Source: Buxus sempervirens (Eukaryota; Streptophyta; Magnoliopsida; Buxales; Buxaceae). Taken from it: a stretch of 64,000 nt of DNA. Of this stretch, positions 1-64,000 are shown piece by piece; position 1 is the stretch's first letter; every line of letters begins with the position of its first letter. The notes under the pieces were generated by a model. That model made no database searches. It was not told where the DNA came from and was given only the letters and a program-made list of their open reading frames with translations. Both the position numbers and the translations under genes were made by a program. The DNA lies in assembly GCA_947561395.2 (NCBI GenBank), contig OX387190.1, positions 12,146,858-12,210,857 of the forward strand, written 5' to 3'.

Positions 1-318
1 TCCATTAGTCAAATGTTTCAATTTTCTTTTTTAAAAATTATGCAGTATTAATATTCTTTTTAAGTTTTGATGATGTTCATGAGTTATTTCTACATTCATC
101 AAGTTCCTTTCCATGTGTTCTGAAACAACAATATTAGATTTTTTTCAAAATTTTGTATTCTTTTGATGTCATCTTTTTTTTTTTGGATATAATGAATAAA
201 TCATATATTGTGTTTGTTTATTGGTAGAAATGGAAGCCCAAAAGACAAAGAAGGCACATTATTCTTGCACCTTTCTTGTATTTTTATTTTAATTTCTATT
301 AATATTCTCTTTTTTTAT
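1..318. other. AT-rich non-coding start of window
   Basis: No convincing coding signal is seen. The stretch is AT-rich with T-runs. Its right edge (about 300-318) is a T-rich tract ending in TATAG, which could be the 3' splice acceptor of an intron of the kinase-like pseudogene that follows. Confidence 0.4.
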
Positions 319-998
319 AGATATTTGGTAAATCGCAATTCAAATACAAACTTTCGTGCAATCCTGGACAGAAATTTTATGAGGGAAGAATTGAATTAGA
401 CGATACTAAATGTGTACCTACAAATTTATGGTATTTCCATTAAATTTTGATGAGGAGACAAATGCCATAATTTCTTCTTACGAAAATATAATTCTTTGGG
501 ATTTCTTCAGCCAATATTTAGATGCAAAAATTCTCAAGAACAATTATGGATTATTTGTTATGAAAATTTTGATGATAATGTAGAAGATTGGCTCAAAGAT
601 AATAGAAGAGAAACATTGAATACACTTAATGACATATTGAACACATGGTGGAGAAACAATATCAAGTAAGTCTACTATTATTATTATTTTAAATTAAGTA
701 TCTATGTTAATTCTTTTTCAATCATATGCGTTTTTTTTTCTTTTTTTTTCTTTTTTTATGTAGGAGTCTGCTATTAGCTTTACTGGATATGCATAATAAG
801 GGTTTTTTTCACAAACAATTACGCAATAAAGAGTCAATAGTAGTCTGTAAAGATAATTTTAAAAATAATAAACATCTCAAGATAAAACAACGATTACAGA
901 GACCTTGGAGCTTACCTGAAAAGAGTTTGCCTTTTACACATCAATCAACAGATGCAAAATATTTTTTTAATATTTTGCGAGATTACAAGAACCAATGA
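319..998 (+). pseudogene. protein-kinase-like pseudogene (host), split by an intron
   Basis: Reading the plus strand across frames gives a protein-kinase-like succession. A short N-lobe stretch (about 319-450) contains YEGRIELDDTKC. A stretch with FDEETNAIISSYENIILW (about 449-505) resembles the beta4 region. A hinge-like LWIICYENFDDNVEDWL lies at about 545-595. An alpha-E/catalytic-loop-like LLLALLDMHNKGFFHKQL follows an intron. The intron is visible: donor AAG|GTAAG-type near 666 and a T-rich tract ending in ATGTAG near 762. The catalytic-loop Asp is replaced (HKQL rather than HRDL), so even an intact version would be a pseudokinase. At least two frame changes (near 450 and near 535-545) break it, so it is a relic. 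Kinase assignment rests on the motif spacing only; the exact family is not recognised. The ORF ends with a stop at 996-998. Confidence 0.45.
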
Positions 999-1436
999 GA
1001 AGTTAACTTTAGTATGTTAATTTTCTATGTTGTTTAACAGGAATACAGTGTTAATTTTTTGTTTTGTTACAAATAAAATTGTACTAATTTTCTGTTTTGT
1101 TTAATAGGAATACAATGTTACTTTTCCAACATCCTTTTTTCATGAATTCGAAAGAATGATTTTAGTGCTGGATGTACTTATGGAGTGAAGTTCAGTTAGT
1201 AAGGCCCAAATTCATAGCATATATACAAGGAAAAATTCAGTTTGAAAATTAGAATTTGTTCATCAAGCATAATCGTGCTTGAAGGTATTTGGAATCATCA
1301 AAAGTTATAGCGCACACTAGGTATAAATAGAGTAATGATCAAAACAAAATGAAAGAGTTTTTGGAAAAAAAACAAAAACAAAAACAAAAGACAAAACAAA
1401 ATGAATAAAAACTCAAACCTTTGATCAAACTAATGA
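999..1436. other. intergenic, nothing recognised
   Basis: AT-rich sequence with A-runs (for example near 1365-1400, CAAAAACAAAAACAAAAG-like). No coding signal, terminal repeat or RNA gene is seen. It separates the kinase relic from the 3' end of the first LINE. Confidence 0.4.
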
Positions 1437-1586
1437 TCAATTATTTTTCTTTTTAATTTGCTTTTATTTTATTTTATTTTTGGTGGGAAGACAGAAACAT
1501 ATTCGTTAACCATGCCTAACAAATGGAGCACCTCTAGCATCATTAAATAAAAAGGAAGATAAAAAAGAGGGGGAGGATCTAAACCA

Positions 1587-2250
1587 AACACAAGCAAAGA
1601 GAAAATTTTGCTAGTTGATTAGTAACCTGATTTCCTACACGCAAGCTGTTGGCGTGAGTTGTCATGAGAGAAATTATGGGAAGATTCTTAATTGTTAGAT
1701 CTTCCCATATATGGGTTGATTGTAAATCCCTGTATATATGGATCTACCTTTAGTCTAGCCATAAAATCAGTATAGCCAAATATAGGAAGGATTCTCTAGA
1801 TTATATATACATACTCATTCTCTCTAAAAAGTAAAGAAGTAAGAAAGATGAATAGAAAGAAAAGCGTTTCCATGATTTTGTCACAAGCTATGAGAGAATC
1901 TGACTACAGCAAAATGAGGAACCAACTGTTTTATTTCGGCAGTATAGGATGAATCTGCCAAGGAATGCAATTTGAATTCTTGTTGACAAGAAGGATCAAA
2001 GCAAGAGAGTCTCCTTCTAGATATAAATGTGATATTCCAAGAGCTTTTGCAAGCTTAATACTTTCCAAAGCCACCGCCGCCTCTGCCTAAAGAGCCGAGT
2101 CTAAATCCACAGTGTATGTGACAGCTCCTAAGAAACAGCCCAAATGATCTCTGCATATCCTCGCAGCTGCTCCTTGATTTTGAGCTTTCCTTAATTCACC
2201 ATTAAAGTTAACTTTGACAAATGGAAGTGGCGGGCAGTTCCAACAGACCT
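1587..2250 (-). pseudogene. LINE-A RNase H domain
   Basis: The minus strand reads as a plant LINE RNase H (RVT_3 type). It starts with FVKVNFNGELRKAQNQGAAA near 2220-2160, followed by ICRDHLGCFLGAV, then AEAAVALESIKLAKALGISH and LYLEGDSLALI, and it ends with VGNQVTNQLAKFSL near 1600-1640. An in-frame TAG lies at 2087-2089 between LDSAL and AEAAVA. A 237-bp solo LTR (1647-1883) interrupts the domain just before its C-terminal NQVTNQLAK motif. The catalytic carboxylates cannot all be placed by eye. Function in a live LINE: removal of RNA from the RNA-DNA hybrid. Confidence 0.75.
1647..1883. mobile_element. solo LTR, copia-like, 237 bp, TSD CAAGC
   Basis: The segment begins TGTTGGCGTGAG and ends GATTTTGTCA, giving TG...CA ends. 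It is flanked by the direct repeat CAAGC at 1642-1646 and 1884-1888. Removing it restores the RNase H reading of LINE-A across the site. A TATA-like TTATATATAC lies near 1799. The small size and TGTTG start fit a Ty1/copia LTR; no internal region is present, so it is a solo LTR. Confidence 0.85.
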
Positions 2251-2259
2251 CCCTTTTGT

Positions 2260-3390
2260 TGGTATCCGAATTGAGGCTTGCATGGTAGTTGCAAATGCAC
2301 TCCGAATCATCTTGAAGCTTTTCCAGTAGGTTCCTTGTATTGTGAACATACGGTTTCTTCAAACAATTTTTGGTTCCTACTGCACCATATTGCCCATCTG
2401 AAGTTTGCAACTGAGGTCAAAAAATCAAATGTATTAGTATCACAGTTGGGAAGGGATAATTTTGAAATGTGCACAAACCAAATGAGAAATGAATCCTATG
2501 GCCCCATAGTCTACAAAACTCCTCCTAAGCAACTGAATCACACTACCCTTGAGCAAGGGCATTGGAGCAATAGATGTTCAATCGATTCATCTTGTCCCTT
2601 GCAAAAACAACAAACATTATCAATACCCCATAATCTAGAACTTAACAAACTTGAAGTTGGTACTGCCTCGTTAAGACATTTCCATAGGAATAGTCTTATC
2701 TTTGGAGGACATTGGGCATGCCAAATTTTTTACCATAGCGTGTCGTTAGGTAATGGAGAAGGGCTCTGTAAGCCGAAGCCACAGAAAATCTGCCCAAAGA
2801 TGTTAATGCCCAAACACGAGTATCCTCCCTAATTGTCGGAGATATTAAGGCATTCATAATCTTTCTCAACTTGGATTCCTTCCAGAATTGGTTTGAAATA
2901 TTTATATCCCATAAACTTGAACATTGGTCTATAAATTGGTTGACTTTTGTGAGGTGAAATTGAGAATGATTTTTCTGCACTTCAACATTAACATCTGGTG
3001 CCACCCATTTGTCCAGAATTATATCTATTTTAGAACCATTTGCAACCTGCCAAATGCAACCCTTTTGAATCCAATCCTTGGTTTGTTGTAATTGGTGCCA
3101 ACCATAGGAGTGATGGGATCTAGCAGAGGCATCTAGAAAAGAAGAGGTAGGAAAATTGGTGCTTTTCATCAATTGAGACCAAAACCCTCTTTGACTTGCA
3201 AATAGTTGCCAAGCTTGCTTAAGAATTAAAGCTTTATTCATGACAGTCATCCTTTTGACGCTTAAGCATCCATTCTTCCATGGTGATGTGATTCTCTCCC
3301 AGCAGATCGTGTGCATCGATTGTCCCTCCAAACCTTTCTTCCAGAAAAATTGTCGAGCCTTTTGATCTAGCTTGTTCAACACTTATTGAG
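2260..3390 (-). pseudogene. LINE-A zf-RVT / post-RT region
   Basis: Minus-strand coding of the conserved region between RT and RNase H of plant LINEs. The open stretch 2696-3382 reads LDQKARQFFWKKG, then WERITSPWKNGCLSVKRM, FMNKALILKQAWQL-like and LMKSTNFPTSSFLDA, ending in the zf-RVT start RVWALTSLGRFSVASAYRAL. Below 2696 the zf-RVT continues in other frames (about 2690-2420, with EHLLLKCP-like spacing hard to confirm). It tells that the element is an L1-type LINE in its usual domain order. Confidence 0.7.
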
Positions 3391-3421
3391 GCAACATGAA
3401 ACAGCTCATAAAGTAGTTAGG

Positions 3422-4510
3422 CTAGGCTGCTAGGGCAAATTGAATCAAAGTTACTCTACCCATTTGGGTGAGCAGGATTGCTTTCCACCCTGCAAGCCTA
3501 GATGCCACCTTTTGAAGAACGTTATTGCAGTCTTTTGGGGTCGGCTTCCTGCTAAGCAAAGGGATGCCAAGTATTTTTCCTGCCTTTCTCCACCAACAAC
3601 ATAAGAAATCCTCCTTATGCTTATACACTAGGCCCTCAGAGTATCCTACTGAACATCAAAGAAGATTTTTGTCTATTTAGCTCTTGTCCAGATTCTGCAT
3701 AATATTTATGGATTAATCTTACAAAGTTATGAGCTTCACAATCATTTGAATAACCATAGATCAGGACATCGTCTGCATACATTGATTGCAATAGAGACAT
3801 ATCTCCTGTCTTTAAAGAGATGCCATGATTGCGGTTATCTGTTTAAGCCCTTTCAAGCGCTAGAAATAGGACTTGCTGGCTCAAAATGAAGAGGTAGGGG
3901 GAAGAGGGTCCCCCTGCCAAATGCCCCGTTTAGCTTTTATTTGACCCACAGGTGAGCCATTTACAAGAACACTATAAGAGACTGTTTTCACACATTCCAT
4001 GACCAAAGACATCACAATATTGTTAAAACCATAAGCACGGAGAACACATTCCAAAAAATCCCAATTCAGCTTGTCATAAGCCTTAGAAAAATCAATTTTT
4101 AGCACATACATGCCTAACTTATGACACTTTCTTTTTTTTCTCTTAAATAGATGACACACCTCATGGCGTATTAAAATGCTGTCCCTAATTGACCTATTAG
4201 GGAAAAAAGCCACTTGGGTAGGAGAAATCATGTTCACAAGCAAAGGCCTCAGTCTGTTAACTAAAATTTTTGAAATTATTTTGTAAACCAGGTTACACAG
4301 ACTAATAGGCCTAAATCCAACAATTCTTCTCGGCTGCTCCGATTTTGGAATAGGAGCAATATGGGTGTGGTTGATCCCATCAAGCATTATGCAAGTTCTG
4401 AAAAAATTTTGCATCATATCAACCACATCCATACCCATAATATCCCAAAAATTTTTATAAAAAATTCCCTGGAAACCGTCAGGCCCAGGGCATTTAAAAT
4501 GGGGCATACC
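3422..4510 (-). pseudogene. LINE-A reverse transcriptase
   Basis: The minus strand 3881-4507 is an open stretch of 208 codons with the LINE RT landmarks KCPGPDGFQGIFYKNFW, GFRPISLCNLVYKIISKILV, VLKIDFSKAYDKLNWDFL and GIWQGDPLPP. The YADD box follows outside that open stretch at 3768-3779 (reading MYADDVLIYGYSND in a shifted frame). The 3422-3628 stretch reads LSRKPTPKDCNNVLQKVASR and LAGWKAILLTQMGRVTLIQ, the usual region after the YADD box. The active-site aspartates are visible, but the frame is broken between about 3640 and 3880, so this copy cannot make a full enzyme. Confidence 0.85.
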
Positions 4511-4589
4511 TTTTACCGAATTCTAAACCTCTTCTGGGGTGGGTATCCTTCCCATGATATCATTCTGCTTTGGTGTGATTAGATTTGGG

Positions 4590-5839
4590 ATGAGACCAGA
4601 GAGCTCCATATTTTACCATCAAGGTTGACTTCTTTACACGGCTTTGAAGTGGTCTACTATGTGCCTCTCTAGCAACTTCTTGTCCATGATCTCCACATTT
4701 TTAGCATTTTAAGGAATGGATGTGATTTCTTTGTCTACGATTAAGGGTCGATTTGTGGAAGAAGCTGGTGTTTCTATCCCCATCTCGAAGCCAATGAATT
4801 CTTGACTTTTGAAACCATGGAGTTTCAATTTGACGCAGCGAAGTCTCACATTCTTTTCGCAGATTCCTTTCTTCATAGCACAACTGATCATCTGGGGCCA
4901 TAGCTATTTTTTCTTGTAATGATGTATTTTGATACTTCAGCTCATTCATTCTGGAATTGAGGTCACCCATCACATCCTTGTTCCATCTTAAACACCTGCA
5001 AGACAACTCAGTCTGGATTTTAGAGGTTTATTGTCATTGTTATTGTGAGATTTGCACCAAGAATTCAACACCGTAGCATGACATGTGGGTTCCTTTAATC
5101 AAAATGCCTCAAACCTAAAAAGCCTAGATTTGCCTCCTTTTTCATGAGATAAATTCATAGTCATCGGACAATGATCTGAGGCAATTATTGGCTGCGAAAA
5201 AACTAAGGGGTGGGAAAATAGATCCAAAAAATCCATGGAAGAGAATTCCCTGTCCAAATTTTTCGATATTTTTTGCAGGCCCTGTTGGCCGTTACACCAT
5301 GTAAATATTGGGCCCCTTGAAGGAATCTTCCACAAACAGTAGTTGCCAATAAAGTTTTGGAGTTCCTCCTTCTGTCGTCTATTTACCGGGCCACCTCCTC
5401 TCTTTGTAGATGTGTGTAACATTTCATTGAAACCTCCTATGATCATCCATGGAAGCAAGAAGTTTTTGGCCATGTCTTCAATATTTTCCCACAGAGATGC
5501 CTGCACTTCAAAATTGTTGCTAACATGAATAAAAACAATTAACCATGCTCTCCCCTTATGGGAGACCAGCACTACAACCATCCAATTTAAAACTAAAATT
5601 ATAGAGATAGTATAATCCGAGGACCACAAAATAATAAAACCTTCACTATGCCCGATAAAGAGGTTAACAAAAAATTCCTTAAAACCCATCCATTTGGCAA
5701 CCCTCTATGTCATTGCTCTAGAAGCAAAAGTTTCCGATAGAAGAATTAGGTTTGGCGAGTGGCTCAAAATTTGGTCTTTTAGGTGATTTTCCGTCATGTT
5801 GTGACCAATCCCATGGCAATTCTAGAAAAATAATTTCAT
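4590..5839 (-). pseudogene. LINE-A endonuclease (EEP family) and start of ORF2
   Basis: ORF2 appears to start at an ATG complementary to 5837-5839, reading MKLFF, then a stop in place of the Trp of the usual W-N-C-x-G box, then NCHGIG. A second stop follows MT near 5708. The open stretch 5099-5689 (196 codons) holds the endonuclease core: GHSEGFIILWSSDYTISI, WMIIGGFNEML (GGFN where GDFN is usual), GPIFTWCNGQ and IIASDHCPMTMNLSH (the SDH box). The stretch 4701-5006 is the linker to the RT (WFQKSRIHWLRDGDRNTSFF). The two stops and the D-to-G change in GDFN show decay. The enzyme would nick target DNA in a live LINE. Confidence 0.8.
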
Positions 5840-6061
5840 TTGTAACGCTCCACTCCAAATCTGGAGGGAAGAGGGGGAGCTGAGAGATGCGTCCGACTGA
5901 TACTTCCTTTTCTTTGTCTGAAATACCTCTTCCTTGACGCATTGGTCATCCAGAGGAATTTCGATCTGGCGACGAGCTTTTTTCCGAGAAGGCCCCAACC
6001 TACTTCGATCTTCTAAGTGCTTTTGCTTTTTGTTGGGAAAATGTCTTTTCCCATGTGACAA
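5840..6061 (-). pseudogene. LINE-A ORF1 C-terminal tail
   Basis: The minus strand directly upstream of ORF2 is open and rich in Lys/Arg (PNKKQKHLEDRSRLGPSRKK and following), as is usual for the tail of plant LINE ORF1, and it abuts ORF2 with no gap. The 5' part of ORF1 lies further right, beyond the unassigned segment at about 6063-6785. Confidence 0.55.
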
Positions 6062-6062
6062 T

Positions 6063-6785
6063 TGTTGGATTGAATGAATGATGAAAAGGTATAAGTTGAA
6101 AATGGTTAGGTGAATGTGTCCTGTGTGTGCTACTGGCAGGGTTAGTTGTAACCTGCTTTAGCTACAGGCACAACAGGATTCTCGGACAGTTCTCAGAATC
6201 AGTTGGGTTTGTTTCTTGTTAGTTAGGTTGTTTTCAAGATTAGTTACAGGTGGTTACAGCAGCTATTAAGGAGTTAATAACTCTTTATTTAAAGCTTCTT
6301 GAAGCAGGAGAGAAGGGTCTTTCGTGCTGGGAAACTTGGTGAAGAGGAAAACCAGAGGAGACTGAGGAGAGGCTGCTGCAGTGTTCTGGAAGTGCTGTGA
6401 AAGAATAGAGAACAGGAACATTTCAGATCTGGTGAAAGACTGAAATGGGCTGCCTCTTCTAGTGTGAAGCATACGTGAGAAGATTTTGAAGTTGTGTTAA
6501 AGCATGAAGTTCAAATTGAAGAAAAGGTTGAGGATTCAATCTTTGTAAGTAACTTTTTGGTTGGGAGAAAGGTTTTGTAAATTTGAACATAAGTGAAGTC
6601 TCTTGTTCATCTTGATACAATGTTTCTGGTTTGTTTTACATCAAAGAAACTTGAGGTTTCTTCTTGACGTTTGTATAGTTTTTTGTTGTTAAATAGTATG
6701 AGCAATTGTCACTGTTTGTTTTCTGGTATTGTAAACTTGTTCATGATTGTTTAGAATCCAAGAGAACAGGGACCTGAGATTAGAA
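6063..6785. mobile_element. unassigned inserted segment in LINE-A, LTR-like in composition
   Basis: This stretch does not read as LINE ORF1 in any minus frame, while coding on both sides does. It starts TGTTGGATTGAATG and has a TATA-like TTTATTTAAAG near 6284-6294, followed by a T-rich stretch, as in a copia LTR read on the plus strand. A matching CA end and target duplication could not be found, so the right boundary is approximate and the identity open. Confidence 0.35.
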
Positions 6786-6788
6786 ATC

Positions 6789-7148
6789 TCACTTTTCTTT
6801 GAGGTCCGAAATCCAGAAGTGAGGAGAGGCTTGGAGAGTAATATGTTGAATCTTTCCCTTCTCCTGGCATTCCTTGGGGAAGAAATCGGATAATAAAAGG
6901 TTGACTGCTGGTTGGATGTGTTTCGAACCAGATTTGGACAGGGCAGTAAAGATGAACTTTTTTAGCTTGGGACCAATGACATGTTCCCTCAGGCTTTGCA
7001 CTTCACTCATTTGGGTTGTCCAACTTGAATTGTGATGACAAATTTAAGATTCGGGTCCATGCCCAAAAACTGACAATGAACCAATACTCCACATTAGGGA
7101 CCCACTATCAGCTCGATGACCTGTTTGCTGGTAGAATGAATTAACTTA
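6789..7148 (-). pseudogene. LINE-A ORF1 middle segment
   Basis: The minus strand is open from 7010 to 6789 (73 codons, containing LREHVIGPKLKKFIFTALSK). It lies between the Harbinger-like insertion at 7149 and the unassigned segment, where the variable part of LINE ORF1 is expected. It carries no named motif, so the call rests on position. Confidence 0.4.
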
Positions 7149-7306
7149 GGCTCCGTTTGGTAATGCTTTTGCTTTTTTGCTTTCAAAAGCAAGAAAACAA
7201 AAAAATACTTTTCTGCTTTTCAAAAGATCTTTTGTTGAAGCAAAGTTGTTTGGTAAATTTTTTTTTTTTTGCTAAGAAGCAAAAAACATGTTTTGTAACT
7301 ACAATA

Positions 7307-9822
7307 TGTAATGCCCTAGATCCAGGTCTATAAAGAAACATAAACCCGAACCCGGTTCGCTAGGATTTGGGCCCAGCCAAACTAATCCAGACTTAACAAT
7401 TTCATTAAATATATCAGAGTGCGGAAATAAATGTCAACTCTTCAAGAAGCATGGAACTAAACCATCAAATATAATCCATTATTAATTTATTCATAAAGTC
7501 TGAAAATGGTTCAACTAAACAAAATAAGAATCATTACTAATGTCATGTAATATAAAACTTCCAAATAATCCCTTGGATAACATCAAATCCTCAAATTTAA
7601 TAACTAAAGTCAATCCCTTAAAATAAAAACTAATCATTTATCAAGTCCTCCTGGACCTACACAGGAATGAAATAGTCTTCTTCCTGGTAATCACAGTATT
7701 CTCCTGGAGTCTCTACCCCAGCAACGTCCTCTCCTGGAATATCTGAAAACAAAACCGATAAATAATAATATGAGAAACAACATCTCAGTAAGTAGTCATG
7801 CAAATAGTTGACCACAATAAAATATGCAACGCTTAATTAGAATAATCACAATAAAATCCAAGACAATAATTAAATAAACAATTGTCCATCTCATGTGACT
7901 CATGAAATAGAATACTAGAGAAAGAGAGTAGACATGTGCCAATATGCTACTTTCTGAATTACAAATGGACCAGCCGCCCTACAGTCTGGCTATTCAAACC
8001 GACAGAAGAACCCAACCATGAGTTAGCATGTACGGCCCAACCTAGCCAGGAGTAGATAACGTAGCGACCCACCAATCCAGGAGCGGTACCATCCTCGAGA
8101 TGATGGAATGCCTCAGACACAGAATTCAAACCCCTATAATAAACATTTCACTTACTAGCTAGTCTATGGATCCATATAACTGCTAAGCCCACTCAACCGT
8201 AAGAAAACCAACCAGGGTAATGGACATACTTCTCAATGGCACCCACCAAATACAGAACCATATCTGTATACCAGATCTACCCCTGCGGGATGCAATAAAA
8301 CAGGCACCATTCTTTGTCACACCAGTGACCCAAAACCAAAACAGAATACACCAAGTCATATGTCCAAAACTCCAGGTTTCAACAAGCCAATATGTCCTGA
8401 ATGTGTATCGACTCCAGCGATGCACACAATACCTTCATATCACCTAAATACAAGTGTATGAACTCACAAAACCAACTTTGGTTAAAAGTAAAATCCTTTA
8501 GAACAATTGAATCAAGCAAAAAATGCCTCTTTAGAAACATCTACCCAAAATCTTTATAAAATTTAATTTTAAACATCTGCTAGTGCAAACAATCCCCAAA
8601 TACCCCAATCTTGATGGTACATAGGTTAAATTTGGATAAAAACACTTCCGTAGTGAAAAACTAGGTTGAAAGTCAAGTTTTCAAAAATCTAATAGATAGG
8701 GCGCTCGAGCGGCCAGGGACGCTCGAATGGCCATACACAATAGGTCATTTCAGGGTTGGTCGCTCAAGCGACTATTCTAGCGACAGTTCAATCTGGGAAA
8801 ATTGCTCTCGGGTTTTGAATAACCATATAGGGTGTTCGAGCGACTGCTTAAGCGGCCCGATACGATAAAAATCCGTGACTTTATGAAATTCAATAGTAAT
8901 TCCACAACTCCATATCCAATAAATCAAATCCATTCTAAAACACTTTATAAACATGCTAGAACAATTTCCAACAATTAAAACATCATAAATAACAAATACA
9001 ACTCATCAATCACCGATTAAACATGCATAACGTCAAAACGTGAATTCATATTTGTGCAAGAGTTAAAGGGATTACTTACTTACCTGTTTCTAAGAACTTA
9101 AACCTTCTCTAAGGACAACGAAAAATCACTCCTTAGATTGCCAAACGATCACAACAAGCCTCGATCACATCTGGGTTCAAAAATCACATTTTTAAGACTC
9201 TTAAACATGTTCAAATCTCCAGAACAGAAACTTATTTCTATTTGGCTCTTACCTGAGTTTTTGTGCACAAAAATCCTCCTTTCTTCTCTAAGATGGCTTC
9301 AACAGGTTGTTTTAAGGTTAGGTTTTGATCACAAGAAGTGAAGAGAAAGAAACAAGAGCAAACAAGGACATGTGACTGTTCTTCTATTTTGTGTTTTGTT
9401 CTTAACGTGAATCACTCCATGCATGATTAGGTTTAGTTTATTATTTATTCCCTTTTACCATATTACCCTCCTTCATTAAACCAACTTAAATCAAACGATT
9501 AAACCCACTACTCCTTAAACCAAATAAGCCTTTGGGTCAACCAACTCTCCTTGGATTCGACCAACTCCCTTTATTGATTCTTATACTTTTAATTAACTCT
9601 TCAATCAATTCTTACTAATATTATCATATCACACTACAATTATTTATAGTACAATTTACTTAGCCAATAATCTTGTACCCACCTTATATTGGCTCTTCCA
9701 TCACCTCCGGTTTATCTTGAACTCCTCTGGGTTGAACCAAAATTTCATATCTTGCATATTATTTAATCAATTAGTCTATTTAATAATTTGTTTTATTTAT
9801 CACTAAAATCCCAGATTTTACA
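7307..9822 (-). mobile_element. large solo LTR (family L, copy 1), TSD CAATA
   Basis: The segment starts TGTAATGCCCTAGATCC and ends ATCCCAGATTTTACA, with the direct repeat CAATA at 7302-7306 and 9823-9827. Read on the minus strand it starts TGTAAAATC and ends GGGCATTACA, like two other copies in the window (13939-16627 and 21507-24999). No coding is seen in 2516 bp. It is read as a solo LTR of a gypsy-type element with very long LTRs; a short non-coding element of another kind cannot be excluded. The many small open frames inside are not supported as genes. Confidence 0.75.
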
Positions 9823-10094
9823 CAATAGCATATAAATTGCTTTTATGCTATCATATAAAACTACTGTAAATAGCTGATGCATTCTACTTAAAAATATACT
9901 TGACATATATTCTAATGGGTTGAGCAATAATCGAGGGGTTAGTTCGAGTTAAATCCGTTTATTGGTAGGTTGGGGAAACCCAAAACCAAACCCAACTCGC
10001 CAATAATTGGATTCAACCCACCAACTCGATTAATATTTTTTATCTTTTAATTATAAAAAATACACCAATAAAAAATAACATAAATTAGTATTTA

Positions 10095-10400
10095 GGGTTA
10101 AACAGGTCGTTATTAGGTTAAATAGGTCATTAACGAGTTAAACGGACCGTTATCGAGTTAAATGGGTCATTATCAAATTAAACGAGTCATTATCGAGTTA
10201 AGCGAGTCATTATCGGGTTAAACGAACCATTATAAGCTTAAACAGGTTATTATGGATTAAACAAATCATTATCAGGTTAAACAAGTTATTATAAGGTTAA
10301 ACGGGTCATTATCGGATTAAGCGGGTCATTATTGAGTTAAATTGGTCATTATTGGGTTAAATGGATCATTATCGAGTTAAACGGATCATTATCAGGCTAG
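10095..10400. repeat. degenerate minisatellite of GGGTCATTATCGGGTTAAAC-type units
   Basis: About fifteen tandem units of roughly 20 bp, each a variant of GTCATTATCGGGTTAAACGG, lie inside the Harbinger-like element. The units vary at a few positions, so the array is old or evolves by unequal exchange. Confidence 0.75.
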
Positions 10401-10752
10401 ATTCAAGTTGACCTGAATACGAACGGGTTACAAAATCCCCAACCCGAAACCGACCCTACTATCACAGGGGGCAACCTGAACCTGTTTATTCTAGTTGGAT
10501 TCGGACAGATTAGGTCGATTTTTTCCAGGTCTAGTTTTGTGTCGAGGGTTTTAGAAGCAAAAAAGTAAATATATAGTTAAAGTGAGAAGCAACATTTCTA
10601 TGCTTTTCTTGAAAAGCAATTTCATTGTTTTTTTGCCTTTTATAAATTGCTTCATGTGTGCATAACTAAATAGCACTTTTACTTTCAAAAGCAATTTTTT
10701 GCTTTCAAAAACAATTAAGCACTTCTAAAAAATGTTACCAAACGGTACCTTA

Positions 10753-11191
10753 GTCTAGACTCGCTTATTGCATCATCCTTTTTCATCTACACACTACTCA
10801 GGGCCATCGAAAGCCTTCTTCTCTGGTGACTGGCAATATTATCCTATGAATACCAATGAGAAAAATCTTTAGAAGCGACATGAAAATTTTCGCCAGCCAA
10901 AATACTAGGACATGCATTTAGAGTGCGTCCAATAAAACCACAGAAAAAAAAAAAAGAAAAGAAGGTAAACCGTCATAAGGGAATGTTTACCAAAAAAAAA
11001 AACCCTCATAAGCGAATGAAACCGATATCTTTGAATTGTCTAGATCCTCTAAATAGATTGATTCCCAAGGCAAAGGCTTGCTGGGAGACAGCTCTAAGTC
11101 AAAACTAGGCCTCTGAGGAAACACGGAGCTCCACCTCTAGAACTTTCCCAAATTTGTTTCCCAGTCTCATCAACAGATCAGCGTCCTTAAG
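10753..11191 (-). pseudogene. LINE-A ORF1: end of DUF4283-like domain and CCHC knuckle
   Basis: The minus strand continues ORF1 between the gypsy element and the Harbinger-like element. It reads DADLLMRLGNKFGKVLEVEL next to 11191, then LRAVSQQAFALGINLFRGSR near 11090-11030 and CGFIGRTLNACPS near 10940-10905, matching the spacing of the plant LINE ORF1 zinc knuckle. Stops and a poly-A/T tract near 10935-11005 break the frame. TTAAG at 11187-11191 is one copy of the gypsy target duplication. Confidence 0.65.
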
Positions 11192-11582
11192 TGATGCAGT
11201 AAACTAGTAAAGATAGTTAATCTTCAGAAACCAATCTCGCACTGGAACTGAAAGAAAATTGGAAATCTCTTCCAATGTTGAAATCACTCCAAATCAAGTA
11301 AATTGAATAATCGAACTCCTCCTCTCTTTACAACTAAGATTATTTAAAGAAACTAAATAACAAACAAATAAAAGAAAGGAACTAATAGTCAACTAAATAA
11401 CAAATAGCTAAGACTAAATAACAACTAGCTAACAGAAAAGAACCAAAAACGTTGATCTTGATTTGGTATATCTGGAAAATCCTGCTATTTATAATTGCCA
11501 CCGTGGCACTTCCTCCTTGTTAGCTATCATACTTCCATGCTTATGCTTATGTGGCACTCCTTGCTTTATGGGCATTGTATCA
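11192..11582 (-). repeat. 3' LTR of the gypsy element
   Basis: The plus strand starts TGATGCAGTAAACTAG and ends GGGCATTGTATCA. It is nearly identical to 19006-19396. It is the downstream LTR because the element is on the minus strand. Confidence 0.9.
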
Positions 11583-11699
11583 ATTTTCATCCCCCCCTGA
11601 AGAACTTGACTCCGGCAAGTTTTTTTTTTTTTGAAGGTAGTCATGTAAAAGCGTTGGATTGAGACGCAGGATCTCATCAGCCAAGAGCCAAACAGACTC

Positions 11700-12690
11700 T
11701 GAAGGTGGTTTGGACGCCCAACGTACTAAGAATTTATGATAACCACCACGGCGAGTGGAAACAAATTAATGATCTGTGATGGCTGCAATGTTGTCTGTTG
11801 TAGTAGAGATAGGAGGAACTCGAGGTGCATCAGCAGCTGGATGAGTTGTGGGGTCGTCTCCTTTGTATGCTGTCAAGTCTTTGACATTAAAAATGGGGCT
11901 GACCTGATATTCAGATGGAAGATCTACCAAATATGCATTAGGACCAATTTTTTTTTTCAATTTGGAAGGGACCCGCTCGCCTCGCATGTAATTTACTAAA
12001 ACTTCCTGGTGCAACACGTTCAGGCCGGAGGCGGATCATGACATAATCACCAATTGCAAACTGAACATCTCTTTTCTTGGCATTGGCCTGGGTTGCATAA
12101 CTCTCTATCTGTAATGCAATCTTCTGTCGAATATCTCTATGCATTGTGGACATAAATTCAGAAAAGTCAAGCCCTGCTTCACTGATTCGTTGGGGCTAAT
12201 GCAAAGGACTAACATCAAGAGGTGTTCGAGGGTGAACTCCATAGACAACATAGAATGGTGTGCTTCCTGTGGTGCGGTTAACAGAATTGTTAAATGCAAA
12301 TTCAGCTTGTGGCAACACCAAATCCCAACTGGAGGTGTTATCATGAATAAGGCAGCGGAGGAGATTTCCCAAACTACAATTAGTGACCTCCGTCTGGCCA
12401 TCAGTCTGCGGGTGGAAAGCACTTGAAAAGGAAAGCTTCGTACCTAACTTCGCCCACAAAGTTTTCCAAAAGTAGCTGACAAATTTGACTTCCCGATCGG
12501 ATACTATAGAGATAGGCAAACCGTGCAAACGGATAATCTCATGAAGGAATAAGGCAGCAATGTGAGAGGCATCATAGGTTTTCTTGCAAGGCACAAAGTG
12601 GGCCATTTTGGAGAAACGATCTACCACCACCATGATCGAATCATTTTGTCGAAGTGTTCTAGGGAGACCCAAGACAAAATCCATGCTCAA
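11700..12690 (-). pseudogene. gypsy integrase core and C-terminal region
   Basis: On the minus strand the integrase core reads [26 protein letters not shown] and [13 protein letters not shown] (12690 to about 12200). It is followed by the C-terminal DNA-binding part with YVMIRLRPERVAPGSFSKLH and GPNAYLVDLPSEY (about 12100-11800). No clear chromodomain follows, so placement within the chromovirus-like gypsy clades is uncertain. It would insert the element cDNA into the host genome. The coding is broken here; fossil. Confidence 0.85.
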
Positions 12691-12726
12691 ATCCTGCCAA
12701 GGACAATGTGGGATCGGTAAAGGGCT

Positions 12727-13938
12727 TTACAGTCCCGCATGTTGCTTGACGCCTTTATTCACTTGACACACGTGGCATCGTTCGATAACAGTATGTACAT
12801 CGCGCTGCAGCCTAGGCCAAAAAAATCGATCGGCTACCAAAGCAAAGGTTTTGTCTTGACCAAAATGACCAGCCAAGCCACCGCCATGTAATTCTCGGAT
12901 TAGAAACTCACGCATAGACCCGCTTGGTATGCAAATGCGAGAGTCTTTGGTAAGGAAACCATCACGAATTGCAAATTTGGAGTCACCAGCAGCTGGGTCT
13001 TGTTGTAATTTCTCCCAAATTTCGTGAAAATCTGGATCTATAGAATAGAAGGCCTTCATTGCTTCAAACTCTATGACGTTGACTGAGAAAATAGATAGCA
13101 AATGGGGCTTTCGGCTGAGTGCATCGGCAACTTTATTCTCTTTTCCTGCTTTATGTTTAATTGTAAAATGGAATTGTTGAAGAAAATCAAACCACCGAGC
13201 ATGTCGTGCATCCAATCGTATCTGTGAATGGAGATGCCTCAATGAATCGTGATCTGTAAAAAGAACAAATTCATTGTGAATGAGATAAGGCCTCCAATGT
13301 TTTAATGTCTGCACAAGAGCATAAAGCTCCATATCATAGGCTGAATACTTCTGACGCACTTCATTGAGCTTCTCACTAAAGAAAGCAATGGGGTGCCCTT
13401 CCTGACTTAGGACACCACCAATGCCAATGTGAGAGGCATCACAGGCTACCTCAAAAATTTTAGAGAAATCAGGGAGACGAAGGACTGGTGCAGAGGCCAT
13501 CTTTTGCTTAATGGTGTCAAAAGCCTTGGAGGCTTCTGGAGTCCAAGCAAAAATTTTAGCTTTGAGGCATTCTGTAATTGGAGCCATGATAGAGCTGAAA
13601 CCATGTATGAAGCGCCTGTAGAATGTAGCCAACCCATGGAAACTCCGTACATCGAAGAAAGAACGTGGTGTTGGCCAATCCAAAATGGACCTGACCTTTG
13701 CAGGGTCTGGTTCTACACCATTTTGAGAAATTATAAATCCCAAAAAATTGACCTTGCTTTGAAGAAAAGCACATTTGATGCGGTTGATGTAGAGTTGTTC
13801 TTTCTGTAATGTTTCCAAGACATGCCTCAAATGCTTCAAGTGCTCTGCTACTGAAAGACTGAAGATGAGAATGTCATCAAAATAAACCACCACAAATTTA
13901 CCTAAGTAAGGCTTGAGAGCATGTGTCATTACTCTCAT
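12727..13938 (-). pseudogene. gypsy RT C-terminal half, RNase H and integrase zinc domain
   Basis: An open minus-strand stretch of about 400 codons holds the RT active-site box YFDDILIFS, the region FLGFIISQNGVEPDPAKV, the RNase H start FEVACDASHIGIGGVLSQ, the DHDSLRHL and HARWFDFLQQF motifs, and the H-x-H / CHVCQ zinc-binding start of integrase. Its upstream end coincides exactly with the target duplication CTCAT (13934-13938) of the nested LTR; RT coding resumes beyond it at 16628. Confidence 0.9.
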
Positions 13939-16627
13939 TGTAACGCCCCGAACCCGGGTCTATGCAAAACAAGCACCAAACCCGAATCCGAAGTGATACT
14001 GGGCCCAAAGCTACTAATTACCAGACATTTAAACCCAACTAATTAGATTAATTATCAGAGTGTGGAAATTTAAAACATTAATTTCATCAATAAGCGTGGC
14101 TAACTATAACCATCAAACTAACTCATCAATATCAATTCATAAATCTGGTAAGTGGGTTTTCTAGCACACTTTCTCTCATATTCAATTAAATCATAAAATA
14201 TCCATCAAGATACATCTATATCAACCTCTAAAAGAAAGATCCAAATGAAATAATAAAGATCCTCTGCTCAGAAATCTGCGACTTCCCCTCGAGTCAACCC
14301 CAAGGACGCTCTCACGTGAAACAGTTGAAAAATAAGATAATGAAGTAGGGGTGAGATACAACTATCTCAGTAGGTAACACATGCATGCTAGAAACAGTTT
14401 ATATATAAAAGTAATCATTCATGCACGATAAAATAATCAGGTAGTCACGGTCGATAATAAGAACGATTAATCACCATATGAAACCAACATCTAATCAGTA
14501 TTCGGAATAAAGAGAGTTTATTATGTAACCTTCGTTTCAATTAGAAAGGCAATGTAATATAAATCAAACTCTTCTGATTCAAATGTAGATCATGTCATTC
14601 ATAATTAATAGTAAGTCTCAATCTGATAACAACATTCTCCCATGTAGGATGCAATCACGCAGTAATCACATCTACCCTACATGAGGTCTCTCCTGCAGGA
14701 GTCATCATATCTCACCCGCAGGTGGTCACATCTCACCCGCAGGTGGTAATCACATATATCTCCCTTGTGGGATGCAATCACATCGTGATTACATCTCCCC
14801 CACAAGAGGTCACATCTCTCCCGCAGGAGGTCACATATCTCCCCTGTGGGATGCAATCCTATCAGGATCACATCTCCCCCAACAGGAGGTCTCATCTCAC
14901 CCGCAGGTGGTCACATATCTCCCCTGTGGGATGCAATCCAATCAGGATCACATCTCCCCCAACAGGAGGTCTCATCTCACCCGCAGGTGGTCACATATCT
15001 CCCCTGTGGGATGCAATCCAATCAGGATCACATCTCCCCCAACAGGAGGTCTCATCTCACCCGCAGGTGGTCATATATCTCCCCTGTGGGATGCAATCCA
15101 ATCAGGATCACATCTCCCCCAACAGGAGGTCTCTCCCGCAGGAGTTACACATCTCACCCGCAGGTGGTCTCATATCTCATCCGCAGATGGTACAATCTCT
15201 TATAGCCATCATGGCATTCAGTTCACAATCCAATTATATTTTCAGAAGGAAATTACCTATATAGAATCCTTGTAACCATTTCAAGTGAATTTGATCCTCT
15301 TTAAACCCCAAATTGTACTAAATCATAAAACAAGGTGGTTAAATATCTAATATGAACTTTTTAGTGTAATTGGCCTTCAGAGACACCTTAAGAATAATCT
15401 TAGAGAAGTGTTACAGATGGTGGAAATCAAATATCCTATTTTATAATGATTTGGGACTAAGAATGTCATAAAGTTCTCAAAATACATTTTGGATGAGTGG
15501 AATAGTCTTAGGATCCATAATAAGGTCACCATACCAAAAATCAATCGATTCTGAAATAAAAAGTTTCGGACCCCAAAATATTCTAAGTCTGGTTAAAAAC
15601 GTTGACTTTTTGGTATATAATTTTTCTAGACAAATCTACAAGGAGTTTCGGACTCAAATTTTGGTTGTAGTCTATTGAAGGGTAAACACATCTCCTAGAA
15701 TTTTATGGGCTCCTGAATCACTCATCTGGGTATTAAACCCAAACCGGGCTTTTTGATAAAAACCGGGATTTAGGCATGAACTGGAAAGTTGACTTTTTAT
15801 TGGCTGGGAATTAGACCTTGGAAGTATTTTTATTGGTTCCAAATGGGGGGTAAAACCTTATTTACATGTAAAGACTTAAGTAAATGGAGCAATAAATAGG
15901 TCGCGGTAGTACAAAATAGGTCGCCCGCGGTCCGTCTTCTCGCGGTCTACGGCGTCCTAAATTTTATAACTAGCGCCGAGGATCGCCGAGCGCAGAGAGG
16001 TAGGCGGTCTCCCAAAAACGAACATACAATGTTTGGAAATCTGATTTTTCATGTCCAGGATGATTCTAACATAATTATATGAATGATATCAAGCTAAATA
16101 CATGTATATATAACCCTAAAACATGCAATACAATTGATTAACCTCCAGAACACAAAACAAAACGAAAATCGGTGCTACCTACCTCTTGAACGTGCGTTCT
16201 CCTCTTCCTTCTCTAAACAGCAACACTCAGACCCAAAAGCACTCCTTTGGGATGAAATAGAACCAGAGCAACCTCCTCCTCCTTCTTCTTTGGTCGCTCT
16301 TACCGTCGCTCTCCGTCGTGCGGCTAACAAATACGAGCAAGTCTTCCCAACCTATTCGTTTAGGTCATTTTATTGTATTTATATACCTACGATTCCATGC
16401 AACGCATGTGTATCAAACTCCACACATTGCCCAATCAAAATACTTTAGCTTTAAAATATTAATCTTACCGCGATAACTCGCGATCAGATGCTCCAATCTG
16501 CGCCAAACTCCTGATCTTCACTAATAATGATATTCTCTACAATAATAAATTATTTCTATCCATAATAATCCTAAAGAATATTAATTGTTATTTTATTTTA
16601 ATATTTGGGAAAATTCGGGGTTTTACA
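13939..16627 (-). mobile_element. large solo LTR (family L, copy 2), TSD CTCAT
   Basis: It starts TGTAACGCCCCGAACCC and ends TTCGGGGTTTTACA, flanked by CTCAT at 13934-13938 and 16628-16632, inside the gypsy pol region. Its ends read on the minus strand (TGTAAAACCCCG ... GGGGCGTTACA) match copy 3. It is 2689 bp long with no coding, and carries an array of 80-bp repeats (14660-15200) and a block shared with other LTRs (about 15480-15900). Confidence 0.8.
14660..15200. repeat. 80-bp tandem repeat array inside family-L LTR
   Basis: The marker GTGGGATGCAATCC recurs with its ATG at 14851, 14931, 15011 and 15091, an exact 80-bp period, with degenerate units on both sides. Because 80 is not a multiple of three, the array stays open in several frames and gives three overlapping apparent proteins; these are not genes. 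In family-L copy 1 a similar segment occurs once (near 8281), so the array is an amplification within this lineage. Confidence 0.85.
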
Positions 16628-17052
16628 CTCATGAACGTGCTTGGAGCATTGGTTAAGCCGAATGGCATCACAAGCCACTCGTAAAGGCCCTCCTTTGTCT
16701 TGAAGGTTGTCTTCCACTCGTCTCCAACGCGTAATCGGATCTGGTGATATCCGCTCCTTAAGTCAATCTTGGTGAAAACAGAGGCTCCATTCAGTTGGTC
16801 CAACATGTCATCTAGCCGAGGTATGGGGAATCGGTACTTGATAGTAATTTTATTAATTGCCCTGCTATCAATACACATTCTCCAGCTTCCATCTTTCTTG
16901 GGTGTAAGTAATGCTGGTACCGCACAGGGACTGAAGCTTTCCCTGATGAATCCTTTGTCAAGTAACTCCTGGACTTGCCGTTGCAACTCGGCATTTTCTG
17001 TTGGGCTCGTGCAATAATGAGGCAGGTTTGGCAGAGTGGATCCAGGTATCAA
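16628..17052 (-). pseudogene. gypsy RT N-terminal half
   Basis: Minus-strand coding reads [68 protein letters not shown] and [14 protein letters not shown], the standard order of RT motifs. It stops at the duplicated CTCAT (16628-16632) of the nested LTR. Confidence 0.9.
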
Positions 17053-17073
17053 GTCAATTGCATGCTGAATATC

Positions 17074-17753
17074 TCACATTGGAGGTAGTTGTTGAGGCAA
17101 CACATCAGGCATGAGAGCTTTAAATTCTTGTAGTAGCTGATTTAATGGGGTGGGTATCTTACCATCTGTTTGCTTCACTGGATGCCCCACCAATAGATAT
17201 AGAATTGGTGCTACCTGTATCTCCTTGGTAAAAGCCCGTAGAGTCAAAACTAAGTTGGACTTTTTGCTTGGTTCAAACTCAATGATTGGAAGTGGTTCCA
17301 ACACTATTTTTTTTTCATAAACTTGAATGAATATGTATTGTTGAACCCATCATACTACACACGTCGATCATACATCCATGGACGTCCCAAGAGCAAATGG
17401 CACACTGTCATCGGGATCACATCACACCACACCGAATCAGTGTAGTTCATTCCCAAAGTAAACTTGACGAGACAACGGTGTTGAACAGGAACAAAACTGC
17501 TATCATTTATCCAACTGATTTTATAAGGTGTGGGGTGTACCTCTATTTTCAAACCCAGCCGTTCAACCACATCTTTAGCTATCACATTCATCCCACTTCC
17601 ATTATCTATGATGACATTCAATGCCTTACCACCATACTCGACTCTTGTGTGGAAAATATTAGTCCTTTTCCACTTGTGATCACTCTTGTCAATCTCCACT
17701 TTTTGCCCAGCTAACACCCTCTGTATTACACAGCTGGGTAGTTCCGTAGCCAA
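17074..17753 (-). pseudogene. gypsy aspartic protease and protease-RT spacer
   Basis: The minus strand reads GGKALNVIIDNGSGMNVIAK (a retropepsin-like core, here with DNGS), then LLLGRPWMYDRRV. A spacer ends before the RT. In a live element the protease cuts the polyprotein. The region is not open as a single stretch. Confidence 0.75.
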
Positions 17754-17756
17754 TAA

Positions 17757-18962
17757 TCATTCTTCATCTGATTCTTCGTCTTCGGGAGTGGGTGTATCAT
17801 CCACATCTTCTGTGCCCTCATTTCCAAGGATGTTTGATATATTTTGCTCATTAGCATAAGCTACCCGCTGGTCTCGGTAGGGGCAAATTGCAGCATAGTG
17901 ACCATAACCCCGACACTTATAGCATTGGGGTCCCTCTCCAGCAATCTTGGTCTTACCTTTGTTGTCACCCATTACTCCTTTTTTTGTAGTATCAGGTAAG
18001 TGTTTCTGATTTGAACTTGAATTGAAATGTGAAGTGCCTGTCTCAATAAATTGATAACGCCGATTGCTGTTCAAAGTGGCTTGCCTTTCAAGTTGGAGAG
18101 CTAACTGATATGCTTCCTCCACGCTGTACACTCGTGCTGTCAACATGTCTTTCCGTAGTTCTGACTTCAATCCATTAAGGTAACGAGCCAGAGTTTGAGT
18201 CTCGTTCTCATTCACCTTACTACGAACAGTTAGTTCATGGAATCTTTCGGTATACTGATCAATTGTGGTCTTTGAACCCTGTTTCCATTGCAGCATATCC
18301 TTATACACAAGTTGATCGTAATTGGAGGGCAAATATTTCGTTTCCAACTTCCCTCTCATTTCTTCCCAATCAGAAATTGGGGGTTGGCGAGTACGTATTA
18401 ATTGTGCTTCAACGCTGCTCTACCAAGCACGAGCAGGACCTTTAAGTTTCATCTTGGCAAATCTTACTTTGCGATTCTCAGAAATAGAGAACCAATCGAA
18501 GTAATCTTCGAGTGCAATGAGCCAGTCGTGCAAAGCATCAGGATCAAGTTTGCCGAGGAAATCTGGAACCTCAACTTTCATTCGTTTGGTGGCTTCATCC
18601 AGAGGTTCTCTCCAGATTTGTGGGTCCAAAAGACCACGTTGTGGTGCTCTCCTGTCAAAACGTTGTTCCCTTTGTCGTGCTTCGCCCAGTTGCACTTCCT
18701 CATCGCGATCGTTATCCTCTTCTCGCCTCCTAAATCCCCTCCGAAATCCTCCCATTTCTTCTTGAGTCATTCGTTCATCAATAATGTTCAACCGCTGCAT
18801 CACTGTAGCTAGAGTCTGTGAAATTTGATCCAACTGTTGTTGGACAACTGGTGGGGTTTGAGTAGAATTTGGGTTTGGGTCATTAGGTGGGTTGGAAGGG
18901 CCAGGATTGCTAGAACTATGCACCATAAGATTGTAAGAATGACCGCTTCTGGTTTCAGGCAT
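17757..18962 (-). pseudogene. gypsy gag (capsid-like and zinc knuckle)
   Basis: Minus-strand coding starts at 18962 with MPETRSGHSYNLMVHSSSNP, just inside the primer-binding site. It carries a gag domain (VPDFLGKLDPDALHDWLIAL, then YKDMLQWKQGSKTTIDQY and FHELTVRSKV) and ends with a CCHC zinc knuckle CYKCRGYGHYAAICPYR near 17900. Gag packages the element RNA. Fossil. Confidence 0.85.
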
Positions 18963-18984
18963 GGTTGGAAATGCTCAACCAAAA

Positions 18985-19005
18985 CTGGCGCTCTAATACC
19001 AAATA
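18985..19005 (-). promoter_or_regulatory. gypsy primer-binding site
   Basis: On the minus strand, directly inside the 5' LTR, the sequence reads TTGGTATTAGAGC, one mismatch from the TGGTATCAGAGC complement of initiator-Met tRNA. It marks the 5' end of the element and hence its orientation. Confidence 0.8.
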
Positions 19006-19396
19006 TGATGCAGTAAACTAGTAAAGATAGTTAATCTTCAGAAACCAATCTCGCACTAGAACTGAAAGAAAATTGGAAATCTCTTCCAATGTTGGAATCA
19101 CTCCAAATCAAGTAAATTGAATAATCGAACTCCTCCTCTCTTTACAACTAAGATTATTTAAAGAAACTAAATAACAAACAGATAAAAGAAAGGAACTAAC
19201 AGTCAACTAAATAACAAATAGCTAAGACTAAATAACAACTAGCTAACAGAAAAGAACCAACAACGTTGATCTTGATTTGGTATATCTGGAAAATCCTGCT
19301 ATTTATAATTGCCACCGTGGCACTTCCTCCTTGCCAGCTATCATACTTCCATGCTTATGCTTATGTGGCACTCCTTGCTTTATGGGCATTGCATCA
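19006..19396 (-). repeat. 5' LTR of the gypsy element
   Basis: 391 bp, about 98% like 11192-11582 by eye. It ends at the TTAAG duplication at 19397-19401. Confidence 0.9.
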
Positions 19397-19401
19397 TTAA
19401 G

Positions 19402-20095
19402 GGCTCTAGGGAGAGAGTGCAGATGAACCCAAACCACCAGAAAGGGGAAAACAAAATCTTCTGCTTGAACTAGGTTCACGAACCTCTCTAGCAAGCAAAG
19501 TCCGCCATTGGTAATCCAAGGCCTTCCCTGTAACGCACGAAGCATGCTCTCATCAGAAGAGAATGAGATTAGGTATCAAGAAGGCGAGATTGAGATAAAA
19601 TCGCTTGGTTTGAATGCCTTCCAAACCCGGTCCATGAAGTTACGAATAGCATTCAAAGAGCAGCCCCCTTGAAGAAGAGAAGAAACCAGCACTCACACCC
19701 AGGAGGATGAAAACGATGAGCCGATATAGAAGCAAAAGATACCGGGAGATATCAGCTTTGGCTAACACAGGGAGAGGTGAGATTGTTTGGGGAAGAAGAG
19801 GAAGCATAGCTCTCAGAAGTGGAGAAGAATTGAGGCCAGAGGCGAGTCTTGAATACGACAATGAAACCATTGGTTTTCCTTTAATACTGCTTCTGAAATA
19901 TGCGGAAAAGACTAAAACCACATACTAGCTTGCCCGAATCCAGACATTGGCCTCGAGCCACGTGCTTCAAACCTGCGTTGATTGTGGAGTCCCTTCAAAT
20001 CTCCCAAAATCACCTCCGCTTCCCAAAATCTCCTCAGCTCCCCCTTTCAGGAAGTAAACTAGAAGTGGAGAAGAACACGTCCATCACCTAATTTG
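19402..20095 (-). pseudogene. LINE-A ORF1 N-terminal part (DUF4283-like)
   Basis: On the minus strand the segment reads NFMDRVWKAFKPSDFISISP, a stop, then YLISFSSDESMLRALQGRPW, ITNGGLCLLERFVNLVQAED and VVWVHLHSLPRAL up to the gypsy insertion at 19401. GRPW..., the LLERF-like strand and W-V-x-L-H-S-L-P are hallmarks of the DUF4283 domain found in plant LINE ORF1 proteins. ORF1 proteins bind element RNA. The 5' end near 20095 is not sharply defined. Confidence 0.7.
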
Positions 20096-20231
20096 TTTTT
20101 ATCCTGATAGAATTTTTTTCTTTTTCTTTTATTTCAAACTATAGAGTTTTATTAAAAACAAATTCAATTTCCAAAATAGTTTTCATTTAATGAATACGAC
20201 ACTATGGAGGAAAGGTTTTTGTGAAGAGCAT
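20096..20231. other. spacer between LINE-A and LINE-B
   Basis: AT-rich sequence with T-runs and no coding. It separates the 5' end of LINE-A from the poly(T) tract that marks the 3' end of LINE-B. Confidence 0.4.
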
Positions 20232-20276
20232 TTTTTTTTCTGAATCTTTTTTTTGGTAATCAAACAAAACTTTTAT

Positions 20277-20800
20277 TGAGGTAAATGTCTTTCATTTACA
20301 ATACCACAAGCTTCATCAAACAACAAAGGGCACAAAACAGAGGGAGGTTTCCTTAACCAAAAACATGAAAACTTATCAATACTGAAATTCGCCAGCAGGT
20401 CAGCCGCACAGTTGCCTTCGTGGTAGACATGGCAGACTTCAATGGCTTGAACATAGGAAGTCAATTGAGAAATAGAATTTAGGATTGGAGAGATAAACCA
20501 AGGACACTAAACTGGATCTCGGTTAAGATTGATAGTTTGCTTCAAGAACTGGATCATTAACAAAGAATCACCATCAAGGATTTGATGAGAAATGTGTAAG
20601 ACAGAAGCAAGTCGCACAACTTCTAGAACAACTATAGCTTCAGCAAAAAGTGACGATTGGGCAACACATTGAAGCAATTGCAGCTATAAACTTGTCGTGG
20701 CTGTCTTAAGCAATGATTCCTATTCCCGCTTCTCTTGTGTTGTGGCGGAATGCACCATCAAAGTTGATTTTAATGAATGGGTCTCTTAGATGATGCCATG
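20277..20800 (-). pseudogene. LINE-B RNase H domain
   Basis: Across frames the minus strand reads a plant LINE RNase H: IKINFDGA-type start near 20790-20760, then AEAIVVLEVVRLASVLHISH near 20650-20590, QILDGDSLLMIQFLK near 20580-20540, and CHVYHEGNCAADLLANFSID near 20430-20370. The open C-terminal part is 20273-20464 with a stop at 20273. At least two frame changes or stops lie between 20465 and 20700. Confidence 0.75.
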
Positions 20801-20891
20801 TCACTGGGATGGTTGCTGAGACCGAAGGCAAAGGAGTCTTCTTATTGAGCAATTGGGCTTCATGACTAAGTCTGAGAAAATGGTTGGCAAC

Positions 20892-21501
20892 CTAAAAGAC
20901 ATTTGGATATACATTATCAAACAGTACCCAATTCTTGTGAAGCCAAAGAACCCAACCAAATATAGCTATCTTAGATAAAAATTCAATAACATTCAATCCC
21001 GTAGACCTCTTGATCGTTTTGGCTAAATGGCGGAACCACTGTGAGAAAGAATAAGTCGGCCCAAACTCTTGAGTAGCTCCACCAATTGCTAGAAGCCATG
21101 CAGCTTGAGAAAAAGGGCATTGGAGCCAAAAGTGCTCCACCGTCTCCAAGCTGTTTTGACAGAAAGCACACGTACCCTAAAAAAGTCTTAATCCAGCAGA
21201 TAATAGTTAAGAAGTTGGGATAGCACCATGCAAACTTTTCCAAAGAAACAATCTGATTCATGCCAGGCATTTGAGATGCCACACCAATAACCAAAAGGTA
21301 TCTTCTTGATTAATTAGAGGACCCAGCAGCAATCGATAGGCTAAAGCAACCGAAAATTGTCCATTGGCCGTCAATCTCCAGATAGGCATATCTTGATGTA
21401 GTGAAGGAGAAATAGGGGTCAAGAGAATAATTGAAGCAATATGGGATGGCCATAAGTTGCAAATTAGTTCAACATTCCATTGTTTAGAAGATTGGTGAAT
21501 C
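20892..21501 (-). pseudogene. LINE-B zf-RVT region
   Basis: The minus strand shows CAFCQNSLETVEHFWLQCPF (about 21170-21110), a zf-RVT zinc-binding pattern C-x2-C...H-x4-C, followed by SQAAWLLAI and FGWVLWLHKNWVLFDN. Upstream it reads GMNQIVSLEKFAWC-like coding in another frame. It ends at the AGATG target duplication of the inserted LTR (21502-21506). Confidence 0.75.
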
Positions 21502-21764
21502 AGATGTGTAAAACCCCGATCCAGATTATATCTTAATTATTAAGATGAATTATCTAAAGTGTGATTATTAGATTAATTAAGTACTTGTGTATGAAGATGA
21601 GGTAAATGTGGGTTATACTTGAGGATTTAGGGAAATCAAATTGAACTTTATTGAAGTTATTAAGGTAAGCTTAGTTAGTGCTATGTCTTAATTACAATTG
21701 GCTAAGGTATCCTTCAATTAGATCTAGTGAATTGGAAATCAAATTCTAAAAAATTAGAGTTAAG

Positions 21765-22380
21765 TGTACCACAAAGCATCTCCCAAGTATACTTAAAGTA
21801 CCTTCCAAGTGTACCCAAATTTCCACCCAAGTGTACCCAAGGTATCTCTCACATGTACCTAAAGTATCCCTTAAGTACACCTAAAGTAACTCTCAAGGAT
21901 ACCCAAGGTATCCTCCCAAATACCACTAAAGTACCCCTTGTATTACTTAAGGTACCCCCTTGTATTGTCTAAGGTACCCTACATGTATACCTGAAATACC
22001 CCCCTAATTATACCTAAGGTACTTCACTTATATTGCCTAAGGTACCCCACTTGAATACCTAAAGTACCCCATTGTATTGCCTAAGGTACCCTCTTGATTT
22101 GCTAAAGGTATCTCACTGTTTTACCTAAAGTACCCCCTTGATTTACCTAAGGTACCCTCATGTGTTTGCCTAAGGTACCCCTTTGTTTTACCTAAGGTAC
22201 CCCACTGTTTTACTTAAAATACCCCTTGTTTTACCTAGGGTACACCCTCCTTGTATTACCCAAAGGTACCCCCTCATATAACTAAGGTACACCCCCCCAA
22301 GTATACCTAAAGTATACCCCTTGAAATATCCTTTGAAACACCAAAGTACCCCCTAGTATGCCTTAGGTACCCCCTAGGGT
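21765..22380. repeat. minisatellite rich in CCTAAGGTACCCC units
   Basis: About 25 tandem variants of a 20-26-bp unit with the core CTAAGGTACCCC lie near the left end of LTR copy 3. Many units contain GGTACC. Units differ in a short spacer (TTGTATTG, TTGTTTTA, TGTATAC). Confidence 0.85.
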
Positions 22381-23284
22381 TTTAGTTGAATAAAAGCTGT
22401 ATTTAGAGGCAGATTTAAAGGACCAAAAGTTTGGCATATAAAAGGATGCCCTAACTAAAATATCTATTTTTGTGAGAACCTTTTCTTGTTTTGGACGTAT
22501 AGAACAAGGGGAAAAGAGTGGGAGCTTGCTTGAAAGCTTCAAAAAGAAGGAGAAGAAGAGGAGAGCTGGGAGAGAAGTTGTGCTTCTCCATTTCACAGGT
22601 AAGTAGCAAACCCTTCAGACAAAATGTATTACAAAATTCGTATTCTCTCTATGGTTTGATTTATTTTGAAGAAATGATCTTGCATGTTGGTATTTGCTTC
22701 TAAAACTCTTAGGTTTTGATTGTATAACACCCTTGTTTAGTTTTCTATTGATTTGCGATGGGTTTGCAGCCTAGATTGATTATATTTCAAATTTGGGTTT
22801 GAGTTTTGTGTTTTGAATGAGGTTTCATCTGTTGGATTTGTGTTCATGTAGATTTGAGATGAATCTTTGTTTTGGAAAGTGTTTTTAAGTATGTTGGGAT
22901 GATTTATAATCATCTCATTTAGTGTTGGAAAGGTTAGGAATAATTTGTATGAGTTTTGTGTTGAAAATAGCCAAAAATACTTCACAACTCGACCTGGCGA
23001 TTAATCCTGAGCCAAAACCCCCAAAAATGAGTTTCTGTTAAGGACAGGATTATTCTTGCGATTAATTGCAAGCTTCAACGCGCAAACGTCCATGAGGGAC
23101 GTGTGAGCGTTGGCTTTGTTGTGGCCTGGGAGCGCAAACGTTAAGTTGAACGCGTGAACATCAAGACAAATTGCCCCTGGGTGATTAATCCAAGGACTAA
23201 TCGTGGGTGCTGTTTTGACAGTTCTTCACCCTTTTCTTCCCCAACCCTTTCCCAAACAACCTAAACCTCCTACACAGCACCCTT

Positions 23285-23360
23285 ATTATATGAAAGACAT
23301 TTAAGTAAATGGCATGTGCATTTATTGCTCCATTTACTCAAGTCTTTACATGTAAATAAG
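23285..23360. repeat. imperfect palindrome within LTR copy 3
   Basis: The left arm contains GACATTTAAGTAAATGG and the right arm CCATTTACTCAAGTC followed by TTTACATGTAAATAAGG; they pair over roughly 30 bases with a loop of about 16. The same arm occurs in LTR copy 2 (about 15860-15895) and as a palindrome in the 5' LTR at 27360-27440. Confidence 0.75.
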
Positions 23361-25004
23361 GTTTTACCCCCCATTTGAAACCAATAAAAATACTCCCAAG
23401 GCCCAATTCCCAACCAATAAAAAGTCAACTTTCCAGTTCATGCCTCAATTTCCAGTTTTCCCGATTTTTATCAAAGACCACTTTTTGAGTTTGATACCCA
23501 AATTAGTGATTCAGAAGCCCATAAAATTCCAAAAAACTTGTTTACCCTTCATTAGACTACAACCAGAAATTGAGCCCAAACTCCTCGTGGATTTGTCTAG
23601 AAAAATTATATACCCAAAAGTCAACTTTTTAACTAGACTTAGAATATTTTCAAGGTCCAAAACTTTTTGTCTCGGAACCCATTGATTTTTGGTATGGTGA
23701 CTTATTCAGGAATCTTAAGACTATCACATTCATCCAAAAATGTGTTTTGAGGATTTTATGACATTCGTTTTGATTGAATTGGATTTATGAAAGTGAGGTT
23801 GAGAACTCTTTTGTGATTTGAATGATGAAGCTGAGGCTTCTTGTGGATATGAAAAGGGGCTGAGTGCCCATGGTGACCCGAGAGGCAGTGAGGCCTAGGG
23901 GTTTAAAGAAAGGTGAACATGAGGTTTACTTGGTATGGTTTTGTGCTTCAGACAAGTGGTGCTTTTATGAGATTGGTTTTAGGAAAACTGTTTTATTGGT
24001 TTATCATGAGTTTGTATTGAGTCTAGTGGGCATAGAGATGGTTATGGATCCATGGTCAATCTAGTTAGTATATTAGTGATGGCTTGTCAAGTTAACACCC
24101 CAAGCCACATTTGCGTACCACTATGTGGGATCAGTGAGGCCTTCTTATGGGATAGATTGAGTTGCAGCATGCCAGCCCATGCGTGGGTTCTCCACTTGGA
24201 TGATGACCGTGCGCGGCTTCAACCTTCAAGTCGTGAGGTGGCAAACTGGCTAAGGGTGGTTATCTTGATTTACATACACACTAATCCACGAGTCCTGGTA
24301 AGTCATATTTGCAGTATTTGATTATTTTTATAGAACTGATATCATGTGTGATTCGATTAAGATATTTGACTTGGAATTACACTTTATATCTGATTGAATT
24401 GCTTTGTTTTACATTCGGTACTTTATATTGTGAATATTATCATGATATTATAAAATTGCATAAAATGTTTCTATACATGCATGTTTGCTACTTACTGGAA
24501 CTTTATGTTTTACGCGTGCTTTGTTTTACCGGATTTGTTTTCAGATCCTCTTGGTAAGCCACGTACTGGGGCAGATATTGATGGTGAGCTTGGGTACAGG
24601 CCAGAGGACTACTATTACTACCCATAGTAGGATTTCCCTTTGTGATGTTGTATTTTGTCTTGGGGAGTTGTAAATGTGATGTAAATAATCTTTTTGGGTT
24701 TATACTCTTGGGAGATATTTTTTGTATATGTCTGTATATTTTGGAGAGAGCTTGTGAGCATTTAATTGCCTTAGTTATATTTTGTATACACAGATATTAT
24801 ATCTTTTGGAGTTGTTATACAGATGATCTTTTGTTGTATGGAAATTCTTATTCCATGTGCTTCTATAGCTTATGCACTTTGATGATTACATTGTAATCAC
24901 CCAGGTTAATTGTGTTTATCAGGTTCCATTGGGCCCATAAGTAGGTCTCGGGGACGGGTTGGTGCCGTGATAGGGCAAAGCCGGATCTGGGGCGCTACAA
25001 GATG

Positions 25005-25784
25005 ACTAACCTGACTACTGTTGAAAGAAAAGACAGAACCCCTCTGAAGAGTGAGACGCTCTCCATTTATCATCCAATTGTCATGGAAAAGATGAATCTT
25101 CCTACCATTCACAATTACCCAACCCGAGCCTTGAATGAAGTAGTGCTTCAGGCTTTGGAGTTGTTTCCAAACACATGAATCCTTTGGCCGAGTTGATGCA
25201 TTCAAAAAGGAGGTGCCTGGAAAATAAATGCTTTTCATTAGATCTGTCCAAAGACTGTTATGGTTAGAATGCAACTGTCAAGCGGCCTTCAAAAGGAGAG
25301 CTTTATTCATGAATGAAGCCCTTCTGATATTTAAGCCTCCATTACGCCATGGAAGAGAAATCTTGGCCCAACAAACAGTGGGGACAGAACTGCGGTCTTT
25401 AGTATGCTGCCAAAAAAAAGAAGTAGATAATTGATCTAACTTATTCAGAGTTAGTTGAGGTAACAAAAAGCACTGCATGTAATGGTTAGGCAAGGCATTT
25501 AAGATCGAGTTTATAAGAGTTGTGTGCCCCATCTAGGATAGTAACAAGGACTTCCAAGTAGCTAGGCGTTCAAACACCCTAGCAATCAGATCCTGACAGT
25601 CTTTGGAAGTTGGTTTCTTATACAACACTGGTAATCCCAAGTATTTGTCCACCTGATTAGATCTTTGCACATTGAACAAACTTTTTAAAACTGCTCATTG
25701 AGAAGAGGAAGTATTCTTGCTAAATTGAATAGAGGACTTTTGGAAATTCAGCTCCTATCCCGATTCGGCACAAAATTGATGTAA
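25005..25784 (-). pseudogene. LINE-B: end of RT and RT-zf-RVT linker
   Basis: On the minus strand, near 25780, the reading matches the post-YADD region (F-C-A-E-S-G-x-E-L-N-F-Q-K-S-like, partly shifted). Then come LINSILNALPNHYMQCFLLP, LNKLDQLSTSFFWQH, CWAKISLPWRNGGLNIRRAS (25532-25278) and DLMKSIYFPGTSFLNASTRP with WVIVNGRKIHLFHDNWM (25274-25040). The region carries at least two breaks. It joins the RT at 41274 once the LTR element is set aside. Confidence 0.75.
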
Positions 25785-25789
25785 CAGTC

Positions 25790-26795
25790 TGTAGATGACC
25801 ATTTTTGTAACTTGATACGTCACCTATATAATGATTCGGCATGAATGATTTGTCACATGATAGAAACAGATTTGTCATAGGTTATCTGTCACCTGATAGA
25901 AGCAACCCGTCATGGGTCATCTATTATCCAACAGAGTAGCCTGTCATAGGTTATTTGTTACCCGACAATAACAATAATAGTAAAATATGACATGATTTAT
26001 TTATATTATATGTATCTGGCATATTGGAGTGGAGATCTCGGTCTTGGCCGAAAGCCCACTTGGGGGGGGGGGGGGGGTTTCTGGCAGTCCTTAAGGTGTG
26101 GCGGACACGGGTGTGGGAATTGTCGGCAACCAGTGACGAATCACGGCATGTCGACCTAGAATGACGAAGACGTCAAGTGATTTATAATTCCACATCTTGA
26201 CATGTGGGACCCGGCTTACATATCAGAGAGCTCTATCTTTTATCAGCACCATCTCTTATTTCATTCTTATCATGAACCTAGACATTTATGAGATCAGATT
26301 CAAGATAAATATGAGAACATCTTAAGCCTCAGATTGTGACACTTGTCACAATCCTAGAGACACATTCCTTCTATAAATATAAGAACCCTCTTCCATTTGA
26401 GGACCCCCCTGGATCTTTGGTTGCTGAGAGCAGTACTTCTTTTCCTTTGGACCTTCTCCAAGTCTACCAGGAATTCTCTAAGTCCATCTTTGGATTTCTG
26501 TCTTCTACACTTTCTGGAACCATGAAAGGAGCTCTCTGGCTTGGCATACGTGAAGAACACTTGAGTATCTCCCGTTTCTAATTCTAGCCGTTGCCTACCT
26601 CTCACGCCTTATCGACTCCAACCCCTCTTCTGTTCAGTAACGACGCGAGAACGGTTGTTGAGTCAGCGGTTTAGGCCAACGTCGGACATACCTCTCCTAC
26701 TCAAAATTGAGATATGAAGACACGTCATCGTCATTTCGACACCATGGAGATAACATTGGACATGTGGACGTGGATTAAAAAAAAAGGCACCTACA
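25790..26795 (+). repeat. 5' LTR of the outer element
   Basis: It starts TGTAGATGACC and ends GGCACCTACA. A TATA-like CTATAAATATAAG lies at about 26374-26386, a plausible LTR promoter. A run of G lies near 26063-26076. It matches 40267-41268 closely. Confidence 0.9.
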
Positions 26796-26800
26796 TTTTC

Positions 26801-26818
26801 TGGCGACTCTGTTGGGGA
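26801..26818 (+). promoter_or_regulatory. primer-binding site of the outer element
   Basis: TGGCGACTCTGTTGGGGA lies 5 bases inside the LTR end. It resembles the complement of the 3' end of plant tRNA-Arg, the primer used by Ogre/Tat-type gypsy elements (recalled). The inner element carries almost the same site at 29691. Confidence 0.75.
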
Positions 26819-27364
26819 GGTTAAGTCACTAACAGAAGAAACTTTGAGGAATTGGCGATATGGCGAGAGCTAGAAGGACGCGAGACGAACAAAGTGATCT
26901 GGCACTTGCTGCCTGTAGACACCCCAAAATTGCACGATTTTTTATAAATCTTGAAGGAGAGAAATATTTTATTGGAATTTTCAATTCTTTGCATTGGGTT
27001 TGAGATACTTAACCCATTTGAATCCAAAACCGTAAAGGAAAAGGCCTGAATTCAATCTTTTGTGCAAAGTCAAACTTCTTCCGGTTGAATTTTGTTGACT
27101 TTTGACCCCAGAAAATGAAATTTTTTTAAAGCCAGATTTCAAGATAATTTTTCCCGGTAATCAGGTTTTTAGCCATGTTATTGCATAAAAGAATTTTTTG
27201 AGATTTTAAATCTTGACGAATACGTTGGTTTTAACATATTGAACCTTTTTTCTAGACCTGAAAAATCAGAATTTTGCCTAGAACTGGAAAGTTGACTTTT
27301 TATTCACTTGGAATTTGGGTCTGGAACTATTTTTAATGGATTCAAATGGGGGGGTGTTTGCTTA

Positions 27365-27440
27365 TTTACATGTAATATCTTAAGTAAATGGAGATTAAAA
27401 AATACGATGACATTTACTTAAATGATGTTACATGTAAATA
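27365..27440. repeat. palindrome in the inner 5' LTR
   Basis: CTTATTTACATGTAATATC and TTAAGTAAATGG on the left face CATTTACTTAAATGATG and TTACATGTAAATAAG on the right, forming arms of about 30 bases with a short AT-rich loop. It is absent from the 3' LTR of the same element. Confidence 0.8.
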
Positions 27441-27483
27441 AGTATTGCCTGTGTTAAAATTCGAAAAAAAGGCTTTTTTCCTT

Positions 27484-27625
27484 GTATCCGGCAACTCAGG
27501 CTGGATACAAGTGTCCTTCTTTGTATCCGGTGGAAAATGCCGGATACAAGTAGACCTCAGTGTATCCGGCATCATAGACCGGATACATTAAGGTACTTGT
27601 GTATCCGGCCTGATATACCGGATAC
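27484..27625. repeat. array of four short hairpins, 5' LTR copy
   Basis: GTATCCGG occurs at 27484, 27523, 27562 and 27601 with an exact 39-bp step. Each is followed 9-10 bases later by CCGGATAC (the first as CTGGATAC), at 27501, 27540, 27579 and 27618. The 3' LTR has a diverged copy at about 32850-32987. Confidence 0.9.
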
Positions 27626-29678
27626 ATCAGTTTTGCTCAAAATTAGGGTTTTCCGAGAGATTTCATCTTTTACCATCATGTCCTTCATTAAATGAAGGGA
27701 AATCTCGGAAATAGCCTTAGGGTTAAGGTTGGTGGGCTATAGACATTATGTTGTGTCTACCATTCTCACCAACCCTAACCCTAGCCTTTGCCTATAAATA
27801 GGAGGCTCCGCCTTAAGCAAAGGGCAACCAACTCTTGTTTTGAATTCTCGCAAAGAAGAACTCCAAGAGAAGAAGAAAACCGCTGCGGGATCGCTTCCAG
27901 AACCCAGGTAAGCCTCAAACTTTTCTTTTATTTTCTGTCTTTACATTCCTAGATCTAGATCTATTCTTCTACCTTTCTGTAGAATAAGGCCTTCTTTGTG
28001 TGTGAAAACCCTTCCCCGGCTCAAAGTATCTCGAGACTCCCCCTAGCCGTAAAACGTGGAGGCGGGATCTAGGAGAAACGAGACTGGGGATTGACCCTAG
28101 CATTAGAACCTATGTAGCATAAAGCCTTTTGATTGATTGTAAACCGTTTCATATTCAAAGTACCCTTGATTATCTTGAAGAACCGTGTTTAACGGGGAGA
28201 GAGAACAGAGGGAAACGATAATGGAACGGAACCCTAGGCTATTTTAGAACCTCATTTTGATGAATATGTATGCATGCTATTGATCTTGTTTGGTTTTTCA
28301 CACTTGCACATACATAGTGCCATTTTGGCGGGATAGGCTCATATTTGGGTTTAATTGCATTTATTGTGATAAATCTCAAATAAATGGCCTCAATCAATTC
28401 TGGAATGTTTTCAAATGATTTTTCAAAGATTTGTGTTCATCCTGCATGGCACACACTTTATCACAATTTTGAGTTGGTTTTACTCAAAAAGGGCCTAACT
28501 GGACAGCACCTGTACCCTTACTTCGGACGCTCATAACTTCATCGTCCGGATGAATTTTGGAGCGATTCCAGAACCATAGGAAAGGTGAGGCTATCTAGTT
28601 TATGTCCACAAAATTTCATTAATTTCTATCAAGCGAATTTTTGACACCTCTCTGTCAAAGTTGATTGGACAGTTCAGGTTTAAATACAGAACTTGTCACT
28701 TCGACGGAGCGCCATGCGCTCGTTTTAAGTCCGATTCGAGTGATTTTTATTTCTGGTCACTCCTTTATGAGTCTATTTTCAAATCCAATTAGTTTCATAA
28801 TTTTTTGACTACATTTGAATTATTGGTAGCCGATTTACTCAGAACTGCTCAATGGCATTTTTCTGGGTAAATCTGTGATCTTCGGGGCCTGTTCGGGAGA
28901 CCACCCAAGGCACATCAGAAGGGATTTTTGTATGAGGCTAGTTTCTTTTGAAAGATGGCCATACAGACTTCAATCACACCAATTTTCGTGGATTTTTATG
29001 GAGTGGATTTTTCTATGCAATTTTCCAAAGTTGCCCACTTATCACTTTTTGATTATCCCCAACAGCAACCTTAAAGGAGCATAACTCCTAGGATTTTTAT
29101 CGGAATGAAGTGAAATTTTGCATGAGACCCTTATTTACTATAATATTTCAAATGGATTTGGTTTGGTTCAATTTAAAATTGGATTTGAATGATTTCAAGG
29201 CAAATGGCATACTTTTTACCGAATTTTTCGGATTTGATTCAACTTGGTTTTTGAGCAACTTGTGCTTTGATTTCTATCTTTTGAGATATTCCAGAAATGA
29301 TATTGACATAAGAGAGGATCTAGAATCCATTTAGATCTTCATGTGGAAATATCATACATTGGTCCTTTTTCAAGGTTTTCTATGATTTTAGCAAGCTTTC
29401 TTATTTTTGCATGAACATACACTTGGCTACCACTTCGTGTGGATGAATGGGGGTGCCTAACACCTTCCCCCGTTCATAATCTAACCCCCTTACCCATCTC
29501 TGGATTTGATTTTCAAGTAGGGTTATTTTTATTCTAGAATGTTTCTTTTGTCTCTTTTTGCTTATTTCTAACTTTTGGTGTCCATTCTCACCCCAAAATT
29601 ATGAATGGTGGCGACTCTCCAACTTTTATTTCGAGCCCCATGTGTTGACAGAGGGATGATCATTCCGGTGATTTTTCC

Positions 29679-30702
29679 ATGTCTCACAACTGGCGACTCT
29701 GCTGGGGACTTGTGGATTCAAGCCAATTTTGGGTGTTTTGTTCATGCTTTCTTTGCTTTCTTTGGGAGATTATAGAGGCCATGATTGGTCATTGGGTACC
29801 CGACCTCAACCTTTTCCGTTTTGGGACCCATGAAATGACCCCAACCATTGAGGAGGTGGAAACCATCCTGGGCTTGAGGTTTGATGAGAAGGTGGTGAAT
29901 CCACCCCTTAGGCCCAGTTACAAAAAGGAAGCTTCTACCTTCTTGGGCATAGGGAAGAAGGACTTGGGGGATTCTGACACCCTTTTGACCCTATCTAAGG
30001 CTTTTTTGACTGAGAAGCTTTTGAGGCGGGAAAATAAGGAGGCCCGGTTCAACGCATTGACCCTGATAGTGGTCAACCAGCTGCTTTTCCCACGAGATGA
30101 TGATGAGGTGGATTTGGCCTTAATTTCAGTGATATGCCAGGTTAGGGAGCGGGAGAGGTTGGCCCCTATGATTTTGGCTGGGATGTATCAGGCCTTGACT
30201 GATTGCTACAATAGGAAGTCAAAACGCTTCTTAGCATGTGCCCAGATCCTACAGGTAAAAAAAAATTAGAAAATTTTTTCTTTTGCTTTTTTTTCTTTTT
30301 TGCTTTTTTGCTTTCTTTTTTTGCTTTTTTGCTTTCTTTTTGCTTTTTTTTTCTTTTACAATGTGCCGATATATCTCTTCTCCTTTGCAGCTTTGGCTAC
30401 TTGATCATTTGAGTCAGATTGAGGAAATCAATCGACACTTCTTCCGGAACTTGAAAGTCCCCATCTTGATGAGCAACCGGGGGTGTCCCGATATTCCAGG
30501 GGGCAAACAGGGCTGGTTTACTTTCTTGGGCTCCCTTCAGGATGACCAGGTGAGATGGCCTGGTACTTATCAGCCCAATGCGGAGACAGTGATTAGCTTC
30601 CGAGACCGCAACTTTTTGATTCTGGCTGGCCTGAGACATGCAGTGCTTTATCTTCCTCTGCGGGTCCTTCGTCAGTTCAGAGCGATCCAGGGAGTCACCT
30701 AA
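29679..30702 (+). pseudogene. DUF7745-like (plant-mobile-domain-like) coding region in the inner element, two exon-like parts
   Basis: Part 1 (about 29779-30253) contains GHWVPDLNLFRFGTHEMTPT, then IEEVETILGLRFDEKVV and VVNQLLFPRDDDEVDL. Part 2 (about 30390-30702) contains LWLLDHLSQIEEINRHF, GCPDIPGGKQGWFTFLGS and FRDRNFLILAGLRHAVLY. Between them lies a T-rich stretch starting GTAAAA and ending TTTGCAG, with normal intron ends. The wording 'H-W-x-P-x-x-x-x-F-x-F-G-x-x-E-M-T-P-T-I-E-E' resembles DUF7745 / plant mobile domain proteins often linked to retrotransposons (recalled). Role unknown. It lies directly after the primer-binding site, where Ogre-type elements carry an extra ORF. It is treated as part of a fossil element. 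Confidence 0.55.
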
Positions 30703-32130
30703 TGGCTCAGACAAGGTGGCGCTGGAACTCGCCTCTGTCCGAGCCCGAGAAGTGGAGGGCTGATCAGCAGGGTCAGCCTCCTCTCTAACGCGAGAACGAC
30801 TCCTAGCCATCTACACACATCAGGGAAGTGCCCTATGAGATTCAGTATCCTACTTTGCTTTTGATCGAAATTCAATTCAAATTCATCAGAAATTCTACTT
30901 TGCTTTTAATCTAGGTTTCAGTGCAAATTACCTAGCCTTTAACCTAGGTTTTAGTTCAGCGGGAGTTTTACAAAACTTTTTTTAAGTTATCCTTTTATTC
31001 CTGCTCTTTTGATTCAAAGTTTTTTGGGAAATCATTTGTTTGTCAGTTCTATGCGAAGCTTAATACTTCCTAATTTATTTTCAGGAATGGCTCTGGAAGG
31101 CAAAATAAAACAGCCAGGATAAAGATCAATGCGGGAAGCACACTCCAAAGGCTACTGAAACACAAAGCCCTGCCTAGGTGAAGAGCATGTGGAGGTCAGG
31201 TTGAAAATAGCAGAATTCTTCATCACCAATAGTTCCAGAAAAAAAAAATGGAAAGTCAAAACTGTAGGATTCAGACCAGAAGTTGACAAAGCATGGCATT
31301 TACAATAAGCAATTCAGTCTAGCATCAAGCCCAGACTGCTTAGTCACTGTCAATTTGGGCGTACTTCAAAGAAAAAAATTTTAGACCAAGAGGCATGCAG
31401 CCGATGGGATGTTCAAAATTGGTCACCTCAAGCAAACAAAAATAACCAATTGCCAACATATGGTCAGGCCAAATGTCAATCAAGGCACCAAAGCATCACA
31501 AACATGGCAATTTGGCATAGTGTATGGCAAAAATGCTGGAAATCATGCAAGATTTGAGGATCAAAAATTCATCAAAACATGCTCGAACTCAATTGTCTGA
31601 AGTTGGGAACAAAAGGGCTATTCAATGTTTACAAAATGAGCATGGCCATTCGACAGAAAAATTTTGGCATACAAGTGTTTACAAGAAAGAAATTTTCGGC
31701 AAAAAAATTAGAAACAATAGGAGAATTAACAAGTGGCCATTCGATAGAGAATTTTTTTGGCCGAATAATCACTCACCTGTTGAAGGGGAAATCGAGCACT
31801 GAATGGCAAGATCAAACTGTTGAAGGACGAACTCCCTGGAACTGTGCGGAAGAAACGGGCAATGAACAGTCGCTATTGCCGGAATCCAAGAATCGCCGAC
31901 GAACAGTGCGGAAATCGCGAGCTAGGGCTCGGTCACTATCGAAGGAGCAATTACCAGAGTTAGGAGTAATCGCAGGTGGCAATTAAAGTCGCCGGAATCC
32001 AAGAAGTAGCCGGGGAATCGCCGGAGAAGAAGGGAGCAACAGTCGGGGTGGAGGAGAAGAGAAGGTGTCCAGTCTGAGTAATCGGAGAAAGAAGAAAAGA
32101 AGGTGAAAAGTCGCGGTCGCGCGCAACTTA
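30703..32130 (-). other. possible antisense transcription unit in the inner element
   Basis: On the minus strand a TATA-like TTTTATAAGTTGCGC lies near 32127-32141, followed by a pyrimidine-rich leader (about 32100-31900). At 30810 an ATG, preceded directly by an acceptor-like TGTGTGTAG, opens a Ser/Arg/Glu-rich frame starting MARSRSRVREEADPADQPST and running to 30397, overlapping the DUF7745-like region in antisense. Splicing and expression are inference. It could be a chance open frame. Confidence 0.25.
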
Positions 32131-32139
32131 TAAAACCTT

Positions 32140-32205
32140 GGGTATCCGGTCACTCAGACCGGATACAAGTGATCTCATTCTTATCCAAATACTAATACCG
32201 GATAC
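32140..32205. repeat. single extra copy of the GTATCCGG hairpin unit
   Basis: GGTATCCGGTCACTCAGACC followed by GGATACAAGTGA and, further on, ACCGGATACC lie upstream of the 3' LTR. It is a diverged relative of the LTR hairpin array, in the same orientation. Confidence 0.6.
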
Positions 32206-32340
32206 CAAAGGAAAAAAGAAAAAAAAACAGAAAAAAACAGAAAAAATAGAAAAAAACAGAAAAGGAAATGAAAAAAGGAAAAAGAAGAAGAAAAAAAAGG
32301 AAAAGAAAAAGAAAAAGGAGAGGAAAAAAGAAAAAGAGCA
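32205..32340. repeat. A/G-rich low-complexity tract
   Basis: A long AAAGAAAAAG-type purine tract. It gives apparent Lys/Glu-rich and Phe-rich open frames on the two strands that are not credible genes. Confidence 0.8.
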
Positions 32341-32753
32341 AAATTGTGCTATAAATTTTACTATTTTCTCAAAATCCCTATTTTGCCTTAAAATCCACCT
32401 CACAGCCACGAGAGCTCGGTGGAGTTTAGGACAACCTTGGGAAATGTGCTGGTCAAAAGGATGATATCCACTCAATTTTTTAACTTGGTTTGATAAAAAA
32501 TCAATTTTTCAAAAAATCCTATTTTTGGGCTTAAAATCCACTTCATAGCCACGAGAGCTCAGTGTAATTTAAGAACTCTTGGAGAGATGCCCCCCCCCCC
32601 CCTTAAAGTTAGGGCTTTTGGCAAATCTTCACTCAAAAATTGTTTTTTTACAAAATTGAATTGAATCAAGCAAATCATGCTTAGGGGAGTGCAATTTGGG
32701 CTTGTCTAATCTTTGCAGCTCATTGCTTCGCAGCTTCCGCAAAGAGGGGCAGT

Positions 32754-34955
32754 TGTAGACACCCCAAATTGCACAAACAATCATCAAAAATCATTATCTC
32801 CTTGAAAGCCAGCATAGAAATTGAAGAAAATGAATTTTTACCTGTATTCGGTAACTCAGGCCGGATACAAGTACTCCTCTGTGTATCCGGTGGAACATAC
32901 TGGATACAAGTGAGCCTTAGTGTATCCGGTATCATATACCGGATACCTTAAGGCCCTTGTGTATCCGGACTGATATACCGGATACATAAGTTTTGCTCAA
33001 AATTAGGGTTTTCCGAGAGCTTTTCACTTTTACCATTATATCCCTCATTAAATGAGGAGAAATCTCGGAAATAGCCTTAGGGTTAAGGTTGGTGGGCTAT
33101 AGACCTTAGGTTGTGTCTACCATTCTCACCAACCCTAACCCTAACATTTGCCTATAAATAGGAGGCTCCTCCTTAAGCAAATGGGAACCAACTCTTGTTT
33201 TGAATTCTCGCAAAGAAGAACTCCAAGAGAAGAAGGAAATCGCTGCGAGAGTGCTTCCAAAATCCAGGTAAGCCTCAAACCTCTCTTTAATTTCTGTATT
33301 TACATTCCTAGATCTAGATCTCTTCTTCTACCTTTCTGTAGTGTAAAGCCTTCTTTGTGTGTGAAAATCCTTCCCCGGCTCAAAGTATCTCGAGACTCCC
33401 CCTAGCCGTAAAACGTGGAGGCAGGATCTAGGAGAAACGAGACTGGGGATTGACCCTAGTGCTAGAACCCATGTAGCATAAGGCCTTTTGATTGATTGTA
33501 AACCGTTTCATATTCAAAGTACCCTTGATTATCTTGAAGAACCATGTTTAACGGGGAGAGAGAACAGAGGGAAACGATAATGGAACGGAACCCTAGGTTG
33601 TTTTAGAACCTTATTTTGATGCTTGCTATATTGTTCTATTGATCTTATATGGTTTCTCACATTTGCACATACATAGCACCATTTTGACGGGATAGGCTCA
33701 TATTTGGGGTTTATTACATTCATTATGATAAATCTCAAATAAATAGCCTCAATCAATTCTGGAGTGTTTTCAAGTGATTTTTTAAGGTTTTGGATTCATC
33801 TCACACACTTTATCACAGTTTTGAGTTGGTTTTACTCAAAAAGGGCCTAACTGGACAGCACCTGTACCCTGACTTCAGACTCATAACTTCATCGTCCGGA
33901 TGAATTTTGGAGCGATTCCAGAACCATGGGAAAGGTGAGGCTGTCTAGTTTTTGTCCACAAAATTTCATAAATTTCTATCGAACGGATTTTTTGACACCT
34001 CTCTGTCGAAGTTGAGTGGACAGTTCAGGTTCAAATATAGAACTTGTCACTTCGACGGACCGCCATGTGTTCGTTTTAAGTCCGATTCGAATGATTTTTG
34101 TTTCTGGGCACTCCTTTATGTCATTTTTCTGGGTAAATCTGTGATCTTCGGGGCCTGTTCGGGAGACCACCCAAGGCACATCCGAAGGGATTTTTGTATG
34201 AGGCTAGTTTCTTTTGAACGATGGTCATACAAACTTTATTCACACCAAATTTCGTGGATTTTTATGAAGTGGATGTTTCTATGCAATTTCCCAAAGTTGC
34301 CCACTCATCACTTTTAAAAATCCCCAGCAGCAACTTCAAAGGAGCATAACTCCTAGGAATTTTATCGGAATGAAGTGAAATTTTGCATGAGACTCTTATT
34401 TACTGTAATCTTTCAAATGAATTTAGTTTGGTTCAATTTAAAATGGTATTTGAATGATTTCAAGACAAATGGCATTACTTTTCACCGAATTTTCCAGATT
34501 TGATTCAACTTGGTTTTTGAATAAACTTGTGCTTTGATTTCCATCTTTTGAGATATTCCAGAAATGATATTGACATAAGAGAGGATCTAGAATCCATTTA
34601 GATCTTCATGTGAAAATATCATACATTGGTCCTTTTTCAAGGTTTTCTATGATTTTAGCAAGCTTTCTATTTTTGCATGAACATACACTTGGCAACCACT
34701 TTGTGTGGATGAATGGGGGTGCCTAACACCTTCCCCCGTTCATAATCTAATCCCCTTACCCATCTCTGGATTTGATTTTCAAGTAGGGTTATTTTTACCT
34801 TAGAATTGGCATTTTTGCACTTTTTAATGATTTTGAACATTTTGGTGTCCATTCTCACCTCAAAATTATGAATGGTAGCGACTCTCCAACTTTTATTTCG
34901 AGCCCCGTGTGTTGACGGAGGGATGATCATTCCGGTGATTTTTCCATGTCTCACA
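32754..34955 (+). repeat. 3' LTR of the inner element
   Basis: 2202 bp. It starts TGTAGACACCCC like its partner, then soon diverges. It lacks the palindrome block and has at least one further sizeable gap (opposite about 28760-28850). The hairpin array is at about 32850-32987 and a TATA-like CCTATAAATAGG at about 33151-33162. Confidence 0.85.
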
Positions 34956-34960
34956 CTGCC

Positions 34961-35644
34961 TTTGGAGGACATTCCCAACATCAACAAGCTCCAGCACATG
35001 ATGAGAATTTGAATTCACACCCAGTGCAATCTGCCCAAAATACCGGCAGACTGGCGGAAAATACTTCAGAGTTGAATGGATGCATTGAGGAACTTTTCCA
35101 CATCATTGACGCCAAGGAACCAAAGGAGACTCCTCTTATTATTGAGGAGCATGACGAACAATAGAAGATACTATCAGGCTCGGTTGCTAGAAAGAAGAGA
35201 CAAAGTCTAGTGATTATGTCACCATGACAAACTTTGAAAGCTTGCTGAGAAGGCATTATTTCTTGCTCTATGGCAAAAGCTACAAGATCATGTGGTGTGC
35301 TTCAAAATGTACCAAACTTTGCTACAACTGCCACATCTAGAAAATCTTCCCAGAACCAGCCATGAAACCAATAGAATGAGGATGCTCAAAATGAAGTCAA
35401 TTCTCATGGCGCGAAGGCGAGCGTGCAACAAAATTCGGACTTACATGTGGCATATCACGATATGAATGCTTATGTGGAGGAGATTTACTGGATGATGCTT
35501 GAAATATTTGCAGACAAGAAGCATGCCAAACAACCAGGAGGTGTCGTTGAGCGTCAAGATCCATTATTGAACATCGTCACTAGCAAACTAGCTAAGAAAT
35601 CTGCGAAGTTTGTTACACGGTCATATTTGAGAGACGTACTATGA
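34961..35644 (+). pseudogene. gag-like coding remnant of the outer element
   Basis: Short plus-strand open stretches rich in polar residues (for example HSQHQQAPAHDENLNS, then GCIEELFHIIDAKEPK) start right after the inner element and are followed at 35423-35644 by MNAYVEEIYWMMLEIF. They lie where gag would be, next to the primer-binding site at 26801 once the inner element is set aside. No gag motif or zinc knuckle is recognised. It is broken. Confidence 0.35.
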
Positions 35645-36230
35645 AAGAGAAGAAAAAGTTCGATGCTGAATTAGTCTGGTGGTGCGATTTTACTCCACCA
35701 TATCCACTTTCTCTACTGAACAAGGAAATGCAGCATGGTATTACAAAAGCTTCATGACAGGATTTTATATCCTAATGATTGCTAAAATCATGATAGCTTC
35801 ATTATCAAGCATATACTAGAGATCATTATAACATGACTAGCCATTTTATATTTGGGGGCTGGATCTTGTCAAGCTTGATGGCATGGATTTCAAACGCAAA
35901 GAAAATGAGATATTCTGAATGAACACATCTGAAGAGGTCAAATAGATGTCTCTTGGCAAGATGAACCTGACTCTCTGTCCAAGTCACTTTCTCAAAGGCT
36001 TCGACATAACCTCATCATTCTACTTCCTAACTTAGACTGCCAGTCCATATATCTCTTATTAAGACTTGAAGAATCTACAACAAAACGAGCAAAGAGTTGA
36101 ATTCAAGATAAAGCAATTTAAGTGAGATACGACAAAATATGTTGAATGTTAAGCTGCATGAGATAGAGAATGAGATGCTGAACGAGAACCTATACGAGAT
36201 ATTGTATGAGATTTGATTCTTCCGAGGCAA
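35645..36230. other. outer element interior, nothing recognised
   Basis: No motif, repeat or open frame above noise is seen. It belongs to the outer LTR element by position. Confidence 0.4.
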
Positions 36231-36234
36231 AATA

Positions 36235-37090
36235 TTGTGGATGGCACCGATCTGGCTAGCGATCTAGACGGGAGCCACATTCTTTATGTCAAAAGAGATC
36301 AGTCCTATAGGCCAAAGGTTTGTGCATGGCACCGATCTCACTGACGAGCTTGACGGGAGCCACATTCCTTATGGCCAGATTATCAACACCATGGATTTGT
36401 GTATGGCACCGATCTTGCTGACGAGCTTGACGGGAGCCACATTCCTTATGGTTGCATTATCAATGCCAATGGTTTGTGTATGGCACCGATCTTGCTAGCA
36501 AGCTTGACGGGAGTCACATTCCTCCTGGCAAGAGAGATTGCCAAAGGGTTTGTGTATGGCACCGATCTCACTGATGAGCTTGACGGGAGCCACATTCTTT
36601 ATGGTCATTAACAGCATAGGTTTGTGTATGGCACCGATCTCGTTGACGAGCTTGACAGGAGCCACATTCCTTATGGTTTCATTATCAATGCCAATGGTTT
36701 GTGTATGGCACTGATCTTGCTGACGAGCTTGACGGAAGCCACATTCCTCCTGGCAAGAAAGAGATTAGCCAAGGGTTTGTGTATGGCACCAATCTCGCTG
36801 ACAAGCTTGACGGGAGCCACATTCCTTATGGCCAGATTATTAACACCAAGGGTTTGTGCATGGCATCGATCTTGTTAACAAGCTTGACAGGAGCCACATT
36901 CCTTATGGCAAGTTTTCAAGACTAAGGGTTTGTGTGTGGCACCGATCTTGGTGACAAACTTAACGAGAGCCACATTCCCTATGGACGAGGTTATCAACGC
37001 CAAAGGATTATGTATGGCACCGATCTCACCGAGTGGTATAAGTGGACAGGAGCCACATTCTTTACACCCACTGGCATTACTTATGAAGAA
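36235..37090. repeat. tandem array of about 77-bp units in the outer element
   Basis: The core TATGGCACCGATCT recurs at about 36242, 36328, 36405, 36482, 36558, 36630, 36703, 36783, 36861, 36937 and 37016, giving steps of 72-86 bases. Each unit also holds GAGCTTGACGGGAGCCACATT. The period is not a multiple of three, so the apparent repeat proteins (MYGTDLADELDGSHIPYG) change frame from unit to unit and are probably not coding. Confidence 0.85.
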
Positions 37091-38410
37091 AAGGATTTGT
37101 TTATGGTACTTTTCTCGTCACAAAATACAAATGAATAGAAGCCACATTCCCTAAAAGCTGAAGACAATATTGAGTTGGGTGGAATGCCATAGAGTTATTA
37201 AAGAGGCTGACAAAATAAACCAAGGCGCATGATGACGAATCGAAGAAAGCATGAAAGCATACCTTTTTAGGGTATGTAACCACAATGCCTGGAAGGTTGT
37301 ATTAGTGCTTCAACGAAATGTGACAGAATTGTCAAGCCAAAAAGACAAGCATTTCTCCTTCGTCTTATCCATCTTGGCATAAAGCTTTTCTTCTACCAAC
37401 TGCGAGGGTAATAAATCAACGCTAAAGCCGACACTTGAAATCTTCATCTTGACCTAAGACTACTTACTGAGCAGAGGCCTTGTCAAAGCCAAACACTTTG
37501 CATGATGCATCTCATGAATATTTCAGTAAAGCTCCGTGAATAAGGTACCATGCCAGCCCCTACATCATCAACACAAGGATCAGAATTCTTGATTACTGCT
37601 ATCGCTTTTAGTAGTGGAACAAGATAGAATGACCTTTAGACATACCTTGCACTGAGACGCATCCTCAAAAGGAGAGGTGATCTATCAAGACATAAAACTA
37701 TAAGAACTATGATGAAGTATGCAATATGAGAAAGTTGAGTAGCAGATTTATCACCTATCTTCAAAAGCTTTGACAGACTATCCTTGGTTTTCGTTGAAGT
37801 CTTCTTCTTCTTTGTTGCTTTATTCCATGATGAAGAAGCCCTTAAAAGATTTTGACGCAAGTGCAAGACATGTAGAAGATGAGAAAGGAGCTTCGATTGG
37901 TGTGCCACGTTCGTGAGTATGCCAAGACAATCATGAGAAGCCTTCTGAATGCATATCTGTTCACAAGGATAAGTTCTAGAAGATTCCTGTCAGAAAAACG
38001 TGGATATCGACTTACTTGTCATATGCCAACATTCGAGCAGAGAAGATAAAAAAATTTGAACAAGTCCAAACTATCTAATGATGTGGTGTGGATTATGGCA
38101 ACGCAAAGAGAGACACCCACCGTGACGATCCATGGATGGACGATGGCGTGATGATAGCTAAGTAGATCTGATCACTCGGCATGAAGCTGTCCCAGGTCAC
38201 TTATGCTGCTTCTTCAAACCCAGCTTCTATATCAAAGATGAAAGTGATACATCAATACAAGGGGCTATGCCCAGCTATCTCCAAGCCCAAGGCAATTTCA
38301 TTCGGCAGACTATAAGGTGCTCGGCATCATCCTACTTGATAGATTCTTTAGCTCCAGTGGGTGCAAATTCGTCAAAATCAGGTATGAACCAATACACTCA
38401 ATTGGCTGAG
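37091..38410. other. outer element interior, nothing recognised
   Basis: Mixed-composition sequence with short open frames only. No RT, integrase or protease motif was found on either strand. Confidence 0.4.
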
Positions 38411-38890
38411 TTCTAATCCGCTTGTGGCCCTGCGGGCACGGATTCAAACATGAACATGCTTCCAGCGGGCGCAAGTTCATCTAAGCAAGCCAAGCCTAAA
38501 TCCGCTTGTGACCCTGTGGGCACGAATCTAGGCACGAACACGCTTGGCCCTACGGGCACGAGTTCATCATGTCAGGCAAGGCTGGAATCCGCTTATGGCC
38601 CTGCGGGCACGGATCCAAGCACGAATACACTTCCAGCGGGCGCGAATTCGTTAAAGTCAAGCCAAGCTCAAACCCGCTTGTGGCCCTGTGGGCACAGATT
38701 CGGGCATGAACCAGCATGGCACTATGAACGTAAGTTCATCATGTCAGGCTAGGCCGGGATCCGCTTGTGGCCCTGTGGGCACTGATCCAAGCACAAACTC
38801 ATTTGGCCCTGCGGGCGCGAGTTTGTAAGGTCAAGCCAGGCCCAAACCTGCTTGTGGCCCTGCAAGCACGGATTCGGGCATGAAATTAGT
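38410..38890. repeat. tandem array of about 85-bp units in the outer element
   Basis: The core CCGCTTGTGGCCCTGCGGG recurs near 38418, 38502, 38589, 38674, 38760 and 38847, a step of 84-87 bases. It is GC-richer than the surroundings. Confidence 0.85.
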
Positions 38891-38899
38891 CACGGGTTC

Positions 38900-40250
38900 G
38901 CTGAATTTCATGGGTGCCAATCAAAATCCTGCATGTCTGCTTGATTACCTGTCGTGTATTTGCCTTATTGCTTCCTTTAAATCCTTGAAAAGTGTTTTTG
39001 TTGGTACACCTGTTCAAAAGAAAAGAAGAGAAAAATCTACGTTAGACGTATAGTAAAGAATAATATGTATGAGTAAATTTAAAAGATAAAGTAATAAAAA
39101 AAATATAAGAGAAAGGAAAATCATTTGTTGGGCTCGCCATGTGCAACGTCGTTTGGTGTCATGAAGTGGGGGGGCTTTCCAACTCTGAAACCCAGCCGAT
39201 GTGTATCTGGGTTGTTTTAAAAAAAAAAATTTTTTTTCTTTTTGTGAAAAGAATGATGGCGTAACGTCTCATGAATCATACATGAAGAAAGAAAGACTTG
39301 TGTGGATTTGTGTGGGTGTCAGACCCTATGTTGAAAAAAAAAGGGTGGAAGAACAGATAGAGAGAACCAAGGAGAGAGAGGTGGAGGAAGAATGAGAGAT
39401 CAAAAAAAAAAAGAACGAAAAAGAAACAAAGTAAGGAAAGAGAGGAGGGTGTGTATTAAAGAAAGAGAATGAGAATGAATGAGATGTGAAAAAAAAAACT
39501 AAACTAAAAAGAAGAACGCAGGAGAGAGAGGGAGAATAAAGAAGAAAGAAAGATTAAAAATATATATATACATATAAATCTCTTGGGCTTGTCATGTGCC
39601 CAAGAAAAACTTTGGTATATGTGCCCTGGCTTGGAAGTCTTCGCACAGGTTAAACAGAGAAAAGACAGAGAGATGGGTAATGAAGAAAGATAGGAAAAAA
39701 AAAAGTGTGGCATGTCAAGTTCGCTTATGCGGGCCTGACAACATGAAACAAAAGGAGTGGGAAGAGAGAGAGAGAGAGAGAGAGAGTATACGTATGAAAA
39801 AAACAAAACAAAGTTTAAAAAATACCTCGATTCAAAAGTTGAGCGATCCGTAACTTTAAATTTGAAGAGAATTGACCGTCAAAGCATAAAATTGAAAATT
39901 GAGATCAGTAACAGGTATTTATAAATTTTCTGTATGGGATTACTTAGTTGATAAGGACTCTTAACTTCCTTGAGTTGGATTTTAAATCCAACTTTATCTT
40001 TAAGCAATTATATTTTCTCTTTAATTAGTTAGAGTTAGAATGTAACTCTAACAATTAAAATCCTACACAACTTTTACTTGAAATTGAGCTTTAGCTATGA
40101 GAATTTGAGTCCAACTCTGCCTCTAACCTGTCAAAGCAGTTAATTTAATTGAGACATATTTATCAAGTTAAAATTAGTCAAATATTGCTAATTACCAAAA
40201 TACCCCATATATTTGTATTTTTTCTTTTGGCACTTGAAAATTGCCAAAAC
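38900..40250. other. outer element interior: purine-rich tract, then AT-rich tail
   Basis: From about 39320 to 39840 the plus strand is strongly AG-rich (AGAGAGAG, AAAGAAAG), including an (AG)n run near 39763-39786. The rest is AT-rich. No coding is supported. Confidence 0.6.
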
Positions 40251-40266
40251 GCAAAAGGGGGCTTAA

Positions 40267-41268
40267 TGTAGATGACCATTTTTGTAACTTGATACATCAC
40301 CTATATAATGATTCGGCATGGATGATTTATCACATGATAGAAACAGATTTGTCATAGGTTATCTGTCACCTGATAGAAGCAACCCGTCATGGGTCATCTA
40401 TTATCCAACAGAGTAGCCTGTCATAGGTTATTTGTTACCCGACAATAACAATAATAGTAAAATATGACATGATTTATTTATATTATATGTATCTGGCATA
40501 TTGGAGTGGAGATCTCCGTCTTGGGTGAAAGCCCACTTGGGGGGGGGGGGTTTCTAGCGGTCCTTAAGGTGTGGCGGACACGGGCGTGGGAATCGTCGGC
40601 AGCCAGTGACGAATCACGGCATGTCAACCTAGAATGACGAAGACGTCAAGTGATTTATAATTCCACATCTTGACATGTGGGACCCAATATACAAATCAAA
40701 GAACTCTATCTTTTATCAGCACTATCTCTTATTTCTTTCTTATCATGAACCTAGACATTTATGAGATCAGATTCGAGATAAATATGAGAACATCTTAAGC
40801 CTCAGATTGTGACACTTGTCACAATCCTAGAGACACATTCCTTCTATAAATATAAGAACCCTCTTCCATTTGAGCACCGCCCTGGATCTTTGGCTGCTGA
40901 GAGCAGTACTTCTTTTCCTTTGGACCTTCTCCAAGTCTACCAGAAATTCTCTAAGTCCATCTTTGGATTTCTGTCTTCTACACTTTCTGGAACCATGAAA
41001 GGAGCTCTCTGGCTTGGCATTTGTGAAGAACACTTGAGTATCTCCCGTCTCTCATTCTAGCCATTGCCTAACTCTCACGCCTTATCGACTCCAACCCTTC
41101 TTCTGTTCAATAACGACGCGAGAACGGCTGTTGAGTCGGCGGTTTAGGCCAACGTCGGACATACCTCTCCTACTCAGAATTGAGATATGAAGACACGTCA
41201 TCGGCATTTTGACACCGTGGAGATAACATTGGACACGTGGACGTGGATTCAAAAAAAAGGCACCTACA
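40267..41268 (+). repeat. 3' LTR of the outer element
   Basis: 1002 bp. It starts TGTAGATGACC and ends GGCACCTACA. It is preceded by the polypurine tract AAAAGGGGGCTTAA and followed by TAGTC. About 2-3% different from 25790-26795 by eye. Confidence 0.9.
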
Positions 41269-41273
41269 TAGTC

Positions 41274-42275
41274 TTACCATACAATGCGCCTCTTTAGGAT
41301 GCAGATGACCATATAAAACCACATCATCCACAAACATAAGGTGGGTCACAGCAGGACTTCCACGCTTTAATTTAATTCCCCGAAACCTCCCATCTAATTA
41401 TGCTTGAGAAATTTCCAAACTTAGTACCTGGTGACAAAGGATAAAGAGGTAGAGAGAGAGGGGATCTCCTTGTCAGAGACCTCTGGAGGGATGAATTTGA
41501 CCAATAGGTGATCCGTTAAGCATAATACTAAAAGTAGCAGTGGATACACACTTCATAATCAGGTTAGTTATCTGAGAATTAAAACCAAACGCCAAAAGAA
41601 CAGTTCTGAGAAAATTCCAATTAACCCGATCATATGCTTTAGAAAATCCAACTTTAAGGCATACCAACCTTGAGGATACTTCTGTCTCCTTTTGGACTTT
41701 TGTGATTTCTTCTTTTTCTTGTGAAAAAAATAAGCAATCTCATCATGAATAAGAATATTATCACGTATATGACGACCTAGAACAAAAGCTGCTTGATGTG
41801 GGGCTATCAGCTGTGGCATCAGAGGTCTAATTCGTTTAACCAATAATTTGGAAATAATCTTGTTAAGGACATTGCACAAACTAATAGGACGGAATTGGCT
41901 TAACTGACGAGGATTAGATACCTTGGGAATCAACACTATGAATGTGTGATTGATCCTATCAGGCAGAGAGCCTGACTCAAAGAAAGTCTGTACAGCTTTA
42001 GTCACCTCCGGCCCTACTATGTCGCAGTATCTTTGGTAAAAGACTGCAGGGAAACCATCCGGCCCAGGCGCTTTGAAAGGAGACAAACTTCTAACTACTC
42101 CCCAAACCTCATCGGTAGCAGGTACCTGAGATAGGATTGCATTTTGTACTTCAGATATTTGAGGTGAGATAAGACCTGTCAATTGGAAAGTCATCCACTG
42201 GAACTGATCCCTGAACAAATAATCAAAATATGAGATGACATGAGATTTCAAAGCTTTCTGTTCAGTAATTTCCAC
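41274..42275 (-). pseudogene. LINE-B reverse transcriptase
   Basis: The minus strand reads FKAPGPDGFPAVFYQRY, QFRPISLCNVLNKIISKLLV and APHQAAFVLGRHIRDNILI in the open stretch 41568-42275. It continues in another frame with VGFSKAYDRVNWNFLRTVLL and IMLNGSPIGQIHPSRGL (41473-41667), and has an FVDD active-site box at about 41321-41334 (reading THLMFVDDVVLYG). A frame change lies near 41640-41670. The LTR element is inserted just after the FVDD box. Confidence 0.85.
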
Positions 42276-42408
42276 ATTATCTGAATCCTTAAGTGAAAAA
42301 AATATAATTCTTCTGCCTCCGAATAAGTGTTGATTTATGGAAGAATTTTGTGTTTAAATCTCCATATTGAAGCCATTTAACCCATGACTTTTGATACCAC
42401 AAGAGTTC

Positions 42409-43413
42409 CTACTGGGATAGTAATTTTGAATATTCTTGTATGAGAGTCTTCTCAGATTCAATGAGATGAGGCGCTCCTGACTCAAAGATAGCTTCTTGCA
42501 CCATCTGGGGTTGATTTTTCAATTGAATTAAACGATCATGGAGATTCCTGACGCAGGTTTTGTTCCATTTTTTAAGTTCCCATGCAAGATTGCTCAACCT
42601 TGAGGAAATTGGCATCGTAAAATGAGCTTTTTCCCAGACTTCTTTAATGACTGTCATGCATGTGTCTTCTTCCATCCATAAGGCTTCAAATCTGAATGGC
42701 CTTCGACAACCCCTGTTCTCATGAAGAAGTTCAATAACCATAGAGCAGTGATCGAAGGCAATAATTGGTTGTGAGTAAATAAGAGGGTGAGGACAAAAAA
42801 CAAAAAAGTTAGAAGTTACAAATCCTCTGTCAAGCTTTTCAGAAATGCGGCGACGACCTTGATGCCCATTGGTCCAAGTAAACTGAGGACCCTTCATAGC
42901 CAACTCACATAAATTACAATTATTAACAAAATTAAAAAAAGCTTCTGTCTGATGGCAATTGAGGGGCGCTCCTTCGCGTTTATTTGAATCACACATGGCA
43001 TTAAAATCTCCTATGATTAAAACTGGTTCATCAGTCATGCGACACAGATTCTCAATAAGGCACCACTGATGACGTTGGAATTGAAGCCGAGAGCTAGGAT
43101 GAACAAATATAATATTGCAAGATTTGTCTCTAAATGTCATCTGCAATTCCAACAACCAGTCAGTAGTAAACAAGATAGAAACAGAAACATTAAAGGACCA
43201 CGAAATGAGGAAGCCTTCACGTCGACCAACAGCAGGTTGGACAAAATAGTTAGAAAATCCAGATTTCCGTGCCACTCAAGAGGCAGCGGTGTCTTGGATC
43301 AGCGTTTCCGATAACAAGATTAAATCCGGGGAGTGGGCTGATATCTGATCGATTAGATGTTGTTGATTTGCAGACCTCCCCAATCCATGACAATTCCAAA
43401 ACAGAAATTTCAT
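42409..43413 (-). pseudogene. LINE-B endonuclease and ORF2 start
   Basis: ORF2 starts at the ATG complementary to 43411-43413 (MKFLFWNCHGLGRSANQ, the usual W-N-C-x-G box). A TGA near 43274 breaks it, then 288 codons (42409-43275) are open: VGRREGFLISWSFNVSVS, VLIIGDFNAMCD (GDFN box intact), GPQFTWTNGHQGRRRI and IIAFDHCSM (FDH where SDH is usual). The stop at 43274 and the altered SDH box suggest a dead copy with few changes. Confidence 0.85.
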
Positions 43414-43510
43414 TTGGAAGAATTCGAAGGAGGGTCGAGGAAGGTGTGAGGAGTAAACTCACCAGACTCTGCAAGTTTTCTTTTCTTGGTGATATTTGAC
43501 TCCAAAATAT
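43414..43510 (-). pseudogene. LINE-B ORF1 last codons
   Basis: Minus-strand coding NITKKRKLAESGEFTPHTF ends in a stop (TGA) that overlaps the ORF2 ATG. Upstream no ORF1 domain can be followed, so LINE-B is 5'-truncated around 43510-43540. Confidence 0.55.
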
Positions 43511-43539
43511 TGGAATTTTTTATTTTACGTTGATCTGTA

Positions 43540-44184
43540 GCTTTTGTAATTAATCATGAAATTCATGTCCCTTTGGAGGGATATAAAGGGTCAAAACGTG
43601 ATGATTCTCAGGGACTACAAAGGGATATAAGTGGTCAAAACATGATGAGTACTACAAAGGGATCCAACGTTAAGTTTATGTACCAAAGGAAGAGAATAAC
43701 ATCACTTAATAATTATTCCATAATTATTTTCCATTGATATACATACGGGTTTACGTACTTGTTACATAGTGACCAACCAGATCTTATGCATCTGCTCCTT
43801 TCAACCTTCCCCTCCCTCTCTCCCTTTCACACACGCAACAACGAGCATGTGCTGGCCAGAGCGACTCACCATGCCAAGATTGGCCAACCCCATTTTCCAT
43901 TATAGTTTTAATGGACCCCTAAAGGTGGAAAAACAACACTAGAATGTTCTTGACCCAACATTTACATTGTCAAGTTCGCTTGGAATAGGATGAAAGGATT
44001 TACGTTCAAAAAAAAAACTACAAAGAATCTCTTGCTAATTTTTCTCTTTGAATCCTTTTTCCAAGGTTCACACAAGAAAATGCAAAGAGAAGAAGAACTA
44101 TCATTAAGAGATTATGCAAAATTTTGAAAGGAACCCTAAATAGAAAATAAAATGAAACAAATTAATTTCCTTCAAAAAGGATAA
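43540..44184. other. intergenic, short imperfect repeats
   Basis: Near 43568-43670 there are two or three imperfect copies of a unit with AAAGGGATATAA and GGTCAAAACRTGATGA. The rest shows no coding or terminal repeats. It is GC-poor. Confidence 0.4.
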
Positions 44185-44540
44185 AGGCACGATCCAATGG
44201 CAAGGTGAGTATCTTGTTGCTCAGACCATCTTCTATCAAGTGCCGATCAAGTCCCTTAGATGCTTCCACCTAAAGTCATCGTATAATGGTAAGAAGCACC
44301 TCGCCTTCTTGGACGCCAAAAGCTGCCCCTTTCTGATCCGCATAGATTCTTGCGATGACCCTGCTCACCTCGTATATATGAATTGCAGGATCCCCAGGTG
44401 AGCCTTCGACAAATCCAACTAAGCAGCCCACGTCTTCAAGAACTCCTCAGCCATTTGTCTATCCATCAAAATATCTGAAAGCCAGTGCAAATTGTTTGCT
44501 TGCATTGCAATCTGATCCACTTCATGAAAATCCAATGCAG
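44185..44540 (-). pseudogene. BTB/POZ-domain protein C-terminal fragment (At3g50780/At2g13690-like), decayed
   Basis: The minus strand from about 44540 reads LDFHEVDQIAMQANNLHWL and SDILMDRQMAEEFLKTWAA, then an in-frame TAG, then LDLSKAHL. After a frame change SRVIARIYAD follows, and near 44270-44190 [20 protein letters not shown] and LPLDR. This order (D-Q-I-A-x-Q-A-N-N-L-x-W-L, W-A-x-Q, V-S-R-x-x-A-R, L-D-R-x-L-I-E-D-G-L) matches the C-terminal region of plant BTB/POZ proteins of the At3g50780 kind as recalled. At least one stop and two frame changes show a pseudogene, and the N-terminal BTB domain is absent. Confidence 0.55.
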
Positions 44541-45025
44541 GTACACAAATAAAATATTGTTGAAGCAGTTGCAGGCACCCACCACAAGCCGAGAACAGAG
44601 AACAAGAAGAGGGAGAAAGTCACAAACACAATGACAAGAAAAGAAGGAAGGAAAATTTTCTCCAAAGGTAAATGTTGAAGAAGAGAAAGAAGGAAAATTT
44701 CCTCCACAAAGGATGCACTTTTACTTATATATAATGGATGAAATTTCATACATTGAAAGTGAACCTTTTTCCAATCAATGGTACACCCAAATATTAATTT
44801 GGCAAGGTTACATGAAGTACAAAAAGTCCTCAATTCTCAACATAGCTCCTAGTGCTAACACATGATTTGGATTTCGCAGCAAAGCAGAACAAAGAATATT
44901 GTACAGGCAAGTGAAAAAATTTCTTAAACCGTTCATTTCCTTGCAACATAATAGTGTGTTTTATCAAGTCTTTCCCATCAAAGGAAATGGTGAAATCAAC
45001 CAATGCAATCTAAAACATCATTCTG
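44541..45025. other. intergenic / probable 3' UTR of the LYRM2-like gene
   Basis: The right part, next to the stop at 45026, is likely the 3' UTR of the LYR-motif gene (inference). A minus-strand open frame at 44522-44833 shows no recognised motif. Nothing else is seen. Confidence 0.35.
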
Positions 45026-45874
45026 CTAGCCATGACCCTGCATATCAAGCATCTCATTCAGCCTTTTTAATCTCTCCAATCCTTCACTAATCAAGAAACG
45101 GATTCTCTGTTTGTCATCACAATGCCGATTATTTTCCATCTCTTGTCGAATTGTGTCTCTCAGTTCAGCTGCAAACCCATTAGTTATTCAAGAAATGCCC
45201 TTATATTTAATCACATCACATATCAAGGAAAAAATTAAGAATGCGTTTGACAACATTGCCACCAGTTTTAGTAGTAGTTAAAACTGAGATTGGTATGCCA
45301 ATACTATGGACGGAATGGGGGCATGCTTTGATAAATCCATAACCCGGCCCCATAAGTGTGTAGACTCTAGCCTATACTACACCCGCTCCAATCAAGATGG
45401 ATCAGGTTGACCCAATAGTATATAAAATGTTCAAATATTTAGTTTCTATAAACAAATATATAAAACAACTAATTATTTCTTTATGATATATGCATTTTCA
45501 TACAAGGTATATATAAACAACATATGCTTGAGCGAATTAAGGTGGAGTTCAGGGCAGGATATTGTCAGGTTGGACTAAACTCTAACTTAATTTATGAGTT
45601 ACCAAACCATAACCATAAGGAGCAGATCAGGTTGGATTAACCAATTAACCCACCCCATTGCATCCTTGGTGCAAGTAGTAAGTCAACCTTGCCAAATATC
45701 CCAACTTACAAAACAGGAAATGGATTCTTTTCCTTTATTTATTTATTTTTTTTCTTTTAAAGCTTTACCTCTAGCATGACTAGGAGCCTTCTGAGCAGCT
45801 CTCAATGCTTGTCTGTAAAGTTTTAGAACTCGAGAACGAAGAATGAAAGCCTGAAAATCCAAAGAGAGAACCAT
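45026..45874 (-). CDS. LYRM2: LYR-motif-containing protein (LYRM2-like), two coding exons
   Basis: Coding exons are 45769-45874 and 45026-45168 on the minus strand, joined across a 600-bp intron with a GTAAAG donor and TTTGCAG acceptor. The joined frame (106 + 143 nt) gives 82 residues with no break. Residues 1-35 start MVLSLDFQAFILRSRVLKLY and hold the L-Y-R tripeptide (residues 19-21) that names the family. The second exon gives ELRDTIRQEMENNRHCDDKQ and RIRFLISEGLERLKRLNEML, ending in MQGHG. LYR proteins are small three-helix mitochondrial proteins that bind acyl carrier protein and help build respiratory or Fe-S complexes; LYRM2 is linked to complex I (family knowledge). The length is normal for LYRM2 and the frame is intact. 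The ATG at 45872-45874 was chosen as the only start in frame before LDFQAF; a longer N-terminus from an upstream exon is possible but not seen. Confidence 0.9.
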
Positions 45875-47487
45875 AATTTATATCACTGCTTTGTCCCCCG
45901 TACATTTGGCGAAGAAAATGCCACTATCACTCTCATCCCTGCAGCAATTCCAGTAATCAAATAATTAGGACTGGCAAAATGACTCACATCTTAGTCTCAA
46001 GTCTATCAATAGAAGTAAACCCTGAAGAAAAAACTGAAACAAAGCAATACCTAGGTTAGAACATCTGAAGATATCACATTCGATTTTGTCTTCAATTCCA
46101 CAATGTCATTAAATGTAACATATATAAAACGTGGCAAAGACACCATTCAAGGTGTTATACTTTTGCTATCAATTAACTGTAAAGATTATGCTGGAATTTC
46201 TTTTTGTTTTCTTTTCACTGGTGAGGGAAGTAAGGTGGCCAATAAAAAGGAATCTCCTTTCACCTTCAAAGTGTGAAAATCATGAGATCTTGACCCCCTT
46301 AAACAAGTCATTAAAGCATCATCTTCTGTTTGGATCATGTAATCCCAGCCAGCTCAGATAAGCATGTAGGATACAGGAACAATGATCCCTGAAGCTGCAT
46401 CCAATCCTCAAAAGAACCAGATCGCTCAATGAGGGCGCAACAAAATTGAGCTTTAGGGTGTCCCCATAATCCTGTATGGCAACCCCGGTTGAGATGAAAG
46501 TCAAACAGCAGGAACATCTTCTAATGATCTCACACAATGAAATCTAGACTCCAGGCATATAATTAGCCAGGAATAAAATGCCAACATAAATCATGATATT
46601 TCTATCCATATAAATAAGCGATAAAAAAGCCAATCCAAAATACCGCTCGATTTTCTAAATGATTTTTTTGAAGAATTAACATGATTGATTAATCCAAAAA
46701 AACAGTTCTTCACAACCTTCACTCCTCTACTTCTCCCAAAACCACATTTCTCCCATTTTCATCCCATAGATCAAAAAATTGACATGCATAATAAGCCTCC
46801 ATGTCCTTTAAACTTTAATTTTGTGACTCCACTCAAGAGCTAGTTTGGTAAATCCCACGATATAAATCATGTCAAACTGGCACCTAATTTTATCAGAAAC
46901 ATTCAATATTATGGCTTCAATGTTGGGAAGTGACAGAAACATCCATCCATTATTTTCATGGTAATAGCTAATAACAGGCTAATCAACACTCCTCACAAAA
47001 TCTTAGAGACAGTTACAGGATGCAAACTACTGCTAGCCATTCCTAACTACTGCTCACTAGTCATTTCAAACTCCTCAGAACCAAAACGTTTACCCATAAC
47101 CATGGAACGGAACACGCTGACTGATGAAGTTATGGAATACATCAAATAAAGCTCTATAATTCATTTATATCAAAACAAATGGATAGCAACCAAAGCATTT
47201 GGAATTTCTCTTCAAAGCTCTAACCAAATTTATGTTCCAGTTTCTTTTCATAGCAAATTATAACACCTACTTCTTCGTAACACCCAATAGAGATATTAGG
47301 TTATGAACTTATTTTGCAGATTGATTGATGCAGGAATTTTCCCTACAATCCTCTATCTGAACTACTTCTGGGATTTTCATTACATTAAAAAAAATAAAAA
47401 AATAAAGAACAAATGAATTAAATTAACGAAACAAGTAAGGAGAAGAAGGAAATAACAAGGTAATAGATGTCATGAATTTAACATTAC
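45875..47487. other. probable 5' leader intron of the LYRM2-like gene
   Basis: No coding supported on either strand, no terminal repeats. AT-rich. It lies between the probable leader exon and the first coding exon. Confidence 0.35.
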
Positions 47488-47665
47488 CTTTGGAAAAGTT
47501 TTCGGGCATGAAACGTGGACTTCTATTTTTTTGGGTAGCTAGTGATCTACACTGCCCCCGTGTGAGAGGATGTAGAGAGGGAAGTATGAATAAGAACGAT
47601 TTGGAACAAGAAGAAGAAGGTGATATTTGGCAGAGAAAAGAAGAAGAGGGGATTACCCAGTGAGC
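47488..47665 (-). other. LYRM2: probable 5' UTR exon and promoter-proximal region of the LYRM2-like gene
   Basis: The minus strand shows a leader rich in CTT/TCT ending CCAAAG|GTAATG, a good donor at 47487/47488. A matching acceptor, AAAGCAG, lies about 12 bases upstream of the ATG at 45874. A short upstream reading frame starting MPENFSK lies at the end of this exon. The layout of a leader intron of about 1.6 kb is inference; transcript data would settle it. Confidence 0.4.
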
Positions 47666-47759
47666 CTTTTTCAACGCTTACCGTAAATGTTTGCTCAACA
47701 GCATCTGCCCTAAGGGGCATCAGGAGCTTGGATCGTCAATGGGACCGAGAGTTGGAAAT

Positions 47760-47900
47760 TTTTGAACCGATCCATCAACCCTTCCGAACCCAACCCAAAT
47801 AAATGGGTTCGGGTTGATCGTTTATTACTTGGGTTGATGTTTTCCCAACCCGCCTGGAAACGGATTAACCCAAACCGAACCCGTCACTTAGTTAGGTACC
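47760..47900. repeat. GGGTTCGGGTT / AACCCAACCC-rich dispersed repeat
   Basis: Short runs of AACCCAACCC, GGGTTCGGGTTG and CCCAACCCGCC lie here. Similar composition recurs at 9950-10050, 10420-10520 and 48955-49130. It is probably a common fragment of small transposons rather than telomere DNA. Confidence 0.45.
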
Positions 47901-47949
47901 CAACAAACAATATACCATTGTTTTCCCTTTTTCTTTTTTTTTTTAAGGC

Positions 47950-48500
47950 ATTATCTATACTATATATAACGTGTGGCGCCGCTTGGGAATTGTGCCAACC
48001 AAAATGTCCAAATTTCCAAAACAGCAACTTACACATCATTGTGAAGTTTCAATAATAAAAGGATACAATAATCAAAACTGTCTCAATTTTTATAAAAACT
48101 TAATAAGCAGTTGCAAAATTGTTCATCTCTATTCTCTTTCTTCATACGTGCACTACCGCATGTGCAACCAACTAGTAGATAATTATGTGCCTACGACAAT
48201 CTCTGAGAGGCTGTCACTCCTTATACAAAGATAGAATAAAAGAATCTATACTATCTATACCATATATAATGTGTAGCGCCCCCTTGGGAAATGCGCCAAC
48301 AAATGTGAAATTTCCTAAACAGCCCTTACACATCATTAGGAAGATTCATTAAATAAAAGGGTACAATAGTTAGACTACTTCAATTTTTTAAAAAGCTTAA
48401 TAATCAGTTGCAAAACTGGTCCGTCCTTCTACTTCTTTCTTCATACGTGCAGCACTCCACGTGAACCCGGCTAGCAAACCATTAATCAAACTGACACATA
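47950..48500. repeat. tandem duplication of an about 290-bp unit with TCTATACTATATATAA-like starts
   Basis: Unit 1 begins about 47951 (TATCTATACTATATATAACG) and unit 2 about 48258 (CTATACCATATATAATGTG). They share the successive segments GCGCCxxCTTGGGAA, TTTCCAAAACAGC, ACACATCAT, AAAAGGATACAATA, AATAAGCAGTTGCAAAA and TTCTTTCTTCATACGTGCA in the same order. Identity is about 80% by eye. The starts resemble Helitron 5' ends (TC-TATACTAT-like), but no Helitron 3' hairpin was found. Confidence 0.6.
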
Positions 48501-48954
48501 AATAGAAACCTAAAAAAACTTAGTTTTGAAAAGTGATAAACAAAGAAAGGAGAATAGAAGCTTCGTTTGTCGTCTATTTTCAACCCTTGTTCAACATGTG
48601 AATAGATTTGCACCTTCTTCAACTTCTAGGTTTTTTACTTTTAAATCAATTGTCTTCTTGTTGGTTAAGATAATGAGAAAACATTGTAAATATTCTCAAT
48701 CCTCAGTGGTTGCTGATCTACTCAATATTATATAAATTTTGTAAAACAAGAGCACACTTATGTAAAAAATGTTTCATGATCTTTATTTTCTCAATTTTCA
48801 AAAAATAAACATTTAATTCCAAGTTTTAAAAAAAAATTAAACATTTATATTAAGAAAAAACAATGGTCCACGTCTCTATTATTTCTAAATTGATCTCTAA
48901 AAAAGTTCTAAACTAAATAAAAGAATTTTTTTAAAAGAAACTGTAAGTAATTAA
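48501..48954. other. intergenic, nothing recognised
   Basis: AT-rich with A-runs, and no coding or repeats beyond simple A/T tracts. Confidence 0.4.
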
Positions 48955-49184
48955 ATGGGCTAGGTCATGTTCAACCCGTTTATTTGCGGGTTGGATTCGA
49001 TTCCATGATTTTCCAACCCATTGGTAAATGGTTTGAATCCGATCCAACCCATTTACAACCAGCCCAAACCCAACCCAACCCGACTCATTACCACCTCAGG
49101 GCAGTTAATGTTAGGGATGACAATGGGTTGGGTTAAATGGGTAACACCACCCCCACCCCCCCCACCCCCCCCAATGGAACATTG

Positions 49185-49735
49185 TTTATTTAAAATAAGG
49201 CTTTCTATAACCTTGCCCCTACGTTATAACAAATTTGCGTCTATATCCTCCTATTTTTAATATTTGTATTTATATCCCTCCATTTAGCATACTCATTGCA
49301 ATTAACCCCGTTAAAGTCCATTAACTTTTATTGTTATTAAATGATTAAAGTAACATTTTATAAAATAAAATAAAATTTTATTACATTTACCCTCCTATAT
49401 TACCTTTTATTTTCATTTGTGTTTTTTGTATTATTTCTATTGCATTTATACCTTAGGTCCTTGATATTAATTTTCTCAATTGATAGTTATTCATTTAAAT
49501 TCTGCCAAGCATATGATTATGCAACTATCTAATTTTTATTTTTATCTTATAAAAGGTTAATTTAGTTATTTAATAAAAATAAATAACAAAAATTAACGGA
49601 ATTTAACGTTATGGGTGCAGCTGCAATGGTGATGCTAAATTGAAGGATATAAATACAAATACTAAAAACATGAGGATATAGATGCAAATTTGTTATAATG
49701 TTGGGGCATAGATGCAAAAAGCCCAAGATACATTA
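49185..49735. mobile_element. MITE with long inverted repeats (about 110 bp arms)
   Basis: The left arm (about 49195-49300), with ACGTTATAACAAATTTGC and GTATTTATATCCCTCC, is the inverse of the right arm (about 49615-49722), with GCAAATTTGTTATAATG and GGATATAAATACAAATAC. The ends read AGGCTTTCTATAACC and (inverted) GGGCTTTTTGCATC. Long arms and about 550 bp size suggest a Mutator-type MITE. The target duplication could not be fixed. A C-rich run (CACCCCCACCCCCCCC) lies just left, near 49146-49172. Confidence 0.6.
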
Positions 49736-49769
49736 TGGATTGATATATTGTATCAAAAAACGTTTTTTT

Positions 49770-49968
49770 TTTTTTTGGGTCCATTCTTATACAACCGGTC
49801 AACCCCGACAAACACCGTTACCAATCCGATAGGGGCAAATTAGGGCTTGGAAGGCAAGTTGGGGTTTACCAAAACCCACCCAAACCCACGATGTTGTGGG
49901 CCCATAAGTAGGGCTCGGGGATGGGTTTGTGCCCCGTATGGGCAGACCCAATTCCGAGGCATTACATT
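49770..49968 (+). repeat. 3' end fragment of a family-L LTR
   Basis: GGGCCCATAAGTAGGGCTCG and GAGGCATTACA at 49899-49968 match the last 85 bases of LTR copy 3 (24928-24999). Only the end is present; it abuts the right part of a copia LTR at 49969. A matching start and target duplication are not seen. Confidence 0.6.
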
Positions 49969-50105
49969 TTCCCACATAAATTTGGTGTGTTCTCTCTTGT
50001 TCTTTTGATGTTTGATATATTGCCTGGGTTTGCATTATTTATTGCTCTGCTTATATCTGTTAATTTTTGGCTAAGTCAATTCCACAGAGTATTTTGGACC
50101 AACAA

Positions 50106-50117
50106 GTGGTATCAGAG
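50106..50117 (+). promoter_or_regulatory. copia primer-binding site
   Basis: TGGTATCAGAGC, the exact complement of the 3' end of initiator-Met tRNA, lies two bases after the LTR end. Confidence 0.9.
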
Positions 50118-50169
50118 CCACGTTCTTTGGTGTAGGGATATTGTGGGATTAGATGGAGAGGTCTTCGGG

Positions 50170-50890
50170 TACCCTAATTAAATTAGTGCTTCTAATTACT
50201 CTACTTGGAAGCCTATAATAGAAGATATCCTTTATTGTAAAGATATGCATAAACCCATTGAAGGTGTTATTGCTAAGCCAAAGGATATGTGTGATGGTAA
50301 TTGGCAGAGGATGCACAGAAAGGCTATCGGGTATATTAGACAATGGATTAACCTTAATGTTTTTCATCATATCTCTAGAGACAAAAGCCTACAGTCTTTG
50401 GAAAAAGCTAGAGGATCTCTATGAAAGAAAAGTAACCCAGAACAAAGCCTTTGCAATCATGAGGCTTGTGAACTTGAAGCTAAGAGAGGGAATATCTATT
50501 GCTGAGCATTCGAGTGAGTTCCAATCCAAGACTCAGTGAATCAGTTGACCACAATGAAACTAGTGCTAGATTATGAGTTGAAGGCACTAATGTTGTTGAG
50601 CTCTTTACCTGATAGTTGGGAGGCTTTAGTAGTGTCACTCGGTAATTCTGCTCCTTATGGAGTACTACAGCTTACTCTTGTGAAATATAGCTTGTTGAAT
50701 GAAGAGACACAAAGAATAGACATGGGTAAGAATAGTGCACATGGTCTTGTTATAGAGGACAGGGGTAGAGGTATGAGTAGAGGTCGTAAGGGACACGGTT
50801 CGCCAAGAATTCAGTCAAGTACAAGAGGAAAAAATAAAGTGCTTCCATTATAATAAAGAGGGTCATATGAAGAAACAATGCAAGCTTTGG
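50170..50890 (+). pseudogene. copia gag with zinc knuckle
   Basis: Plus-strand reading gives LWKKLEDLYERKVTQNKAFA and IMRLVNLKLREGISIAEH (UBN2-type gag), then LLSSLPDSWEALVVSLGNS, and at about 50838-50880 a CCHC knuckle CFHYNKEGHMKKQC. Broken; fossil. Confidence 0.8.
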
Positions 50891-51039
50891 AAAAAAAATT
50901 GAAAGAGGAGAAGAATCAGAAGAAAGCCAAGAATGAAAACACCAACAAAAAAAGAAGAAGAAGACACCACTACTTGTGTTTCAGATAAAGAAGTTGCAGT
51001 TCTTTGTGTGGGAAAGGATCAGTGTCGCCATGCTTCAAA

Positions 51040-51523
51040 TCCCTATGTAGAATGGACAATTGATTCAGCATGTTTATACCATTTTACTTAAGAGAGAGCT
51101 CTTCACTACTTATAGAGCTGAAAATTTTGGCAAGGTGAGAATGGACAATAATAACTATTCTAACATTGTAGGAATTGGTGATATTTGCCTTGTTACTAAT
51201 GTTGGCTACACCTTTAAACTAAAAGATGTACGACATGTTCCAGATATAAGTCTGAATCTGATCTCCACTATTGCTCTTGATATTGCAGGGTATCATAATT
51301 ATTTTGGCAACAGGAGTTGGAAACTCTCAAAAGGATCAATGGTATTGGCTAGAGGATATTGCCACTTTAGTTGCACACTTTTAAAGACACAAGTAAAGTT
51401 GGGTGGTGCTACAATGAATATTGCCGAAGAAGATGCTTTTCCAAATTTGTGTCATAAGCGGCTGGCTCACATGAGTGAAAAGGGGCTGCAAGTCTTGGGA
51501 AAGAAATCTCTCATTCCTTTCCC
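51040..51523 (+). pseudogene. copia protease and pre-integrase region
   Basis: Reading gives EWTIDSACLYHF (protease D-S-x-C/A start), IGDICLVTNVGYTFKLKDVR and HVPDISLNLIS, then the pre-integrase RLAHMSEKGLQVLGKKSLIP up to the MITE insertion. Broken; fossil. Confidence 0.75.
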
Positions 51524-51526
51524 TAA

Positions 51527-52099
51527 GGCTGTGTTTGGAACCCTAGATTTGGGGAGAAAAGAAAAGAAAATGCTAAAATTTTCTTTTCTCTTGTTTGGTT
51601 TAGGTGAAGGAAAATGAGATTTTCTCTCCAAATTTTCTCTCCCTCTTTCTCTTCAATGTAAAAAAATTTCTCTCCAAAAAGGTAGGAATTTTGAAAGAAA
51701 AGAAAATTCACCATCACTTATCACTATTCACACCACCCACCCATCCCACCACTAGCACCATCTACCACCACCATAACCCATCACCCACCACCACCATCGC
51801 CCACTACTACCACCGACCACCACCACCACCACCATCATCTCCCGCCACCACCAACAACCGCCGCGACCACCACCTACTGCCACCCATCGCCACCATCACC
51901 CACTGCCACTCGGCACCACTGCCCACCACCCTAACCCATCATCTTTACTAAAATATATATTTTTTTCTTCTCATTTCTCATCTCATCCAAACATCAAAAA
52001 AGAAAAGAAAATCAGTATTTTTCTTTTCTTCTCTCTTCTTTTCTTTTCCTTTTTAGCTTTCTTTTCTCTATCCCTAAATCCAAGGTTCCAAATACAGCC
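51527..52099. mobile_element. PIF/Harbinger-type MITE (Tourist-like), TSD TAA, inside the copia element
   Basis: The left end GGCTGTGTTTGGAACCCTAG and the right end CTAAATCCAAGGTTCC...AATACAGCC are inverted repeats. They are flanked by TAA at 51524-51526 and 52100-52102. The interior (about 51725-51950) is a CCACCA/CACCAT-rich low-complexity tract. At 573 bp with no coding it is a non-autonomous element, younger than the copia copy. Confidence 0.85.
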
Positions 52100-52102
52100 T
52101 AA

Positions 52103-52860
52103 AGGTACGTCATTAAAGCATTGTGATTATTATTTACTTGGAAATCATCATAAAGTTTCTTTTTAGAAAACGTCCAGTAGAGAGCTCAATGTATTGGACT
52201 TAGTCTACTCTAATGTGTGTGGTCCCATTGAAGTGGAGTCCTTAGGTGCCACTAAAATATTTTGTTACTGTTATTGGTGATGCTTCATGAAAAGTGTGGG
52301 TTTATGTTTTAAAAACAAAAGACCAGGTATTTCAATGCTTCGAGCAATTTCATGCTATGGTAGAAAAATAAATAAGGAAGCAATTAAAGTGTCTTTGTAC
52401 TAAGAATACATGTCTAATGAGTTTGAGAACTATTGCTCAGAGCGTGAAATTAGACATGTGAAGACAATACCTTGTACCCCACAACATAACGATGTGGAAA
52501 AAAGGATGAACCACACAATTGTTAAGAAGGTCAGATGCATGTTGAGGATGGCTGAATTGCTTAAGTCATTCTAGGTTGAAGCTGTTTTGACTGTATGCTA
52601 CCTAATTAACTGGTCTCCATCAGTGTCTTTGGATTTTGATACTTCTAAGAAAGTGTGGACAGGGAAGGATGTTTTCTATTCTCATTTGAAAGTGTTTGGG
52701 TGCAAGGCATTTGCCCATGTGCCTAAGGAACAAAGGACAAATTTTGATGATCATAAAGTCATTCCTTGCATATTTATTGGTTATGGAGATGCAGAATTTG
52801 ACTACAAGCTATAGTATCCAGAAAAGAAGAAAATCATCAAAAGTAGAGATGTGGCTTTTC
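52103..52860 (+). pseudogene. copia integrase
   Basis: Integrase-like reading resumes after the MITE (about 52190-52560), with IRHVKTIPCTPQHNDV-like core sequence, followed by the conserved LKVFGCKAFAHVPKEQR and IPCIFIGYGDAEFDYKL (52690-52810) near the C-terminal part. Broken; fossil. Confidence 0.75.
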
Positions 52861-53219
52861 ATAAGGACCAGACCCTAGAAGACTTTGAGAAAGTTAAGAA
52901 GCCAAGACAAGCAGCTGAAGATGTTCCTGACCTTACACCTATCTCTATATATCCATATAATGCCACTAATGGGAAAGAGATGAGGACTGAAGATGGAGAT
53001 GAGCCAATTGTTGATAAGGATGATGTATTCGAGCGGGGAGAACAGTCTACTTTGCCAGAGAGTATTAATCAGGGGTAGTATCCTCTATAGTAGAGCCTCA
53101 GGTTAGGAGGTCTAACTGAGAGCATCATCCATCATCTAGATACCTTGAATCAGAGTATGTTTTGCTTATTGAAGAGGGGAAGCTAGATTATTTTCAAGAA
53201 GTGTATACTCACAAGTACA

Positions 53220-54190
53220 AGTAAAGCTGGGTAAAAGCAATGCAGGAAGAGATGATTTCTCTGCAAAATAATGACATTTATGAGTTGGTAGAACTTCCTA
53301 AAGGTAAAAGGGCTCTAGGAAACTAATGGGTGTTCAAGCAGAAAATGGATTGTGAAAAGATAGTAAGGTACAAAGCTCGATTGGTAGTAAAAGGCTACAA
53401 ACAAAAAAAAAATATTGACTTTGATGAAACATTTTCTCCAGTTATCAAGTTGAGTTCCATTCAAGTTGTTTTGGGTTTGGCAGCTAGCTTAGATCTTGAG
53501 CTTGAACAGTTAGATGTGAAGACTGTATTTCTCCATAGTGACTTGGAGGAAGAAATATATATAGTTCAGCTAGGAGGATTTGAAGTTAAAGGGAAAGATC
53601 ACATGGTTTACAAGTTGAAAAAGAACTTGTATGGGTTAAAGCAGGCTCCAAGGCAATAGTACTAGAAGTTTAACTCGTTTATGGTAGGTAATGGCTATAC
53701 CAGGACAAAGGCAAATCACTATGTATATGTCAGAAAGTTCCATGATGATAAGTTCATTATTTTTATGTTAGATGTAGATGATATGTTGGTAGTGGGACAA
53801 GATGTTCAGTTGATCCGCCGTTTGAAGTCAGAGTTGTCTAAGTCTTTTGATATGAAAGACCTTGGTGCAGTAAGACAGATTTTGGGTATGCAGATTTTTC
53901 GTCACAGGATAGTTAAGAAGCTGTGGTTGTCACAGGAGAAGTATATTGAGAAGGTACTTGAAAGATTTAACATGAAACAAGCCACCAGTTAGTACACCTC
54001 TTGTTGGTCACTTCAAACTGAGTAAGAAGACTTGTCCCTCTACCAAGGAAGAGAAAGATAGCATGGAAGTAGTTCCTTACTCCTCTGCAGTCAAGAATTT
54101 GATATATACGATGGTTTGTACATGCCCAGACATTGCCTAGGCTATTGGCATTGTCAGCAGGTTCCTTTCTAATCCTGGTAAAGATCACTA
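53220..54190 (+). pseudogene. copia reverse transcriptase
   Basis: Reading gives WVFKQKMDCEKIVRYKARLV, VKGYKQKKNIDFDETFSPVI, LEQLDVKTVFLHSDLEEEIY and VYKLKKNLYGLKQAPRQ, then IFMLDVDDMLVVGQD with the V-D-D active-site box near 53770-53790. Motif order is normal for copia. Broken; fossil. Confidence 0.85.
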
Positions 54191-54194
54191 GCAA

Positions 54195-54650
54195 GCAGTG
54201 AAATGGATTCTCAAATACTTAAGAGGTAGCTCCAAGATGTGCATGACTTTTGGCGGTTCAAAACCAGTTTTGGAGGGATATACAGATGCAGATATGGCAA
54301 GTGACCATGAAGGTAGGAAATCAACTATAGGGTACTTGTTTACTTTTACAGGGGGAACTGTATCATGGCAGTCAAAACTGCAAAAGTGTATTGCCTTGGA
54401 TAAAACTGTTTCTTCAAGTTTTGGGTTTGATGCTGGATGAGTTTGTGGTTCATTGTAACAGTCAAAGTGCCTTAGACTTGAGCAAAAAGGCTACTTATCA
54501 TTCACATACAAAGCACATAGATGTGAGATATCATTGGCTACGTTAAACAGTTGTTACTGCTAAAGAAGATTCATACTGAAAAGAATCCAGCAGACATGAT
54601 GACAAAGGTTGTTACCTAAGATAAGCTGGAAGTTTGTGCCAGATTGGCTG
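54195..54650 (+). pseudogene. copia RNase H
   Basis: Reading gives WILKYLRGSSKMCMTFG, LEGYTDADMASDHEGRKSTI and GGTVSWQSKLQKCIAL, then SALDLSKKATYHSHTKHID near 54465-54520. Fossil. Confidence 0.8.
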
Positions 54651-54714
54651 GCATGGACTCTTACTAGCTAGTAAAAGTACAGTCTCCATCCATTGTGAGC
54701 TGTAGGGGGAGATT

Positions 54715-55335
54715 GTAGTGGGGTCCAGCCCACATGACGCGGCACCAAACCTATTTGGGTTTCATTGCCCCTTTTTTGAAAAGAGAGAGTAGTATGAGAG
54801 AAGGCATGGTAGTGTTGATGAGAACAAAAAGACAAAAAGGGTAAAAAACGATGGTGTTCGTGAGTTCTCAAAAGATGGAATGAACACGGTTAAAGAGAAA
54901 AGGTACGCTCTTGTTTGTTTTCTCTTTGGGCATGGTTTTCACACAGGATTTGAGATTTGGTTTCTCTCGAAGATTGGTTGCTACATGGAGTTGTAGAAAT
55001 GATCTCATTACATTTTTGGGTTCATCACATTGTGGTGGTTTGGGTGAGATTGCTGTTATTCTTAGGGAGTTGATATTTGTTGATTTCCCAATTTGTTTAG
55101 AACTTAGGTTTCGGGCAAGAATTTGAGTACATTGTAATCTCTATTTTATTATAATAGATTGATCGGATTTGTCCCATGAACTTTTCCCTGAGGGTTTTTT
55201 TCCACATAAATTTGGCATGTTCTTTCTTGTTCTTTTGGTGTTTGATATATTGCTTGGGTGTGCATTATTTATTGCTTCACGTGTATCTGTTTATTTTTGG
55301 CTAAGTCAATTCCATAGAGTATTTGGGACCAATAA
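54715..55335 (+). repeat. copia 3' LTR
   Basis: It starts TGTAGTGGGGTCCAGCCC right after the polypurine tract. Its last 140 bases (CACATAAATTTGGCATGTTC onward) match the partial 5' LTR at 49974-50103. The exact end (near ACCAATA) is uncertain by a few bases. Confidence 0.8.
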
Positions 55336-55336
55336 A

Positions 55337-55504
55337 AGTGACTCCAAATTTATTGTATATTATATGAAGGAAAAGATCACACCCACATGGAAGATTACAG
55401 ATCTTATTGTATATTATAGAGCCGTGAGGATTTCAAATGTTTATCGAGAAGCCAACATGGTAGCTCACAACCTAGCCAACTCTGCTTTAGACATATTCTC
55501 CTAG
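55337..55504 (+). pseudogene. LINE RNase H C-terminal fragment, plus strand
   Basis: Right after the copia LTR the plus strand reads DSKFIVYYMKEKITPTWKIT, then a stretch ending VYREANMVAHNLANSALDIF before a stop at 55502-55504. D-S-K at the start and Y-R-E-A-N-M-V-A-H-N-L-A are hallmarks of the plant LINE RNase H end. The rest of this LINE is not seen on the left of the copia element. Confidence 0.75.
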
Positions 55505-55785
55505 GCAAGTTCCTGGATGAAATTGTTAATGTTTTACAGAATGACTTTGTAGGGCGATCATACCCTCATAATTTAACCAGTGTTCGATAATATTAATAAA
55601 ATAAAAGAGAAAAATAAAAATAAAAAAAAGGACCTAACTGCTTCAATAAAACTAGGCATTCAATGAAGCACCAGCTTCACTATGCTTTTCAAAGCCGTTC
55701 ACCAAGCACAAAGTATACCTTGTTAAAAGTAGATTTAGGCCCAAGATGTGATCCACGCTGACGCTAGCCCCAAGTGACCATTCAT
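55505..55785. other. intergenic, nothing recognised
   Basis: It starts as the 3' tail of the LINE fragment (possible A-rich tail at 55595-55630), then non-coding sequence. Confidence 0.4.
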
Positions 55786-56213
55786 AATTGGAAAAATTAT
55801 GGAAAAGGGTCACTTTTCATTGATATTTATAAAAACATGCCACTAAGTCCTAAATTACAAAAAAGGGCCACTTTTTATCGATATTTATAAAAATGTCCGT
55901 CGAAATTAAATTATAGGATCACTTTTCAAAAATAATTAAATTTGAGGATTGGACTTAAGCTTATTATATGAGACACAAGCTCATCTTACATGAGACACGA
56001 GCCTATTCTACGTGGGATGCGCATCATACGTGGACTTGAGCGCCGTCTGTCTATAATAAAATAACACTATTTTTTAATTATTTTATAGATGTGATCCTTC
56101 AAGTTAATTAGCGACAAAAAGTGACCATTTTCTGTAATTTAGGATCTTAATGGCATGTTTTTATAAATATCGACCAAAAGTGGCCCTTTTCTGTAATTTC
56201 CCCTTCATAAATT
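55786..56213. mobile_element. foldback MITE with arms of about 130 bp
   Basis: The left arm holds AAAAGGGTCACTTTTCATTG and GATATTTATAAAAACATGCC. The right arm is its inverse with GGCATGTTTTTATAAATATC and AAGTGGCCCTTTTCTGTAAT. Each arm also contains a second, diverged copy of the same motif. About 430 bp, no coding. Long arms suggest a Mutator-type MITE; the target duplication is not fixed. Confidence 0.7.
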
Positions 56214-56529
56214 GCTCTAAATCCTGTCTGATGAGGTACATCACCACTCACCAGGTCTCACAAAATTAAGAGAAGAGTAAAATGAGTGTACAAAGGATCT
56301 CCTCAGGTCTTCCACCAAAAAAAAGATCTCATCAGGTCATAGAGACTGATTCTAAGGACCCGAGCATTCCCAAAGAAAGAATATAAAATCCTCAATTCTT
56401 CATCACCCACCTTGTCTGATAAATGAATGACATACATGAGTCTATAACAGTTGCACATCCATCCCTCCCCAACCACCCACCCACATCATCTTGGTTGTGC
56501 TTAATTTTTTAGTTTGGAACTTGGTTTAT

Positions 56530-56840
56530 TCAACTAAGCCTCCACTTTGCTTTTCTTTCAAAATTTGCTTTTAAAAGTACAAAAGCAAATTTTCAAAAAA
56601 TAAAATTTTTCTAAGATTTTGAAAATGTTGAAAAAAAACAGGTTTCTTATTTTATTGAGAAGAAATGATTTGTTGCTTCTTTTCAAAATAAAAATAAAAA
56701 AATTACCTTCTTGCTTCAAAAAAAAAAAAAACTTTAAAAATGACTAACCAAATGTGCTCTTACTTTTTGAAAGTAATTTTTCGCTTTCAAGTAGGAAAAA
56801 AATTACTTTTGAAAAGAAATACCAAAAAGGGCGTAACATG
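56530..56840. repeat. GCTTTT/AAAAGC-rich segment, possibly a MITE relic
   Basis: CTTTGCTTTTCTTTC on the left and AAAATTACTTTTGAAAAG with ATACCAAAAAGGGCG on the right resemble the subterminal repeats of the element at 7149-10749. Matching ends could not be confirmed. Confidence 0.35.
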
Positions 56841-57265
56841 TTTTTTCCACTTGAATTGCTGTTCGTATTTATAAATTCACAGTTATGTACAAAAAGTCAA
56901 ATCATTTCAAATATTTACACTTATCAGATTCTGGTACAGTGGTACTTGATACAAAAGATTTGCCTCTTCTACGTCCTCTCTATTGTGATGGATATGTAGA
57001 GTGACGAGTCAAAACATATGGTCCTTGTTACCAAAATTTTTATTAAGGCTCTGTTTGTTTCATCGGAAAATATTTTCTGGAAGAAGATTTTCCAAGAAAA
57101 TTGTTTCCAGAAGAAAATTTTCCAAGTGTTTAGATGTAACATGGAAAATGTTTTATAATTTTATTATTTTTTCTTTTCTTATACAAATGCAACTAAAAAT
57201 AGCTCCCCTCAGAACTAAAGTGGCTTGAGCGCTTACTTTCCATGCAAATTTTAAATCATTTACTT

Positions 57266-57540
57266 CTATAGAGTTTCTATCCTCTTATAACAACAACTCT
57301 TATCTAACTCCAACAAGTTGGATATGCGATGGATAATGGTCTTATCATCCATGATACATAAGATGGATGGTATACTCGAACCGCATACTATTGTTATCTT
57401 GTTAAAAATGGTCAGTCGATTTGCTGATGGACCAGTAATATGAACAAGATCATCAGTTGATTTGCTAAAACTTCCAGTTGCTTGGTCATCACCACAAATC
57501 ATACACAACTCATCATACATATCGATTGGCTTGTTTATGT
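57266..57540 (-). pseudogene. MYB/SANT-like protein fragment of the Harbinger element
   Basis: The minus strand reads AAPYINKPIDMYDELCMICG and DDQATGSFSKSTDDL. Y-D-E-L-C-x-I-x-G-x-x-x-A-T-G matches the end of the MYB/SANT-like domain of plant PIF/Harbinger ORF1-type proteins (recalled). The DNA-binding helices upstream are not present. These proteins assist transposase binding in live elements. Confidence 0.55.
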
Positions 57541-57580
57541 ACGGTGCAGCTTTAGGGTGTGCCTACATGTAATACACAAT

Positions 57581-57772
57581 TTAATTAGAAATTAGATAAT
57601 AAGCATCTAAATATTTTTCTTTTTCTTTGTCTTTGTTTACATGAGGCTCTCTTGGTATGTGTTTTAGAGCACGAATTGCAGCAATTGTTGCAAAACCTGC
57701 TACCATAACTGCAGTTACAGCAGCCACAATCTCATTTCGTTTTTTAATAAGATGATCTCTATCGTCATCCAT
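57581..57772 (-). pseudogene. transposase N-terminus-like fragment of the Harbinger element
   Basis: 63 codons starting MDDDRDHLIKKRNEIVAAVT at 57772, with a hydrophobic AVMVAGFATIAAI and then IPREPHVNKDKEKEKY. The last part resembles the region just before the nuclease domain of HARBI1-like transposases (R-E-P-x-x-N). The DDE nuclease itself is missing. Moderate support only. Confidence 0.45.
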
Positions 57773-57779
57773 CTACAAG

Positions 57780-60230
57780 TTATATATAAATAATATCAAA
57801 TATTATTTGAAAGAATTAGCACATCCACACATTTGAAAGAATTAGCACATCCACACACAAACATTCAAAAGAAAGTGTAGTCCATAGATGAACCAGTCAA
57901 CATGAAGTCCCCATCCAACCTCTTCCCAAAATTAAAGGGATCCTTTTATCGAATATGATTCCCTGAGCTGATGACTGATATGCTTCAGCTTAGCTTTCAC
58001 ATATGCTCACCCCTTGTTTGGAATGTGGACACCATTCCCTGAGTTTATGGAAAACTTCAAGGCTCTTAGAACGGTGTTAATTGGGATTCCTCTGTATGCC
58101 TTACAGCTACTACCTAGGGGAGTCTCTCCATTAACTCTATATAGTGTGGTGTGCAGTTCCTCGGACTTTTCATCTGCAGCTTTACTACCTAGGGAAGAAC
58201 TGAATCTTTTATTGGCGTATTCAAGTTTAAGGGGTAAACAAACTAGAAGTCTCTTATATAAAGAGAAATCTTGTAACTGAAATCTTGATTCCAACTTGTA
58301 TAGTTTCCAAATGAAATACAAATCCACTCACAGTAAGTTACTATGAGATAGGTAATAATTCCTATCAAAATGAAATACAAATGGTATTGCTTTTACATCA
58401 CCTGCCTAAGAAAAACTAGACAAAGAAAAAGAAAGAAAACTAAAGAACAGAAGGGTGCCAAATAAAAGGACAGAAACAAATAGGAGGTTTAACACATTCA
58501 AGTATTAGCTCAGCTTTCTTGGTTATGGGTGACAAATACCCTCTTCAATCCACCTTCAGAGGCCCCCGAGCCACATGCTGGTGGCCAAGTTTGCCACATC
58601 AAAAACTGGGATAAACAACTAAGGTTCCAAAATCAATAAATTCCATTGCTTTGGTGGGCCCTATGGTTCTCGGTCCTCATTATTAGTCTTGGTTAGTTTA
58701 ACAATATATGTATTGTTGTCTAGTGTCCTCAATAGGAACTTGAGTTTTGGACCCATCCTCTTGGTTCCCAATTGCAGGGTATGGGATGGTCAAGGATACA
58801 CTGTACTTGTGGTACCCCTCACTGATAACCAATTTGAAGTTTAAAACCAAAATATATCTCACAGCAGTAAAAAAGATTGGAAGTCTCATAAAACAGTAAC
58901 CCAACATATAATATATCTTGCTGTGCAGGTGTATGTTATTATCAAAATCAAAAATAAATAACAATATCATTTCCTTACAAGACATGTACTTTCACAAGGA
59001 CGACCATAACTTAATTGGGAAACCCTGAGAGAAGAAAAATCCCTTTAAGTTCTAGACGACCATAACGCTTGATACTTAAGTAGGAACCTACAAGAGGTGA
59101 TGTTTTGAATCTGGGGCCAACAACTTATTTTGGCACATAAGATTTTGAATATATATACCAGACTATTAACCTTTTACACATGAATTTGTGCACATAAAAT
59201 CCGAAAAGAATTTCTGAGTAGCGTGAACTGTGCAAATGCAGATGTAAGTTTTTTTTGGCAACTAAACATCAAATTTCCTTCCTGGGAGTTATTCCGTAAA
59301 CAAACATCTGGGATTAATGATATTGAGTTTTCCCCATTTTATAGAATTGATGTTCATGATGTAGATAGATGGAGCCATTGCAACCAAGGTCATGTGTTTA
59401 TACCTGAACTCGGTCAACCCAGTCTAGTAGCTCGAAACAGGCTTTCAAACAGAGATGAAATCAACGAGAAACCCATGATAACAAAGTAAGAAAAAATTAA
59501 ATAAATAAAGCAGGGAGTAAGGAAGATCACAAGAGAACCAATGGCAGTTTATCTACCAAAGATATGGGAGTTCTGTAGGGAAAGTGAAAATGTATCTGGG
59601 ATTTCATGTGTTTTTAAAACCGAAACTATAGTAGGGAGAATCCACAAAAGTACTCCCAACAAACAGAGTGCAGAAGGGATCAGACGTCTTTCAAAGGTTT
59701 AGGACCTACTACTCGTTTCGAGTTTTTTGGCTTGAAATTTTGTGAAGTTTGTCTTTGTTTCTCTATCATCAGCTCAAGGGAAAAGAAAAGATCAGATCAT
59801 TTTGACAGTGGGAGAAATGAATTCGAGAAAGTCATAATATCATTAAATCTAGGGTTTTAGAAAGATAAAAAGAGATACCTGCTACAAGAGGGTTCTGCAA
59901 TAAAGTCGACAAATCTGCTACTCTCGATTGACGAACAAAGACTCCGATTTCAAGTGGTCTTTAACTACACGAGCGAGCGATGTTACAGGAAAAGCTGGAG
60001 GGAGGAAAGCGAGGCTCCGAGTTCGTCGTGCCTTCGGAGGAAGAAGAAAAACACAAGGCTCCTGAGCTACCTTCGTCGCGCACTAGGAAGAAGAAGGAAA
60101 CACGAGGCTCGCATCTTTGTTGAAGTCGTTCGTCGTGCCCCAGGAGGTAGAAGAGAGTAGAAGTCGAAGAGAGGAGAAAAATAGAAACACGAGAGCTTGA
60201 AATACCCAACGGAAAATAACTTCCGCCGAA
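57780..60230. other. interior of the Harbinger element without recognised genes
   Basis: It holds several short open frames with no motif, including GCGAGCGA- and GAAGAAGA-rich sequence at 59960-60180 near the right end. Nothing here supports a gene. It could include older insertions. Confidence 0.4.
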
Positions 60231-60381
60231 TTTTAGCGGAAGTTATTTTCCGCCCATTTTTCTACGATTTGGAAAATATTTTCCGTTAGTTTTCCATTTC
60301 CCATGAAACAAACGTCTGCAAAATTTCAAAATTCCTGGAAATATTTTCTTTTCCATGTTTTCCGGTGAAACAAACGGAGCC

Positions 60382-60764
60382 TAAAAGAAAACAGAAAAAG
60401 GAAGATCAGTTTCAACATCTCCCTTCAAATCTCCGAATCCACGCATACCATTCCCATTTTATTAGATGTTACAACCTTCCTGCAATAAAAAGAAAGAGCC
60501 TTCGTGTTTGCATGTCCTCTTTGACATCTTGAACAGATTAAATTTTTTTTTAAAATTTAAATAAATAATAATTTTTCTAAAAAAGTTCTCTGTTTTTTTT
60601 TTTTTTCTGACAATTAATCGCACAAAAAACATGTTCTCTATCACAAACAGTCACTCAAGTCACAACCAAAACCTCTAAAAAAAATAAAAAAAAAAGGAAG
60701 AAGAAGACATTGAGTTCCAAGAAAACTCAACTGCATACCCCTTTTGCACCAGTGACGGGACTCA
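60382..60764. other. probable 3' UTR and downstream region of the eEF1B-gamma gene
   Basis: Immediately downstream (minus sense) of the stop at 60765. T-rich on the plus strand (poly-T at 60594-60606). No coding. The 3' UTR is inferred from position. Confidence 0.4.
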
Positions 60765-61144
60765 TCATTTGAAGCACTTAGCATCCAACAGATCCTCTCC
60801 CTCAAAAGGCTCATGATCTTCAATCATCTGATTGACCCGCTCCTTCTCTGCTTCATCTGAGATGTCAACCTTCCTCCACTCATAGAGCTCCATGTCGTAG
60901 CACTCATCAATTACAAACTGGGGAATCTCTTGCCCACGGAAGAGCCATAACCCCTTGACCTTAAATGGTGCCTCATTACCAATCACCAGCATTTTCCCAA
61001 AAGCATACTTGCGAGCCAGATCCATTCGTTGCAGAAAACCACTAACCTTGTTCAAAGTGACATATGAAACTGTGTTCTCATCATTGTACTTGTAGTCACA
61101 AAACCAGAGAGAGTATCCTTCAGGATCATACATGTCCCAAAATC
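60765..61144 (-). CDS. EEF1G: elongation factor 1-gamma (eEF1B-gamma), last exon
   Basis: The exon starts at 61144 after a good acceptor (TCCCTTACTGCAG on the minus strand) and encodes 125-126 residues ending in CFK and TGA (60765-60767). It reads FWDMYDPEGYSLWFCDYKYN, then VTLNKVSGFLQRMDLARKYA, GLWLFRGQEIPQFVIDECYD and MELYEWRKVDISDEAEKERV, ending LLDAKCFK. This is the highly conserved C-terminal domain of eEF1B-gamma, the structural subunit of the complex that recharges eEF1A with GTP in translation. No break is seen and the residues are near-consensus for plants (recalled). The exon starts with split-codon phase (one base carried by the exon before). The GST-like N-terminal exons were searched for by eye to 64000 and not found, so they lie beyond the window or across a long intron, or the copy is incomplete. 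Confidence 0.9.
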
Positions 61145-61249
61145 CTGCAGTAAGGGAGAAAAAAGGACGAAAAGGGCGATCAAACCATGAAAAGAATATT
61201 ATTTGGAAATAGCAAAACAAATTCTTCTTTCTAAGCATCTTGTTTTTGC

Positions 61250-62165
61250 AAGGAAAAAATCTAGTAACTCAACACTTCACAAATTTGAGCAAGTAGAAGA
61301 AACCAACGAAAACATATTATTTGATTGCGCTAAATCAGAAGATATGACTGTACTAAATCAAAAGATATATTCAGCAAAACTTTTTGGTCATAATAAAAAG
61401 TGAGAATCCTTCTGTATCTGGCCATTAGATCTTTTTTAAATATGCAACTTACAAAGCTTAAGGAGATCTGGAAGTTTCTATACAACCTTCTTGAAACATT
61501 AGGAAATTCAAAGAGGCATAACAAGCTTATATTCAATGATCAGGAGGTAATTTCTACCCATCAATCCGTCTTGATAAACACCAAACACAAGAACCTAGAA
61601 TTATCTTATATGAAAAAGAACCAATAAACTAAACCGGATATCAGGGTACACTGGAATGCACCACCAGGAGGTTTTCTGAACCCCGATACGGATGGATACC
61701 AATTCTCTAGTATAGGAAGTGCAGGAGTAGGGGGAATATTTCAAGATGAAAAAAGAAGACCCATTGCAAGCTTTTTCCAATTCAATTAGTTAAGTTACCA
61801 ACTCTATGACAAAGTTCTGGGCTCTAAGAAACAATTATAACAAGCTACAACTCAGGATAATCTAACAATCATGCTTAAATATACTTCTTGCATCATAAAG
61901 CCTTCTTACACTGTATGATAGCCGACCTTCACATTTGAAGAAACTATGGAAGGATCTTTCGTGCTTAATAACATATATATTTTTTTTGTTAATAACAACT
62001 ATTCTAAACATACCTACAGGGAAGCAAATAGAAAAGAAGATTTTTGGCCAAGAAAGATGCAGGATATGTCTGCAATCAAGTTTAAATTAGATCCCAAATG
62101 GAGAGTTATACGAGATCTTGTTTTGGGATTTAGAAAATTGTTGTCCCAAGTTATAAAATCTAACT
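61250..62165 (+). pseudogene. LINE 3' fragment (zf-RVT and RNase H) in the presumed eEF1B-gamma intron
   Basis: Plus-strand reading across frames gives ETNENILFDCAKSED (zf-RVT-like) near 61300, RHNKLIFNDQEVIS near 61515-61556, an RNase H start WNAPPGGFLNPDTDGYQFSS and SAGVGGIFQDEKRRPIASFF near 61650-61770, and the RNase H end YREANRKEDF near 62015-62045. Several frame changes and stops are present. It is antisense to eEF1B-gamma and 5'-truncated. Confidence 0.65.
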
Positions 62166-62539
62166 AAAATAATATAATTCATAGAGTTTAAACCAGGGAA
62201 AAAAATGTTTTGGCAACTTTAAGTTCCAAACTATTAAAAGTGTTCAATTCACAAGAAATATTACAAAAACAACACTGCCTCATAAAACTCTAAGTGAGGA
62301 GGACTTCAATGTTTGAGCTTATAAAAGAATAATTTGGAATCAAAAGGTTTTAACATAAGTTCAACCAAGACTGGGGAGAAGCAAATGTAAAAATCAAGAA
62401 CGAAGAGATTTCTTAAAGTAGTCAATTTCATTACCTTAGATTCATTATTCACAGGAAAAGAGATAATGGTAATTTTGTACATAAATTTAAAGCCTAACAA
62501 CTTACATGGAGACAACCTCTAAGGCAAATATATATATAT

Positions 62540-63015
62540 ATTTGTACTACATTCATCAAGCTTGTTATGATGTATAGATCAGAATGTTGGGCATATATCA
62601 TAAGATAAGAGCTGCTAAGATGCCATTGTTGAGATGGATATGTTTGAAGACCAGAAAAGATAATTTAAGGAATGTACATGTTCTATGAAGCAAGGTGTTG
62701 TCCAAATATGTGATTAAGATTTAAAAAGGGGAAAGCAGGGGGGGAGGGGGAGGGGGAGACAGAATGTTAAGATAGTTTGGGCATGCAAAGCAAAGACTTA
62801 AGGAGGCAACTTTGAGAAGGTGCAAGGGGGTACTGATTGAAATATCTAAAATTGAAAAGAAACAACCAAAAATAACATGGCTGAAGTAATGTTTGGATAC
62901 TCATAACCAACTGAACATAATGTTTTGAATATTATTAGTCAAACTTAACATATGGATTTTGAAAAAGATTTGCCAACCCCAACTACTAGGGTTAAGGCAT
63001 TTGGTTAGCGATATT
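62540..63015 (+). pseudogene. RTE-type LINE 3' end fragment
   Basis: Plus-strand reading gives MMYRSECWA near 62572-62598, then a stretch with RCHC/LRWICLKTRKDNLRNVHV-like and GHAKQRLKEATLRRC-like sequence (62625-62830), and KKQPKITWL near 62860-62885. The 3' tail CCCAACTACTAGGGTTAAGGC lies near 62977-62998. The L-Y-G-S-E-C-W-A and R-W-x-G-H-x-x-R-R motifs plus the CCCAACTAGTTGGGRTTAAGGC tail are typical of plant RTE LINEs and the SINEs that copy their tail. Broken by several frame changes. Confidence 0.6.
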
Positions 63016-64000
63016 GTGCATTGACAAATACTTTATTTCATTTGCTAATCAAACACATTCTTCCTCTAGTTTCACTTGTATACATGTGATGTGAATTGTC
63101 ATGAAAAAAGGTCTCCACAATGATTAACCTCTTAAAATCCCAAAAGGTGAACATGTAAAACTAAAAATGTGAGAAAGACAAATAAATAGAAGAAATTTAA
63201 TGACATACAAAGGCAAAAAATCATTTTTAGAAGAAGAATCACAGCACATTAAGTGAATCTGCATGCAGATTAAAAAGAACATTGCAATACGCAATCCTTG
63301 ATAACTCTGTCTAAAATTATATGATAAACACATTCTATAACAAAATTTCATTGTACAAACACAGAAACGGAATTTTCAACTCTGATGCAAAGTCAAGAAA
63401 CGGATGTTTCATGAAAGAAATACCAAATTAAAAAAACAAGGAAAAGAAAAATAAAAACTTCTGATGTGGGTATACATTGTGTGCAACAACTAAAAAGTCC
63501 CAAAAAAAAATAAAGTTCCATATGGATTTTACATCAAAACTTTCATTTTTTTAGCTGTGTTCACATTATGAACATAGGCAATGTAACCACGGTTCATTGT
63601 CCATAATTTAATGCCATAACACCATGCATGCTAATGCCTCAATAAAACCAATAATTGGTCAACCTAGCATATTTCTCACATATGTAATTGGCATATTCTT
63701 AGCAACTATGCATCTAAGTAAACCACACTTAAATTCTATTTGAATCTTATTTAACAAAATTTACTTCATGTCTCAAAATTAAGATTAAAATAGAAAATTT
63801 TTCCCAAAATCAGAATTAATATCCTAAGGAGAAATGAAGACGATCCGAACAAGGCAAGGGCTTCCCTCTATAATAATTTGTCTTACGAATTTAACTTTGT
63901 TGCCTCATCTCCATTTCTTCTCCAACAATTAAATACAATGTTCTTAGTTTCAAGATCATTTCCTACATGTTTGGTTGCCAGAATTAAGAACTCCTTGTTT
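63016..64000. other. AT-rich non-coding end of window
   Basis: No exon of eEF1B-gamma, no terminal repeat and no RNA gene is seen. If the eEF1B-gamma copy is complete this is intron sequence. Confidence 0.4.

Follow-up and report, generated by a model that had tools for sequence, protein, structure and literature searches.

The inner element of a nested pair of LTR retrotransposons in Buxus sempervirens is very probably a recombinant of two parents within one, apparently Ogre-like, Ty3/gypsy family. Its 5′ LTR would derive from a long-LTR subfamily, and the 3′ part of its interior, the polypurine tract and the 3′ LTR from a short-LTR subfamily, a partition held with the same high confidence. 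Since its LTRs appear to come from two subfamilies, the inner element looks older than the element that hosts it. The features below were located in the window, which is the whole stretch of 64,000 nucleotides that was analysed.

25785–25789, no strand: flanking repeat CAGTC at the left of the outer element; one mismatch to its partner TAGTC (41269–41273; by eye)
25790–26795, + strand: outer 5′ LTR
26909–26913, no strand: left copy of the inner target site duplication, CTGCC; a single-copy empty site in 5/5 outer relatives fetched
26914–29688, + strand: inner 5′ LTR, 2775 bp, assigned to the long subfamily
29566–29625, + strand: apparent switch from long-type to short-type sequence within the inner 5′ LTR (moderate confidence)
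29689–29708, + strand: primer-binding-site region, ACTGGCGACTCTGCTGGGGA
29709–29758, + strand: leader; primer-binding site plus leader match L053 at 97% over 70 bp (compared with this short-subfamily copy alone)
29759–29763, + strand: join of leader and inverted fragment, with a possible 4-bp filler
29763–30692, + strand: plant mobile domain fragment in inverted orientation with respect to L063, a full-size relative
30678–30692, + strand: join of inverted fragment and 3′ part, where two alignments to L063 overlap by 15 bp
30693–32753, + strand: 3′ interior part, with the polypurine tract CGCAAAGAGGGGCAGT at its end (32738–32753)
32754–34955, + strand: inner 3′ LTR, 2202 bp, assigned to the short subfamily; carries an 85-bp deletion private to it
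34956–34960, no strand: right copy of the inner target site duplication, CTGCC
40267–41268, + strand: outer 3′ LTR

The inner element runs from TGTAGA to CTCACA with an exact CTGCC on both sides, that is, a short target site duplication (TSD) around TG...CA ends, and its LTRs are adjoined by a primer-binding site (PBS) and a polypurine tract (PPT) as in an LTR retrotransposon. The LTR lengths and the intact CTGCC reported in a first-pass annotation of this DNA were confirmed. The insertion site was unbroken in all five outer-family copies fetched (the top five among 39 other matches), each with a single CTGC(T/A), indicating that the nesting order, inner within outer element as annotated, is real and excluding a chance match of CTGCC. 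An inter-element recombinant produced by unequal crossing-over is expected to have no matching TSD, and a matching one was found here. As judged from present-day sequences, which later exchange may have altered, the two LTRs were probably not identical at insertion.

Over 2187 aligned sites, the inner LTR pair showed 194 differences (8.9%). In the multiple alignment the short U3 head is forced on top of the long one; a trimmed count without these unalignable columns left 175 differences over 2124 sites (8.2%). The outer LTR pair differed at 42 of 1003 sites (4.2%), about double the 2–3% given in the annotation. Its claim that the inner pair is the more diverged was upheld (8.2% versus 4.2%; Fisher p = 2.1e-5, trimmed alignment), and the inner values of 8.2–8.9% lay close to the approximately 8–10% it had given. 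Non-CpG sites showed 8.5% (177/2073) for the inner versus 2.8% (26/924) for the outer pair, and transversions only showed 3.3% versus 1.2%. CpG decay was rejected as the cause of the inner excess, which was still seen outside CpG. The annotation had named two findings that would overturn its claim, an inner excess that vanishes once insertions and CpG decay are removed, and a chance origin of CTGCC; neither was found. The length gap between the inner LTRs involves U3-head stretches of 252, 63, and 165 bp, present in 11/11 full long and 0/11 full short copies. A further 85 bp, carried by all 22 full copies and absent from the inner 3′ LTR, adds to this gap.

On their sequences, the inner 5′ LTR is assigned to the long-LTR and the inner 3′ LTR to the short-LTR subfamily of one family. 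For each LTR similarity search, the best 40 of thousands of candidates were scored; among these, full-length long-subfamily relatives matched the inner 5′ LTR at up to 95% identity. The 58 other rows compared include two places taken twice (L023/L053 and L024/L052), which remain in the tree and in some LTR-tail comparisons, and the difference counts use 56. Four loci that are the window itself (L001, L009, L039, and L051) were excluded from the counts. At 30 diagnostic columns, the inner 5′ LTR was long-type at 28 and the inner 3′ LTR short-type at 28, and their distance of 8.2% equals the mean of the 121 (11 × 11) long-by-short pairs. Placing the LTRs in trees with genomic copies had been proposed in the annotation as a test of a chimeric origin, and its outcome was positive. 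The tree of LTR positions 544–1530 separated 18 long rows from 40 short rows, with one change needed for each, and placed the inner 5′ LTR among the long and the inner 3′ LTR among the short rows (SH-aLRT 99). Constraining the tree to pair the inner LTRs cost 162.5 log-likelihood units (AU p = 6.7e-5). Moreover, for 140 of the 175 inner differences each of the two states recurred in two or more of the 56 other copies, and just 19 were private, compared with 74 private differences out of 180 in five ordinary LTR pairs used as control. Three control pairs (L010/L011, L028/L013, and L029/L037) were matched by place and sequence over about the first 2000 bp per LTR; for the other two (L053/L054 and L058/L057), a PBS and a PPT are present as well and the flanks match (CAAAG and CAACT). 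Ordinary ageing of one subfamily was rejected on the tree split and the few private differences.

These results suggest that the inner LTRs were probably never identical. Calibrated on the five ordinary pairs, divergence since the event would be about 2%, below the outer 4.2%, and about three quarters of the inner LTR divergence would predate insertion. The terminal branches of 0.020 and 0.021 leave room for as much as 4.1% since the event, so on the tree alone the inner pair need not be younger than the outer. Plant retrotransposons are usually dated by LTR divergence, on the assumption that both LTRs started out identical. Nesting supplies an independent order of events, and in this case the assumption of an identical start appears to fail. 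Because its LTRs would already have differed when they were joined, the inner pair is unusable as a clock. LTR swapping in soybean was reportedly the topic of an earlier paper.

The interior of the inner element is rearranged. Each of its two joins, leader to inverted fragment and inverted fragment to 3′ part, had a single occurrence in the genome when up to 3 mismatches were allowed. The 5′ LTR tail combination also occurred once in 676 Mb, where control searches gave 27 and 47 matches. The two-parent reading is also favoured because all three of these occur once in 676 Mb. Approximately 32211–32753 of the interior is short-subfamily sequence, and approximately 30930–32080 is poorly matched. 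The plant mobile domain (PF10536) was detected at 3.4e-13 in the inner copy and 4e-14 in L063, where it lies on the opposite strand to an integrase core fragment. The inverted fragment retains an apparent intron (by eye), and gag-pol was not detectable in the inner copy. An extra open reading frame (ORF) for this domain, an Ogre feature that is not a strict marker, is thus present in both copies; in the part of PMC6317226 covered, it occurs in 57% of Ogre elements. The extra ORF and the large size of elements resemble the Ogre lineage of Ty3/gypsy Tat as described there, whereas the inversion of the fragment and the lack of detectable gag-pol do not. An Ogre-like Ty3/gypsy assignment is put forward as a lead.

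The inner 5′ LTR probably turns short-type about 65–120 bp before its end, and its tail, from about 29619 to 29688, is short-type (moderate confidence). The long left tail word was found in 3/11 long and 1/11 short copies, and the long right tail word in 4/11 long and 3/11 short copies. The family is mosaic and the tail words are therefore imperfect subfamily markers, so the switch could be an old join of the 5′ LTR's own lineage.

The annotation had proposed that the inner copy was made from two different RNAs. Of its three explanations this one is supported in substance, in that the LTRs belong to different subfamilies and were probably never identical, but reverse transcription makes external LTRs identical even with two RNAs (PMC1950507), so that intermolecular plus-strand transfer, cDNA recombination, or later DNA repair would be needed. 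As the route, repair at a resident solo LTR is narrowly favoured over recombination before integration, each at less than even odds. On this tentative reading, the inner element would never have moved as one unit; instead, a broken resident solo LTR would have been refilled by templated repair, keeping the older, genuine TSD of the solo LTR. Such a refill may, with similar reserve, be the reverse of solo-LTR formation. A break near the right end of a resident solo long LTR would have been filled by homology-directed repair that copied short-subfamily templates; two template switches would have produced the inverted fragment and removed most interior sequence, and copying would have ended in a short 3′ LTR, joining back to the old LTR somewhere in about its final 50 bp. 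Of the 11 full long LTRs that ranked closest among the candidates scored, seven are solo with 5/5 TSD, which was counted for repair. The more than 5 kb to be filled in one repair is long, and was counted against it. Entry of a one-LTR circle into a solo LTR by one reciprocal crossover is disfavoured, since short-type letters follow directly after the switch in both LTRs.

Recombination before integration is an almost equally likely route. RNAs or cDNAs from both subfamilies would have recombined during or after reverse transcription, by intermolecular plus-strand transfer or by LTR–LTR recombination of two cDNAs, and integrase would have inserted the product as a unit. The exact TSD and clean LTR ends then need nothing further assumed, and Onsen members recombine at high frequency in a transposition burst (PMC5668417, sections covered). 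However, ordinary strand transfers yield equal LTRs (PMC1950507) and an extra intermolecular step is required; the inverted fragment requires an opposite-sense template, for which its apparent intron (by eye) mildly disfavours a spliced antisense transcript. Overwriting of the 5′ LTR of a normal short-type insertion by a long-type LTR would preserve the TSD and place the right edge of the conversion tract at the apparent switch (about 29566–29625). It is improbable, as its left edge is confined to the first dozen or so LTR bases, where the types cease matching, and the unique internal rearrangement is left unexplained. Misassembly of pieces from different copies, to which the three single joins within high-copy repeats would point, is a little less probable still: one outer element supplies both flanks, the inner TSD is exact, at least two misjoins are required, one precisely at an LTR end, and the contig is 43.6 Mb long. 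The annotation had also offered homogenisation of the outer LTRs by gene conversion or strongly different local mutation rates. A 187-bp identical run in the outer pair (P = 0.006) may be a small conversion tract, but the two outer LTRs lie at similar distances from relatives (approximately 9–10% from the three closest), which argues against conversion as the main cause, and different mutation rates are not needed. With just 19/175 private differences, LTRs in different subfamilies, and an excess that remains outside CpG, an initially identical inner pair that diverged faster, by local mutation rate or methylated-C decay, or beside a homogenised outer pair, is hardly credible.

Reversed nested ages are already described: in the part of PMC7251063 covered, 1042 of 4126 nested pairs had lower LTR similarity than the enclosing element, as here. 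Those cases are ascribed mainly to gene conversion, whereas here the cause would be the two-subfamily LTRs of the inner element. A subfamily tree placing both LTRs of each element is a cheap test, which on such reversed pairs (about a quarter in that source) would part recombinants from gene conversion. The inner element resembles the template-switching complexes of Triticeae (PMC1950507) in being one TSD-flanked insertion from two parents, but those have three LTRs, the outer two highly similar, whereas it has two LTRs 8.2% apart and a rearranged interior. Recombinant Arabidopsis Onsen insertions likewise combine LTR sequence of two or more family members; in the sections of PMC5668417 covered, most switches are attributed to the first template switch, and unequal 5′ and 3′ LTRs within one new copy are not described. 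Onsen, moreover, is a Ty1/copia element and was followed experimentally. If the repair reading is true, counterfeit insertions of this kind would be accepted as intact elements by structural filters, and could account for part of the nested-age reversals now ascribed to gene conversion.

An Ogre-like LTR retrotransposon (26914-34955, the inner element) lies within another LTR element (25790-41268, the outer element). The following features of the inner element were located.

Features of the inner element
26909-26913 and 34956-34960: target site duplication (TSD) CTGCC, on both sides of the element
26914-29688: 5′ LTR
29763-30692: plant mobile domain fragment (PF24924, 1.1e-16; PF10536, 3.4e-13)
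32754-34955: 3′ LTR

The genome searched comprised 676.5 Mb in 247 contigs. Five outer-element relatives, the top-ranked among 39 other matches to the right flank, were 84-95% identical to the left and 92-94% to the right of the insertion point, and all five carried a single CTGC(T/A) there without interruption. Because they run unbroken through this point, the nesting order is secure, and this empty site bears out the CTGCC duplication and the insertion into the outer element proposed in the first-pass annotation. The repeat flanking the outer element reads, by eye, CAGTC at 25785-25789 and TAGTC at 41269-41273; one C-to-T change would suffice.

Of 2187 aligned sites, 194 differed between the inner LTRs; leaving out the U3 head, which could not be aligned, the count was 175 of 2124 (8.2%). 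The outer LTRs differed at 42 of 1003 (4.2%). The greater divergence of the inner pair, first estimated by eye as 8-10%, was therefore retained, but the 2-3% given for the outer pair was too low. CpG decay was ruled out as the source of the gap. Reversed divergence in nested elements is already known, with 1042 of 4126 nested pairs (PMC7251063). In the outer LTRs, 187 bp are without mismatch (25853-26039 versus 40330-40516; P = 0.006 by shuffling), possibly a small gene-conversion tract.

The inner family has two LTR subfamilies, long and short. Each similarity search listed the 40 best-scoring of its 2268 to 10096 candidates. Among these, 39 other places matched bases 1-487 of the inner 5′ LTR at 98%, and 39 other places matched bases 1-500 of the 3′ LTR at 95-97%; over the full length, long relatives of the 5′ LTR reached at most 95%, and short relatives of the 3′ LTR at most 96% in the front and 98% in the rear part. 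A tree was built on LTR positions 544-1530 with 18 long and 40 short rows, and one change sufficed for each set. The inner 5′ LTR grouped with the long rows and the inner 3′ LTR with the short rows (SH-aLRT 99), and forcing them together was 162.5 log-likelihood units worse (AU p = 6.7e-5), so the question whether the two belong to different subfamilies was answered in the affirmative. Four ordinary LTR pairs of other copies (L010/L011, L013/L028, L057/L058 and L029/L037) were sisters, and L053/L054 clustered with a duplicate of L053 in a set of three rows. Of 30 diagnostic columns located past the head, 28 had the long letter in the inner 5′ LTR and 28 the short letter in the inner 3′ LTR. 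The 8.2% equals the mean of 121 long-short pairs (11 full long by 11 full short LTRs, same columns; range 6.4-9.7%). The long U3 head possibly harbours a small DNA transposon: 27281-27442 is palindromic by eye, like a MITE, with 79-81% matches at 23282-23439 and 15778-15896. The inner 3′ LTR also lacks 85 bp at 34120 (LTR position about 1367) that are kept in 22/22 full copies of both subfamilies, a private deletion.

Over its final 75 bp, the inner 5′ LTR showed a minimum window distance of 2.7% to short versus 10.8% to long copies, and elsewhere it was nearer long copies in most windows. Its final diagnostic long letter is at 29565, and a short-type word begins at 29619. This long-left, short-right combination occurs once genome-wide, in the inner 5′ LTR; short/short occurs 27 times, including the inner 3′ LTR, and long/long 47 times. 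Counted over the 22 full copies (11 long, 11 short), the long left word occurred in 3 long and 1 short, the exact form of the short right word in 0 long and 2 short, and the long right word in 4 long and 3 short copies. Since the family is mosaic in the LTR tail, a switch from long to short near the end of the 5′ LTR is probable. The 70 bp directly after this LTR matched the short copy L053 at 97% identity, in a comparison with the short-subfamily leader alone.

To date the inner element, the 175 differences were compared with 56 other copies. Both states were found in at least two copies at 140 sites, and one state in just one copy at 16; 19 were private (12 in the 5′ LTR, 7 in the 3′ LTR). 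The private share was 74/180 differences in five ordinary pairs of this family whose divergence is 0.95-2.5%. Scaling the 19 private changes by this fraction gave about 2.1% since the event (1.3-3.3% from counting error alone; 1.6-2.8% when single controls are used), versus 4.2% (3.0-5.7%) for the outer pair; the estimate is biased high in that private changes may be older than the event, and low where another copy re-mutated the same site and hid a private change, which affects control pairs alike. On this calibrated reading, the expected age order, inner younger than outer, is restored. The tree by itself leaves the order undecided, because the terminal branches of the inner LTRs (0.020 and 0.021) permit up to 4.1%.

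The interior is rearranged. In L063, a full-size relative, the plant mobile domain ORFs are plus-strand and the integrase core minus-strand, and 29763-30692 is inverted relative to the PPT end. Two interior searches, each listing 39 other matches, gave eight match pairs at most 10 kb apart, all on opposite strands, and ten at most 30 kb apart, nine opposite and one same-strand (contig C22, 14.8 kb apart). The leader join was crossed by 0/39 other matches listed in one of these searches. Allowing up to three mismatches, this join and the second one, between the inverted fragment and the 3′ part, each occurred once genome-wide; visual inspection of the two revealed short microhomology and what may be a 4-bp filler. 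All four interior ORFs tested lacked a gag-pol domain, and about 30930-32080 aligned poorly to L063. Plant mobile domains are reported in 57% of Ogre elements (PMC6317226), and in Retand, another Tat lineage, ORFs running antisense have been described in the region from pol to the 3′ LTR (PMC11963269).

Because the joins are found nowhere else and the TSD is intact, these results point to a one-off event and not a spreading subtype. The explanation narrowly and tentatively favoured is repair at a resident solo long LTR: this LTR would already have been at the site, a break near its right end would have been filled from short-subfamily templates, and the return would fall within about the final 50 bp of the 3′ LTR, a stretch that by eye is alike in both types. 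Solo LTRs are common in the inner family, 7/11 closest full long LTRs (among the matches listed) and 5/11 short ones having 5/5 TSD flanks as solo LTRs. The runner-up, almost as likely, is that RNAs or cDNAs of both subfamilies recombined before integration. TSD-bearing two-parent insertions are already known (PMC1950507), as are new insertions with recombinant LTRs (PMC5668417); but, as the LTRs are made equal by ordinary strand transfers (PMC1950507), this route calls for an additional step between molecules. Conversion of the inner 5′ LTR after insertion is improbable as the source of its long type, misassembly of pieces from different copies is slightly less probable again, and rate or homogenisation effects are a very improbable source of the divergence; the remaining probability was assigned to routes not thought of. 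The literature searched yielded no description of a plant element that combines an intact TSD with LTRs from two subfamilies, which is weak evidence of absence with subscription papers mostly outside the search.

Other repeats were also observed. The outer element contains tandem arrays at 36235-37026 (10 copies of a unit of about 77 bp) and 38415-38884 (87/172-bp units). Adjoining it, 41571-43275 is probably a LINE fragment, judged from minus-strand ORFs matching reverse transcriptase (PF00078, 1.6e-7) and, under the curated cut-off, endonuclease (PF03372, 6.6e-5). Elsewhere, 15461-15897 and 23320-23766 are inverted copies of about 440 bp with 86% identity, and the 391-bp direct repeat at 11192-11582 and 19006-19396, whose copies lie 7.8 kb apart and share 98% identity, resembles a further young LTR pair.
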